Source: Bolinopsis microptera (taxonomy: Eukaryota; Ctenophora; Tentaculata; Lobata; Bolinopsidae). Taken from it: DNA of 64,000 nucleotides. The notes under the pieces are model-generated. The model did no database searches and had not been told where the DNA came from. It worked only from the letters and a program-made list of their open reading frames with translations. The translations under genes and the position numbers were made by a program. Numbering within the stretch: the first letter of the stretch is position 1; each line of letters begins with the position of its first letter. The stretch lies in the NCBI RefSeq assembly GCF_026151205.1, contig NC_087072.1, positions 2,313,375 to 2,377,374 on the forward strand, given 5' to 3'. Shown piece after piece: positions 1 to 64,000 of this stretch.

Positions 1-896
1 GAAAATAGCTACAAGGAAATAACATTAAGGAGATGGCTTATTTGATATGACGTCAAATTACTAAATCTAATTGTTAATTATCACTATCAAAATAAGACGT
101 CACTTGTTTCATTGAAAGGAAGCTGTAGGGAATTTCAAAAGAATGGTTTGTACTTAATAAGTCACGAAACATTTGGGAAAAAGTGGGAAAAAAGGGGCAA
201 GGAACTGGAAAATTGTAACAGCACGACTCTGTATCCACATAATATTTTGATCTATATCAACATTTCTCATGCATAAACACACCAAACAGTCTACCATATA
301 GTGATTAGTGCCATATCGTGTTCAACATTACATTTCTTTACGCAATCCACAGGCTGTTCACGATCCATAAAGCTAAATATAGCTGATTTCTCCATAAAGA
401 TTAACCTACAGATGTTTAAAACCGTATCAATGCATCGTGAACACCCTGTATTAGATCCTTATCTATTGGAACCTATTTCCGTCCATCTAAGCAAAGATGA
501 AATGAGATAATGTATTATCTTGTCAAAACCCCTGACAAGTGTACACGTGGTTATCTTGCCCCATGCTGATTGGCTGCATATTGTCACTCGCACTCTGTCA
601 TTTTCTTATCTTGCTTGATGGTTATCGGTTTACTACAAAATGTTACCCTGTTATCACGATGATCAAGGGCCTTCAGGGCAGTCACGTGATCGAATATTGA
701 ACCAATCATAACGTCCGTGGCAAATCGGTGAACCAATCAAAACATCGGATTATGATATGACGGTTTTTCCTTATTTTGCCCAATGCCGATGATCTATAGA
801 TTAATACGCGATAAATACTGAATTTGTTGGTCGTGTTGCTATCCCCGCAATCACGTGACTGGACTGCTAACTTATTAGAGGTAGAAACTGAATAGC
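1..896. promoter_or_regulatory. Gene-free flank with CRE, CCAAT and CLEAR-like motifs
   Basis: No convincing coding exon is seen. A full CRE palindrome (TGACGTCA) lies near 48 and a half-site GACGTCA near 98. Between 565 and 860 there are three CCAAT/ATTGG boxes (near 569, 701 and 732) and two E-boxes of CLEAR type, GTCACGTGAT (681-690) and ATCACGTGAC (850-859). This density suggests a promoter or enhancer, but no TATA box or first exon was identified and the link to the downstream plakin-like gene is only positional. Confidence 0.25.
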
Positions 897-903
897 TAGG
901 ACC

Positions 904-2164
904 GGGGGGGTTGCAACGACCATTAATGTCAGTAGATGGAATTTTGTCAAAACTGACATTGTCATTAATGGTCATTAATGGTCATTAATGGTCATTAATG
1001 GTCATTAAATAATTGAAATTCGTCGCACCAGATAGTGAAAGTGAAGACAAGGATCTTCATGACTTAGGTAGTTACTATAAAAAACAAGAAAATGAACAAA
1101 AACACCTCTATTACGAAGTTCTGTAATTTTGGTAAGACGATATGTGGAAATAAAAGTCGGAGATCGAAATTTTTTGGTACCGGCTGTTTCGAGGGTTCTG
1201 TGCCATACCAACCGGGCTGCAAAAATTCTTCTAAGCCCTGTCAACGTCGAACAATTCGAAAGGGCGACTCATTAAGTGCTACCTTTGTTCCAAAAAAGGC
1301 TAAACGTCCCCTTCGTTGCCTCGGTACCATTTTATCAATGAGTGTCTCTGCTTCAAAAAAGGGCAACTGCAGATCTAGACGAATTCCTGCCGCATCAATT
1401 TGTCCCTATCATGATGACAGTGCTCGATTTTGGGTCAAAACTGCCGAAGGCAGAGTATTGAACTGTAAACGAATTGTTCTATCTAATCCTAGGAAAAGAT
1501 CAGCTTTTTTGTTGTCCGATTCAGACTGATGACGATGTATTTCATGAAGTGCTAAAGTTGAATAAGTTCATCTACTGTGTAATTACTATATAATCGACTA
1601 GCATAATGATTTGGCCTAAATATAAATCTTGATATGATATAAGAACGGGAACGAAGTATTTAATTTTAATACCCGTGTTATTATTATTTTATTATTGATT
1701 GTTATTTTACTATTGATACGATCTGATACTCCTAAATTGCCCTTTGAATTATTATTATTGATAACTATAATAAGTCACCAACTGTTATCTGGTTTAAATC
1801 CCGTGGCCGAAAAATGTGTTCTTCATTACATTCGAACTTAATAAATGTAATCCCTAACTCACTCTGGAATCCACTCAAGTGATATTCTGGAAGGTTTGCC
1901 TAACCACGGAAGATTCTATTCTAAGTTTTCTCTTTCGAATCTCTAATTGTAAATGTAAAATAATAACATATACTTGTAGTTAGTTAACTTAAGGTAGGGT
2001 CTAAATGATGCAGGCGTCCGTCCTTTTCGCTCTAAGAAGTGCCGGAAAAAACATGACCATTAATGTCAGTAGATGAAATTTTGACAAAACTGACATTGTC
2101 ATTAATGGTCATTAATGGTCATTAATGGTCATTAATGGTCATTAATGGTCGTTGCAACCCCCCC
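904..2164. mobile_element. Non-autonomous DNA transposon with TIRs and 10-bp iterons
   Basis: The two ends are inverted copies beginning GGGGGGGTTGCAACGACC, followed by ATTAATG. The element is flanked by TAGGACC on both sides (897-903 and 2165-2171), or CTAGGACC if one end has six G/C, giving a 7-8 bp target-site duplication. Just inside each end is a module of about 90 bp in direct orientation: a unique stretch (GACCATTAATGTCAGTAGAT and on) followed by about five tandem copies of a 10-bp unit ATTAATGGTC. The terminal repeats are thus inverted while the subterminal iteron arrays are direct. The interior (about 1010-2050) matches no transposase I recognise. TSD length would fit hAT, P, Merlin or Mutator-like elements; the family is not assigned. 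Confidence 0.8.
1092..1529 (+). CDS. Unidentified basic, Cys-containing ORF inside the transposon
   Basis: A 145-codon open frame lies inside the 904-2164 element. The product is rich in Lys, Arg, Ser and Cys, with a patch around VPKKAKRPLRCLG and an acidic end (LLSDSD). Just upstream, in another frame (about 1015-1130), is a short acidic stretch containing PDSESEDKDLHDLGSYY. Neither is a recognised transposase domain. It could be a captured host fragment, a degenerate transposon gene or a chance frame. No splice structure is supported. Confidence 0.25.
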   Translation: MNKNTSITKFCNFGKTICGNKSRRSKFFGTGCFEGSVPYQPGCKNSSKPCQRRTIRKGDSLSATFVPKKAKRPLRCLGTILSMSVSASKKGNCRSRRIPAASICPYHDDSARFWVKTAEGRVLNCKRIVLSNPRKRSAFLLSDSD

Positions 2165-2171
2165 TAGGACC

Positions 2172-2678
2172 TTATCAGAACATCTCTGCTGATTGTAATG
2201 TACCGTTAAAAACACGACAAGACCCGGAGATATCGACTTATTTGTATTGTTTTTAACATAACATCTACTGATCTACTTAGGTCCTAGCTAGAACCAGAAT
2301 ATAGGGTCGCTTTTCACTGTTAAGTTTTTGGTAGTCGAAGGCCCCACAACATTCTACGTGGCGGGATAATGGGCCGATAAAGTCTTTCTAAACGCCCCGA
2401 TATAAAATTATAATATCATGATTAGCAGTCAATGGAATAGACAGTTATTGAAATGAAAATGATATGATGGCGTCTAGACTTGAGACCAGCTCGCAGTACA
2501 TAGCATCAATGCTCCTACCTTCAGTCTAGCTCAAATTATTTTAGCTCAAATTATTTGTTATATATAACAAATATACTAAAAATAGACTACTATATAATAT
2601 ATAGTAGTATATTTAGTAGTATACTACTATATTATAGTAGTGTTGAAGGTATAAAAATAGTGAACTTTGCCCTGGCAG
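2172..2678. other. Gene-free AT-rich stretch before the first recognised plakin exon
   Basis: No exon is recognised. It contains a duplicated block (AGCTCAAATTATTT, near 2528-2556) and an AT-rich run of TA/TAGTA palindromic repeats at about 2560-2640. The latter ends about 35 bases before the acceptor at 2676-2678. Confidence 0.4.
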
Positions 2679-5600
2679 GTACCGTCTGAGGAGGAGTTAG
2701 CTGTGAAAGTGTACAGTGACAGAATTAATGTCGACGCCAAGAAAATCTTGAACTGGCTCAAGGCGAACATTGATCGTCTGGAGAAGAAGGTGACACTTTT
2801 GGCATGTCTGTTTTGACTTTGTGTGATTCCGTTTATTTTTAGTACTACGTCACCAAGAAGCATATATTTTTACTTCCATTTGCTGGAAATTATGACGATT
2901 CAGCTATATTTAAATCATGAACTTTGTATCTAGATTTACAAGATGGATCCCGAGATGTTTGAGAAGTACAAAGCAGACTTGAAGAGGATAGAGGATGACG
3001 AAATGCCCGAGAAGAGAGAACTCAAAGATTACCTGGGAGATTGTTACAAAAATCTAAAGGTAAACTCAGGCAGTTCGAATTTTAAAATTCATAAATTCAT
3101 TCTGTATAAATTGAAATGAATATTGCTTAAAATGTCTAGTTCCGAAAAGTAATATAATCGTTATCATCAGTTGGCTGAAGCAGAAGACATGATCACCACT
3201 GATATCACTCATGATAAGATTGAAAACTACTGGGACATGCTAGAAAAGAGTCTAGCGGACAAGAAGGCTGCAGTGCAGGGGGAGAAGGACAGGTAATGTT
3301 CTTATCTTGCTGACAGTTTGGGGTGTAACTATGGTAACTAGTAGTGTAACTATGGTAACTGTTCATCGCTCCTTCTCTGGGGGATATCAAGCGGTTTTTA
3401 TTGTCTATCACGTTCCATCCTGAATCCTGGGGATAAGGGATCATTAAACTGTGTCTTTTGTTTATTCAAACCTTGCTGGTCAAATAAAATGATGGTTGGC
3501 GTCTCTCTAAATGTAAATGGCGTCTCTCTAAGGACAATTTATTTTCGGTAACTTAATTGTTATATGTATTCGCCAATATCTTTTGAGACTCACTCACTCA
3601 GGGTGATTATTGTTGTAATAAATCACATTGACAGCGAGCATGATTTGTACAAGTATGTGTGCTGTTTTCATCTGTTATTTCAACGAAGAAATTAGTCGTG
3701 TTCATGCTAGTTCTACCATACCACAATAGCATTGGATGTGCTGAATAATATTTTAGAGTTTAGATAATCTGGATAAAATCATATTATTGGAGTTACAAAA
3801 AATAGAATTTGGCCAACGCTAGCATTGATATGTGTTCCTTCAAACCTGCGCTAGTTGGTTGAGCTGATAGTTGTAAATTGGTACTGTTTCGTGTGGACGT
3901 TACCACCAAATCCAAATCCGATGAGTATTACTGGGACAACTGCAGTTAGCTGAGATATCATGTTGAAACTAAGTTTAGGGCTGTTACCGACACTCTTAAT
4001 CTTTTTAGCTATTTTCCCAAGCATATTCAGAGGAAGACTATCGGCCAATTTAGTGTTAACAAAGAAATGAATGAACAAGACAAGATGAGATGAATTGTGT
4101 ATAACATTTACATTTCCGGCCGAATTGTTTGCTTGGCTTGCAATATGAGAATCCATTAACTTTTCCCGAATTATAACAAAATATTCTCTACAGGATCAAT
4201 GCCCAGAACGAGCTGGCTGATCGTATCCAACAGAAAGCTGAACAAGCTGCAGCGAAACTAGATCAGATCAAGCAGATGATACTCCACCCACCAGAGGAAG
4301 TGTGTCTGTCTGATCTGATCCAGGAGGCTAAACAACTTCTCTACAACTCCAATGTGAGTCTACACTCAATACTTACTATATAACTGCTGATTTATTATCG
4401 ACACTTAGTCGAGTCTCTATCATCAATATATTATTATGAAATATTCTAAATCCTATTGCCTAATATATTGCAAAATTTGAACTCAGTTAGTACCTTTGCA
4501 TGCCACCGATTTTTCCCAAAACGGCGTCGGCGTGATGAAATTGTTCGGAAACGGCAGGAAGTCGAGTGATTTGAAAATAAAATGAACACCTGTAGACTGA
4601 TTGGCAACAGCTATTGGTTGCCTTTGTTGGATAATTGTAATTTAGAGGAATTGGGGGCAGTCTTACACAAATATTTGTGCTCAAAACGTACTCCAAACAA
4701 TAATGTTACAAATTCCTGAAATGCCAATAGTTGTCAATTTTACACTTTGAGAACAATAGACTTTCATATTATATCTTACCAACTTGAAGATCAATCTCCT
4801 TAGCGCCAGTTCGCATTTTTTTAAAAACATTCAAGATAAATCTTTTTTTAACTGCGAAATTTTGAAAGGCACTTTAAATACTTCGAGTTGTCAATTAGTT
4901 GATGACGTATAATGTATTATAAATTGGTTAGATTGGCGGGTGCTTAATAGTTTGGTTTCGCAGCTCATTTGAGAGTTTGGTCTATAAAAGCATATCGGTG
5001 TGTACACCGATCACGCTGCTTCTAAAGCGGCGTGGTAGGAAAATAATCGGCGGCGTGCAAAACTGTAACCTTAGTCCCCAATTTATAGCAAAATGTGAAC
5101 TCTATAAGATAAAAACATTTCCCACCAGATGGAGGAAGATGCACGTGCTATGTACAGCGGAGTGAGCGCTCTGATGAAAGAGAACCACCCTCGAGCTGAT
5201 GAACTTTCCGCAGAGTGAGTTATTGTTACTTTTATTCCCTGGTGAAGATGTAAAATCTCGTGAAACATCGTCTGCCCCTGTGTCATTAAAATGACGTTCA
5301 CTCTTCTCAACTGTTTTTGTTTTGCTGTGGTATTTTTAGATTTACGTAGTGCTATGCATGACTAAAAAACTAACTAAACATCTCAGAGTCCAGCTGGTTT
5401 CTGACGAGTTGGATGAAATAAAAGTCAGACTGGATACTTTGCACGAGAATCTGGAGCAGGGGGCTATTGATCAGATTGACAGTAGGATCAATGATCTAAT
5501 GACCCAGATTCAAGCCAAAAACGTAAGCTGTTCTCTCCACAGCTTGGGGAGAAAATATCAGATCAATATTAGTTTTTATGATTTGCTATTATAGATTTTA

Positions 5601-6309
5601 TGTGAACGTCTGTGTTCGCTCAAGAAATCGATTATGATTTTTAAAACCTTATCGTCAACGTAAAATAAAAATCCATACTTTTTACAAATGGGCTGATGGC
5701 GATGCATTATAGGATAGAACCTGCCAATAAATAAATAAATTCTACAGAATCTTATGAGCATCAACCAGTGGTCACTTGACATGGCGAGCGTAAACGGTCT
5801 GTTAAGTATGACGAACTGTTATTATACTATATAAGTTATATAATATGCAGTATGAAATTATATTACCTAACTGCTCTTAAAAGCTAAATGAGGTAATGAT
5901 GAAGATGTCCGTTACCATGACAACTAGATGATATAACATTTTATTTAACCAGGACCAGCTGAAAGAAGATGGATGCGGTGACAATATCCAAGGTGCTCTA
6001 CGGATCTTAGACAACCTTCTCACCCTGATGGATGAGGTAGATGCCCTCCAGCAGGATATCACGGCTGTCAAGGCTGCCGTGGCAGAGAATCCGAGGGCTG
6101 ACGTCCGGCAAGAAGCCAAGCTGCAGGACCTGGACTACGAATACAGTCAACTCAAGTCTAACTGTGTGACTAAAGACCAGGATATGAGGGAAGGAGTGGA
6201 GTTCCTGGAGGCTATTGCTGAGTTGTTGAAGTGGGGCAGGGAGCAGAAGGACAGCGAGATGAAGTTCGATTGGAGCGAGTATCATCCTCTTGAACACCCT
6301 TATGAGAAG
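2679..6309 (+). CDS. Plakin-like gene, exons 1-7
   Basis: Seven exons encode about 366 residues of amphipathic helix. Exon 1 opens at CAG|GTA in phase 0 with VPSEEELAVKVYS and has no start codon, so it is internal. Exons 3-4 join in phase 2 to restore Arg; exons 5-6 join in phase 2 to restore Glu. Exon 7 (5953-6309, 119 codons) is the longest of the group and carries a clear heptad pattern around LDNLLTLMDEVDALQQDI. Its donor AAG|GTTTGG is weak; read-through would add 12 codons and stop, giving a possible short isoform. Introns are 111-840 bp, in contrast to the following 17-kb intron. Confidence 0.7.
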
Positions 6310-9300
6310 GTTTGGGATGTTGTAATGTTTGCTTCCTATTTTGTCTAATACAGGCAAGACTTGAAGAATTAATAGATTCAATTTACTAATTTCCCTGGCC
6401 AACACTCAAATCCCAGTTCCGTGTTTGTTTTCGCCCTATACTTGAAATAGATTAGAGCAAGGGGTGATTGCTCATTGTCATACTATACCCGATTTTTCTG
6501 TCTTTCAAATTATTTTTGTTTGCCTCCCTAAAATTAAACACAAATAATAGTCATCTGATGGCAGCGAAATTTAACAAAATTCTTATATATAATATATAAA
6601 CAAAAGCTCTAAGAAACAGATAGTAAACAAAGTAAACATTTCTGTCCCCTAATCTTTCTCAAACAAAAGTCATGCAATTGCATACTTCTCCATTTAACTC
6701 TATTCTGAGCAATTAACGTTAAATAGTTCAAATCACATAAATTATTCAACGATAATTTTCGAACAATAAGGTCTACTTGTAGAATCAGTGAGAAAAGGTT
6801 TGACTGCGGTCTTCCACGCCGCCCTTGAAGCTGTAAGGTGTTAATAGCAAAAACAAGCGACGAATAGGCTGGACCATCTGTAGGCCCACGCAGTACATGT
6901 CCGAGCATCCTCCACCGACTACGAGCCACTTTAGCTGACAATGGTTCGTTATTGCAGCGTTTATACAAGTTCTTGTTGGAAATGATGTGAGGGTATTTGT
7001 AATTCAAAATTGATCGCAGATGAGGTCTGTGAGCAATATCTAGTTTTTTCCAACACTGATTTAGGGGCAGCCCAGCAAGATGAATTGTACATTAAAAAAA
7101 CAACAACAATAACAAAATTCTTAATGGTATTAAATCATAAAAGAAAGCATGACTGATACTATCTGATTTCGTGATTATGGTCGATGAATAATATTTTAAC
7201 CTTGCTAAAAGCACCGGTCGTTTGAAAAGATACTCATCTACTACAGTTACAGGCCTGACATCTGAGTTAATGTAAGTTTTCTTGGTTAAATCCAAGTTCA
7301 ATTTTAGAAAGCGGACAGCTTTTACCTGGCGAAAATATCGAGTTGTAGTATGTCTATCCCTATCTGACTGTTACAAATCTAGTTCTTTTCATCGGCCAGG
7401 TTTGTGCTTGAGTTCCTTAGTACAATAGAGTTGGGTTCCTGTTCATCAATGAGCTGCTTTTTTAGTCCAACATTGAGTCGCTTTTCAAGCCCAGGTTGAG
7501 TTAGGCAAATCTCTATATCATTCCGCTCAGGATCTCTTTCCAGATGGCTTAACGTCGGAGGCTTCCCGACTCCATTCCGTGCGCAAAAGGTTGTATCTGC
7601 GGGTGGATCACTTCTCGATCTGGGGTAAGGTATTCTCTCTCTGTTCGCTCTCCGCCTTCTATCACTGAACTCATACACGTAGTAATTAGAGACCACGTTG
7701 ATGAAAGAGAGGTGCATGGAGAGGGTTCCAGGGATATAGGTATTCCCCAGTGGTGTATTATCTGTATGTCCACCCTTGAAAATTACCAAAATCATCAGCA
7801 CTGTTCCTGGGAAGACTGAAAGGACGAACAGAGTGGTTACAATGATAATGGTGACCAAAGACTTTGTCTTGAGTTGAGATCCTGTTCTTGTGAGATTGTG
7901 TGTTCTGGAGCAGATGACAAGGACCCAGACGTTGGCGATCAGAGTAACCATCAGAGGTCCGACTTGGCAGAGGATCAGCATGAGAGGTCTAATGACCTTA
8001 CCTGAGATGGAGGTGGTTCGTAACCACAGTGGTTGACAAATGAACCTAGAAACGGAGAACTCCACTCCTTGTTTTCCATTGTTGTTCCATTGTGCAATGC
8101 CCACCACTATCAGCAACGTCCAGAGCCCAGCGGAGAGCAAGATACCTAGTTTTCTACGTTTTGAGGCGTTGGCGAGACTTCTGAGGGGGCACTGCATAAC
8201 GTAGAGACGCTGGAGGGGCAGGGCTGCCATCAGGACCAGCTCCATTATGTTGGGGATAAACTGTACGTATGCTACTATCACACATATCAGCTCCCCTAGC
8301 ATCCACCGCCTGCAGAACAACATGTTTTCAGCTAACAACTCGTATTCAATATCTTTAACTTCATCCGCAATCCAATTGGTATTGTCTGGAAAAATACTCG
8401 AAGGGGACAAATACTTGAAGGGAAAAGAAACTGCAACACTAACCTGTATAAGGCAGTTATAAAGACGGGAATAATTCTGAAGAAAACCATAAAAAGATCG
8501 GCCAGTGCTGTGCTCCTGATGAGGGGGTCGTCCGTTTTCGTGAGGATGTGCCGTCTAGTGAGCACGGACACGTTCCCATGTACACCTGGAATTTTATAGA
8601 TTTACTAGTGTAACCCATGCCTACGGCTGGGATTTCACTATCACAGTTAAAATGCACAAGTACAAACCCGCCTATTATATTCTAAAAAGGGCAATACATT
8701 ATCGTAGTTAAAACGGTGCGAAAGTACGAACTCGCTCAGTCCAAACTCACCGTAATTAAATTCTGAATGGCCCTCACGTATCTAATAGTAATACTTGATA
8801 GGCAATCCTGAGGTCCCCTGTCAAATTACCTAATTATACAGCCAATCTGTTGGGGGGGGGGGGGGGGATGAGAGCGAGATTGGGAGAGAGGGAGAGCACG
8901 TGAGACACTTTAGTATCAAATTTGGGTCACAAAATGATCAATTAAACCACTTACCACCGACCGATTTGAAAAACCTTAATCATTTGGCTTCGTCAGAGTT
9001 TTGTCGGCACTATTTGGGCACTATACAGACAGACAGACACTAGACAGACACACACACACACACACACACACACACATTTATTGAGATTATTAGTATAGAT
9101 TGGTTATAATATACTAGATTCGTTCGTTAATAATACTCACCGATTATAGCGAGGAAGAAGTCAATAGCAGCGATTATATAGAGCACATAGTTTTCCCAGC
9201 CCAAAACATTTCCAAGTTCAGTGATGTTCAGTCTTGGGATGTAGTGAACAGTGTTACTTGTCACGGAGGGAGGCATTGATGCCTTGGTAAAGTTCATTAT

Positions 9301-12300
9301 AGGAGCGACCCCTGATGTACAGTGGTATAAAAGTCAGTCACAAACCGATGCCGATTATTTGGAGTATAAAATAAAATAAAATCTCGGTTATGTAATTCTC
9401 GTTATATAGCACCACGCAGGAGAAAATATCGCGTCTAGACCATCGTAACGTTGACGCAGTTAAACTAATGGCAAGAATATACCCTCTCACAGGTTGAGAT
9501 GTATCGGGAGTGGGAGTACTATATGTAATTATAATCTGCTTTACAAAGTTGTCGATCTCTTTTAAATTGCACGTTCATGATCTATAAAAGTTCAGCACTG
9601 AATTTTCTACTTTTCTATAGAACGGTTGTTTTAGAAACAGCTTTTCAATTCAATTAAATAACTTAAAAATCTGGTTTATAAAATGCAATCGTTTAATGAG
9701 TGCTGTAGCATCAATCCTGATCTCTATGATATATTAGTAGTGATATCGCAAAGAAATTCAATTAAAATCAATGATATTGCGTCAAATGAAAATTATCTTT
9801 AGTGGTCGCTTTCTTTGAACAAAATTCTTAATGATTTTAAACCATAAAATAAATCTTGACTCATATCTGATTTCGTGATAATGGTAGATAAAGACTATAA
9901 AGAGTATTTTAACCTCGCTAAAAGCACCGGTCGTTTGAAAAGGTACTCATCTATCAAAGGCCTGACATCTGAGTTAATTTAAGTTCTTTCGATTAAATCC
10001 AACTTCAATTTTAAAAAGCTCAAAGTGATTTCATTAAGCGGACAGCCTTTAACGGTAGAAAAGCTGATAGCTGACAAAGTATGAAACTATGAACTATCGA
10101 GGGTAGTATGTTTAGATTATCAGGATAAATTTTGTACGAAAAAGGGCACGACACATAATATATTTCTAAACATGGTTTTTATAAAATACAAACATCTGTG
10201 ATCCAAATGTATATGAGAGCGGGAGTTCGACATAAACCGATCATACTAACAGCAAGTCTACTATCTGACTGTTACAATTCTAGTTCTTTTCATCGATAAG
10301 GTCTGTGCCTAAGTTCCCTAGAACAATAGGGTTGTGTCGTGATTCCTGTCCAACATTGATTCGCTTTTTAAGTTGAGTTAGGGAAATATCTCTATCATGC
10401 CGCTCAGGATCTCTTTCTAGGCGGTTTAACGTCGGAGGCTTCCCGACCCCATTCCGTGCATAAAAGGTTGGATCTGCGGGTGGATCACTTCTCGATCTGG
10501 GGTAAGGTATTCTCTCTCTGTTCGCTCTCCGCCTTCTATCACTGAACTCATACACGTAGTAATTAGAGACCACGTTGATGAAAGAGAGGTGCATGGAGAG
10601 GGTTCCAGGGATATAGGTACTCCCCAGTGGTGTGTTACTTGTATGTCCACCCTTGAAAATTACCAAAATCATCAGCACTGTTCCTGGGAAGACTGAAAGG
10701 ACGAACAGAGTGGTTACAATGATAATGGTGACCAAAGACTTTGTCTTGAGTTGAGATCCTGTTCTTGTGAGGTTGTGTGTTCTGGAGCAGATGACAAGGA
10801 CCCAGACGTTGGCGATCAGAGTAACCATCAGAGGTCCGACTTGGCAGAGGATCAGCATGAGAGGTCTAATGACCTTACCTGAGATGGAGGTGGTTCGTAA
10901 CCACAGTGGTTGACAAATGAACCTAGAAACGGAGAACTCCACTCCTTGTTTTCCATTGTTGTTCCATTGTGCAATGCCCACCACTATCAGCAACGTCCAG
11001 AGCCCAGCGGAGAGCAAGATACCTAGTTTTCTACGTTTTGAGGCGTTGGCGAGACTTCTGAGGGGGCACTGCATAACGTAGAGACGCTGGAGGGGCAGGG
11101 CTGCCATCAGGACCAGCTCCATTATGTTGGGGATAAACTGTACGTATGCTACTATCACACATATCAGCTCCCCTAGCATCCACCGCCTGCAGAACAACAT
11201 GTTTTCAGCTAACAACTCGTATTCAGTGCCTCGTTGACTTCATCGCAACGAATACTTTATCTCCAATCCAAATTGGTTTGTCTGGGACAAAAACTTGAAG
11301 GGAAAAGAAACTGCAACACTAACCTGTATAAGGCAGTTATAAAGACGGGAATAATTCTGAAGAAAACCATAAAAAGATCGGCCAGTGCAGTGCTCCTGAT
11401 GAGGGGGTCGTCCGTTTTCGTGAGGATGTGCCGTCTAGTGAGCACGGACAGGTTGCCATGTACACCTGGAAGTTTATAGATTTACTAGTGTAACCCATGC
11501 CTACGGCTGGGACTTCACTATCACAGTTGAAATGCACAAGTACAAACCCGCCTATTATATTCTAAAAATGGCAATACATTATCGTAGTTAAAACGGTGCG
11601 AAAGTACGAACTCGCTCAGTCCAAACACACCGTAATTTAATTCTGAATGGCCCTCACGTATCTAATAGTAATACTTGTTAGGCAATCCTGAGGTCCCCTG
11701 TCAAATTACCTAATTATACAGCCAATCTGTTTGGGGGGGGGGGGGGGGGGAGCGAGATTGGGAGAGAGGGAGAGCACGTGAGACACTTTATTATCAAATT
11801 TGGGTCACAAAATGATCAATTAAACCACTTACCACCGACCGATTTGAAAAACCTTAATCATTTGGCTTCGTCAGAGTTTTGTCGGCACTCTTTGGGCACT
11901 ATACAGACAGACATACACTAGACAGACACACACACATTTATTGAGATTATTAGTATAGATTGGTTATAATATACTAGATTCGTTCGTTAATAATACTCAC
12001 CGATTATAGCGAGGAAGAAGTCAATAGCAGCGATTATATAGAGCACATAGTTTTCCCAGCCCAAAACATTTCCAAGTTCGGTGATGTTCAGTCTTGGGAT
12101 GTAGTGAACAGTGTTACTTGTCACGGAGGGAGGCATTGATGCCGTGGTAAAGTTCATTATAGGAGCGACCCCTGATGTACAGTGGTATAAAAGTCAGTCA
12201 CAAACCGATGCCGACTATTTGGAGTATAAAATAAAATAAAATCTCGGTTATGTAATTCTCGTTATATAGCACCACGCAGGAGAAAATATCGCGTCTAGAC

Positions 12301-15300
12301 CATCGTAACGTTGACGCAGTTAAACTAATGGCAAGAATATACCCTCTCACAGGTTGAGATGTATCGGGAGTGGGAGTACTATATGTAATTATAATCTGCT
12401 TTACAAAGTTGTCGATCTCTTTTAAATTGCACGTTCATGATCTATAAAAGTTCAGCACTGAATTTTCTACTTTTCTATAGAACGGTTGTTTTAGAAACAG
12501 CTTTTCAATTCAATTAAATAACTTAAAATCTGGTTTATAAAATGCAATCGTTTAATGAGTGCTGTAGCATCAATCCTGATCTCTATGATATATTAGTAGT
12601 GATATCGCAAAGAAATTCAATTAAAATCAATGATATTGCGTCAAATGAAAATTATCTTTAGTGGTCGCTTTCTTTGAACAAAATTCTTAATGATTTTAAA
12701 CCATAAAATAAATCTTGACTCATATCTGATTTCGTGATAATGGTAGATAAAGAGTATTTTAACCTCGCTAAAAGCACCGGTCGTTTGAAAAGGTACTCAT
12801 CTATCAAAGGCCTGACATCTGAGTTAATTTAAGTTCTTTCGATTAAATCCAAGTTCAATTTTAGAAAGCTCAAAGTGATTTCATTAAGCGGACAGCTTAA
12901 TTTAACGGTAGAAAAGCTGATAGCTGACAAAGTATGAAACTATGAATTATCGAGGGTAGTATGTTTAGATTACCAGGATAAATTTTGTACGAAAAAGGGC
13001 ACGACACATAATATATTTCTAAACATGGTTTTTATAAAATACAAACATCTGTGATCCCAATGTATATGAGAGCGGGAGTTCGACATAAACCCGATCATAC
13101 TAACAGCAAGTCTACTATCTGACTGTTACAATTCTAGTTCTTTTCATCGATACGGTCTGTGCTTAAGTTCCTTAGTACAATAGAGTTTGGTTCTGTACAC
13201 CAATGAGCTGCTTTTTTAGTCCAATACTGAGTCGAATTTTAAGCCCAGGTCGAGTTAGGCAAATATCTCTATCTTGCCGCTCAGGATCTCTTTCCAGATG
13301 GTTTAACGTCGGAGGCTTCCCGACCCCATTCCGTGCATAAAAGGTTGTATCTGCGGGTGGATCACTTCTCGATCTGGGGTAAGGTATTCTCTCTCTGTTC
13401 GCTCTCCGCCTTCTATCACTGAACTCATACACGTAGTAATTAGAGACCACGTTGATGAAAGAGAAGTGCATGGAGAGAGTTCCAGGGATATAGGTACTCC
13501 CCAGTGGTGTGTTACTTGTATGTCCACCCTTGAAAATTACCAAAATCATCAGCACTGTTCCTGGGAAGACTGAAAGAACGAACAGAGTGGTTACAATGAT
13601 AATGGTGACCAAAGACTTTGTCTTGAGTTGAGATCCTGTTCTTGTGAGGTTGTGTGTTCTGGAGCAGATGACAAGGACCCAGACGTTGGCGATCAGAGTA
13701 ACCATCAGAGGTCCGACTTGGCAGAGGATCAGCATGAGAGGTCTAATGACCTTACCTGAGATGGAGGTGGTTCGTAACCACAGTGGTTGACAAATGAACC
13801 TAGAAACGGAGAACTCCACTCCTTGTTTTCCATTGTTGTTCCATTGTGCAATGCCCACCACTATCAGCAACGTCCAGAGCCCAGCGGAGAGCAAGATACC
13901 TAGTTTTCTACGTTTTGAGGCGTTGGCGAGACTTCTGAGGGGGCACTGCATAACGTAGAGACGCTGGAGGGGCAGGGCTGCCATCAGGACCAGCTCCATT
14001 ATGTTGGGGATAAACTGTACGTATGCTACTATCACACATATCAGCTCCCCTAGCATCCACCGCCTGCAGAACAACATGTTTTCAGCTAACAACTCGTATT
14101 CAGTGCCTCCGTTGGTTATATCAACGAATACTTTATCTCCAATCCAAATTGGTTTGTCTGGTAAAATACTCGAAGGGAAAAGAAACTGCAACACTAACCT
14201 GTATAAGGCAGTTATAAAGACGGGAATAATTCTGAAGAAAACCATAAAAAGATCGGCCAGTGCAGTGCTCCTGATGAGGGGGTCGTCCGTTTTCGTGAGG
14301 ATGTGCCGTCTAGTGAGCACGGACACGTTACCATGTACACCTGGAAGTTTATAGATTTACTAGTGTAACCCATGCCTACGGCTGGGACTTCACTATCACA
14401 GTTGAAATGCACAAGTACAAACCCGCCTATTATATTCTAAAAAGGGTAAAAAGGGCAATACATTATCGTAGTTAAAACGGTGCGAAAGTACGAACTCGCT
14501 CAGTCCAAACACACCGTAATTTAATTCTGAATGGCCCTCACGTATCTAATAGTAATACTTGATAGGCAATCCTGAGGTCCCCTGTCAAATTACCTAATTA
14601 TACAGCCAATCTGTTTGGGGGGGGGGGGGGGGGGGGAGAGAGCGAGATTGGGAGAGAGGGAGAGCACGTGAGACACTTTAGTATCAAATTTGGGTCACAA
14701 AATGATCAATTAAACCACTTACCACCGACCGATTTGAAAAACCTTAATCATTTGGCTTCGTCAGAGTTTTGTCGGCACTATTTGGGCACTATACAGACAG
14801 ACAGACACTAGACAGACACAAACACATTTATTGAGATTATTAGTATAGATTGGTTATAATATACTAGATTCGTTCGTTAATAATACTCACCGATTATAGC
14901 GAGGAAGAAGTCAATAGCAGCGATTATATAGAGCACATAGTTTTCCCAGCCCAAAACATTTCCAAGTTCAGTGATGTTCAGTCTTGGGATGTAGTGAACA
15001 GTGTTACTTGTCACGGAGGGAGGCATTCTTGCCTTGGTAAAGTTCATTATAGGAGCGACCCCTGATGTACAGTGGTATAAAAGTCAGTCACAAACCGATG
15101 CCGACTATTTGGAGTATAAAATAAAATAAAATCTCGGTTATGTAATTCTCGTTATATAGCACCACGCAGGAGAAAATATCGCGTCTAGACCATCGTAACG
15201 TTGACGCAGTTAAACTAATGGCAAGAATATACCCTCTCACAGGTTGAGATGTATCGGGAGTGGGAGTACTATATGTAATTATAATCTGCTTTACAGTAAG

Positions 15301-18300
15301 TTGTCGATCTCTTTTAAATTGCACGTTCATGATCTATAAAAGTTCAGCACTGAATTTTCTACTTTTCTACAGAACGGTTGTTTTAGAAACAGCTTTTCAA
15401 TTCAATTAAATAACTTTAAAATCTGGTTAACAAAACGCAATCGTTTAATGAGTGCTGTAGCATCAATCCTGATCTCTATGATATATTAGTAGTGATATCG
15501 CAAAGAAATCCAATTAAAATCAATGATATTGCGTCAAATGAAAATTATCTTTAGTGGTCGCTTTCTTTGAACAAAATTCTTAATGATTTTAAACCATAAA
15601 ATAAATCTTGACTCATATCTGATTTCGTGATAATGGCGGTAAAGATTATTTTAACCTCGCTAAAAGCACCGGTCGTTTGAAAAGGTACTCATTTATCAAA
15701 GGCCTGACATCTGAGTTAATTTAAGTTCTTTCGATTAAATCCAACTTCAATTTTAAAAAGCTCAAAGTGATTTCATTAAGCGGACAGCTATTTAACGGTA
15801 GAAAAGCTGATAGCTGACAAAGTATGAAACTATGAATTATCGAGGGTAGTATGTCTAGATTACCAGGATAAATTTTGTACGGAAAAAGGGCACGACACAT
15901 AATATATTTCTAAACATGGTTTTTATAAAATACAAACATCTGTGATCCCAATGTATATTGTATATGAGAGCGGGAGTTCGACATAAACCCGATCATACTA
16001 ACAGCAAGTCTACTATCTGACTGTTACAAATCTAGTTCTTTTCATCGATACGGTCTGTGCCTAAGTTCCTTAGTACAATAGAGTTTGGTTCTGTACACCA
16101 ATGAGCTGCTTTTTTAGTCCAATACTGAGTCGAATTTTAAGCCCAGGTCGAGTTAGGCAAATCTCTCTATCTTGCCGCTCAGGATCTCTTTCCAGATGGT
16201 TTAACGTCGGAGGCTTCCCGACCCCATTCCGTGTATAAAAGGTTGGATCTGCGGGTGGATCACTTCTTGATCTGGGGTAAGGTATTCTCTCTCTGTTCGC
16301 TCTCTGCCTTCTATCACTGAACTCATACACGTAGTAATTAGAGACTACGTTGATGAAAGAGAGGTGCATGGAGAGGGTTCCAGGGATATAGGTACTCCCC
16401 AGTGGTGTGTTACTTGTATGTCCACCCTTGAAAATTACCAAAATCATCAGCACTGTTCCTGGGAAGACTGAAAGGACGAACAGAGTGGTTACAATGATAA
16501 TGGTGACCAAAGACTTTGTCTTGAGTTGAGATCCTGTTCTTGTGAGGTTGTGTGTTCTGGAGCAGATGACAAGGACCCAGACGTTGGCGATCAGAGTAAC
16601 CATCAGAGGTCCGACTTGGCAGAGGATCAGCATGAGAGGTCTAATGACCTTACCTGAGATGGAGGTGGTTCGTAACCACAGTGGTTGACAAATGAACCTA
16701 GAAACGGAGAACTCCACTCCTTGTTTTCCATTGTTGTTCCATTGTGCAATGCCCACCACTATCAGCAACGTCCAGAGCCCAGCGGAGAGCAAGATACCTA
16801 GTTTTCTACGTTTTGAGGCGTTGGCGAGACTTCTGAGGGGGCACTGCATAACGTAGAGACGCTGGAGGGGCAGGGCTGCCATCAGGACCAGCTCCATTAT
16901 GTTGGGGATAAACTGTACGTATGCTACTATCACACATATCAGCTCCCCTAGCATCCACCGCCTGCAGAACAACATGTTTTCAGCTAACAACTCGTATTCA
17001 ATATCTTTAACTTCATCCGCAATCCAATTGATATTGTCTGGAAAATACTTGAAGAGGACAAAAACTCGAAGGGAAAAGAAACTGCAACACTAACCTGTAT
17101 AAGGCAGTTATAAAGACGGGAATAATTCTGAAGAAAACCATAAAAAGATCGGCCAGTGCAGTGCTCCTGATGAGGGGGTCGTCCGTTTTCGTGAGGATGT
17201 GCCGTCTAGTGAGCACGGACAGATTACCATGTACACCTGGAAGTTTATAATTTTAGTGCTTATAATAACAATTTTGAAGAAATCTGTGGCTTGAAGTTAG
17301 TATGATTTCTTTAGAATTTCACCTCCTTCTTTAATAATACTTACCGATTATAATGAGGAAGAAGTCGATCGCAGCGATTATATAGAACACTTCGTTTTCC
17401 CAGCCCAAAACCTTTCCAAGTTCGGTGATGTTCAGTCTTGGGATGTAGTGAACAGTGTTACTTGTCACGGAGGGAGGCATTCTTGCCTTGGTAAAGTTCA
17501 TTATAGGAGCGACCCCTGATGCAGGTAGAGTGGTGTAAAAGTCAGTCACAAACCGATCTCAACTGTTTGGAAATTTAAATAAAATCTAGTTTATGTAATG
17601 GCCATAAAATAGCACAAAGCAATAAAAAATATCGCGTTAGACATTAAATTATCGTAACGCCATTACATTATAGGAGCGACCCCTGATGCAGGTAGAGTGG
17701 TGTAAAAGTCATTCACAAACCCATCTCAACTGTTTTTAAAATTTATATAGAAACTAGTTTATATAATGGCCATAAAATAGCACAAAGTAATAAAAAATAT
17801 CTCGTCTCGTCTAGACATTATCAATCATCCTTTTACTGACGATATGCTGAATTTCTCCGTGGACGACATCATTAAGGCCATTGAAGACATCAAACCTAAT
17901 GCTGCATCAGGTCCTGACGAAATTCCAGTCACCCTTCTCAAGAACTGCAAGAAAGCCCTAGCAGTACGAATGCACATCATCTGGTCCAACTCTTTAGTTA
18001 CTGGGGAGGTCCCTAGTTTCTATAAGTTCTCACACGTATTTCCTCTCCACAAGAAGGATAGTCGAGCCAAACCAGCTAACTACCGACCTATATCACTCAC
18101 CTCCCATGTGGTTAAAGTATACGAGAGGGTGATAAGAAAAACGCTTGTAAACTATTTTGATATCAATAACCTCATATGTAGTAAGCAGTGGATAACGGGT
18201 TAGTAACCATAGTAACCATAGTAAGCAGCACGGATTTAGATCCGGCCGGGTTTGCCTTACTCAACTTCTCCACCATTTTGATGACGTTCTGGATTCTCTA

Positions 18301-21300
18301 ACCAATAATTCAGATTTTGATTCAATATATCTCGATTATGCCAAGGCTTTCGATAAAGTTGACCACAAACTTCTACTGAAAAAGCTCCAACTCTATGGAA
18401 TTCACCCTAAATATATAAAGTGGATAAAATCTTTCCACTCAGACCGGAAACAAGCAGTTGTTGTTGACGGTCATCTGTCCATCCTTACATTAATAATCAG
18501 CGGAGTTCCACAAGGTACGGTTTTGGGACCGATCCTTTTCTTGATTTTTATCAATGATATCGAACATTGTATCATGCGAATCAGGGCATGACGCCAAGCT
18601 CCTCCAAAAAGATCTGCAAATTGTCATTGATTGGTCCGAGAGAAATAATATGGCCCTTCACAAAGACAAATTTGAGTATATGTGTCACAAATTCAACCAC
18701 CAATATGTACTATTTGAGTTTCCATTTGTGGTTGAAAATTCTCAATACTCAGTTTCCAAAGACACTACACTAGAGCTAGTACATCAGCTCAGGGATTTAG
18801 GCGTCCTAGTGTCAAGTGATCTCTCTTGGTCCCCTCACATACGAGCCATTGCAGATAAAGCTCTCCAAAAAGCATCATGGGTTCTCAGTTTATTTCATGC
18901 ACGATCTCACTCTATCATGCTGACTCTATACAAATCAATGGTTCGAAGTCTGATTGAATATTGCTGTCCATTATGGCATCCCTCAAAAATCAGCGATATC
19001 CAAGATCTGGAGAATGAACAGAAAGCATTCACCGCCAGAATATCAGAAATGCGCGATCTCCACTACTGGAATCGCCTGGTATATCTATCTCTGATGTCTC
19101 TTTAACGAAGGCGGGAGCGATTCATTATCCTCCATATGTGGAAAATCCTCCACGGAAAGACCAGCAATGATCTGAACGTTCTATTTGTTTCACGCCCAAG
19201 GCTTGGAAACCTAGCAGTAATTTCATCAAAACGTAGAACCAGTTCAACAGCAAACCTCACCTTGTTTGACAACTCATTTGCAGTTCAGTGACCTAAATTG
19301 TGGAATGCAATCCCCTACCATCTGAATGTCATTCAAGATGTCGAGCACTTCAAGATAAGCTCACAAAGTTCATGTTGTCTCTCCTTGATAAGCCGCCAAT
19401 CAGGGGATATACTCCTCCAAATACGAACTCGGCTGTGCTGGCGCAACGAGCGAGACTTTACTTCGCTATGGGGTGGTCAGAAGATGTGATGGCCCCGTCA
19501 AGTCTTGATGAAACTCAACATAGGTCACGTAGGTAGGTAGGTAGGTTTTAGCCTAAAACCTATAACGTTTTAGGTTACAGGTTATATGTTATAGGTCGAT
19601 ATTTATTGAGAATACTATTTCAAATTAAAATGGTTTACAAAATTCAATGGTACAGTCAAACATCTCTATACTGGGCCTATCAGGGAAACGAAAAGTGCAA
19701 GGTATAGAAAAACCCGGTATGGAGAGGTTCACGTAATCCCAATCCACAGTATCTGTACTCTGTAGCCTCTCAACTAGCCTACCAGTCAAGCGTCACACTC
19801 ACAAATACCTCATTAGTGTTTTTTATAATGCTTCTATTGTGTCGTATTGTGATGCAATACAGCTCGATGTTTAATCAAATCACCAACCAGTCACATTTCT
19901 TGCACGCAATTAAAAAGTGGCCCGGTATATCGACTATCGAGGTACTCAGTACAGTGAGGCCTGATATAGAAAGGTCTGGTATAGAGAGGTCTAACCATAT
20001 GGGCGGGATATAAGCACATCATTTCATTTCATGTGTGGTCAGTGGTCAGTACAATTTGTGGTCAGTATAATTTAGAAGTTTAGAATATAAACTTGACGAT
20101 GGCTTGCGTTTTAATTCTTCTAAGGTGATGTTTCATGAAATCGTACTGAACTTAATCAATATTTCCAAGGCGTGCTGAAACATAAAAATGAAACTAAGCT
20201 GTTCCCTGGAGTAACAATCTATGACACCACCCTTGTCTGGATGCTGTCTGGTTTCTTAAGTACTTGTAAAATATTGAACACGTCGTTGTATCAGCTCTGA
20301 TAGCTATAAGTTGCACCAAATTCAAACCCCGCTCCTATTAAAAGTTTTAAATATCCGTTATCTAAAGATATGATCCGAGCAAGAGCAACTCAGTAGGATT
20401 ATTGGTAAACCACAAAACAAAAAGTGCGGCTGAGAACACTTTACCTGCAGTTGCTAAACCCATCGCTAGACTAATAAATCATTGATACGTCGAAGTACGC
20501 CTAAAGTGACACCGTTTCCGGTGCGGATTCAGACCTTGCCCACTGACAGTTCGCCGGAGTTAATGCAAATGGTTTTTGAAGTGTGCAGATCAGCCCAAAT
20601 ATCAATATACCTTTAAAATAACTCTCCGTTTTCGGCGATGAGGAGCACTTGATAGATTGTAGTACTAGTAGGGTTATTAACCTGGTCTGGATTCTTAATG
20701 CAACTGTAAGTTATATTTCTGCGGTACCTCACAACTTCTATTCTATAATAATAGATTCTATGATTATGATAATGATTGTGCCCTGCCTCTTTTTGGTGAT
20801 GGCCTAGCTGGACCATTAAACCTTCATTCCTATTTTACATTACATCATTATGTGACCCAGCAGAAGGAGCTTCTTTCAGATCAGAAAACTCCTGTTCATC
20901 TGAAATCCTTATATTTAATGTGGATTGTCGAATAAAATTTCATCTCTAAAAAATGCCATTGATTTATAGAGACAGGAAGCGAAGAAACTCGGAGGTTTTT
21001 AATTTAATCTTCAAGTCGAAGTATGTCCATTTTCAATAAGTATTGAGCAAGTACAAAAATGTATGATAGAAGATTTAAAAAACGGGGTGGCGCGCCTTAG
21101 TTCTGGTAAATTAACATCCTGCGGCGTCTGACACCTGAAAACTGAAAACTGGATTTGTCTACACCGAGATTAAAACTTCTCTTACTTCTAATGTCTAGTC
21201 AATAAAATGCTAGGTAATGTATATTTTTGACCATTTCTCATTAAAAGCAGTCCGGTCATATAATCAAAGTTTTTTTTGGGAATAATAAAGAGCATTCCGT

Positions 21301-24300
21301 TTTTCACACACCAAGCCGCCTTTGTTAAACACAGTCATACTCATAGTGGTTTCTTTCACTTAACAAAGAGCGGGCTAAAACTGGATTAAACCTACCGCAT
21401 TTTATTTCATGCGCTTGAATTCGAGAACGGGGAAATTCGAGTGCTATAATCATAATCAGTAAATTAATTTTCCGGAAAATATTTGCAACCGGATGAAAAA
21501 TTGTCGGGATCATGTACATCACAAATCACAGACAGGACAACCATACCTCAATTCAATATGGCATTGAATATAGTCTCCATTTTAAATGGAACCGTTATAC
21601 TGCTAGACAATCACAATGTCACATTGACGCTATTTCAAGGGGTTTACGTTGACAAATCTCGACCTGCATTTCTCTACGTCAAATATTACGACTGGTCAAA
21701 AGATTTCTCCACGTGAATCACATGTCGGCCAATGGCTCCGAACGTGTGTTCCATGTCCAATAATGGGGAAGAAACATAGTGCTGGGTAGAATATTAATGC
21801 TCGAGAACAATTACTGAATACCGGTACAAATGTCGTCAGTATCTTAAGAACAGCTCGGATTTGTGCTTAAATATTTTAGTTGAGAGAGCTGAGTAAAATT
21901 GTTTGCTTAAGTCTCCGTTTATAAACGACGACAAAAGAGCGAACTTATATTTTTACTTAATGCTAATAGTTCTTTTATTCAAATTTCTGATTGTTATGTT
22001 TCTGAATAGACTCAGTGAAATTTGAATAAAAGAACTATCAAAATGAGACTCAATAACACCACGGCATCAACTTTAACGCTAATAGTTAATAACTAGACAT
22101 GTCATTGTAACGAAAACGTGATGAATGAAAGCTGAAAAGCTCGTCGAATGAAAATTGCGATTGGGGCACATTAATTTCACCTTATATATGCTCTCTTGAC
22201 CCTTGTCCCTTAAAGTTAATAGTAAAAATAGATTTAAGTGTTTCCAAGAGAGATCCCTATAGCTTAAAGTAGAATACGAATGAAGTGGAATTGTACCTAC
22301 AGTTAAAGCTTTTCTAGGAATTTGAAATTAACAGACTTTCTTTTTGTTGCTGGAAAAGGCCTTGATTTGTCGGTATTTATAGTTATTGAACCCACGAACA
22401 GCAGCAAATTGATTTCTATAATCTTTTTAAAAGCTGAATACTGTGGTTTTACAGGTTGCAGCGAAGTGACATTTTAGTAGGATTTTGATTGCATACTATA
22501 CATCGTATATATCGGGAGGAATTGCGAAACAGCCTACAGAATCGATCATTGGAATCGACGAAAATGAAAATGTTGCGGAATAGACTTACTCGGAATTTAA
22601 CGAAAAAAATTGTCGGAAACTTTTTGACTGCAAAAATAATGTGGCCAGTCAGAGGATCGACCGCGGTTTTCTTCCCTTTTATTCATGTGTTTTGAACCCT
22701 AAAAATTTAGCCAAATTAAAAGTTTTGATGACAATCACAGGGCCTTAACCCCCTCCTTCTCCGTCAGCAACAGTCAGTATTTCTCCCCTCCCCCTTAACC
22801 CCCTCCTTCTCCGTCAGCAACAGTCAGTATTTCTCCCCTCCCCCTTAACCCCCTCCTTCTCCGTCAGCAACAGTCAGTATTTCTCCCCTCCCCCTTAACC
22901 CCCTCCTTCTCCGTCAGCAACAGTCAGTATTTCTCCCCTCCCCCTTAACCCCTCCTTCTCCGTCAGCAACAGTCAGTATTTCTCCCCTCCCCCTTAACCC
23001 CTCCTTCTCCGTCAGCAACAGTCAGTATTTCTCCCCTCCCCCTTAACCCCCTCCTTCTCCGTCAGCAACAGTCAGTATTTCTCCCCTCCCCCTTAACCCC
23101 CTCCTTCTCCGTCAGCAACAGTCAGTATTTCTCCCCTCCCCCTTAGCCCCCTCCTTCTCCGTCAGCAACAGTCAGTATTTCTCCCCTCCCCCTTAGCCTG
23201 CTGCTGACGTAGAATGTGACTAACGGGGTGTGAAGCTAAAAGTTTTATTTTACAACTCCTCTGGGATTTGAGTGATATGTTGTAAGTAATAATAATATGA
23301 CGATTGAATTATATGGATATTTTCACTCTAACCCTTTAGTCACTGGTCCAGGTATATTACCTTATATGGTAGTGTTACCATAGTAACATTACCTTATATG
23401 GATATTCTCACTCTAACCCTTTAGTCACTGGTCCAGGGGATTAGCAAGCAACAGAAGAAGTTCGATCAGCTTCTCAACCTTGGAAAACAGCTCCTCAAAA
23501 CCGAGCATCCTATGTCTAGAGTTATTGGGGTAAGTCTCCTTTTATTTTAATTTTACTGTTACTCATCTTGTCTTCTTGATTGTATAATGTATAAAATCCT
23601 ACAAGTTTTGCAATAAGAGTCAATATTTGATATTGATATCAATATATTAAATTTTGCATCTTTACCCAAAGTTTGAAGAATGTCAAATCAATTCTGCAGT
23701 CTACGGGTATAAATTCTTATAAAGCACTATGAATTTACTGACAGCCAGCCTTTTAATACAATTATTCATGGACAAATAGGATTGCCGTATCAGTGAAGGA
23801 AATGTTTTTTTACTCGATCGACAAATGGCAGAGATTCTCAAAAGTTGTCAAATTCTGTCAAACATTAGACAGTAAAATCCTGCACCACTGGGATGGTTGG
23901 GGGATTGTTAACCGTTATTAACCAGGTAACCGTTAGTAACCAGGTAACGGCGTTACCTGAGGTATACACGTGTTGTAGGTATTCTAGTTAGAATTAGAGA
24001 GGTTTTGTTTGATAAGAAAATATTATAACATTTAAAGACAGAGGCTACCTAAGCCCCACCTTCAGATCCGAAGTTCACTATGTGCTAGATTCATCCGATT
24101 TGAGGTAGAATTTGATGTAGATATTGTACTTTTGAACAAAGAAAACTCGTATATTCTGAATATGTAATCGAATTTGAACAAATATGGTCATTGCACAGCA
24201 AATATAACACTAGTGCACTGAAAATGCACGTTCAAATAAATAAAATAAATAAAATGTACAATCTTAAGTTATTACTCAACATTAACTTAACCCGAAATAA

Positions 24301-27300
24301 ATAAAACACAATCAAGGAAAAAATAAAAGTCAAATCTCAAATAATTGAAATAACGTCACTCGCGAAAAAAATAAATCCAGGTCCGTCTTCCAAGTTCTCA
24401 ATCTTTTCCTGAGTGGCAAGTTTAACCTCGCTCCCTATTTCCAAACTTCAAATTGTCCGGTGTCCCCAAAAATGGGTTGATCACCACAGGTTGGGTGTTT
24501 GACATCCGAGGGCAGCTGCCATGGTCCTGAAGTCATGGCGTGTTGGCTCGAAGATGTCCCAGTCTGAGACGGGTCCACAGGCCATGATCTCGTTTTGTCC
24601 GGCGTGTTTTGTACATTTGCAGCCCAACATGTCACATGTATCGTAAGCGACAGCCTGAAAAGGGGAATCTGTTAGAAATCATGATAGAATAGTCTCCGTA
24701 CGAATTTGATCAAACTTCAAATATGCTAAACATATTGCACATATTACTAGTAACTAGTTGGTAACATATTATTCATCTCCATGGAACCAAATTGTTGAGG
24801 TGCTGGAAAATGACGTATTTAACTTACATGAGCAATCCAGTCTCGTCTCAGGTCGTGGTGGTCGTTGATGTAAATAGTTTTGTCTGCCTCCCAGAACCAA
24901 GACAGCAATCTGTTTGGATCGTATCGATCGAAAAACTCGTAATCAAAGTTGATCGCGAAATCGTAGTCGTTATTCTGAAGAAAGATAATGTTAAGAAATG
25001 AGCCACGATATGCATGAGAAAGATATGTTTATCATTCATGAAATAATGCGAGTGAGCTTATTAACTATTGCATTTTAAGAAAATGGATGTTAAATATAGC
25101 AGGCTATTTTGACAACAGACTGCACAGTGCACAGTGGTTTTCAGCTTACCGTGGTTTCCTCGAACTTCAAAGTGGGACAGTTATGTTTCCTCAAGTAGGC
25201 ATCTATTCTGGGGTTGCTCCAGGCGTTGAATCCTTTCTTCATCCATTTCTTGACCTCTGACAGTGGATGATCCATTGTATAGAAATCAACTTTGTATTTG
25301 TAAACTCGAACATTGCCTCTGGTAGTTCCGGCGTGTGCTTCTGTGGATGAAAATTGGTTAGTTTGAGTAATAGGATTATAAGAACTCTATATAAATGTAG
25401 TGTTTCTACTTGTTCTCGTGATTTACACAAAACATATTCCAATCCGATTACAAAGCTGTAAAACACATACCTTGTACATCAGATTCTCCAGGTATGGTCT
25501 CTTCTCCTGTTTGTTCAGAGTTTCCTCCGATTTCAGATCTTTCTTCCTCAGCGATAACTTCACCGTTCTCTGAGTCTTCGGTCGTTCCATCGGTATTTTT
25601 GTTGTGAAGGTAGTTCTTCAGTACTCCTATCAGATTCTTGATGTCGTGTTTATTATCCAGATCTACAACTCCTTTCAGTCTTTTGACTGCGAAACTCGGT
25701 CTGCTTTCGATCTGAAGAAAGATGAGATGTTTAGAAATTGTGAACCATTGGTAATATCCGTCACTTTATTGACAATATCTTATAAACTGTCTGGAGTAAT
25801 ATATGTGGATTTAATGAAATTGCGCAGAATAACTAACAAATTTCAAACTGATGTATAACAATTTATTGAGGCTGGACTTACCGATTCGATGAATAAAGAG
25901 CAGATGAGTAGGGTTGCGATTATCCTCATGATTTGCATTGCTTGTTTTCGTTTAAGTAGCTTATAGCTAAAAATAAATGGCAGGTTAGTAAACAGTTTGG
26001 ACAAAATGAGGACGGAAAAGAATACTTTATAAATAAAAATGCATAATCAATATCGAAGGAAAATGCAAGCAATCATTACGCAGAACGGTTCGTGTTCAGT
26101 GACTAAAATATCATTAAATTACTGTATATATTGAGCAAAACTGGGTGGCTCGCATGCAAGGTTAGCAAAGTCGAAAGTAACACGATGAGAAACTGATACC
26201 GATCTGGGGACTATGTGCCCTATTTAAAGGACTGATGGTAAATGTGTGAGGGTTTGGTAGCCTGGCCCTAATGATTAAACCCCACGAGTTGTGGGGGCGC
26301 TCCGATTGGTCACCGGAGGTGTGAAGCTGCTGACCAATTGTAACCAGCCCGGCCCTTCTGACTTACACTTCTAATTTGGACTGTATATATTGGGCATCGG
26401 CCCCCATATTCACATGATCATACTGAAGTAGCTTAATAGTACCCTGCCCTAGTATGTGGCCGTATATGGGCTCGTTTTATAATCCGTAGATTTCCGCCTG
26501 GTCAAATTTCATGGATTAACGTTTTTGATACCAACGCCCTGAAATTTGATTTCAAGTAATTTTACTATTTTAAAACATTCATTGATTCATTTGCCAACGT
26601 CACTTTGGCAATCCGTGATCATGCAGCTGCTCCCTTATGATTTGAACCTGAATTTAGTGCTTAGGTCAGAAACTCTACCTACTTTCTGCTACAATGTATG
26701 CTTAGCACCCTTCAATTAGATTATCCCACAATAGGACCTCGCGGCTCGCTATGAATTAGAGGCACGGTATACTTTATAACAAATCTCGACAGGTTTTCTC
26801 CCGCTCCAGCCACTGAGTGGTTGCGAGTCACATCTTGATAATCGTTTCCAGACTTGATGGACGATTCGCAGGAAGGGAGTGAGAAGTGAGAACTTGAGAA
26901 TGGCTGTAAATTGTTTCAATTCAGTGACACCCTATTTTTAACCTGCAGTGGTCATGATATATAAGTGCCCAGAGTGCACTGCAAATCGCACTAAATGTTC
27001 TTATGTCTGATACTGAATTTCAAGTATTATTTCCCAGGCCCTATACTTATTGTTCCCATGCCAGGTGCTGCAGATTAGCTGTCTGCACTGCACCGAGGAG
27101 TGCACCAGGGGAGACAGACAGCTGGTGCCATGCTCACAAACCCAGCATTGTGGTGATTAGCTTACGGTCGTATAAAATTTAATTATATATCCGAATATCA
27201 CTGCAAATGAGATAAAATCTGTCCGATGAAAGTACGATTCAGGTAAAAAAGTAGATCAAAGAAGATTAAGTTTACAACTAATGATCGGCAACGCAGTCTT

Positions 27301-30300
27301 AATTTCAAATGCTAACTTGATAACAAGAATAATATGATCAGAATAATTGTACAACGTTAAATCACTGTGTGTCATGAACCACTATGACTATGCAGCTCTA
27401 CAAGCGTCAATAGCAAATAACTGAGACAATAATAGCAACCGCTCCCCCGTGGGGCTGAATAGAACTGAGTAAAACAAAAATGGGGAAACTAATAAAGTAA
27501 CGGCGGGACTTATTGACTATTGTGGTGACTAGTCACGGGCCCGTCTTTTATAGGAGCGTGCGTTGCAGCCGACTACTAAAGCACGCGAGGAATGTGAACA
27601 ATAGGTCATCTGGAGGGCTTGTACATATTATACCTGCATTGTATCATGATTTAATGCGTGGCTCTGAACATAAGTCACCCCTCTCTCAATCAATCATTAA
27701 TTTATACTTATAGCGACCTGGTAACTATGGCAAGTAAATAAAATTGGATAACAATGAATATGCACGTCATCATGAATTGAGAGCCACCTTACATGGTAAC
27801 TACAGTAAAAAAGTGCCGCAGATCATTTTGTCAGATCAACAATCATGGGAATTTTTGTAATGGGGCGGAGTCTTGCGATAATGAGAAAGGATTGCTCTAA
27901 AGCATGTTGCCGCAACTTTATGGACTCGAAAGTCGATTTACACATGGGATTTAGGGGCCGCAGCAAGGATGATTGATCGCGATGACAAATAATGTTATTC
28001 TACCATGCTTCTTTTAAAACATATACGAGATATGCAGTCATGTATAAAATGTGCTAATCTGACTCCGTCGTAAACTGTTGATGTTGATTAGTGAGCATGA
28101 CAACCGCTTTTTTAGATTAGAATTTAGAAGGGAGGGAGCTTAGGACGGGACAAGACAGCATTCCTGTCGATAATCCTACGGTCCGGACAGAGATAAGACA
28201 CATCAACTCGGGGTGAGAACACAACTGAAATTAATTCGAGGGACGCCAAAACTTTAAATTTATCGGAGGGGATGCAGACTAATGAATTCAGGGAATTCAG
28301 TGCATATAATGAACCTTACCTAATGGGTAATTGGTTAAGGGTGTGGGTGATACAACTCCTGAAAACAATAGCTACCTCCTGTCCGGAGCGGTATCTCCCA
28401 CTTGACAAATAGCGCTCCGTGACGCGCTACTTGATTATCAGTACTACATCACGTAGTCAGGGTGACCTAAGGGCGATGGTGCCAGGTCCCGGGAACCCCG
28501 TCCAAATGGCATCAATATCGACAGTGGGGGAACTCCCACGAAAACGGCTGCCAGTTGCAGACCATCGGCAAGACGATACTCCTCCGCAAATTGGTAGCTT
28601 GTCTGGCTACTATTTAGAGTACTGTTTCCGTCGGGTTTACCCGAAGTATAATGGAGAAGTGACCTGGTTATTTTCGGAAAATGATATTCTCCGAGTATGG
28701 CACAGCATGGTGTTAATTAGCTTATATCATTTTGGAATCAGGATCTGTATCATTCATGCGAGCGATTACGCTATATCACAATTCAACCAAAATTTCCTTT
28801 CTCTTAACCTCGCCTTTAAATCAGAATGACTATGATCAGGAAACCATTTTGAGTGACTCAGCCCTACTGAGATCTGACAGATAGGAAAATAGGTCCACCT
28901 ACTTCAACAAGTCCAGCGGGCCTCCGCAAAATGAACGCTCCCTCATGAGACTCGTATATAAGAAGATTGAAAGTGCAAAGTGACCAATGATACATTCTGT
29001 CAAGTAGTACTAAAAGTCCGAAAGCCAGCTAGTCGAAAGTAATGACTTGCAATTTCTGACGGAGATTCATTCATTAAACTACTTTTAAAGGTGGATATCG
29101 TATGAACGATCGTTTAAACTCCTTTTCTATGTCACCGTTTTCACTATTATGACATGCTTAAACGGTGTATCGCAACAAAAGCGGCTAAGGCGGTGGCTTA
29201 TCCGAAACGTCAGACTAAAGTAAGAAAGCAAGTCAACAGCTGTTCGACAATGACTGTGGTCATGAAATATTGATACCCTTATATCCAACTTCTTGTGATA
29301 TGCATTGTGTCATCCATAATTTTCCCAATAATTTGGTTAAACACTAAATAATGGAACATAAATCGATTTAGAATTGATAGATGGTTTAGATCGATGATTT
29401 AATCAACTTGAAATACAATATATGAACTCTTTCCACTTGGTTTGCCTTTCTAAAATTCATTAAAGGACTGACAGCCATTGGATGGTTTGGGGTAACTATA
29501 GATATGACCTAATAATCGCCACTGGCATCATCGCAAGTTCAAGTTCTAGTGAGGTAAGCCTGGCGCCGCACCGACCTTCATTCGGCAAGAAGTGGTGATT
29601 TAAACGCGGATCAATTTGACAGAGCATGCAAAACTGACCTCCCCTAAAGTAGATTTAGTACTTACATAATTTTATAGCAAGTTGAATGATTTGAAATGGA
29701 AGTGAGTACTAAGCTCTAAACGATGTTAAGGTATTTGATACGGTCACAAACCGTCATACTATCATCACGGCTTGGCAACTCAAGTTTACTACTCAACTTG
29801 ACTATATCGGTAAGGTGATCGTAAACTTAAAGTCAAACAATTGTTGATCTCAAAATGCACCTCAATTTATATAGTCAGTGCTCCTTTGTAAAAACCGCCC
29901 CTACGCACTGATCCAGGGGAGTAACTTTCCTGATCAGCCAATAGAAAGAAGAAACCAAATTTCGTCACAATCCACTATATTATTAAGATTTTAACTGCGG
30001 TTTAAAATTGTTAAACAAACTGCATACAATTATTTCTAACAATAATATCAAGTTGAAATATTCAATATTCAAATGCTTGACTGCACTCAAAACAATCAGC
30101 TCGCCCGATATGGCGATATAAGCAGACAGATCAACCAACCCCCGATAAACCAAGAGTTATCATGTAACCATTCCCTGTTGTTCATTAGCCTTGTGATTTT
30201 ATTTGAAGTCTATACTTTGCACGTTATCTTTTGGCAGAATGGCCCGAAAGGTTTTTTTAGCTTGACCGGCAGTTTTTGGCAGGAAAATATTAAACAGATT

Positions 30301-33300
30301 TAGAGAGCAAATATTGTCGGATGCTAAATATAACCCAAGTTCTCAGCTCCTTACAGAGTTTTTAAGAACACTTCAGGGCATGAGAGCTTTGAGCTTGCTT
30401 TCAAGGTATTCATCGATGAACTTCAAAGTTTAATAAATATGCCCCCTACGCATATAAAGCAGCAAAGTATTAAACCTTTTGTCGGCAGCCAATCGGACAA
30501 CAGCGCTTAATTTCGTCACAGTTGAATGTATCGTTAAGAGTGAACAGCCGGTTTAAAAGTTCTGAATATTTGGAGGAGAAAGTTGGGATATGCAGAAGAC
30601 AGTTGTTGCTTGCAAGGTGAATAAATCTGGACCACTTTATTCACGGAAGAGTGAATGTTCACCTTTGACTCCCCCTGAATAAGATGGAGGGGTACTTATA
30701 TCAACTCGATAAACACTGTTGACTCCTCCATTTGTGGCTTATCATACACTTGGTAACTTCCCAAAGCCTACCTGGAGTGGACTTTCTCATTTAATGATCA
30801 TTTAACTTAAAAGCTTTTGTGAAAATAGACATGGCTCTTAATCTTCAAAAGGATTGTGGTCATAAGTTGGCGGGGGAGGTTGAGATATCGGTAGAAAAGT
30901 TGTGGTCTTGTTTTTATGGTGCATATTACTAAGACTTCATCGTAATTGGCCGCTTGAGTAACTTCAAAAGTATAATAATATTTCTTAAGTGCTTAACCTT
31001 TATTACTCATACATATCAAGATATAAAATCAGAGGGATTTATCTGTAAAACTGTGAGCATGGAGAAAGCAAAATATGAACAAAATAAATCTTCATTACTT
31101 TCCCAATTTCCGAACTGCACTTTTTAGTACTCAGCAAAGGATTTGAAATATAAGCCGTGGGTATCAACATTTTTAAAAATCGGGTTAACATACTATTCAA
31201 AAGCGAATTCGTGTTTCCAAAAGAAGAAAGGATTGCCGCTCATCAATTTGTTGTAAACAGAAATTAAAATATCAAGAAAAGATACGACAGAGTAAATAGT
31301 AATCGGTAAACAAACCAAATCAGTATTTTAAAACATAAAGTATCTAATTAGGTACAAAGTAACAAAACTGGTTAATGACCAGGGAGTGTTCACACGGATT
31401 GTTAGTGGCTCACGTATCCTGTATGCATTCGTAACAGGAAATCAGGAAATGCTTCCACTGGGTTTTATACCACTAATGATTAAGGATAGTTCTTCACGTT
31501 GATGAGGTTATTTTAATCCAATATCTTAACGCCCTCATGATCCTAAATTAGATACGTGTCAGATGTTTTCGAAAGAGGAGCCGCTTTCCTCATTCTCATT
31601 GTCCGTTGCTTACTTCCTATCTTATATCTGGCTCCTCCTCATGTAAATGCAATCAGATTACCGCCACCTGACGCAGGAGGTTGTTGTAGTTTTTATGCTG
31701 AATGGAATGTGAAGTAGCGGCATTCGACCATGTTGCGGCTAGCTCTTCACGGTCCACCGTGGTCAGCTCTATGATCTGTCCCAACTCACAAGTCCCGTTG
31801 AGTATGTCCTGGGGTTCGCCTGGTCATATCATCAATCTAGTACAGACACTGGGGGTCCATGGGGAAACTTTAACGTCCGTGAAACAATTTAATTCAGTTT
31901 CAGTCGCTGAAATAAATTCTTACTGAGTTACATAAAGTATTTTAAGATTATGACCTGCATTAGCGTTTAAATCATCCGCAAACTTTATTTAGACGTTTAA
32001 GAATTTTTACACCTCCAATATTATAAATTTATTTTTTGTTCTGAATAATTTTCTTTAGAATGGCCCCATAGTTATACCACACGATGTACCGGGTGGCCCA
32101 AAATACCAACCTATTATGCAAGATGTGAACTGGTAGTCTGGCATAATCATATTACCTATTGAGTCACATTTCAAATTCCAACATATAGTTACTTCGGGGC
32201 CACCCTGTATCACAACACAATTGTAACCATCGGAATGCCAAACCAATAACACATACCTCCTTCTTTACTTATCTACGTCAATGTTAGGACAACGAAATTT
32301 ATAAAATTAATCCTTGTGTTTGATCAGGAGGAGGTTGAAGAGTTGTGTGAGCTATGGACCTGCCTGAAGTGTTGCTAGGTTACTGGTTACTGGTTACTGG
32401 TTACTGGTTACTAGGTTACTAGGTTACTAGGTTATATTAATCCTTGTGTTTGATCAGGAGGAGGTTGAAGAGTTGTGTGAGCTATGGACCTGCCTGAAGT
32501 GTTGCTAGGTTACTGGTTACTGGTTACTGGTTACTGGTTACTAGGTTACTAGGTTACTAGGTTATATTAATCCTTGTGTTTGATCAGGAGGAGGTTGAAG
32601 AGTTGTGTGAGCTATGGACCTGCCTGAAGTGTTGCTAGGTTACTAGGTTACTAGGTTACTAGGTTACTAGGTTACTGGTTACTGGTTACTGGTTACTAGG
32701 TTACTAGGTTATATTAATCCTTGTGTTTGATCAGGAGGAGGTTGAAGATTTGTGTGAGCTATGGACCTGCCTGAAGTGTTGCTAGGTTACTGGTTACTGG
32801 TTACTAGGTTACTAGGTTACTAGGTTACTAGGTTACTGGTTACTAGGTTACTAGGTTACTAGGTTATATTAATCCTTGTGTTTGATCAGGAGGAGGTTGA
32901 AGAGTTGTGTGAGCTATGGACCTGCCTGAAGTGTTGCTAGGTTACTGGTTACTGGTTACTAGGTTATATTAATCCTTGTGTTTGATCAGGAGGAGGTTGA
33001 AGAGTTGTGTGAGCTATGGACCTGCCTGAAGTGTTGCTAGGTTACTGGTTACTGGTTACTAGGTTAAATTAATCCTTGTGTTTGATCAGGAGGAGGTTGA
33101 AGAGTTGTGTGAGCTATGGACCTGCCTGAAGGACCTGGCTTGTGTAGCTGAGAAACACATTCAACACAACAACGACTACGAGCTCTTCTGGAAGAGATTA
33201 AACAATGCCAACTTGTGGATCACTCAGAAACGGAACCTCTTGGACACGAGGTAAGAAGTTTAAACTGCTCAAACCGGAAGTTTGGAAAATAAAGATCGTA

Positions 33301-36300
33301 TATCTGAAGAGTTTTATAGTTGAGGTATTATTTAGACAACTTTTCTCTCTTCAATGTGGGGGAGACGGGTGTTCTTGCTCCCTCTTAAAAGTAGACACTA
33401 CCTGTGGTAAGGGCACTTTATTGCGACAACTTACTAACTGCGAGCGTCTGGAAGAAGGGAGGGGTGGGTATGAGGTAGCAGAGGCACATATTAGGTGCGG
33501 TAAAAAAATCGAAATTATGCGGTACCGCACCCGACTATAAAGGTAAAATGTGCGGTAAGGTGCGGTAAATTTTTACCAATTATGCGGCAAATGTGCGACG
33601 ATTTTTTCGAAATTTGTGCGGGAATTGTGCGGTTTTCTTTTGCATTTTCTGAAGGACTTTGGAAGTTCTAAACGTATAACCGCCGCTCTTATCAAAAATA
33701 GGTCTGTTTATGTGTTACTGAGGGTGTAGTTCTTTACTAAAACCATGATTGAACCTATATTGAGATTCAGTTATCTGAGAACAGTGACTTGATCTGGTAG
33801 AGATCAGGAGACAGTTATTTGAAGACGCCTCTTGATAGAGTCGATTAGATCCCATGCGTGATCGCAAATATTTGACACGCTTGTTGGCATTGATCGTCAG
33901 TACTTGTAAACCATTTGATCCAAGATCCATTAAGCCCACTAAAAAGCCAACGCTACAACGAATAGAGCTCATTACCCGATAAAAAGGGCTGCAGGTATGA
34001 TCGAAGTACGGTAACGACGAGGGTTCCATAACGGCCTGGGTCACGGTCCCGAAAGGGCCTGGGTCACGGTCCCGAAAGGGCCTGGGTAACGGTCCCGAAA
34101 GGGCCTAGGTCATGGTCCCGAAAGGGCCTGGGTCACGTGGTAACCGGGTCACGTGGCCCAGGCATGAGTTCCAAAACGGCCTGGGTCACGGTACCGAAAG
34201 GGCCTGGGTCAGGGTCCCGAAAGGGCCTGGGTCACGTGGTAACTGGGTCACGTGGCCTAGGTATGAGTTCCAAAAGGGCCTGGGTCACGGTCCCGAAAGG
34301 GCATGGGTCAGGGTCCCGAAAGGGCCTGGGTCACGTGGTAACTGGGTCACGTGGCCTAGGTAGTAGGTATGAGTTCCAAAAGGGCCTGGGTCACGGTCCC
34401 GAAAGGGCCTGAGTCACGGTCCTAAAAGGGCCTGAGTCACGGTCCTAAAAGGGCCCGACTTTTAACATATTTTGGTTTTTACACTCGAAAATCTTAACGC
34501 GAAAATTTCAAAATTATGCGAAATTACGCGGAAAATGCTAGATTATGCGGAAATATGCAGAAAATTACAAAATGTGCGGAAGTGTGCGGAAAACAATAAA
34601 TTATGCGGAAATGTGCGGAAAACGGTAAATTGTGCGATCCCGCACCCATCGCACCTAATATGTGCCTCTGTGAGGTAGCGGTGTGGTAGAGGGGTGGGTA
34701 ATGGGTATGAGGTAGCGGTGTGGTGCTAAGTGCTAACTCCTAGCTACCACTTCACTAGCTAATGGAGCCGAGGTCGGCAGGGGTAACATGATGTGGGACC
34801 TTGACAAGTGGGAGGGCTCTTCTCCTTAATTTGCGGCCTGTATTGTTGTTTTTAAAAATGGATTGATACTCTGTAATTCTCAATTCTTGGCACTCGTTCC
34901 TAAAATCAACTGAATAACACCAAGCAACTCCTTCGCAAAATATAGCTTTAATCTTTTTTTATGAGAAGCCGAATTTCCGTCGACTTCCAACCACAATTGT
35001 TAGAACGCGTGCATATTGCTTCTCACGAGTCTCACAATATAATATAGATCGATAATTATTCGAATATTAATAATAATTATGTTAATACTAAGGATATTTA
35101 TCCCAGGTACAATGCCAAGTGTTTGGATGTGGTTGCTTCTTCCGAGCGACTTCAGGAGTTAGTGGACATGAAGAAGGACATTATTGGCTACGATCCAAAC
35201 ATCGTCGAGATCGCAAACTTGGGCAATGTAATTCCAATAATTTGTATAATTTTTTGCCGTATTTGTTCTCGAAATTAGAGTTAGTCCGATAATTCTCCGT
35301 CTTTATTTTACTATTTTCGTGAGGTAGGCTAATTCGGCTAATAGACCTCACACCATATACCTTCAGATTGTGGTTAATTTGTCGAAGAGAAAGATGCCTA
35401 AGTCAGGTGAAAGAGTACTGGCATTATGTCCCTTCAAAAGGGCGGGGCCCAACGGCAACGTCGACCACAGACATGTTAGTCATTTTTTGGATAAATAACT
35501 GAATTTTCCCCGTTAATTTTTCCCCCTTATAATGTAAATATAAGTAAAAATGTAAAATGCTCATTGGTCTTGAAAAATCCACATAACTTGAATACTGTGT
35601 TCACATTCTTGTACACAACAAATAACAATAATACTAATGTCTTTACTCGGTCAGGACATCATCTCGCGCGGTGAGGAGTGCCTGTACATCAGTAGTACCG
35701 CAGTGGACTTGTGGAGGATTAAGAAGGGCTTGTCACCTCCCCCCAAAGTTAACGGACATCACGGAAATACCCCGAACAGCAACGGACCCGGCAACTTTAG
35801 TTCCGGACTCGTTACAGAAGTTCCATCGTGTATCTTCACTACGCTGCCCCCTGACGAGGAGTGCCTTAATGAGTCAGAAAAGTGAGTCTAATTGTTTATT
35901 AATGAGTGGAGACGTGTGCTTAATTACTTGATAACTGTGTCCGGCCGTCAACATTTTCAGTGACCAGCCCTGATAACTGGTCAAACTGATTTAGGGCGAT
36001 CCTTTCATAACACCTAAACGGTTAGATACAAGTCACTGAAGTCACCAGTGTTGCACGCCATCGAATGTTTCCAAAGCGGCGAATTCGACAGCGTTTCGGC
36101 GTTAAGTTATGTCATTTGAAAATGAAAAATAAGTTGTGATTTCGGAATTTAAAAATTAAAGCATTGTAGATTTATTACCAACATCAATTATAGTTTCTAC
36201 TTGCATTAATTAATTACAGATTAGAGGAGACTTGAGGAATTAAGTGACAACAATCTTACACAAATATGTGTGTTCAAAACGTGCCTCACGCACAAACAAT

Positions 36301-39300
36301 GAATTAATGTGAAAAATTCCTAAGATACTATCAGTTGTCAACTGCACACTTGAAGAACAATAGACTTCCATAGACCGTTGCCTCTTGAAGATCAATCCTC
36401 TCAGCGCTCGTTCTTATTTCTTGATATTGTTGCCGATGTTGTAAATTGCTAAATTGTATAAGCTTATACCAGTGAAGAGTGAAACATTCAAGGCAAATTC
36501 TTTATTTTTATCACGGACTGCGAAAATTCGTAAGTCACTTCGAATACCAGGTGTACAATCAACCAACTATACAGTATAAAGATATTTTACTTTTTTGATA
36601 CATTTTTTTAAACTGTACTTTATTCAGGACTGGTTCAGACTATCAGGCACTAAAGGTATCATACGATCGACAGCGAGGATACCTAAAACACGTTATGGTT
36701 AAACACGAATTCTTTAGCAACTGTGATGTAGTCCTCACTTGGCCCTACGACAAGGTGACATGCAATTTCCCCTTTAAAGTTTGTGGATTTGTGGATCCCG
36801 CTTCTGTACGTAGGCTCATTCATAGTTTTTTGAGTAGCATGAAATCTCGCAGCATGGCTACGTCAATTAAACGCGGAGTTGCCAAATACTGTACAAATTA
36901 TATTATATTATATTTTCTCAGAACTTTGAAGCAGAGTTGCGGGGAAGAGAGCTAGTGATAACAAACCTGAAGGAAGCAGGTGAAGGACTGATTGTGGAGG
37001 CGGACAACCACCCCAACAGTGATAAAACAGACATACTGGACCGCCAGAATGCAGCTCTTGACCACTGGGACACCCTGCTTAAAATGCACCAGAACAAAAC
37101 TTCAGCTCTGTCAGATCTAGAGGCTAAAGTTGAGGGTTTTGATAAGGATGTGGACGATGTGGTGGCTAGATTTGCCGTGGTGGTCATCACGCCTGATAAT
37201 ATTGGGCCTGCTGAGAAGAGCCTGGATAAAATTTTGAAGGACATTGTTGCGATGGTGGATTACGGTGACGAGTTAGATGAGCGGATTCACAAGGAATCTG
37301 ACGACACATGTGCTGAGGATTTCCAGCCTCTTATCGTATGTGGAATTGCCTGGCATTCTTTACATTCATTTTCTCACGGCAAAGAAAATGTTAAATTAAA
37401 TATCATTTACAATTTCCCACAATTTAAATGACCGTTTAAGGCAGAAGTATGCGATCAATTTTCATACCAATGACATAATCATATCTTTCGAAATTTTCAT
37501 GACGTAGATTTGGTGATCTTATACTCGAAAACTGTAAACCTTGTAAACCTAATTGATTCAATCTCTAAAAAGTGACCCTTATCTTAAAATGTCCTCAGAA
37601 CAAGCTGTACAGAGTGCAAGTGAAACTGTCTAAATTCCACCCAACCTGCGAGGCTAAAGCCAGATGTGTAGGACGTCTTATGGCGCTGCAGGATCTGCTC
37701 CAAAACGTCATGGTAACTCTGGAGAACGTGTCGGACACTCTTGCTGACATGCATTTGTATCCTCTGGAGGTCGAAAGGGTCGCTGAGGATATCAAGAAAT
37801 TGCAGGTAGGCATTATTAGTTTCTTTAATGAGACTTCTCACGGTTTAGTTTCAGAAATAATTATAGTGGTTCTCGTTGTAGAGTGTAGCAGTCTCGCTAC
37901 TCAACATGTTTAATATTATTACCACAAGTGCTCCTCTATTTTTGACACGAATTGACGCACTACTATTCAAAATTTTCTAGAAGTTCTATTCTTGACTAGC
38001 ATTGACGTAAGGCCGAGTGAAATTAGACTTTTTTCACATGATTGTTATGATTAAGAAGGTAATCATTGCACGTCAAGAATTACTTGTTTTTACGATTTGT
38101 AGCAGGCCAAATTAATTTGCTTAATCTCGTAAATTTTAAAGCTCGATCTGAACTTCGCATTATGTAATTGTTTACAAATCCGTGGGAAATGTCTAGTTTA
38201 CAAGAAATTCGGACGACACCTCCAAAATGTCCAAACTGCGAAACATCCCGTGTAGTTCTCAGTCTCTTGTGAAGATTCTCACGTGGGAATACGTGACAAA
38301 TACGTCATAAATAATCCACGCTTAGCACGTCACCCACTATTGACTTTTGGGCGGGGGTTCCCATTTACACTGTGAGATGCTGGACACTGTCAATTCAAAT
38401 TTTACTCAAATTCTACACATTCCTTGGCTTGGTGGCCCTATTCTTCAGAAGTCTAAATAAACCCACCCAGCTTAGATCTCACTTATTTTTGTGTAATGAT
38501 CTGTTCATTATTTTATTTTTCTAAGTTATACCATATCAAATCCCTCACATAATATGGACCCATAAATTACAGCTGATATCAGAAGACTTGGTCGGGGAAG
38601 ATGAAAGTATCATAGAGATAGAGAGTATCCGGGAGGAACTGGAGGTGATTCTCAAAGATAGCCCTCTTCTTGTGGAGATAGGCCACCTACTGGACAAACG
38701 TGATACTATATTCATTGAGATCGACCAAAGATCGGTAAGTGTGCTTCAATATTAACTAAAACTAGATATTATCTGGAACTAGATATTATCTGGAACTAGA
38801 TATTATCTGGAACTAGATATTATCTGGAACTAGATATTATCTGGAACTAGATATTATCTGGAACTAGATATTATCTGGAACTAGATATTATCTGGAACTA
38901 GATATTATCTGGAACTAGATGTTAATTTCCTACTTTGTACTATAAGCCCTACTTGGTAGTTATCAATTACAGCCTAACCTATATAACTTGTCCAGTAACA
39001 GTACCAGTAACAGTAACACGATATTAGAGTAGAGACAGTGCTAAAGTTGGTGATCACTCCTAGCAAGCCTTATCCTGAAGTATGGCTTTAGGGTAGATAT
39101 GATCAGTAAATTTGTTGGTACTGAGTCAGTATCTACAAATTTACCGTTCATATCTTGGGAAGTACAGGATCTTGTGGATATCAATAATTAACTGACCAGT
39201 ATACATGTACGATCAGCAGACCGTATAAGTCAGAGGCAGGGGGTGTTGAGCAATGAGCATGTGTATAGCAGAGCTGGGTATTTATAATTATATCCTATTG

Positions 39301-42300
39301 TTACTTAGTTATAACCAACATGTATGAGCGATGGTAACATTACCTTATATGGTAGTGTTACCATGGTAACATTACCTTATATGGACAGTGCTGACAACAT
39401 GTATGCAACAGATCTGTTAGTTTGCTTGTAACGTTTGGTGCCAAATTTTCCCCACCTTCTCTTGGACTCTGTTATATTGTGGATAGGCACACAAATCCGA
39501 AATCACTACTTTGATAAGCTTCTTTTACATTTCACAGAGTGGCACCGAGTGGCACAGAGTGGCACCTGAGTGGCACCGAGTGGCACAGAGTGGCACCACC
39601 TCCAATTTAATGGTTTTGATTGTGCAAAGCATTAGCAGTTTACATGGAGACGTCCGCTCCATTTCAAATGTTGTTCAATCTGAATACATCTGAAATATTT
39701 GTCTGAAACTTGAGCCATCACTTTGATCAGGTGTGGGTTCTAAAGAACAACTTTTGATCTGCACCACTGTTATATTCTGTAGCAACTATTATCGGTTCCT
39801 CGTATATGAGCTTCTTCTTCTTTCGCATGTGCTTGCAGATTAGTCCCTAATGTTCTTGTGTTATGGAGGCTGGCTCTCTAATCAGATAATTAGTTACTCC
39901 CCCGTTAAACGGCTCAAAACTCACGAGATTAAATCCTGAAGTGATGTAGATTGAAAGTCTTCATAATTAACACATCCAGATATGAACTAAACTGAATATT
40001 TCTCATAAACTCGAGTAATATTACTGAGCATATCCGCATAGAACAGGTATACATGGTCGTTAGAAGGGCCCTTCAAGGTCCTCTCTCTCTGTTCAAGGTC
40101 CTCTCTCTCTTCCATGCCAACCGTTATGATCCGTATACAATATACATGCTGTTCTTATATCAGAAGAACCACCTGCTCATATTTAATTATAGTGCAGTAT
40201 TATACTTGTTTTGTAGTGTTGGTATTGTCAAAAGTTACCAATATTTTGTAGTACACTAAATTGTATTTGAGTTCTATACTCGAAAATGTTCTATTTTGTG
40301 CTGTGGTTGTATTGTTTAGTCCCCGCTTAAGAGATTCCCAGTTTTGGCTATTAACCGTATTTTATTGGAACACACCGACTGACCGATCTGCTATACTCCA
40401 GCTACATGAATCATACTCATTCGAGTCATTTTGAGGGATATGAGATTTGATATAAAACCTGAGCGTAGAAGTGGTTTGCTTATAGCAGTTGCGAAGCATT
40501 CAGGACATTTTATCCGGTTTAAGGTCGGCTATTAACTTTCTACTACTACTAATTCGGCACGAAGTTCGCCAGATTACCCCCTTCATATACCCCTGTCCCG
40601 CATAAGGGCTCGCTAGTCCTCTTCAGTGTTTGTCCCAACTTCCTTCACTTACATAGACAGATAGGTTTACTTGCTAGTTACAACTTCAATAGCCAGAGAG
40701 TCGCTCTGACATGGGCACTGTTTTGTTTACCCTTATTAATATTTAAATACTTTCAGTGAAATCTCTGTTAATAGTTAATATTATGTTTCCTTTACTTTCC
40801 TTGCCTTAATGTTTTGATCCGTACTTCGTTGTGACTTTACTCTAAAATTCTCTATCCCCTTTTTGAACAACCTCTTAACCCTGTCTCCCTCTTCTAGCAA
40901 ATATTATCTGGGGATAGTGAGCCCGGGATAGCTCACTACGACGTCTCAATAGCAAGGGCTCTCCACTGGCTAGAGGACGCCGAGGGTAAACTCAGGAAAG
41001 AACAGCTACAACCATCCTTTAAACTTAGATACCAGCTTCTTACGGTGAGTTTTTAAACTTTGTGTTTTATAAACTTATTTTAAGGGGGAGGGTTCACCCT
41101 GATTTTTTTGTGAAACTTGGTTTCGAGATAGCAGTTGACCAACAAACTAGGACCAGTGACCGAACTTTTGAGGGGGTCCCGGACCCCAACCGCCAAACGG
41201 TGCCCGCGGGGCAGCCACGCCCATATTTGGTCCAAATTAGGCCCAATTTAGCCAAATACCCTCAACATGCCCAAAACCCAGATTGTAGGTGCTCTACTTG
41301 TAGCTAGTGGTCCCTTGAACTCGTATATGAATTTTCATCAAAATTGGACAAAAAATGACTGAGTTATGAGCCAAAAACCATATGCCCATATTTGGGCATA
41401 CGCACCAAATTTGGTCGATTTTGGCCCATAAATTGGTCAAATATCAATATTTTTGAATAAAACCAACTTTATATGGAAGGTAAGCCTATACTACACATTC
41501 TCTATGATTATCAGCTCAGTATCTACCTAACTGTGGATTCTGTGTTCAATTAATCGCAAAAAATGAACAAAATCGCCCATATCTCAGTTCGCGATATTTG
41601 CGAAACTGATTTCGTTCAAAACAATAGAACTCAATAGGGTTTCAATATTTTTACATGAAACTTTCAGAATCAACGTAGAATCGCATTTCGACCTTAAGTT
41701 TTAATATGGAATTTTGAGTTAGGCCTTTAAAAAAATTTGGCGGCCAAATTCTGAAATTTGCCGGGCATTTTTCAGAATTTGGCCGCCAAATTTTTTTAAA
41801 GGCCTAACTCAAAATTCCATATTAAAACTTAAGGTCGAAATGCGATTCTACGTTGATTCTGAAAGTTTCATGTAAAAATATTGAAACCCTATTGAGTTCT
41901 ATTGTTTTGAACGAAATCAGTTTCGCAAATATCGCGAACTGAGATATGGGCGATTTTGTTCATTTTTTGCGATTAATTGAACATAGAATCCACAGTTAGG
42001 TAGATACTGAGCTGATAATCATAGAGAATGTGTAGTATAGGCTTACCTTCCATATAAAGTTGGTTTTATTCAAAAATATTGATATTTGACCAATTTATGG
42101 GCCAAAATCGACCAAATTTGGTGCGTATGCCCAAATATGGGCATATGGTTTTTGGCTCATAACTCAGTCATTTTTTGTCCAATTTTGATGAAAATTCATA
42201 TACGAGTTCAAGGGACCACTAGCTACAAGTAGAGCACCTACAATCTGGGTTTTGGGCATGTTGAGGGTATTTGGCTAAATTGGGCCTAATTTGGACCAAA

Positions 42301-44633
42301 TATGGGCGTGGCTGCCCCGCGGGCACCGTTTGGCGGTTGGGGTCCGGGACCCCCTCAAAAGTTCGATCACCGGTCCTAGTTTGTTGGTCAACTGCTATCT
42401 CGAAACCAAGTTTCACAAAAAAATCAGGGTGAACCCTCCCCCTTAAACATATTAACCATACTACTAACAGGGTTTATGTTATTGAGTTCGTAACTCATGA
42501 CCCTCTTCTGTTGGAAGTAATATGTACTTGCTTTCACTTCTCAATCCTGTCTGTAATTTTCTATGAACAGCGTTTATTTGTTATTAACTACAACAACATG
42601 CTGCTTTTTCGAAAGTTTAAAATCCGCTATTATATCTTATTTACCGGTAGCTGATTCTCAGAATCTCAAAGAGTTAATGTTAAAGAAGTGCTTACACCGG
42701 GTTACACGGCCGTCCCAACAGTAGCAATTGTGGAGCAATGTATTCATCCAATCCCGGAAGATTGTTCTAGACGTGGGAGTCTACCTCTAAACTTATGCCA
42801 ACTATTATCCACGCCTTCCCAATCCGTTCCCACGCAATCTTTTTAAACTAACAATCTTTGTAGCAAATAGTTGAACGTGACATATGGGACAACAATAAGT
42901 TATGGGCACGGGTTTGTCCAGCATGCAGACCAGCGGACTCCGGACGCTAGCACGCTGCTCCATGCACGGCACATAAGTCATTGTTTCCTTTAATTGGTCG
43001 TGCGTAGTTTACGTCGACTGTCCTCGCTACCACGACCCCCCTCCAACAAGGACCTTACTGACGTCCGGACATTTTACAGGTTCTACGGTCGGATGTGACA
43101 CTGAAAGTGTGTCTGTTTGAGGACCTCAAAGAGGCGCAAGAGCAAGTCATCTCGTCTAGTGACGTAAGTTGTAGAGTTAACCCTGTTTAAGTGTTTGTCT
43201 ATTGAATTTGAAGAATTATGTACCAATGTTCTGTTTATGTAATTTAATTTGAAATTTGAGGGCCAGTAACGGTGTATCGTCCCCCGTGTCACGTGATATT
43301 GGCCGGAGGTTAGAGAAGCTGAGAAGGGAGAATAATTAGCGGGTCAGGTGTGGTTTTCCGCTGTGTCATCCTCCAAAATTTTCATTTGCCTATTTTGTTA
43401 AATACAGGCTAATGTTATGACTTTTATTTATTGTCGGCTTCTGTAAATTTCTAAACAAATAATGCTCTGCAGAATGCATAAAAATGGTAACAACTTGTAA
43501 TAATAAGAAACGACTGTAATTATAAAGTCATGCTCCATTGACTTAATAAATTCTAGATAATGCTCCTTTCTTGATAAAATGATAGAGACATTTGTGCCAA
43601 CCTTTAGATTGCTCCAATTCGATACACTAAAACTAAATTGTTAACTTGGGATTACATCATCTCATAGCAACAATCTTTCGGAAGGAACAACAATTAATAT
43701 TGCGGTATCCACAATTCGTAAATTCCATTTCACTGAGCATTTGCTAAAATTAGACGGGAGCCAGGACTATATTTGGCACAGTTTGCCCTACTGACTATAT
43801 ATCAGCTAAAGAGACACTGGCACGATCTCAGCCTCGTCTCGATGCACCCAACAATAGTTACGCGGTTTGATCACGGTACTTTATCTTTTCCGGGTCACTG
43901 GAGATGGCCCCATCTAGGTCCCTCACTAGTAGTATTTTAGTATTTTAGTACGCACTGTTGTCAGCAATACTAGCTTCCTTGCCGTGATCTAGCTGAGTTT
44001 GTGACGCACATGATATGCTTGGACCAGGGTCAGGGTTGGGTGGTGTGGTCAGTCCCACAGCCAGTCATCCTCCTCATCTGTCAGCCTGCTCTCTGAGCCA
44101 GTGATCCGGGCTCTAACCGTCCCTTGCACCGGCCCTGACCTGGTCCCTGGCACTTCAAATTGAGCGAGCAAGCAGATACTTAGACGATACATAGTTTCCA
44201 TATTTTTTGCGTAAACCGGTCATACGTAATGATGACAGCGAAAGCTGGCATCTCCAAATGAATTTAGCAAGAAACCGAGCCGTCAATTGAGTCAAAATAC
44301 GATTTACAGTCTGAGCTGATTGCCAAATGAACCTGGGTCTAACTGACCCCGTTCTCCGCTCCCAAATGAACCTGGGTCTAACTGACCCCGTTCTCCGCTC
44401 CCAAATGAGCCCGAGCCTAACTACAATTAGGTCGGCTAGGCGTTCCCAATTAACACGCCCTCTCTTCAGGCGTACGAAGTGCTGCTAGAAAACTACAGGA
44501 ACAAGTTCCCAATAACTTCCCCCAGCAAGGGGCTTGGAGACACTACAGCCAGGAGCCTCGCTAAGAAGGAGGGGGACGCAGTTCACGAACAGTACTTTAG
44601 GATCAAGGAGGACGTGAACAGACTCGTGCTCGT
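2679..44633 (+). CDS. Plakin/spectraplakin-like spectrin-repeat protein, partial (19 exons)
   Basis: Exons, all phase-compatible: 2679-2789, 2934-3059, 3171-3292, 4194-4353, 5129-5214, 5387-5522, 5953-6309, 23437-23529, 33090-33250, 35107-35227, 35367-35474, 35655-35881, 36628-36754, 36922-37335, 37599-37805, 38573-38734, 40898-41044, 43080-43163, 44470-44633. They give about 1,037 codons of heptad-like, charged helices with spaced Trp/Leu typical of spectrin repeats, interrupted once by an SH3 module (exons 11-12) of plakin type (VPSCIFTTLPPDEE resembles the plakin VPSxxFLxPPPN motif). Proteins of this family link actin, microtubules or intermediate filaments to membranes. No actin-binding CH domains are seen; they would lie upstream. 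Exon 19 ends at a good donor, but read-through meets TGA immediately, so it may be the last coding exon. Nesprin-, dystrophin- or alpha-spectrin-like identity is less likely because of the SH3 position and motif. Confidence 0.65.
3293..4193 (+). other. Plakin-like gene intron 3, with small duplications
   Basis: Non-coding. It contains a direct duplication of GTGTAACTATGGTAACT separated by AGTA (about 3325-3362), one of many GTAAC-rich patches in this window. It also holds a duplicated GGCGTCTCTCTAA (about 3497-3532). Nothing else recognised. Confidence 0.5.
4480..4910. repeat. Interspersed repeat, copy 1 (second copy at 36040-36555)
   Basis: This intronic stretch shares, in order, CTTACACAAATATTTGTG with CAAAACGT, an AATTCCT block, TAGTTGTCAA, GAACAATAGACTT, CTTGAAGATCAATC and an ACTGCGAAAATT-like block with the intronic stretch at 36040-36555. 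The copies are diverged with indels. No terminal repeats or coding potential were identified, so the element type is unknown. Confidence 0.55.
6600..7010 (-). mobile_element. LINE fragment, 3' part of ORF2 (RTE/Nimb-like)
   Basis: The minus strand encodes the C-terminal tail of a LINE reverse-transcriptase protein: RSRWRMLGHVLRG, a GRRGRP motif and a basic, Trp-containing end. The same motifs appear in the plus-strand fragment at 50952-51449 (FRWRMLGHILRG, EGRRGRP), so both belong to one family. This copy is strongly 5'-truncated. Clade assignment rests only on these tail motifs. Confidence 0.7.
7379..9297 (-). pseudogene. Class A GPCR, tandem copy 1 (frame broken in extracellular loop 1)
   Basis: Exon 1 (CDS 9297-9141, ATG at 9297, acceptor-like CAG just upstream at 9312-9314) encodes an N-glycosylated N-terminus (NFT, NIT) and most of TM1. 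Exon 2 (8585-7379) encodes TM1 end to the C-tail. The splice is phase 1 and restores IIG-VHGN. Exon 2 has a net one-base difference from intact copy 3 in the TM2-TM3 loop, so TM2 and TM3-7 lie in different frames (8571-8332 and 8410-7379). The remaining receptor is almost identical to copy 3. The C-tail ends in LADEKN, longer than in copy 3. It is a recent pseudogene, or a real gene with an assembly error in a slippage-prone motif. Confidence 0.75.
8586..9140 (-). repeat. GPCR intron with poly-G tract and (CA)n
   Basis: The intron between GPCR exons 1 and 2 carries an uninterrupted G run near 8851-8867, then GAGAG-rich sequence, and ACAG/CA dinucleotide repeats near 9029-9075. The same G run recurs at about 11732-11750 and 14618-14636 with different lengths, and the CA stretch shrinks from copy 1 to copies 2 and 3. 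These are hypermutable tracts and likely assembly trouble spots. Confidence 0.85.
9312..10279. other. Intergenic spacer between GPCR copies 1 and 2
   Basis: No coding exon is seen. It is repeated nearly intact at 12172-13171 and 15062-16069. It contains a TATAAAAG motif near 9583 in plus orientation and A/T-rich stretches (AAATAAAATAAAAT near 9370), but nothing that clearly marks the minus-strand promoter. Confidence 0.5.
10280..12157 (-). pseudogene. Class A GPCR, tandem copy 2 (frame broken in extracellular loop 1)
   Basis: Exon 1 CDS is 12157-12001 and exon 2 is 11465-10280. The layout is that of copy 1: NFT and NIT sites, LADLF in TM2, LQRLY after TM3, VSNYYVYEF in TM7. The TM2-TM3 loop is two bases longer than in copy 3, which throws TM3-7 (11215-10280) out of frame with TM2 (11445-11257). 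The C-tail is shortened internally and ends IDEKN. Residue 5 is Thr instead of Lys. Confidence 0.75.
13172..15047 (-). CDS. Class A (rhodopsin-like) GPCR, intact copy 3
   Basis: Exon 1 CDS 15047-14891 and exon 2 14340-13172 (phase 1 splice) give 441 codons in one frame. Seven hydrophobic segments are visible. Landmarks: N-glycosylation sites at residues 2 and 24; GN at 56-57 in TM1; LAD at 80-82 in TM2; Cys144 before TM3 and Cys216 in loop 2 as the likely disulphide; LQRLY at 167-171 in place of DRY; Trp in TM4; Pro-containing TM6; VSNYYVYEF as a degenerate NPxxY end of TM7; then an Arg-rich cytoplasmic tail. It is a plasma-membrane receptor coupling to G proteins by family; the ligand is unknown. 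The tail ends GVQNQTLLY, a different frame from copies 1-2. It is nested antisense in a plakin intron. Confidence 0.85.
16070..17501 (-). pseudogene. Class A GPCR, tandem copy 4 (frame broken; short intron)
   Basis: Exon 1 CDS 17501-17345 and exon 2 17236-16070 flank a 108-bp intron. Exon 1 differs from the other copies in TM1 (ENEVFYIIAAIDFFLIII). The TM2-TM3 loop is two bases shorter than in copy 3, so TM2 (17216-17013) and TM3-7 (16990-16070) are in different frames. The loop shares its ATATCTTTAACTTCATCCGC stretch with copy 1, while exon 2's C-tail follows copy 3, suggesting patchwork ancestry by gene conversion. Confidence 0.75.
17500..17820. repeat. Duplicated 5' flank of GPCR copy 4
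   Basis: The stretch running from ATTATAGGAGCGACCCCTGA through TGGCCATAAAATAGCACAAA to AAAAAATAT (about 17500-17632) is repeated with small differences at about 17665-17805. The second unit carries only the start of exon 1 and its upstream region, so it is a truncated fifth unit. The LINE begins directly after it. Confidence 0.8.
17825..19540 (+). mobile_element. CR1/Jockey-superfamily LINE, degenerate ORF2 fragment
   Basis: Conserved reverse-transcriptase pieces appear in order: SGPDEIPVTLLKNC and NYRPISLTSHVVKVYE (17844-18203), then LDYAKAFDKVDHKLL and SGVPQGTVLGPILFLIFIND (about 18325-18560), then the thumb/C-terminal region with LRDLGVLVSSDLSW, YKSMVRSLIEYCCPLWHP (18596-19105) and a terminal NAIPYHL block near 19300. 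The frame changes several times, and the segment that should hold the catalytic FADD box, between INDIEHC and HDAKLL, is missing. The endonuclease is absent (5' truncation). A short GTAG repeat (about 19526-19546) may be the 3' tail. The copy is dead. Confidence 0.85.
18196..18226 (+). repeat. GTAAC-rich filler between duplicated 9-mers in the LINE
   Basis: The motif AGTAAGCAG occurs at about 18181-18189 and again at about 18219-18227, separated by a filler containing GGTTAGTAACCATAGTAACC. The filler interrupts the LINE reading frame, so it was added after insertion. It resembles patches seen elsewhere in this window at duplicated exon borders. Confidence 0.6.
19653..19997. mobile_element. 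pogo/Tigger-type MITE
   Basis: The left end reads TA|CAGTCAAACATCTCTATACT and the right end, reverse-complemented, reads TGGTTAGACCTCTCTATACC, with TA on both sides (19651-19652, 19998-19999). The CAGTCAAACCTCTCTATA-type terminus is characteristic of pogo/Tigger elements of the Tc1/mariner group. Secondary copies of TATAGAGAGG/TATAGAAAGG lie inside the right end. About 345 bp, no transposase. Confidence 0.7.
20010..22740. other. Gene-free part of plakin intron 7
   Basis: No exon with coding character is recognised on either strand. It holds an imperfect inverted repeat at 21967-22037 (20-bp arms, about 31-base loop) and otherwise unique AT-rich sequence. Short open frames here have no domain signature. 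Confidence 0.4.
22745..23196. repeat. 51-bp minisatellite, about 9 copies
   Basis: A pyrimidine-rich unit containing CCTTCTCCGTCAGCAACAGT and TATTTCTCCCCTCCCCC repeats about nine times with almost no substitutions; some units lack one C in the CCCCC run. It lies about 240 bases upstream of plakin exon 8, in plus-strand polypyrimidine orientation. Near-identity indicates recent expansion. Confidence 0.9.
23310..23436 (+). repeat. Duplicated splice-acceptor region before plakin exon 8
   Basis: A block ending in CCTTTAGTCACTGGTCCAGG occurs twice (about 23311-23352 and 23398-23437). The second copy is the acceptor used by exon 8. The spacer carries TTACCTTATATGG twice around GTAGTGTTACCATAGTAAC. 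The first copy keeps an AG but is followed by a non-exonic TATATTACC. Confidence 0.75.
23437..23529 (+). CDS. Plakin-like gene, exon 8
   Basis: This 31-codon phase 0/0 exon (GISKQQKKFDQLLNLGKQLL and on, ending SRVIG) has the helix pattern typical of the end of one spectrin repeat and the start of the next, including a H-P turn. It has acceptor CAG|GGG and donor GGG|GTAAGT. It is isolated between a 17-kb and a 9.6-kb intron. Confidence 0.65.
23530..24480. other. Intronic stretch, no gene seen
   Basis: AT-rich sequence with a GTTAAC/GGTAACC-rich patch at about 23905-23962 containing ACCGTTATTAACCAGGTAAC and a variant of it. The 3' untranslated part of the minus-strand secreted-protein gene presumably lies in 24250-24480, where the plus strand is rich in AAATAAAATAAA. 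Confidence 0.4.
24481..25938 (-). CDS. Secreted matrixin-like protein with a lost zinc-binding site
   Basis: Five exons on the minus strand: 25938-25882, 25711-25471, 25340-25150, 24974-24828, 24654-24481 (TGA at 24483-24481), 269 codons in one frame. Residues 1-19 are a signal peptide (MRIIATLLICSLF). An acidic Ser/Glu/Thr-rich linker follows to about residue 100. The C-terminal half resembles a matrix metalloprotease catalytic domain: RVYKYKVDFY (first strand), VKKWMKKGFNAWS (helix before ..LxF), a DFAINFDY strand, then AVAYDTCDMLGCKC where matrixins have HExxHxxGxxH, an EIM segment at the Met-turn, and a final D-F...MAAALGC helix. Zinc His residues are Tyr, Asp and Cys here, and no PRCGVPD switch is present. 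Probably a non-catalytic extracellular protein. Gene structure is firm; family assignment is by motif order only. A 5'-UTR intron is possible (acceptor TTTTTAG near 25967). Confidence 0.7.
25939..31660. other. Gene-poor part of plakin intron 8
   Basis: A TTTAAATA box on the minus strand near 26222, about 280 bases upstream of the secreted-protein ATG, may belong to its promoter. The stretch at 27064-27127 can fold into an imperfect hairpin. A plus-strand open frame at 28419-28829 is listed separately. The rest is unique AT-rich sequence with no recognised exon, repeat family or RNA gene. Confidence 0.4.
28419..28829 (+). CDS. Unassigned 136-codon open frame
   Basis: The open frame is GC-richer than its surroundings in its first half (about 28450-28610), with MVPGPGNPVQMASISTVGEL and a basic LPRKRLPVADHRQDD stretch, then becomes ordinary AT-rich intron. 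No domain is recognised and no matching splice sites were found. It may be an old coding or transposon fragment, or chance. Confidence 0.15.
   Translation: MTRYLIISTTSRSQGDLRAMVPGPGNPVQMASISTVGELPRKRLPVADHRQDDTPPQIGSLSGYYLEYCFRRVYPKYNGEVTWLFSENDILRVWHSMVLISLYHFGIRICIIHASDYAISQFNQNFLSLNLAFKSE
31668..31808 (-). CDS. Possible isolated minus-strand exon
   Basis: The minus strand has CAG|GACATACTC (acceptor 31809-31811) and CGTCAG|GTGGCG (donor at 31667), bounding a 47-codon phase 0 segment with balanced amino-acid content (GTCELGQIIELTTVDREELA). Local GC is raised. No partner exons or start codon were identified and the upstream polypyrimidine tract is poor. It may be a remnant. Confidence 0.22.
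32089..32207. mobile_element. 119-bp Tc1/mariner-type MITE
   Basis: The ends are inverted: CCGGGTGGCCCAAAAT on the left and, reverse-complemented, CAGGGTGGCCCCGAAG on the right. Each is flanked by TA (32087-32088, 32208-32209). TA duplication plus a CAGGGTGGCC-type end is typical of Tc1/mariner-derived MITEs. No coding capacity. Confidence 0.65.
32305..33089 (+). repeat. Six tandem partial copies of plakin exon 9 and its acceptor
   Basis: A unit of ATTAATCCTTGTGTTTGATC + AG followed by the first 42 bases of exon 9 (EEVEELCELWTCLK) repeats with exon-like starts at 32328, 32458, 32588, 32735, 32890 and 32990; the seventh, at 33090, is the complete exon. Spacings are 130, 130, 147, 155, 100 and 100. 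Units are separated by variable runs of GGTTACTGGTTACTA. The coding part is almost invariant (one GAG-to-GAT change in copy 4); the GGTTAC filler changes in length. After the 42 bases each partial copy continues into TGTTGCTAG, so splicing to them would add CC and stop. Confidence 0.95.
33090..33250 (+). CDS. Plakin-like gene, exon 9
   Basis: Acceptor GATCAG|GAG and donor ACGAG|GTAAGA bound 53 codons plus two bases. The product (EEVEELCELWTCLKDLACVA, then a helix with LFWKRLNNANLWITQKRNLL) fits a spectrin-repeat helix with two conserved Trp. Phase 0 in and phase 2 out match exons 8 and 10. Its acceptor and first 42 bases have six upstream decoy copies. Confidence 0.75.
33479..34670. mobile_element. 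Non-autonomous hAT element (1.19 kb)
   Basis: Terminal inverted repeats start CAGAGGCACATATTAGGTGC. The element is flanked by the perfect 8-bp duplication TGAGGTAG (33471-33478 and 34671-34678). CAGAG-type ends with an 8-bp TSD are diagnostic of hAT. Subterminal regions on both sides are crowded with TGCGG(A/T)AA motifs, probably transposase-binding iterons. The interior holds a minisatellite. No transposase is encoded. Confidence 0.9.
34030..34456. repeat. GGGCCTGGGTCACGGTCCCGAA minisatellite inside the hAT element
   Basis: A 22-23 bp unit repeats many times, with a higher-order variant that includes GTCACGTGGTAACTGGGTCA plus CGTGGCC. Open frames across it (for example 34112-34363) merely translate the repeat and are not genes. 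The higher-order block again carries the GTAAC motif. Confidence 0.85.
35107..38734 (+). CDS. Plakin-like gene, exons 10-16
   Basis: Exons 35107-35227, 35367-35474, 35655-35881, 36628-36754, 36922-37335, 37599-37805 and 38573-38734 are in phase throughout (exon 12 to 13 restores Lys). Exons 11-12 encode the SH3 module. Exon 14 (138 codons) is a large continuous spectrin-like exon with LDHWDTLLKMHQNKTSALSD. Exons 15-16 continue with LRLMALQDLL-like and SIREELEVILKD helices. The compact spacing resembles exons 1-7 and contrasts with the long introns on either side. Confidence 0.72.
35367..35881 (+). CDS. SH3 module of the plakin-like protein (exons 11-12)
   Basis: Read across the 35475-35654 intron, the segment has SH3 landmarks: ALCPFK in place of ALYDY, ISRGEECLYIS at the diverging turn, DLWRIKK with the single central Trp, and VPSCIFTTLPPDEE at the C-terminal strand. 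The last is close to the plakin SH3 end. Between Trp and VPS there is an unusual insertion of about 30 residues rich in Pro, Asn, Gly and His (PPPKVNGHHGNTPNSNGPG). The canonical ligand-binding Tyr residues of ALYDY are absent, as is common in plakin SH3 domains that pack against a spectrin repeat. Confidence 0.65.
36040..36555. repeat. Interspersed repeat, copy 2 (partner of 4480-4910)
   Basis: Located in plakin intron 12. It shares ordered blocks with 4480-4910, including CTTACACAAATATGTGTG, CAAAACGTGCC, AGTTGTCAACTG, GAACAATAGACTTCCAT and CTTGAAGATCAATCC. The middle is longer here. No terminal repeats are evident. Confidence 0.55.
38760..38920. repeat. 17-bp minisatellite, about 9.5 copies
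   Basis: AACTAGATATTATCTGG repeats perfectly about nine times starting 25 bases after the exon 16 donor. The final partial unit changes to AACTAGATGTTAATT. Near-perfect identity indicates recent expansion. Confidence 0.95.
38935..40897 (+). other. Plakin intron 16, non-coding
   Basis: It contains CAGTAACAGTACCAGTAACA-type repeats (about 38990-39020), a GGTAACATTACCTTATATGG duplication around 39338-39384 that matches the spacer upstream of exon 8, a GAGTGGCACC/A minisatellite (39536-39600), and a CTCTCTCTGTTCAAGGTC duplication near 40080. No exon recognised. Confidence 0.5.
39536..39600. repeat. GAGTGGCACM short tandem repeat
   Basis: About six units of GAGTGGCACC/GAGTGGCACA in a row with one CT insertion, forming two 31-bp higher-order units. 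Confidence 0.85.
40898..44633 (+). CDS. Plakin-like gene, exons 17-19
   Basis: Exons 40898-41044 (49 codons, with RALHWLEDAEGKLRKEQLQP), 43080-43163 (28 codons) and 44470-44633 (54 codons plus two bases, ending EDVNRLVLV) are phase 0 linked. The helices keep spectrin-like character but weaken, and exon 19 has a Ser/Thr/Lys-rich turn (TSPSKGLGDTTARS). Exon 19 ends CTCGT|GTGAGT. If not spliced, the next codons are GTG TGA, so the protein would end there. A convincing next exon was not found, apart from the doubtful 49649-49709 block. Confidence 0.65.
41080..42446. mobile_element. Near-perfect palindromic TTAA element (foldback MITE)
   Basis: The element starts TTAA|GGGGGAGGGTTCACCCTG and ends with the exact inverse followed by TTAA. 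The arms are about 660 bp each and meet near 41760 at a short asymmetric spacer between GGCGGCCAAATTCTGAAATT and its inverse. Only a few mismatches between arms are visible (for example CAGTGACC against CGGTGATC). TTAA duplication fits Kolobok- or piggyBac-type transposases. Open frames in the arms (41062-41307, 42219-42416) are mirror images of one another and not genes. It sits in plakin intron 17. Confidence 0.9.
44049..44201 (-). CDS. Possible small ORF or terminal exon (50 codons)
   Basis: A GC-rich patch in an AT-rich intron holds a minus-strand frame from ATG (44201) to TGA (44049-44051). The product begins METMYRLSICLLAQF and ends in a strongly acidic/aromatic LTDEEDDWLWD. Alternatively only the 3' part is coding, as a terminal exon. 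No homolog is recalled. Composition and the coherent end are suggestive only. Confidence 0.25.
   Translation of the reverse strand: METMYRLSICLLAQFEVPGTRSGPVQGTVRARITGSESRLTDEEDDWLWD
44323..44422. repeat. 39-bp tandem repeat, 2.5 copies
   Basis: CCAAATGAACCTGGGTCTAA followed by CTGACCCCGTTCTCCGCTC is repeated at 44323, 44362 and (diverged) 44401, ending shortly before plakin exon 19. Confidence 0.9.
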
Positions 44634-46739
44634 GTGAGTAGATGGAAATATTTGAATTTTAGTTGAATTAGGTTGGAACTGTATTATTTAGGATACTGTT
44701 ATGTTTTAGGGCTCTTGTTATGTTTAAAGGCCTTGTTGCTGGTCCTATCCAGGTGGGCCCGTATGACCGTACAACATTTAATTTAACATTTAAATTTAAC
44801 ATTTATATGTTATTAGTTATATGATATGCAGATTATATTGTAACATTCGATGTTGATACAGGTTGTATCAGTCATTGTTCACGTCACTTCATAAACTCAT
44901 CTGACTCACTGACTTTTTCCTGACAAATCTGACTTTTCCGTGACAAATGACCGACTGAAGCGGAGACCCGTTTTTTAATTTACTGAATTAGTCATATTTG
45001 ATATTACGAAGTTTGACAAATAGTCTATCCAAATATTGCCTTCTAAACTTTTGAGCAAACGCTCTCGATCAACTACAAATTATTTAATTTGATTGATGAG
45101 GCTGCTGACTAACGAGTGGTCTGCAGCAGAAAGCGTGACAGACGAATTAGTGCTGAAACTGTTGAGAAGTCCTGACGAAGGTGGCTTTCTTACTTAAAAT
45201 TAAAAATGCGATTGGGATAGTATCAATGATATATAGCAGATAATTGTATTTCGCTATTATACATTTTAATACTTTCAACAATCAACGCTACTATATAACA
45301 AATAATTTGAGTATTGTTATGTAATGTGGTGGAACCGGGTGGAACCGGGTGGAACCAGTCTACACCCTCGCTCCATTATGTTATATATATATATATATAT
45401 CGCTTTTAATACTTTCAACACTACTATATAACAAATAATTTGAGGAAACGATGTTACAGAGTCGACATATTTTAATGTTGCCATGGGGTGGCAAGTCCCC
45501 ACTCCCCATACATCGTGGTCCGGTAGTTTTATTGCGTCCTATAATATATGAAATACTTGTTTTAATTTTAAACGAAAAGCTCGAATAATATTCCATCCGT
45601 ACTTGTCCGTAAATAAGTTAGTAAAATAAATATAGCAATGATTTGCTTGATCAAGTAAATGGGTTATGGGTGGGATGGAGGGGGGGGGGGGGAGAAGGGG
45701 TTTAGACAAGGGTGGGTATAACGGAGAAGTATTTACGTCATTTTAAATTCCAAAAGTTGAAAGAGAAAATGGAGAAAATAACGGCGAAGTTCCCCCCTTT
45801 TGACACCCCCTCCTCAAATACCTATGTGTTTATTAGAGGGGAACTGTTAAAATTTCCTCAGACATGTCATCTGATATGAGATAGCAGTAAATAATCGCAT
45901 ATATTATATTATATGTATGTAATGGCTAATCTTATGATTCATTTTAATAATATTATGCTTCCTTTTAAATGTAGGAGCAAAGTAGGTTATTTACGTTCTT
46001 TGCATCGACGTTTATCTTCCATGATGCACAGCCAATCATTTCTCGTTTGTCTGGTCACACACGCTTTGAGATCAATCCCCATAATTTGTTTTTTACATGA
46101 TGAAGTCTGCACAATAAGTCGAAAATGAATATTTGATTGTCGTTGAATATGTGCATAGTTTAAATTAATTAAGTTGTTTTTGCGACTTGTGGTCGCGCAT
46201 AACATGCACGTAAACTATGCTAGTTTAAGTTTTATTATTTATTTATATTCGGTGAGTAAGCTTATTCACGTTTTTCTGAGGAAATCCCTGCAGTTTAGTC
46301 AAGGTTTACCACCTTACCACTAACGTGATCTTTGCACCAACGGTAATTTCCAACGTTCCTAAACCACCACATACAACCAATCCTTTCTTATTTCCCTGGT
46401 CACACACACTTTGAGCTGAATCCCAATAATTTGCTTTTCTGTTAACAAGGGTCTTGTTACGGGTCTTCTCCGCAAGCAACCTTTGTGATCATTTTCCATT
46501 GCGTTTGTTATGTTTAAATTTGACTATTGTTCAAATTGTGTTTTGTATTTACAAAACATACTCTACAATCTATACCTATAAAACGTAGTACGAGTTACCA
46601 GGGGCGCCAAGCCATCCTCTTAACTGAACCAGCTCCAGTTAAGTTTCTGGTTACATAATATGCACATTATTGATCAGCATGAGATAAGTGGAAAACGAAC
46701 GAACGAATAGACTTCAACTAACAAGGCCAATGTGTACAT

Positions 46740-46830
46740 TTTATTTCTCCTTTGTAGCTGCGATCTTAACAATTAAAACGACGACTTTTATTGAACGAAA
46801 TATTTCGGATGTTCGACAACTTCATCAACC
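46740..46830 (-). mobile_element. Possible Penelope-like or other retroelement 3' end
   Basis: On the minus strand the stretch reads GGTTGATGAAGTTGTCGAAC, then ATCCGAAATATTTCG, then TTCAATAAAAGTCG. The order GATGAAG / GAAA-TTTCG / AATAAAA resembles the conserved tail of Penelope-like and some other retroelements. No coding remnant is attached. Weak evidence. Confidence 0.25.
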
Positions 46831-47869
46831 TATATAAATAAATTTATTTGTATTTGTAAAACTAGTTTTAAAAAGACTTTAAGTTCGTAAAGGATCGTCG
46901 CGATGAGATCGGAGATTTCAAAACTTTTAAGAAAAACGTTCAATTTTCTGACCTTTAATCAGAGGTCAGAAATTTTAAAACTTTTCCGATAAATTTTTTA
47001 ACTATTTTTAGTGGCTAGGACTTTGTGTGTTGTTTTCGAGAATCGTTTTTTGGTTTGCTTTGGTTTCAGCCAGTTGGTTTTTATCGGTGTGGCAATAGAA
47101 TTAATTATATTGTACGTATAGTATTTTTCTTGAACCATTAATCTGATGGTATCACTTTAACTTTATTCAGTAGATTTTTAATTTTGTTAGACCAGTGTTC
47201 GTTTTCTGATCCGAAGAGGAGAGAAAATAATTTGAGAGAGCCGCTCAGATATGGGCAACGTATTGTGTAAATTATTCAGTTAGTTCTTATACAATATCTT
47301 TGCTGCATAGTTAGGAGCGGGCTTTCATAAATAGAATTTTGCGGGGACAAAAGCCACTTTAAAAATCACTTGGTCAAACTTTCTACCACTTCAAATCTCG
47401 TGACAAACCAATACAAAAGTATTTTAACTGTACTGGTGTACTTATCATCTCACGATTCTCACTGAGAATGATTAACATAGACCTAGTACACTTACAGACC
47501 TCTGCAGAATAAGTCATTTTCTTGCCGTTCGGTCAGTCATTGGTAACATTAGCTTAGAACGCACAGCATTAAAGTACGGTATTACACATCAACTCATTAT
47601 AAGATTAATTTACATACCATCCGATGTTATTGTTATGAAGTATTACGTTGCTTTGGAGCTCCATTAGTGTTTAAACAGTCATTTGTTAACTCTTGAAGTT
47701 TATGAAGTTAGCCTTAATTGATAATCTTATTTCATGCGACGGCGAATCTTTTAATTGTATTTGGCAAACTATTTTACTTCCTTGGGTCAGCACCTCGTAA
47801 CTGGGATTTGTAAGTCAAATGACATGGTTTTAAAGGAAACTAATCTATCTGTGTAAATAGTAGTCATTA

Positions 47870-48150
47870 GTGTACATGGGCAGACCTGGAGGCCCATGAC
47901 CCCGTACATTGCGAATCAAATCTGTGAATCAGCATTTTATTGATTGGAATTTATCTGTTTTCACAAGGAAATGAAGACCGTATTTATCAATTTACTAGTA
48001 TTACTTGATCGTGATGGACTGTGTTCCGTTACCGTTATACTGGTATACATAGGCAGACCTGGAGCTGCAGCCGAGGCCCATACATTGAATGAAATGAAAT
48101 TTATCGTGATGGACTGCGTTCCGTGACTGTTAGGCCTTGTACTGGTATAC
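47870..48150. repeat. Short diverged tandem repeat
   Basis: GGCAGACCTGGAG...GGCCCAT occurs at about 47881-47898 and 48053-48082, and CGTGATGGACTG(T/C)GTTCCGT occurs at about 48010 and 48106, each followed by an ACTGGTATACA block. This looks like a partial duplication of about 100 bp. Confidence 0.5.
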
Positions 48151-49637
48151 AGTCTTCTTCTTCCTACTTTACCTACATTCTGTTGCCTACCCTGTCGACA
48201 ATTTTTGAAGAAATGTTTTCTTTGTCAATACTCTTCAATTATAAATCTAATAAACGTACTAAATGTAGCCTCGTATTGTCGTTCCTATTGTCGTCTATGT
48301 AGCTTAGTTACACCGCTAACTTGGAATGTCCTATGAACCTGGTAACATTAGTGTCCTCATTGTTGACTTTGTAGTTTGTATTGAAACCCTCGTGTGGACA
48401 ATAGACGTCTCTACACTTTGGCCTTGGTTCGTTTCTGTTTAGCTTAGAGCCTCACTTGTTGAATTAAATTTATGGCAGCTTGCCACATTTTACCTGATAT
48501 TGCTGTTACGTTTTGACAGGCTTTTACTTTGTAGAATGTACGATGTGGGAGACGAAAAGATTGTTTATTTTTTACGTTATTTCCGGCCTTTTAGGTGTTA
48601 TGCATAAAGGGTTTACTTCAATATTTAATGCAATGTTTACTTCTGTCAACCCATAGTACCAATATGAACCAATAGTTTGATTAATCAAAGATTCGTTCTC
48701 TTTTTGGTTCACAAACCATTACATCCTTAGTTTGGGAATAGTTGTCCACAATTTGTGCTCCACGAAGTTTTGCAGTTTGGGCTATTTATTTAGTTTCAAT
48801 GCTTGGTTATATATAACTAATAGTATAGTGATTAATAGCTTGATCTTCTGATTTCGTGATATATAATAAGAATATAACACTTAGTATAAAACAATAAAAT
48901 TTCACCATTTCTTGTCATCAAATTGCTTTACCAGTTTTTTAGATCCACCCGCTCCAAGAATTGTGATGCAACATTCCATCACTGCATACGTGCCATGATA
49001 TTACTTTTAATCTATAAAATATAGATTGCAGCGATGACAAATCAATATAATAGATATCCTGGGGCTATTTAGGATTATTATCTAGATTTTATTGGATAAA
49101 GCGTAGTGATCAAACGTATAACTAATGGTATAATATGTGTCATACAAATTAGATGCAAACACCATGTTATAGTAAAAGGCGGATGATATTGTTGTATCCA
49201 ATGTTCATGGGTTTGTAATGCATCTGACTTAGTAATTCAAACTGAGTTCATCAAGATGAGACTCAAGGACCCAGCGACTTTATAATCCACCCCTAATCAT
49301 AGACAATAATGAAATTAATTAATTACAATTAGTTTAAATCAATAAAGTAATAGCGGGAACTAAGTCAGATCAGAGCGCTCATTTTGTGTATTTAACTCAT
49401 TAGGACCAACTGTACATCTCCAGTGATCCCTTAAAAGTGCTGTTACTAGTCTGTGTCACTAGTAACAGCACTAGTGAAATCACTAACTACCCAATTAATG
49501 TACTTTTAAAATTCTACAACAAAAACTCCAAATAATCTCCATTTTCAACTCTGTTAGATTGATTGTAGGTGTTGTAGTGCTCTTGTGAGTTAGTAGTAGG
49601 AAACGAATTAGGCTTCTTATTTAAATAATCTGCAAAG

Positions 49638-49970
49638 CAGCTGAGCAGATGCAGTCAGTCTGAAGATTCAGCAGCTAATCTCTCCACAACAATGTTGTCT
49701 GGATCACAGGTACATCTGCGGGAATATTGTTACTATGGTTACTAACTAGTTACCATGGTTAGTAACTAGCAGCTGAGCAGATGCAGTCAGTCTGAAGATT
49801 CAGCAGCTAATCTCTCCACAACAATGTTGTCTGGATCACAGGTACATCTGCGGGAATATTGTTACTATGGTTACTAACTAGTTACCATGGTTAGTAACTA
49901 GCAGCTGAGCAGATGCAGTCAGTCTGAAGATTCAGCAGCTAATCTCTCCACAACAATGTTGGATCACAGG
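49638..49970 (+). repeat. 132-bp exon-like tandem repeat, 2.5 copies
   Basis: A block CAGCTGAGCAG|ATGCAGTC ... GGATCACAG|GTACAT occurs at 49638-49709, 49770-49841 and, with a 4-bp deletion, at about 49902-49969. The spacer is TTACTATGGTTACTAACTAG plus TTACCATGGTTAGTAACTAG. Each block can be read as an exon: with plakin exon 19 (phase 2) it would give V-CSQSEDSAANLSTTMLSGSQ and leave in phase 0. The candidate exon is 49649-49709. Whether it is ever spliced is unknown. Confidence 0.7.
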
Positions 49971-50128
49971 TTCTCTTCCGCTTTTTAATGACTAAGGAGA
50001 ATATAGGTGATAGATGTACTTTCTAGTACTATACTTGGGACATATCCTCCAAACAGTAAAGTTTGAAATATTAGCTGCTCATGCTGATTGGAACCATGAT
50101 GCAATGCGAAAGTTCTCACTTCCTAGTA

Positions 50129-50236
50129 TATTGGGCAGATTGCCATATATTGGGCATATTGCCATACAATGGGCATATTGCCATATATTGGGCATATTGC
50201 CATACAATGGGCATATTGCCATATATTGGGCATATG
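50129..50236. repeat. ATTGGGCATATTGCCATA minisatellite
   Basis: Alternating units GGGCATATTGCCATATATT and GGGCATATTGCCATACAAT form a 34-bp higher-order repeat of about three copies. Confidence 0.9.
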
Positions 50237-50951
50237 ACAATCTGAACTCTAAAACGGTATAAAACTGCCGTGACACTTCCATAGTACACAACAATTGTAC
50301 CCAGTCACAACATGATGTTCAGTTACCTGATATATATAAGGGGTTGCTGCCCAGGTAGTTCAGTCGTTGTTCTTGGATTTCTATAGACTAGGTCACTCGA
50401 ACAAATCGAATAAAAATTCTTCTATACAATTTTTAGGTGGGTACGAGGGACCGAATATAAACAATCGTATTATAAGATCTAACGCTTCGTGATCTTAGAA
50501 TACTGGAGCCTAATGAAAACGAATGAAAAATGAAATATTTCTCTACGAAACCAGAAATGACTATTAAAATGAGCATTTTAGAACATTTTAGAATTTCTTG
50601 TTTAATTCTCACGGTGTTCTTTAGATTTTGGCTTAGTTGTTTTGACCGTTGAAACGAATTGAACTCTAGCTATTACTTTCTATATGAGAAGATAAACCTG
50701 TTTCAATCTGGTTATTTCTAAACAAACCCGTTGTTTTCTTCAAGAGTCTAATATAAATAATATAAAGGGCATAATTTTAAATTTGGTAACTTCATACAAA
50801 TATTTGTCCATAAAATCTGAACTGACAAAAAGTCTATAATCTTGATATTTCAACACTAAGTCTCTCGTGAATGACTTAAATATACATCTTTGTTGGGTAT
50901 ATTTTAATGTCGAAGCGTGTAATAAATGTTAGAATTTATTTATAATATAAT

Positions 50952-51555
50952 ATGAAGAGCAAGATTTCAGTCCAAAGGAAGATCAAAATCTACGAGGCAC
51001 AAGTAGTCTCTATTCTACTCTACAACTGCAACTCCTGGGCTGCACCACTAGCTTCGTTGAATGAACTTGATATTGCTCATCGCAAACACCTCCGAAGAAT
51101 CCTCAACATCAGATGGCCTACTGGGGTTATTTCTAATGAGGCACTCTATGCTCGTTGTTATGTCACTCCCTTGTCTGTGAGAGTCTCTAAGTTTCGATGG
51201 AGAATGTTAGGACATATCTTAAGAGGACAGGAAGACTCACCAGCATACACCTCTATGTTATTTGCTATAAATTCTGATATTTTTATGGAAGGGAGACGGG
51301 GTAGACCATGTTTAAACTTATTAGATGTTATTAGAAAAGACTTGACTAGTAGAAATCTTGATATTAGACTTAAGAATTTGACTGATTTCGAAGACCTTAG
51401 ATTTTTAGCTTTAGATAGGGAGGAGTGGAAGAAGTTAGAAGATGGTTGATGTTTTTGTTTCCTTTTTTATGCGTTTTGATATCTATAAGGTGCCTAGGAT
51501 GCTCTTTTAAAGAGATATTTCGTACTTTGAAAGATTTACTACTACTACTACTATA
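50952..51555 (+). mobile_element. LINE fragment, 3' part of ORF2 (RTE/Nimb-like)
   Basis: A 165-codon frame (50952-51449) carries KIKIYEAQVVSILLYNCNSW, HRKHLRRILNIRWP, KFRWRMLGHILRG and EGRRGRPCLNLLDVIRKDL, the conserved C-terminal tail of RTE/Nimb-type LINE proteins. It is followed by about 85 bases of 3' UTR and a (TAC)n run (about 51535-51553) that is likely its tail. Strongly 5'-truncated. It is less degraded than the 6600-7010 copy. Confidence 0.8.
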
Positions 51556-52809
51556 ATATAAATATTATCAATGTTTGTGCACGTCTCTATCAGATGTAAG
51601 TGTAGAACAATAGGTAGTTCGCATATTAAATATTTGTTGAATTGTGTAATCACATTAGTACTAGCTATAACATATGGATGTACGAAGAATCAGAGGTATT
51701 TCCGAATTGAATCGCCGGCCCAATGCTAGAAGTCAATAATTTCCCAGCCTTACTTAACTTCACCCCTTCGTTGGTCATTCGTGAGAGTACAAGACTTTCA
51801 AACGTGACCCCGTGTTCAACGGATTGGTAATCAAATTCATGAGATTAGGAAAGATCTGCATTCCATTTCTATATTTAAAAAGGCGCAACTCTGACCAGTT
51901 TCTTGATAATTCCAGGGTTCTGTTTTCAAAGTCTCCTGAAAATGAAGGTTCTGGTAATATTCAACTATTGGCAGTGGTAAGGTGATATCTTAACCTCCAG
52001 CTGCCAGATGTGGTCATCATAGGGTCGCTATTAACCAGCAGGCACCACTATTAAGTTATGTGTAGTTTGTTGAACTGTTGAAATTCTATAGAATATTCAT
52101 ATGACGGACCTTTCTCTCCGTTATACAGCTGAAACTGGCTGCTCCATAATCACTATTGTTCAGGTTGTACTAACTAACTAAGTTGTAGCACCATTCGAAT
52201 TCTTTCTTCAGTACAGGTGCTTAGTATTAATTTGCCTTTAGGTATCGTATATGATCAAATTAAGATATTTATTTCAATCAACTTGTCGTTTTCTGATATC
52301 ACAGATCGTTCAATAAAAACTGCCGACCAGTATAGGTGTATTTTAAATGTACAGTTATTTCCATGTGATTATTAAAAGCTTGTACCATCAATGACATAAG
52401 TGAGTGGAAGTTTAAGACTAATTTGTTATATTTTTTCGGGAGCACTAATCTCTTCAACGCCGTGTTTTGGGTCTGTGTAATCCTTCATTTACATTAGTCA
52501 ATTTTAATCAAATAGCGTTCTCAAGCCACTCCCGTACTAAGTCTACTAACAGCTCATTCTTATATTGAGGTTTCTTTTGCTGAAATTGGCCAAGGATCTC
52601 AGATGCTATCACTTCTAAATTTTAATCTATCAGCGGTCAAATCTACCGTTATGTTTTGATGCGTGATTTAATTCTCGTCCATTGTGCTTTTATTTTGTGT
52701 AGTTATTTTTACAAATTAATTGTGCAACAGTTAGGCTACATACCAAATATAATAAGCAAAAGGATTATATTATAAAGGAGTATGTTGCACATGTAAAATG
52801 GCAAACATG

Positions 52810-52872
52810 CTGTAGTTCGACAAGTACTGTAGTTCGACAAGTACTGTAGTTCGACAAGTACTGTAGTTCGAC
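52810..52872. repeat. 17-bp tandem repeat, 3.7 copies
   Basis: CTGTAGTTCGACAAGTA is repeated perfectly three times with a partial fourth. Confidence 0.95.
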
Positions 52873-53458
52873 GTATGGTATTCGACCAATAACTCATGAT
52901 GCTCAGCTTCACGCTTCTTCAAAACCAGAATGTTCCGGGGCCCACATTCGAAGAAATACCCAACATATTTACTGTCATTTATAATAAATAAAAGGGGGTT
53001 TTTCTTGATCAATCTATTTTATCACTGACACGAAATTTTGTTGCATCGTGAGAGTCGATCAGGCGTTGCTTTTATAATCGATGATTATCTATTGAAGACA
53101 TATCGTTTGACTTTATACTCCCTACTATCTTCATAACAAGAGTAATTTAATTTAGGCCGGCTCATGACATTACATTTAGTTACCCTTGGTGCGATAAAAA
53201 TTGTATGACTATTTCGGTAGGGGCTCTAGTTAAGCTAATTCACACCGCAGAGTAATTCTTGCAATGAAGTTAAGTACTTGTACCAAGGTTTAGGAGTTTG
53301 GCTTTAGTCGGTAAATATAATTAACTTCTAAACTATTGCCTGGCATTGATCTGCTGTTGAGTTGAAAAATATATTCAAATCAGGTACCTAATCAGGGTGG
53401 GGTTAAGAAATATCAAATAACGGAGTAGTTCGCTGTTTATTAGTCTCATGATTGAAAT

Positions 53459-53535
53459 ACTGATATCTGGATATTATCCGGTTGGAAGAGACAGAGTCCT
53501 TGTCTCTTCCAACCGGATAATATCCAGATATCAGT
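53459..53535. other. Perfect 35-bp hairpin with 7-base loop
   Basis: The left arm 53459-53493 (ACTGATATCTGGATATTATC and on to GGAAGAGACA) is the exact reverse complement of 53501-53535, with loop GAGTCCT. The 77-base palindrome has no mismatches. It could be a miRNA or siRNA precursor (some invertebrate pre-miRNAs are nearly perfect), a micro-MITE without visible TSD, or a recent inverted duplication. The strand cannot be told. Confidence 0.85.
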
Positions 53536-53756
53536 AATCAGGGTGGCCTTGAAGTAAATTAAAACATTTATCGATGTGCCTTGATACAATTTCTTTGCTC
53601 AGCTATTCTTTCGTTGAAGGGTTTATTTCTCGAATAAAACGCTTTTACTGCTTGTCTTGCTTTAAAGAAATGGGATAATACAAGCTCTCATCAGTATTAA
53701 GCATGTGCAACTCAATATTTGCTATGTACTGGTCATTAATCCAGGGAAGGTATCAA

Positions 53757-53826
53757 AACTCCCTTGTGAGTGTTACTACCCATTCAGGTAACTCCCTTGT
53801 GAGTGTTACTACCCATTCAGGTAACT
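53757..53826. repeat. 33-bp duplication containing GTTAC and GGTAAC
   Basis: AACTCCCTTGTGAGTGTTAC followed by TACCCATTCAGGT is perfectly duplicated (53757-53789, 53790-53822), with a third AACT start. Confidence 0.9.
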
Positions 53827-53974
53827 GAAAGGGTGTTATTTAAGCGCTTCTAGTTCAGGAAGAGCCAAGTTTCTCGGATGATATGCTTTTATTTATAGTT
53901 AGATGTTACAGTTAGTTTCCCTTGTTATCGATAGTCAGAGGTAATATCTAATCGTATTATTTCTGAGATTCTGA

Positions 53975-54610
53975 TGAGAATAGTTAATGAATGTTTTATA
54001 AAATAAACGTAAAAAAAGAAACAATAAGGCCATAATTATGACGGTATTTTTGATTCAATTTGAATAATATTTGTAATTCGTAAAAGCCGTACCAGGTTAA
54101 AATCGATTAAACAGGTTATCGGAAAGCGTAAAATTCCTAACATATGTAAATTGTAAATTCTGTAGACTAGAAAAAAAAAATTTACTTCCATATCAGTCTT
54201 GTAAAGAAATGGCAGATAGCCAGATGAAAATATAGCGGTGTCGGGAGATTACTGTGATTTTTCTGAAATGATCCCGTTTAAGTGTCATGCTGATAATATT
54301 ATCAATAATATTAACTTATAGCGTTGTGATGATTGCAGATTTGCTTGATAGGTCCCCTTGGTATTGTTATAAAATATACGTCCAAGAAAAGGAATAATAA
54401 GGCCATTATCATAAAGGTCAATATTAATAATACGATTTGTTGTTCGTAATTAGGTTGTGGAACGGCGAATAACCATGCTATGTATTTCTACATTTTCTGA
54501 TAAAAGTTTCAAATCAAATCAAGTGTCGTGTTAATAATATTATTAATAGTATTAACTTATAGTAAAGCGTCGTGATGATTGCAGGTCGGTATCCTTGGTA
54601 TTGTTAGACC
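53975..54610. repeat. Diverged tandem duplication of about 300 bp
   Basis: Two blocks share ATAAGGCCAT-containing sequence (near 54027 and 54389) and then ATTAACTTATAG...GTGATGATTGCAG...CCTTGGTATTGTTA (near 54310-54370 and 54551-54606). The copies differ by many substitutions and indels, so the duplication is old. Confidence 0.6.
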
Positions 54611-57600
54611 AAAGTATTTTGTGTTAGCTACAGTTCCTCCTACACTACTCACAGCTCGCCTATATTCGATTAATATTAGGCTCTGCTTGTACCTGATTTT
54701 TTCAATATGTTTTGTTTTGTCGTAAACATGTGTTTTAATCTACCTCGTGACCCGTGCTCCATGATGTTTTCTTTGTATAATTTCAGTTGTCACGTAAAAT
54801 ATAATTGTTTTCAGTTATTAACAACTTAAGACTACAATCGTTTACTCTATCACTACGTTGTAACAAGTTGTGTTAAGTACATTGTGTACGTACACACTGT
54901 TGATATGAGCTATACCTACTTGTGGCGGATGCTTAGTGAACTGTGGAATTCGTTAATGTGATATATAGAAAAATTTATATCATTTAATACAGATAACTGT
55001 TTTAACTGAATTCAATCGATCTGAATGAAACTCTGAAATTGACTATATGACACACACACAAACACAAACACAGTCACACTGCAATTTATCGTCAGATTCG
55101 AAAATAAGAATATGATATTGATCCTTCGAGGCACCCAGATATACAAATGTGTTCTCTTAGCTCTAAATTGCAAATGCTTAGATAATAGATACGGGATAAT
55201 CTCGAAGTCATACTGCCGTATTTAAATTTCATGCTAATTTCATTTAATTACTGTAACTAACAAGCACACTTTTTAAAAAGCTCAAATTGAGCAACTGTTC
55301 AAGGTATATTCTGCTGTATCCGTTTCTACAGAGATATTAAAGTTTCTTTCGTTGCTATGTCCGGCTATTATCATGGCATGTGGAATTTGTATGACTTATG
55401 AATCCTGGTACCGGTTCTCTCGTGTCCCTGTTGATTATTGTGCGATTGTGGTTATGGCTACCAAACATTTATTCATGATGAAGTCCTAGTGGCTTGCCAA
55501 TATCCAAACATAAATGTTTTGTTAGTCAATAATCCATATACCAGAACAATATTACATCTATCTAATATACAGTTATAAACTACTGTAAAGAACACCAAGT
55601 CAGCTTTCGTTAGTTAAACTTTCACGCTAAATTGATGAAAAATAGGTCACGCTATTTATTCGAACATACGACAAAAGAGCATTTAGCTTACACTCTGTTA
55701 GATTGATCCCGTGAATGAAGCGCCTGCTTAACTACATTGTTTACTTTATTGTCCCCTGACAAAGTAATAGCCATTAGGGTCTGAAAGTCTATTGTGAGCC
55801 TCTCTCCTTTTGATACAGCAACCTGATAAACAGTTTTAACTCTTATTTGTGATATTGATAGACCTAAACCTGCAATTTTCTTTCTGGTGTGATGGTTGGT
55901 TGCCACCTAGCTATAAATCCTTTCTAGATCCCTACCGTACATGTGTTGTACCACGTGACAACCCCGATAAGCAAAGTGTACAATGTGATAGTGTCACTTC
56001 CGTGTCACTTCAGTCCACTTCCTGAAAGGGTGCTGATCTTTCTGTTGATACATTTTGTAAGCAATCTGAAGGGTTTTTTTCTTGATTGTCCGGCAAGATT
56101 TGTACCATCTTTATTTTTGGCTATGTTTTTACAACTATGTTTTAGACCCATTTTTCTTTTTTTTTTGGGTTGGGGCACCCACTTTACCTTCCTATCGGAA
56201 GGCTACGTCCGTCTGGTGACTAACGTCTATTGGGGTCCCTCCGGTGTTTTAGACCCATCGTCAGTACTTCAGTAATGTTTCCACGTTCTTTTACAATAGT
56301 CAATATTATACCCTTTTCAAGTTACTTGCGAGAGGCACCCTTTCTTTTCTAGACGAGAATAGTAACATGGTGGGCTACTATAGGGGGTCCTGTGGAGTGT
56401 AGACGGGTGCCATGGGTCTCAGAGTTAACTCGGTCCTGCATCTTAAGTATTGTCTTACGGACAATCTTCTCCTTATTCACGAGCATTACATTACTTAACA
56501 TTTTTGTCGTGTGAATATATTTTATTATAGAGTTATAGTGTTCAACGGGGCTTTTAGATTAGCGTCAACATGGAATGAGTAATTGCGTTCACTAAAGGTC
56601 ATTCGTGTGGTGTAAAAGAATTCTTGGACAAAGTTGAATCATGGTTAATGCCGGTATGTGATTTCTTCGTCAACAAGTTTTTATTCTATTGAATATGTAA
56701 TAATTCATTTCGTGCGTTATAAATATAATTTGTCTTTGTATGATTCAATCTGTTGTGTACGATTACAATCATCCTTTTATTTTCTATTCAAGACTTTTTA
56801 CTTTTATCGTTTATAAATAATTTTCCACATTACTCAATATATTAATTCGAGATATCTGGAAAATTAATTCTTCACATTCTAAGGAACATTGGTTCATAAG
56901 TCTACTAAACCGTGACCAGCCTGACTTTCTTCTCCAGTGACCATATTGTAGTGCTTAATGAATTTAGATGTATTAGTGTTACCCTCAAAGGCAGCTTCGG
57001 AAACTTGGCTAGCAGTAGCAAGCAATTTATTTGCTATCGTACATTAATGTAGACTGTCACAGTTTTGCACGCTACGTTTTGGTGTTGCGTTTTCGTAAGA
57101 CTTTAAGTTTACTTGTTTTTTAGTGTCGTGTATGTTTGCATGTTGGTTAGTTTAAGAGTAAGTTTCCTGGACCTCTACACTGGTTTCCCGTCTGATAATC
57201 CAGGATTTGTTTACATTTCTAATAACTAAGTTAACCTAAAGTCTAAACTAAGGGTTATTATGTAGCGTCAGCTTATCTTGTTTGTAACTCAATTACTAAG
57301 AATAGGAAGCTAAACTTATTTGATTATGCTGGGCACTTGTGGTGCCACATTATCCTTTTTGCATAGAGTTGGTTATACAATATGTAAGATAAAACTGAAT
57401 ATTATAGTTTGCGGTAGGTTCAACATATTATCATAGGCTTCATGTCCGTACGTGCTAAGAAAATAGACATAATTCATCATGCAAACCACTTTGCTTTAAA
57501 CCTGTCCATAACGTTTGCTTGACAAGTCATATATTCTTATGACTTTATTGATTTTTATTTTAGAGTTCTTTAAAGGAAGTCTAGTGAACATTATAGTAAC

Positions 57601-58735
57601 ATCATTTCGTCTCACATGGTCGATCCTATGTTTTATTAATATACCTTGAACTCTTTCGGACATGCTCATCTCTGGATTAATATTCGGTTTATCTTAATTA
57701 ATTGGGTTCAACATCATGTAATGTTCAATACGGTCACGATAGTATTTTATAGAGACATGATTCTTAATTCAGGATGACATTCTCATATTTTATTATGATA
57801 TATTATTTTTAAAGCCGCATAAAGTGTCGCTATGATTTATTTTCTGCTGAATTCTACTTGATCCGTTTGTATTTATTTGAAAAACAAGTTAAACGAACAA
57901 ACATGTGTTATACTTAAGCAGTCTTTGTCTTGCACGTGTACATGTTTCAGACGATGTTAGCAGCATTTGGCGACTGTTTCCGAGCGACATAAATGAAATT
58001 AATAAAGTAAAGCCTTGTCGAAAATTTTTGCCTTATAACGGAATAGTTTGCCTGGCAATAATTTTCGCCCTTCAGAAATATAAATCAGGGCAGTTAATAA
58101 GTTATGGGCTTATTCAAGTTCCCTGAAATGGTTCCTCGCTGCGATACAAGTGGGTACGCTACAAAGCGTTCCCTACACATAGTGTGCACTTCTTAGTGTC
58201 CACTCGCCGTCCACTGGGCAATCTTCCAGACAACAAACCACACGTGAGAAAGCGGATCCTAGCTCTACTGTATCTATTGTATAGTATTAATGTTATATAG
58301 CCTTTTCTACACACCGCACATTATGCACCTGCTATACCTGTCCTTACTCCTTTCTCCATCATCAGAATTATACGTAAAATTATCGGTGTGCTTTTGCGGT
58401 GTCCCCAAAATTCGTCTATTTTGTCATGAAACTGATAGCAGTGTTGGTGTATTTTCTCTTCCAACCCTTACTCTTGACTGTCGTGGCATCTGTCCTCGGA
58501 TATCTGTAAGTAGAACTCACGTCTTGCTGCTATGCATCTGTCTGAGATTAATATGTATTGAACTTTACTGGCCCTGGCAAGGGCCCATTACAAATACTTT
58601 TGTTTACAATAATAAAACAAATAATAGTATAATAATAATCTTAAAATAACGATTTCTTGATTTAACAACGCACTTAATCCCTTAGATAATGATTTAAACG
58701 CTACACACTAGTGGCGTTTAGATAGTGAGCATGTA

Positions 58736-58915
58736 ATGTCCCGATCAATATCGGAAAAACAGGACATCTTTACATATTTATTTGCCAATAAATCTGTATC
58801 AGCATCCTCACTCCACACAGCACTACCTCACATTAAGAAAAGCTCTGTTGCTCGAGCAGTTAAAGAGCTCCTAAAAAGTGGTGATCTCACTAAAGAGCGA
58901 GATCTCTGGTTGTAA
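58736..58915 (+). CDS. Winged-helix-like N-terminal frame (offset from the filamin frame)
   Basis: From ATG 58736 a 59-codon frame reads MSRSISEKQDIFTYLF, an SLHTALPHIKK helix, then SSVARAVKELLKSGDLTKERDL before TAA at 58913. The helix-turn-helix plus short strand pattern resembles winged-helix domains such as Z-alpha, although the Z-DNA-contacting Asn and Tyr of Z-alpha are not present at the matching places. The filamin frame opens at 58894 in another register, and its first residues (LVVTDQGINTFGQFF) read like the natural continuation of the wing. So the two are probably one protein interrupted by a one-base frameshift, a sequence error or an unrecognised splice. A TAA follows an overlapping out-of-frame ATG at 58731. 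Confidence 0.45.
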   Translation: MSRSISEKQDIFTYLFANKSVSASSLHTALPHIKKSSVARAVKELLKSGDLTKERDLWL

Positions 58916-61900
58916 CTGACCAGGGCATAAATACCTTCGGCCAGTTTTTCAGCCAACGTGAGGATCGACCTTTGATCACTCGTCAGACAAAGCCAGATGG
59001 TACGATAGTTACTACAGAAACAAGAGTAGCAACATCAAGTGTAGTAGAAGAAGCAGAAAGAGAACCCCTTTCATATACAGTTGGTAGTGCCCTTAAAAGA
59101 TTGAAATCGAAAACCTCATTCTTTTCCAAAGCTAAGGAAGTTCTCACCAAACAGAAGGTTGTGTCCAAAATGCAAGACGAACAAGCACAAAAGCGAAGAA
59201 AGTACGAAGTGAAAACCGTTGTTGTGAATCCAGACGACCCTCAGTCATCAGCATCATCGTCGCAAGATAATCCCTTTACATCTTGTGACCTTGTACTCCC
59301 TGATGATGACTTTGGATTCACTCCCGTACAGATCTCTAAGCCACTTGCAAAGATTGACCTACCTGACGTCGCCAAAGATCCCTCTTCTAAAGACGTTAGA
59401 ATATCAGGTCCTGGGTTCGAAATTGACACTGTTTCCCTGAGTGATGAATCGGAGTCTGGTGAGATTGGGCCGGATTCTGATATCCTGATGACTGAAGATT
59501 TTCGCGATGACGACTTCAACTTTGCGACAGTAAAGTTTAAGAAGCCCCTGCAAGTAATGGATTTGCCTGAAGTTGTTCCAAGCGTGCTTGTTTCTGTACC
59601 GAACTTTTCGAAATTTGACCTGAAGCCTGGAAGAACCTTAAGATTCGCCATTGAGTTCGATACTGAATGTAATCTGGATGATTTGGAGTGTGTTTGTATC
59701 CACGAGGAAAGCGATTATGCCATCAATGTCATTGTTGAACAGGCAGAAGATCAGCTAACATTTTTTGAAGTTTCCATCACAGTTTTGAAGCCTGGTAAAC
59801 ATATACTGTTCATAAGGAAACTTGGTATCGATGTACAATCTAGTCCGTTCACCTTCCTGGTCAAACCGTTTTCTGGTGCCGAAGCGTGCTTCTTAATTCT
59901 TCAACCAAGCGGCCAGTATTTCTTACTGTCGAAAGGTGAACTTGTATTCCAAATGGATACTTCAAATGCTGGAGTGGGTGTTCCTTCAGCAACTATTGAG
60001 TGTCCATCCGGTGAGGAGAAAGACCTGGTTGCAGCTGCCAGACCTGGCGGAGCTTCCTTCTCTTATCGACCTAGAGTAAATGGAATATATACCCTGACGG
60101 TGTATTTCGACAAAGTTTTGATTCCAGAGTGTCCAAGAGAAATTCGTATTAGTGGAGTTTCAAAATTGCAGAAACTGAGACCGCGGGTAAGATTTCCAGA
60201 CCTTCAAAAGACAAAGATATCTTCAAATCAAATCCTCAAACTTCCGGTCCAAGGAAGTGCTGAAGAAATATCTTCGCTTGTCATAACTTGTACCCATTTA
60301 GACCTTGAAAGAGACGTGCCAGTTGCAGTTGATCAAACTAACCCAACAAAGATTATTGCTTCTTTTACCCCTGGAAATGGAGGTTACTATGTTCTTAACT
60401 TCATGATAAAAGATGTACATGTCCCTCAGAGTCCCATGAAATTCTTTGTGGAGGGCGAAGTCTACGATAATCAATGTGCTTTTAAACCACAGTCGAATGG
60501 ACAAGTTTTCCGACTCAACAAAGGTATCATTGAGTTTGAAGTAGAAAACAAGCATCCTGACAAGACCGTCGAGCTGAAAGGTGATGCCAGACTTCCCTCA
60601 GGAAGCATTCTAACCCTAAAAGCCTTTGCCACCAAATTGGAAGATGTCTTTCTATTTTCCTTCTGTCCGACTGAAACTGGAAGACACGAATTCAATGTCT
60701 GGAATAAAGCTCGCCGTATCGGGGATAGCCCTAGAGTGGTAAAGATTTCATCTATTGCTAGGCGACGAGATCAGCGCCTTGTTCCAAAATACAAGTGCCT
60801 TTCAATCGTGGACAAAACGTCTGTCTACGTATCGTACGACTTAGGGGGTGTTCCTAAAGAGGAAATCGCAGTATCCTGCATCGGACCCAATAATGATCCC
60901 GTTCATGTGGACAGCAACTATTCTGATACTGGGCTCGATTTGGTGTTTGTCCCTCAAATGCCAGGCAGATACTATTTTGAGAGATTGACTTGGGGTGCCC
61001 GCCCTCTCTCATCTATATCAATCGACGTCACTTTCAAGGAAGGGCGCCTTGATAAGTCGTTCAAGGAACAGGATGACCCGAAACCGCTGATGGCAGGAAT
61101 GACTGCCCCATACAAACCTGCAGGCTTTCTGGCGGTTCTACCCACGTACACAGGGCCACCAACAGTACAGGGTAGGAATATTGCAATCATCTTCGATGTG
61201 AGTGATATGCCCAAAGAGGATCTGATCGCCATGTGTATGAATCCGGATATGATGATCTGTCCAGTTGAAACGAAGTATGAAGAAAATATGGTTTCTTTGA
61301 CCATACAACCTGATAAGCCCGGTATATACGCATTTGGAATGATTCGTTGGGGCAATAATCGGATGGATCCATTTGAGCTACACGTAAAATTCATTGAAGA
61401 TGAATTGTCCTGCACAATGAAAATGATACGATCCTCCAAAGAAGTCAGCAAGTCGACCATCCAATTTCCTGACATAAGTGGCATGGACATATTTCCCAAT
61501 CAGACTCTGAAACTGCCGATTCAAGGAACTAAAGATGAGCTTGAAAAGCTGGTCGTTTCATGCACTCACATTGATCTCTGGAAAGATGTCCAGGTTTCGG
61601 TAGATAAAACTGATCCAGTCAAGTATATTGTGACATTTACTCCAACGAATGCTGGAAATTACGTTATCAATTTGATAATGAACGGTGAGCATATCCCATT
61701 AAGTCCAATATACCTCTTCATCGTAGGTGAAATGTTCGATGATCAGTGTGTATTTAAATCGCAGGTAAATGGACAGGTCTTTAGATTGAACAAGGGAATT
61801 ATTGAGTTTGAAGTTGAAAATAAACTCCCCGACAAAGATTGTGATGTCAAAGCAGAATTGAAACGACCGTCCTGCAAAATGGAACCCCTTAATGCATTTT

Positions 61901-64000
61901 CAACGGAACTAGAGGACGTAGTTTTGTTCTCTTTCTGTCCCGTTGAGTCTGGTAGGCACGAGGTGATAGTTAAGAATCGAGGAAGACCCATTTTTGAAAG
62001 CCCCCGAGTTGTCAATATTTCATCTATCGTGGTGAACATAGCGAAGGGTTGTCAAGATCTTCTTCCAACGTGCAAATCCCAACCTACTGTATATGGTGAT
62101 GCCGTCTTTGTCCAATATAATATCGATGGAATACCCAAAAAGGAATTGAAGGGTCGGTGTATTGGACCCCTATCAAGTTCAGTTCTGATGGACGTGCGAT
62201 ATTCTACAACAGTTGTGACACTGATTTTCACGCCACGAAGTCCCGGAAAGTTCGTTTTCGACCAAATAACATACGGTTCAACGCCGATGGATTCTTTCAG
62301 TGTTGAAGTTGTATTTGTGGGTGATCGTCTATCAGAAGCTAAAATGGAGATACGTGAGCAATCGCCAACGAAATCAATCACAGCTCCTCTATCTTCTGAA
62401 GATATTGTGCTGTTGGATGAGCCGATGTCAGTCGATGATGAAGCCCAAGCATCCGAAGCAGTTCCTTTACCAAAATATCTACATCCACCTACTGTTGAAG
62501 GGAAAAATGTTTTGGTAACCTTTGGGACTGAGGGCACTAAAAGCGAGAAGATCAAAGTATTGTGTATTGGCCCTGACTCTGAAGCTCAGCGTGTTGATGT
62601 GATGTTCACAGAAGAAAAGATGCACTTGATTATAACACCTAAGAAGACAGGGAGCTACACTTTCAGCACGATGGAGTGGGGTTCCTGTCCAATGTCGCCT
62701 TTCACTCTAAACATCAGACTCATCGGCAGACGTGTCACCTGCCACATGGCGGAACCACCCCAACTTTCCAGCGAAAAGCCACCAAGTATTGTATTTGCTG
62801 ACATCAGCTCAACGAAGATAACCTCATCAACAAGTTTGAGTATTCCAGTCCAAGGAACCAGAGAAGAATTAGTGCACATCGAAGTGACCTGCAAACATCT
62901 AGACCTAGACAGAGATGTGCCGGTAAAAGTAGATAGACATCATTACACAAAACTTGTTGCCTCGTTCACTCCTGGTAATGGAGGTAATTATGTCCTCAAC
63001 TTTACGCTCAACGGTAAACATGTTCCTCAAAGTCCAATGTCATTTTTCGTGGAAGGCGAACTGTATGACGATCAGTGTGCTTTTAAATCCCTGCCGAATG
63101 GACAGGTTTTCCGTTTACATAATGGTCAGATGGAGTTTGAAGTAGAGATCAAGGACCCTCAAACAGACTTTGAGCTGAAAGCAGAGGTGAAACTGCCCTC
63201 GGGAGTTTTGGCCCCTCTAAAAACCTTATCTACGCAGAATGATAATGCATTTCTATTCACCTTAAAACCAACTGAAACAGGGCGCCACGAATTCAGCGTG
63301 TGGAACAACGACAAACAGATTGAAGACAGCCCTAAGGTTGTAAATGTAACATCTATGATGTTACGACCTGTGCACCAACTGCCCCTACCAACGTACGAAG
63401 GACCCCCATTAGTAGATGGAAAAACTGTAATCCTATCATTTGACATAGCTGGAGTTCCTAAAGAAGAAATACTTGTGTCATGTCTTGACCCAGATTCTGA
63501 GTCACTGCCAGTTCAAGCAACGTACTCTGACTCAAAACTTCATCTTTTGTTAGCTCCCTCAAAGCCAGGGACGTATCTTATTGAGAAAATCATGTGGGGT
63601 CCCTGCCAACTTCCTTCACTTCGCATGGATGTTCGATTTGTAAAGGATCGTCTCGAAAAGATAGTCGTTGAGCCTGTTGATGATCCGAAAGCAATGATGG
63701 CTGGATTATCTGCACCTGGAATACCTCGTGGAGTCATACAGGATTTTGAAAGCGAAAGGTCTCAACAGCTCCCTAGGTACAGTGGACCACCACTAGTGAA
63801 AGGAGGAAGTGTGGCTGTTGTTTTTGACATTGCTGAAATTCCAAAGGAAAATATGAAAGCTGTATGCTTGGACCCCGACTCCAATTCTTGTCCTGTTTCA
63901 GTACATTATGTGGAAGATACGGTTTGTCTAAAAATAAAGCCTAGAGTATCCGGCCTATTTCATTTGCTGTTACATGGGGCCAGTATCCAATGCGTTCATT
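58894..64000 (+). CDS. Giant single-exon filamin-repeat protein, runs off the window
   Basis: One frame stays open from 58894 to the window end (about 1,700 codons, no intron, no stop). An acidic, Ser-rich N-terminal stretch (58960-59580) precedes filamin-type Ig repeats with the hallmark spacing of a PG/NGG-x-Y-x-V strand and SPF/SPM near the end (for example VQSSPFTF, TPGNGGYYVLNF, VPQSPMKFFVEGE). After two leading domains (about 59600-60165) comes a super-repeat of four domains, A-B-C-C', of 420-445 residues: A at 60180, 61455 and 62780; B (NGQVFRLNKG to SPRVVNISS) at 60496, 61768 and 63100; C and C' (LPTYxGPPxVxG, ..PKEE.., ..WG..) after each. The third unit is cut by the window end. Filamin repeats usually mediate protein binding and dimerisation; no actin-binding domain is seen. 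Known filamins are multi-exon, so this is an unusual intronless relative. Confidence 0.85.

Follow-up and report, generated by a model that had tools for sequence, protein, structure and literature searches.

The window, that is the whole stretch of 64,000 nucleotides analysed, contains a gene with spectrin-like exons on its forward strand, two of which (exons 8 and 9 in the numbering of the initial annotation) are listed in Table 1. Joined together they encode a peptide of 84 residues, of which 5-71 align with plectin (3pe0) at an E value of 1.5e-4 and with no gap across the junction; spectrin chains are matched more weakly than plectin. In the same peptide Pfam Spectrin was identified at residues 2-48 (E 1.4e-7, 32.4 bits, cut-off 29.9). 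These two matches support the plakin-like nature of the gene proposed initially; judged by homology, plakin is the likely family of the host gene, and exon 9 and its junction with exon 8 are supported by the match to plectin. An exon further upstream (about 5952-6345) matched plectin, desmoplakin and BPAG1 weakly (E 0.12-0.35), its best match being a C-type lectin (3jqh, E 2.3e-5), which is taken as a coiled-coil resemblance. Whole-frame scans of Pfam and PDB, too blunt for short exons, found nothing.

Exon 9 is preceded by an intron of 9,560 nt and followed by one of about 2.4 kb or more, assuming that no exon is missed before a candidate at 35655 in our own exon prediction. Its donor scores 6.0 bits on a rough splice-site matrix of our own. 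The start of exon 8 is ambiguous because another acceptor in the same frame, which lies 12 nt further upstream and gives a start at 23425, outscores the one at 23437 on the same rough matrix and is preferred by the exon finder; both candidate starts fall inside a duplicated segment. Downstream of the spectrin-like exons and in the same direction there is a 1,702-codon open frame (58894-63999, + strand) with six filamin-type stretches, which could belong to the same gene or to a neighbour. Within the span of the + strand spectrin-like exons lies a unit of about 2.9 kb in tandem (7360-17255), comprising three full copies and one partial copy, about 94-96% identical, with long receptor-like frames on the - strand and Pfam 7tm_1 in the one copy tested.

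Table 1. Coordinates of exons 8 and 9, of the duplicated acceptors and of other filler-bearing loci in the window.
Feature	Start	End	Strand	First exon base	Remarks
Reverse-transcriptase interruption	18179	18228	+		30-nt GTAACC-bearing filler between two 10-nt direct repeats
Exon 8, extra copy of acceptor region	23309	23352	+		44 nt, one mismatch, ends CAG/G
Exon 8 filler	23353	23393	+		41 nt, GTTACCATAGTAAC palindrome
Exon 8, real acceptor region	23394	23437	+		second copy
Exon 8	23437	23529	+		31 codons, phase 0-0
Unit 1	32304	32369	+	32328	decoy (AG 32326-32327), 42 nt of exon, no difference from unit 7
Filler 1	32370	32433	+		TGTTGCT, (A)GGTTACT units, final GGTT
Unit 2	32434	32499	+	32458	decoy
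Unit 3	32564	32629	+	32588	decoy
Unit 4	32711	32776	+	32735	decoy, sole exon-part substitution
Unit 5	32866	32931	+	32890	decoy
Unit 6	32966	33031	+	32990	decoy nearest the real exon, predicted 261-nt exon
Unit 7	33066	33131	+	33090	real acceptor and exon start
Exon 9	33090	33250	+	33090	161 nt, phase 0 in and 2 out, donor GTAAG
39.3-kb element	39316	39405	+		palindromic GTTACCATGGTAAC flanked by 11-nt direct repeats CAACATGTATG, the latter read by eye
49.6-kb array	49636	49971	+		132-nt unit repeated, GTTAC filler, incomplete final copy of 72 nt that aligns to the others with a 4-nt gap

The edge of exon 9 is occupied by an array (32304-33131, + strand) of seven tandem copies of a 66-nt segment, which is formed by the end of the intron, CAG and the first 42 bases of the exon (AAATTAATCC...TTTGATCAG followed by the exon bases). 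The copies are 97-100% identical to each other and their number is far above chance; a 19-nt core of the unit has 7 matches on the + strand and none on the - strand of the 64 kb scanned. Successive copies start 130, 130, 147, 155, 100 and 100 nt apart, neighbouring lengths being paired (130, 130 and 100, 100), and this head-to-tail arrangement of seven units of 100-155 nt is that of a minisatellite, with units of tens of bases or more. The acceptor is identical in the seven copies from -22 to the AG. Each contains a pyrimidine-rich stretch, CAG and the motif TTAAT, which we take to be branch-point-like and whose second A lies 17 nt before the last intron base. The units differ at base -23, which is A in units 1 and 7 and T in units 2 to 6, and at exon base 15, where unit 4 alone has a G>T change (GAG>GAT, E>D). 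Units 1 and 7 show no differences. The tandem copies, the identity of the decoy acceptors with the real one and the continuation of only the last copy into the full exon were all described in the initial annotation and are confirmed here; its acceptor coordinates hold as last intron bases, and the first exon bases are those of Table 1.

The six fillers between the units begin without exception with TGTTGCT and continue with (A)GGTTACT units, and they differ only in how many of these units they hold, in an optional A and in whether T or A directly precedes the next copy. A nearly invariant coding part had been set initially against a variable filler. The first half of this statement stands, with one substitution in the 6 x 42 exon bases of the decoys; the contrast does not, because the fixed letters of the filler are equally constant, and what differs is apparently slippage in unit number and not constraint. 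With no more than this one change among those bases, and a missense at that, the array seems to be of recent origin and free of visible coding constraint; purifying selection on the decoys finds no support. Outside the window, two patterns had no match in viral contigs and two had none in bacterial and archaeal genomes, while a 16-nt pattern hit 32 stretches in viral contigs, taken as chance matches. No near match to positions 31000-34000 was found in a plasmid collection, and no Rfam family was identified at the gathering threshold.

The acceptor of exon 8 is also duplicated. Here 44 nt including the CAG are present in two copies around a GTTAC-bearing filler, of which 26 nt recur exactly at 39339-39364, and the duplication is a scar of the same kind as the exon 9 array.

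The window is rich in tandem arrays, 30 of them (from 49 tandem-repeat rows, merged by us) making up 5.5% of the bases. A pyrimidine-rich 50-bp unit with an internal CAG is repeated nine times at 22743-23195, some 240 nt before the exon that starts at 23437. A 17-bp unit is present ten times at 38749-38924, beginning some 15 nt beyond the end of a predicted exon (38526-38734), and a GC-rich array occupies 34033-34636, with GGCCTGGGTCACGGTCCCGAAAG units at 34033-34455 and AAATTATGCGGAAA-type repeats at 34501-34636. Direct repeats of at least 10 nt around a filler were counted as 40 events in the window versus 12-17 in 5 simulations.

The consequences of using a decoy can be read from the frame. 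The six decoys read EEVEE/DLCELWTCLKCC-stop, with an in-frame TAG after 16 codons in every case, as the initial annotation had anticipated. On the rough matrix the best donor inside the array reaches 0.5 bits, compared with 6.0 for that of exon 9, so that in practice the decoys could only lengthen exon 9, from 161 nt to a predicted 261, 361, 516, 663, 793 or 923 nt. They carry the early stop of a poison exon but, for want of a donor above about 0.5 bits, form no discrete cassette, and the exon shuffling suggested initially is not supported since decoys with so poor a donor offer no ready cassette exons. Tandem acceptors of the NAGNAG type, which lie a few bases apart and share a common branch point, were considered and rejected: the spacing here is 100-155 nt and every unit has its own branch-like TTAAT and pyrimidine-rich stretch.

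Preference for the proximal acceptor, invoked in the initial annotation, is a rule for short introns. With large flanking introns the splice sites closest across the exon are preferred, according to the part of PMC9225289 available, and for an upstream intron of the length found here this points to the real acceptor. The titration or regulation of splicing that had been put forward is not supported. For 3' sites the same part of that source gives only a significantly reduced upstream preference under exon definition, which leaves room for some use of the decoys. Exon definition is suggested here by the length of the upstream intron, and by it the real acceptor would be favoured over decoys that would make exons of 261-923 nt. 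From this analysis the real acceptor is expected to be the main site, with some leak to the nearest decoys, and the spare splice sites of the array are probably mostly ignored.

The reading that we prefer, with a probability of about 0.72, is that the array is a young, repair-born minisatellite spanning an exon edge in a plakin-like gene, a nearly neutral passenger and no dedicated regulator. The intron-exon edge would have suffered a break that left long overhangs, or a pair of nicks separated by about 66 nt, and repair would have placed a copy of the 66-nt segment to either side of a short filler of the GGTTACT type. As the unit structure indicates, the filler-plus-copy unit would then have been amplified recently to seven by slippage or unequal exchange, and one duplicated unit probably multiplied between the outer pair, because the outer copies share A at -23 and all five inner ones have T. 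Since its flanking introns appear long, exon 9 would be recognised across itself and the acceptor nearest its donor (33089) would therefore be used. Use of a decoy would be a minor leak, ending in an early stop and probably in decay of the mRNA, and for this reason the array would be nearly neutral. Counting against a passenger is the fact that each decoy is a complete-looking acceptor followed by the same purine-rich exon start.

With regard to the first step, Vaughn and Bennetzen (2014) reportedly traced small tandem duplications to breaks with overhangs. In the available part of PMC8355091 such duplications arise from breaks with 3' overhangs, and they resemble the array in that a segment of tens of bases is copied in direct orientation. 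The long filler between the copies falls outside a simple fill-in model and counts against it. Filler templated locally, in the style of polymerase theta, found no support at exon 9, exon 8 and the reverse-transcriptase locus, where the longest local matches were 7, 8 and 7 nt against null means of 7.3, 8.4 and 7.7; only for the filler at 49.6 kb is there a local copy, of 12 nt, a length reached by 6% of null draws.

Related fillers of the GTTACYATRGTAAC type were identified at four loci of the window, between direct repeats of 10 nt (reverse transcriptase), 11 nt (39.3 kb), 44 nt (exon 8) and about 72 nt (49.6 kb). In the first of them the filler breaks a reverse-transcriptase frame, whose two pieces align with neighbouring stretches of RVT_1 (E 0.006, below cut-off, for profile 2-41; E 3e-14 for profile 40-139). 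An exact 18-mer is common to the reverse-transcriptase and 49.6-kb fillers and an exact 26-mer to those of exon 8 and 39.3 kb; element sequence is shared in this way, each word linking one pair of loci only. The pattern GTHNYYATRRNAAC, the RFX/X-box consensus, was chosen after the fillers were seen; it has 11 matches on both strands in 8 places of 6 loci, where shuffled sequence gives an expectation of 0.74 and a maximum of 5. The three palindromic fillers folded as DNA gave z scores of -3.1 (exon 8), -2.4 (49.6 kb) and -1.7 (reverse transcriptase). The word GTTACCATGGTAAC did not occur in the literature searched. Further palindromes were seen in the window: GTTACCATGACAAC (5911-5924), which precedes a likely acceptor (AG 5951-5952) by about 28 nt and has no flanking direct repeat; two GTAACTATGGTAAC palindromes 21 nt apart in a 21-nt tandem (3325-3359), about 30 nt downstream of an apparent exon end at 3292; and a GTTAC-bearing hairpin read by eye (49437-49471), formed by a perfect 14-bp inverted repeat in which GTGCTGTTACTAGT is separated by 7 nt from its reverse complement.

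These fillers raise the alternative that a mobile family of short palindromes with a GTTACYATRGTAAC core makes target duplications of varied length, that insertions at acceptors copy the splice sites and that the exon 9 array is an amplified case. The shared words, the pattern matches and the direct repeats at the four loci are in its favour. The exon 9 filler is hard to place in such a family: it is not palindromic (z -0.2) and has in common with the palindromes only the 8-mer GGTTACTA, which occurs 6 times outside the array, not clearly above chance (mean of 1.4 and maximum of 7 in simulations), so its tie to them is weak. Nor do GTTAC-type 6-mers show any excess outside the array in the 64-kb window. 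Fillers with at least two GTTAC words are confined to 5 of the 40 direct-repeat events; one of the five, at 26121, has a 246-nt filler and is likely chance. Of the 14 clusters of GTTAC words outside the array, 4 lie within the filler of a direct-repeat event. Indels between the four aligned copies of the 2.9-kb GPCR gene, the fourth being partial, were considered as a source of polarised insertions, and the listed runs of at least 6 include no GTTAC insertion. A transposon with a fixed target duplication is rejected by repeats of 10, 11, 44 and about 72 nt, and of 66 nt at the array, and we know of no transposase whose target duplication varies in length. Such variation in length argues for break repair and against a transposase. 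On balance a mobile family is unlikely as the source of the array.

The proximity of these features to exon edges was also counted. Palindromes lie within 60 nt of an exon edge in 3 of 6 cases (p 0.003), and 2 of 8 listed duplications span an edge (p 0.010), a figure that falls to 1 of 8 (p 0.16) in a stricter count because the exon 8 copy ends exactly on the edge. Both statistics are small, post hoc and weak. The eight duplications were picked by eye, one right-hand copy being off by one base, and the 13 exons were partly our own predictions in a list drawn up after looking, which also weighs against the mobile family. The list comprises 11 of 19 predicted rows and two extra exons (about 5952-6345, and 3230-3292, the latter added after the palindrome beside it was seen); the start of exon 8 was moved from 23425 to 23437 and the exon at 36922 was lengthened, and the predictions at 7531, 16183, 18314 and 36628 and four pieces of the filamin frame were left out. 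A wider and unlikely proposal is that tiny GTTACYATRGTAAC palindromes are spread by break repair, copying 10 to about 72 nt of target, landing often at exon edges and minting acceptors, so that the exon 9 array and the exon 8 pair would be two stages of one process leading to alternative acceptors and perhaps to new introns. Counting against a fresh intron in the exon 9 filler is the absence of a good donor on the rough matrix.

A functional decoy array, in which the repeated acceptors capture the spliceosome, yield an unproductive isoform containing a stop and set the dose of the plakin isoform, is very unlikely. The acceptor common to the six decoys and the real exon, the stop after 16 codons in all of them and the duplicated acceptor of the preceding exon are what such a function would predict; against it, the stops come free because the filler is TAG-rich, the array makes no discrete poison exon and looks young, and its folding as RNA does not clearly exceed chance (z -1.43, with 2 of 20 shuffles folding as well). 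An assembly artefact, by which one or few true copies were inflated to seven, is highly improbable, for although neighbouring units are identical (130/130) or one base apart (100/100), as in a mis-assembled repeat, there are four unit-length classes, a private substitution in copy 4, a private base shared by copies 2-6 and no Ns in the window, and the filler and the first duplication would stay unaccounted for.

Seven identical 3' splice sites facing one donor form a natural competition, whose outcome would tell whether the long introns of the host organism follow exon definition or choice of the first acceptor. The array also points to a possible class of GTTAC-filled duplications in the genome, and if palindromic fillers are a genome-wide class they would be a concrete route to splice-site duplication.

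A published minisatellite bearing an acceptor was not recognised in a limited literature search, which is weak evidence of absence, and PMC12783039, in the part available, does not match a repeated splice site in a minisatellite. Three known systems come close. In Daphnia, new introns are attributed to staggered breaks that leave inserted DNA between direct repeats of 4-12 bp (PMC4202315, available in part). Inserted DNA between direct repeats is likewise found at the exon 8, exon 9, reverse-transcriptase, 39.3-kb and 49.6-kb loci, with the difference that the repeats here measure 10 to about 72 nt, in contrast to the exon-edge repeats described in that part of the source, and that fillers of different loci share sequence. 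The second system is the set of constructs of Reed and Maniatis (1986), in some of which the exon sequence was reportedly truncated. These are artificial, whereas the exon 9 array offers seven natural sites behind an intron of 9.6 kb. In them 3' sites at different distances from one donor competed and the upstream one won, as recounted in the accessible part of PMC9225289.

The closest system is the 37-bp VNTR in intron 7 of human F7 (coagulation factor VII), like the array a natural tandem repeat with a splice site per unit, in which many copies compete. Normally only the exon-proximal copy is used, according to the part of PMC6627357 available. That copy is the first in the F7 repeat and the last in the exon 9 array, and the former repeats a donor while the latter repeats an acceptor with 42 coding bases. 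As in F7, the unit would hold a working splice site of the adjacent exon, judging by the acceptor present in 7 of 7 copies and by the plectin homology. In these terms the array is an unusual but understandable object, a putative minisatellite spanning a 3' splice site and the acceptor counterpart of the F7 donor VNTR.
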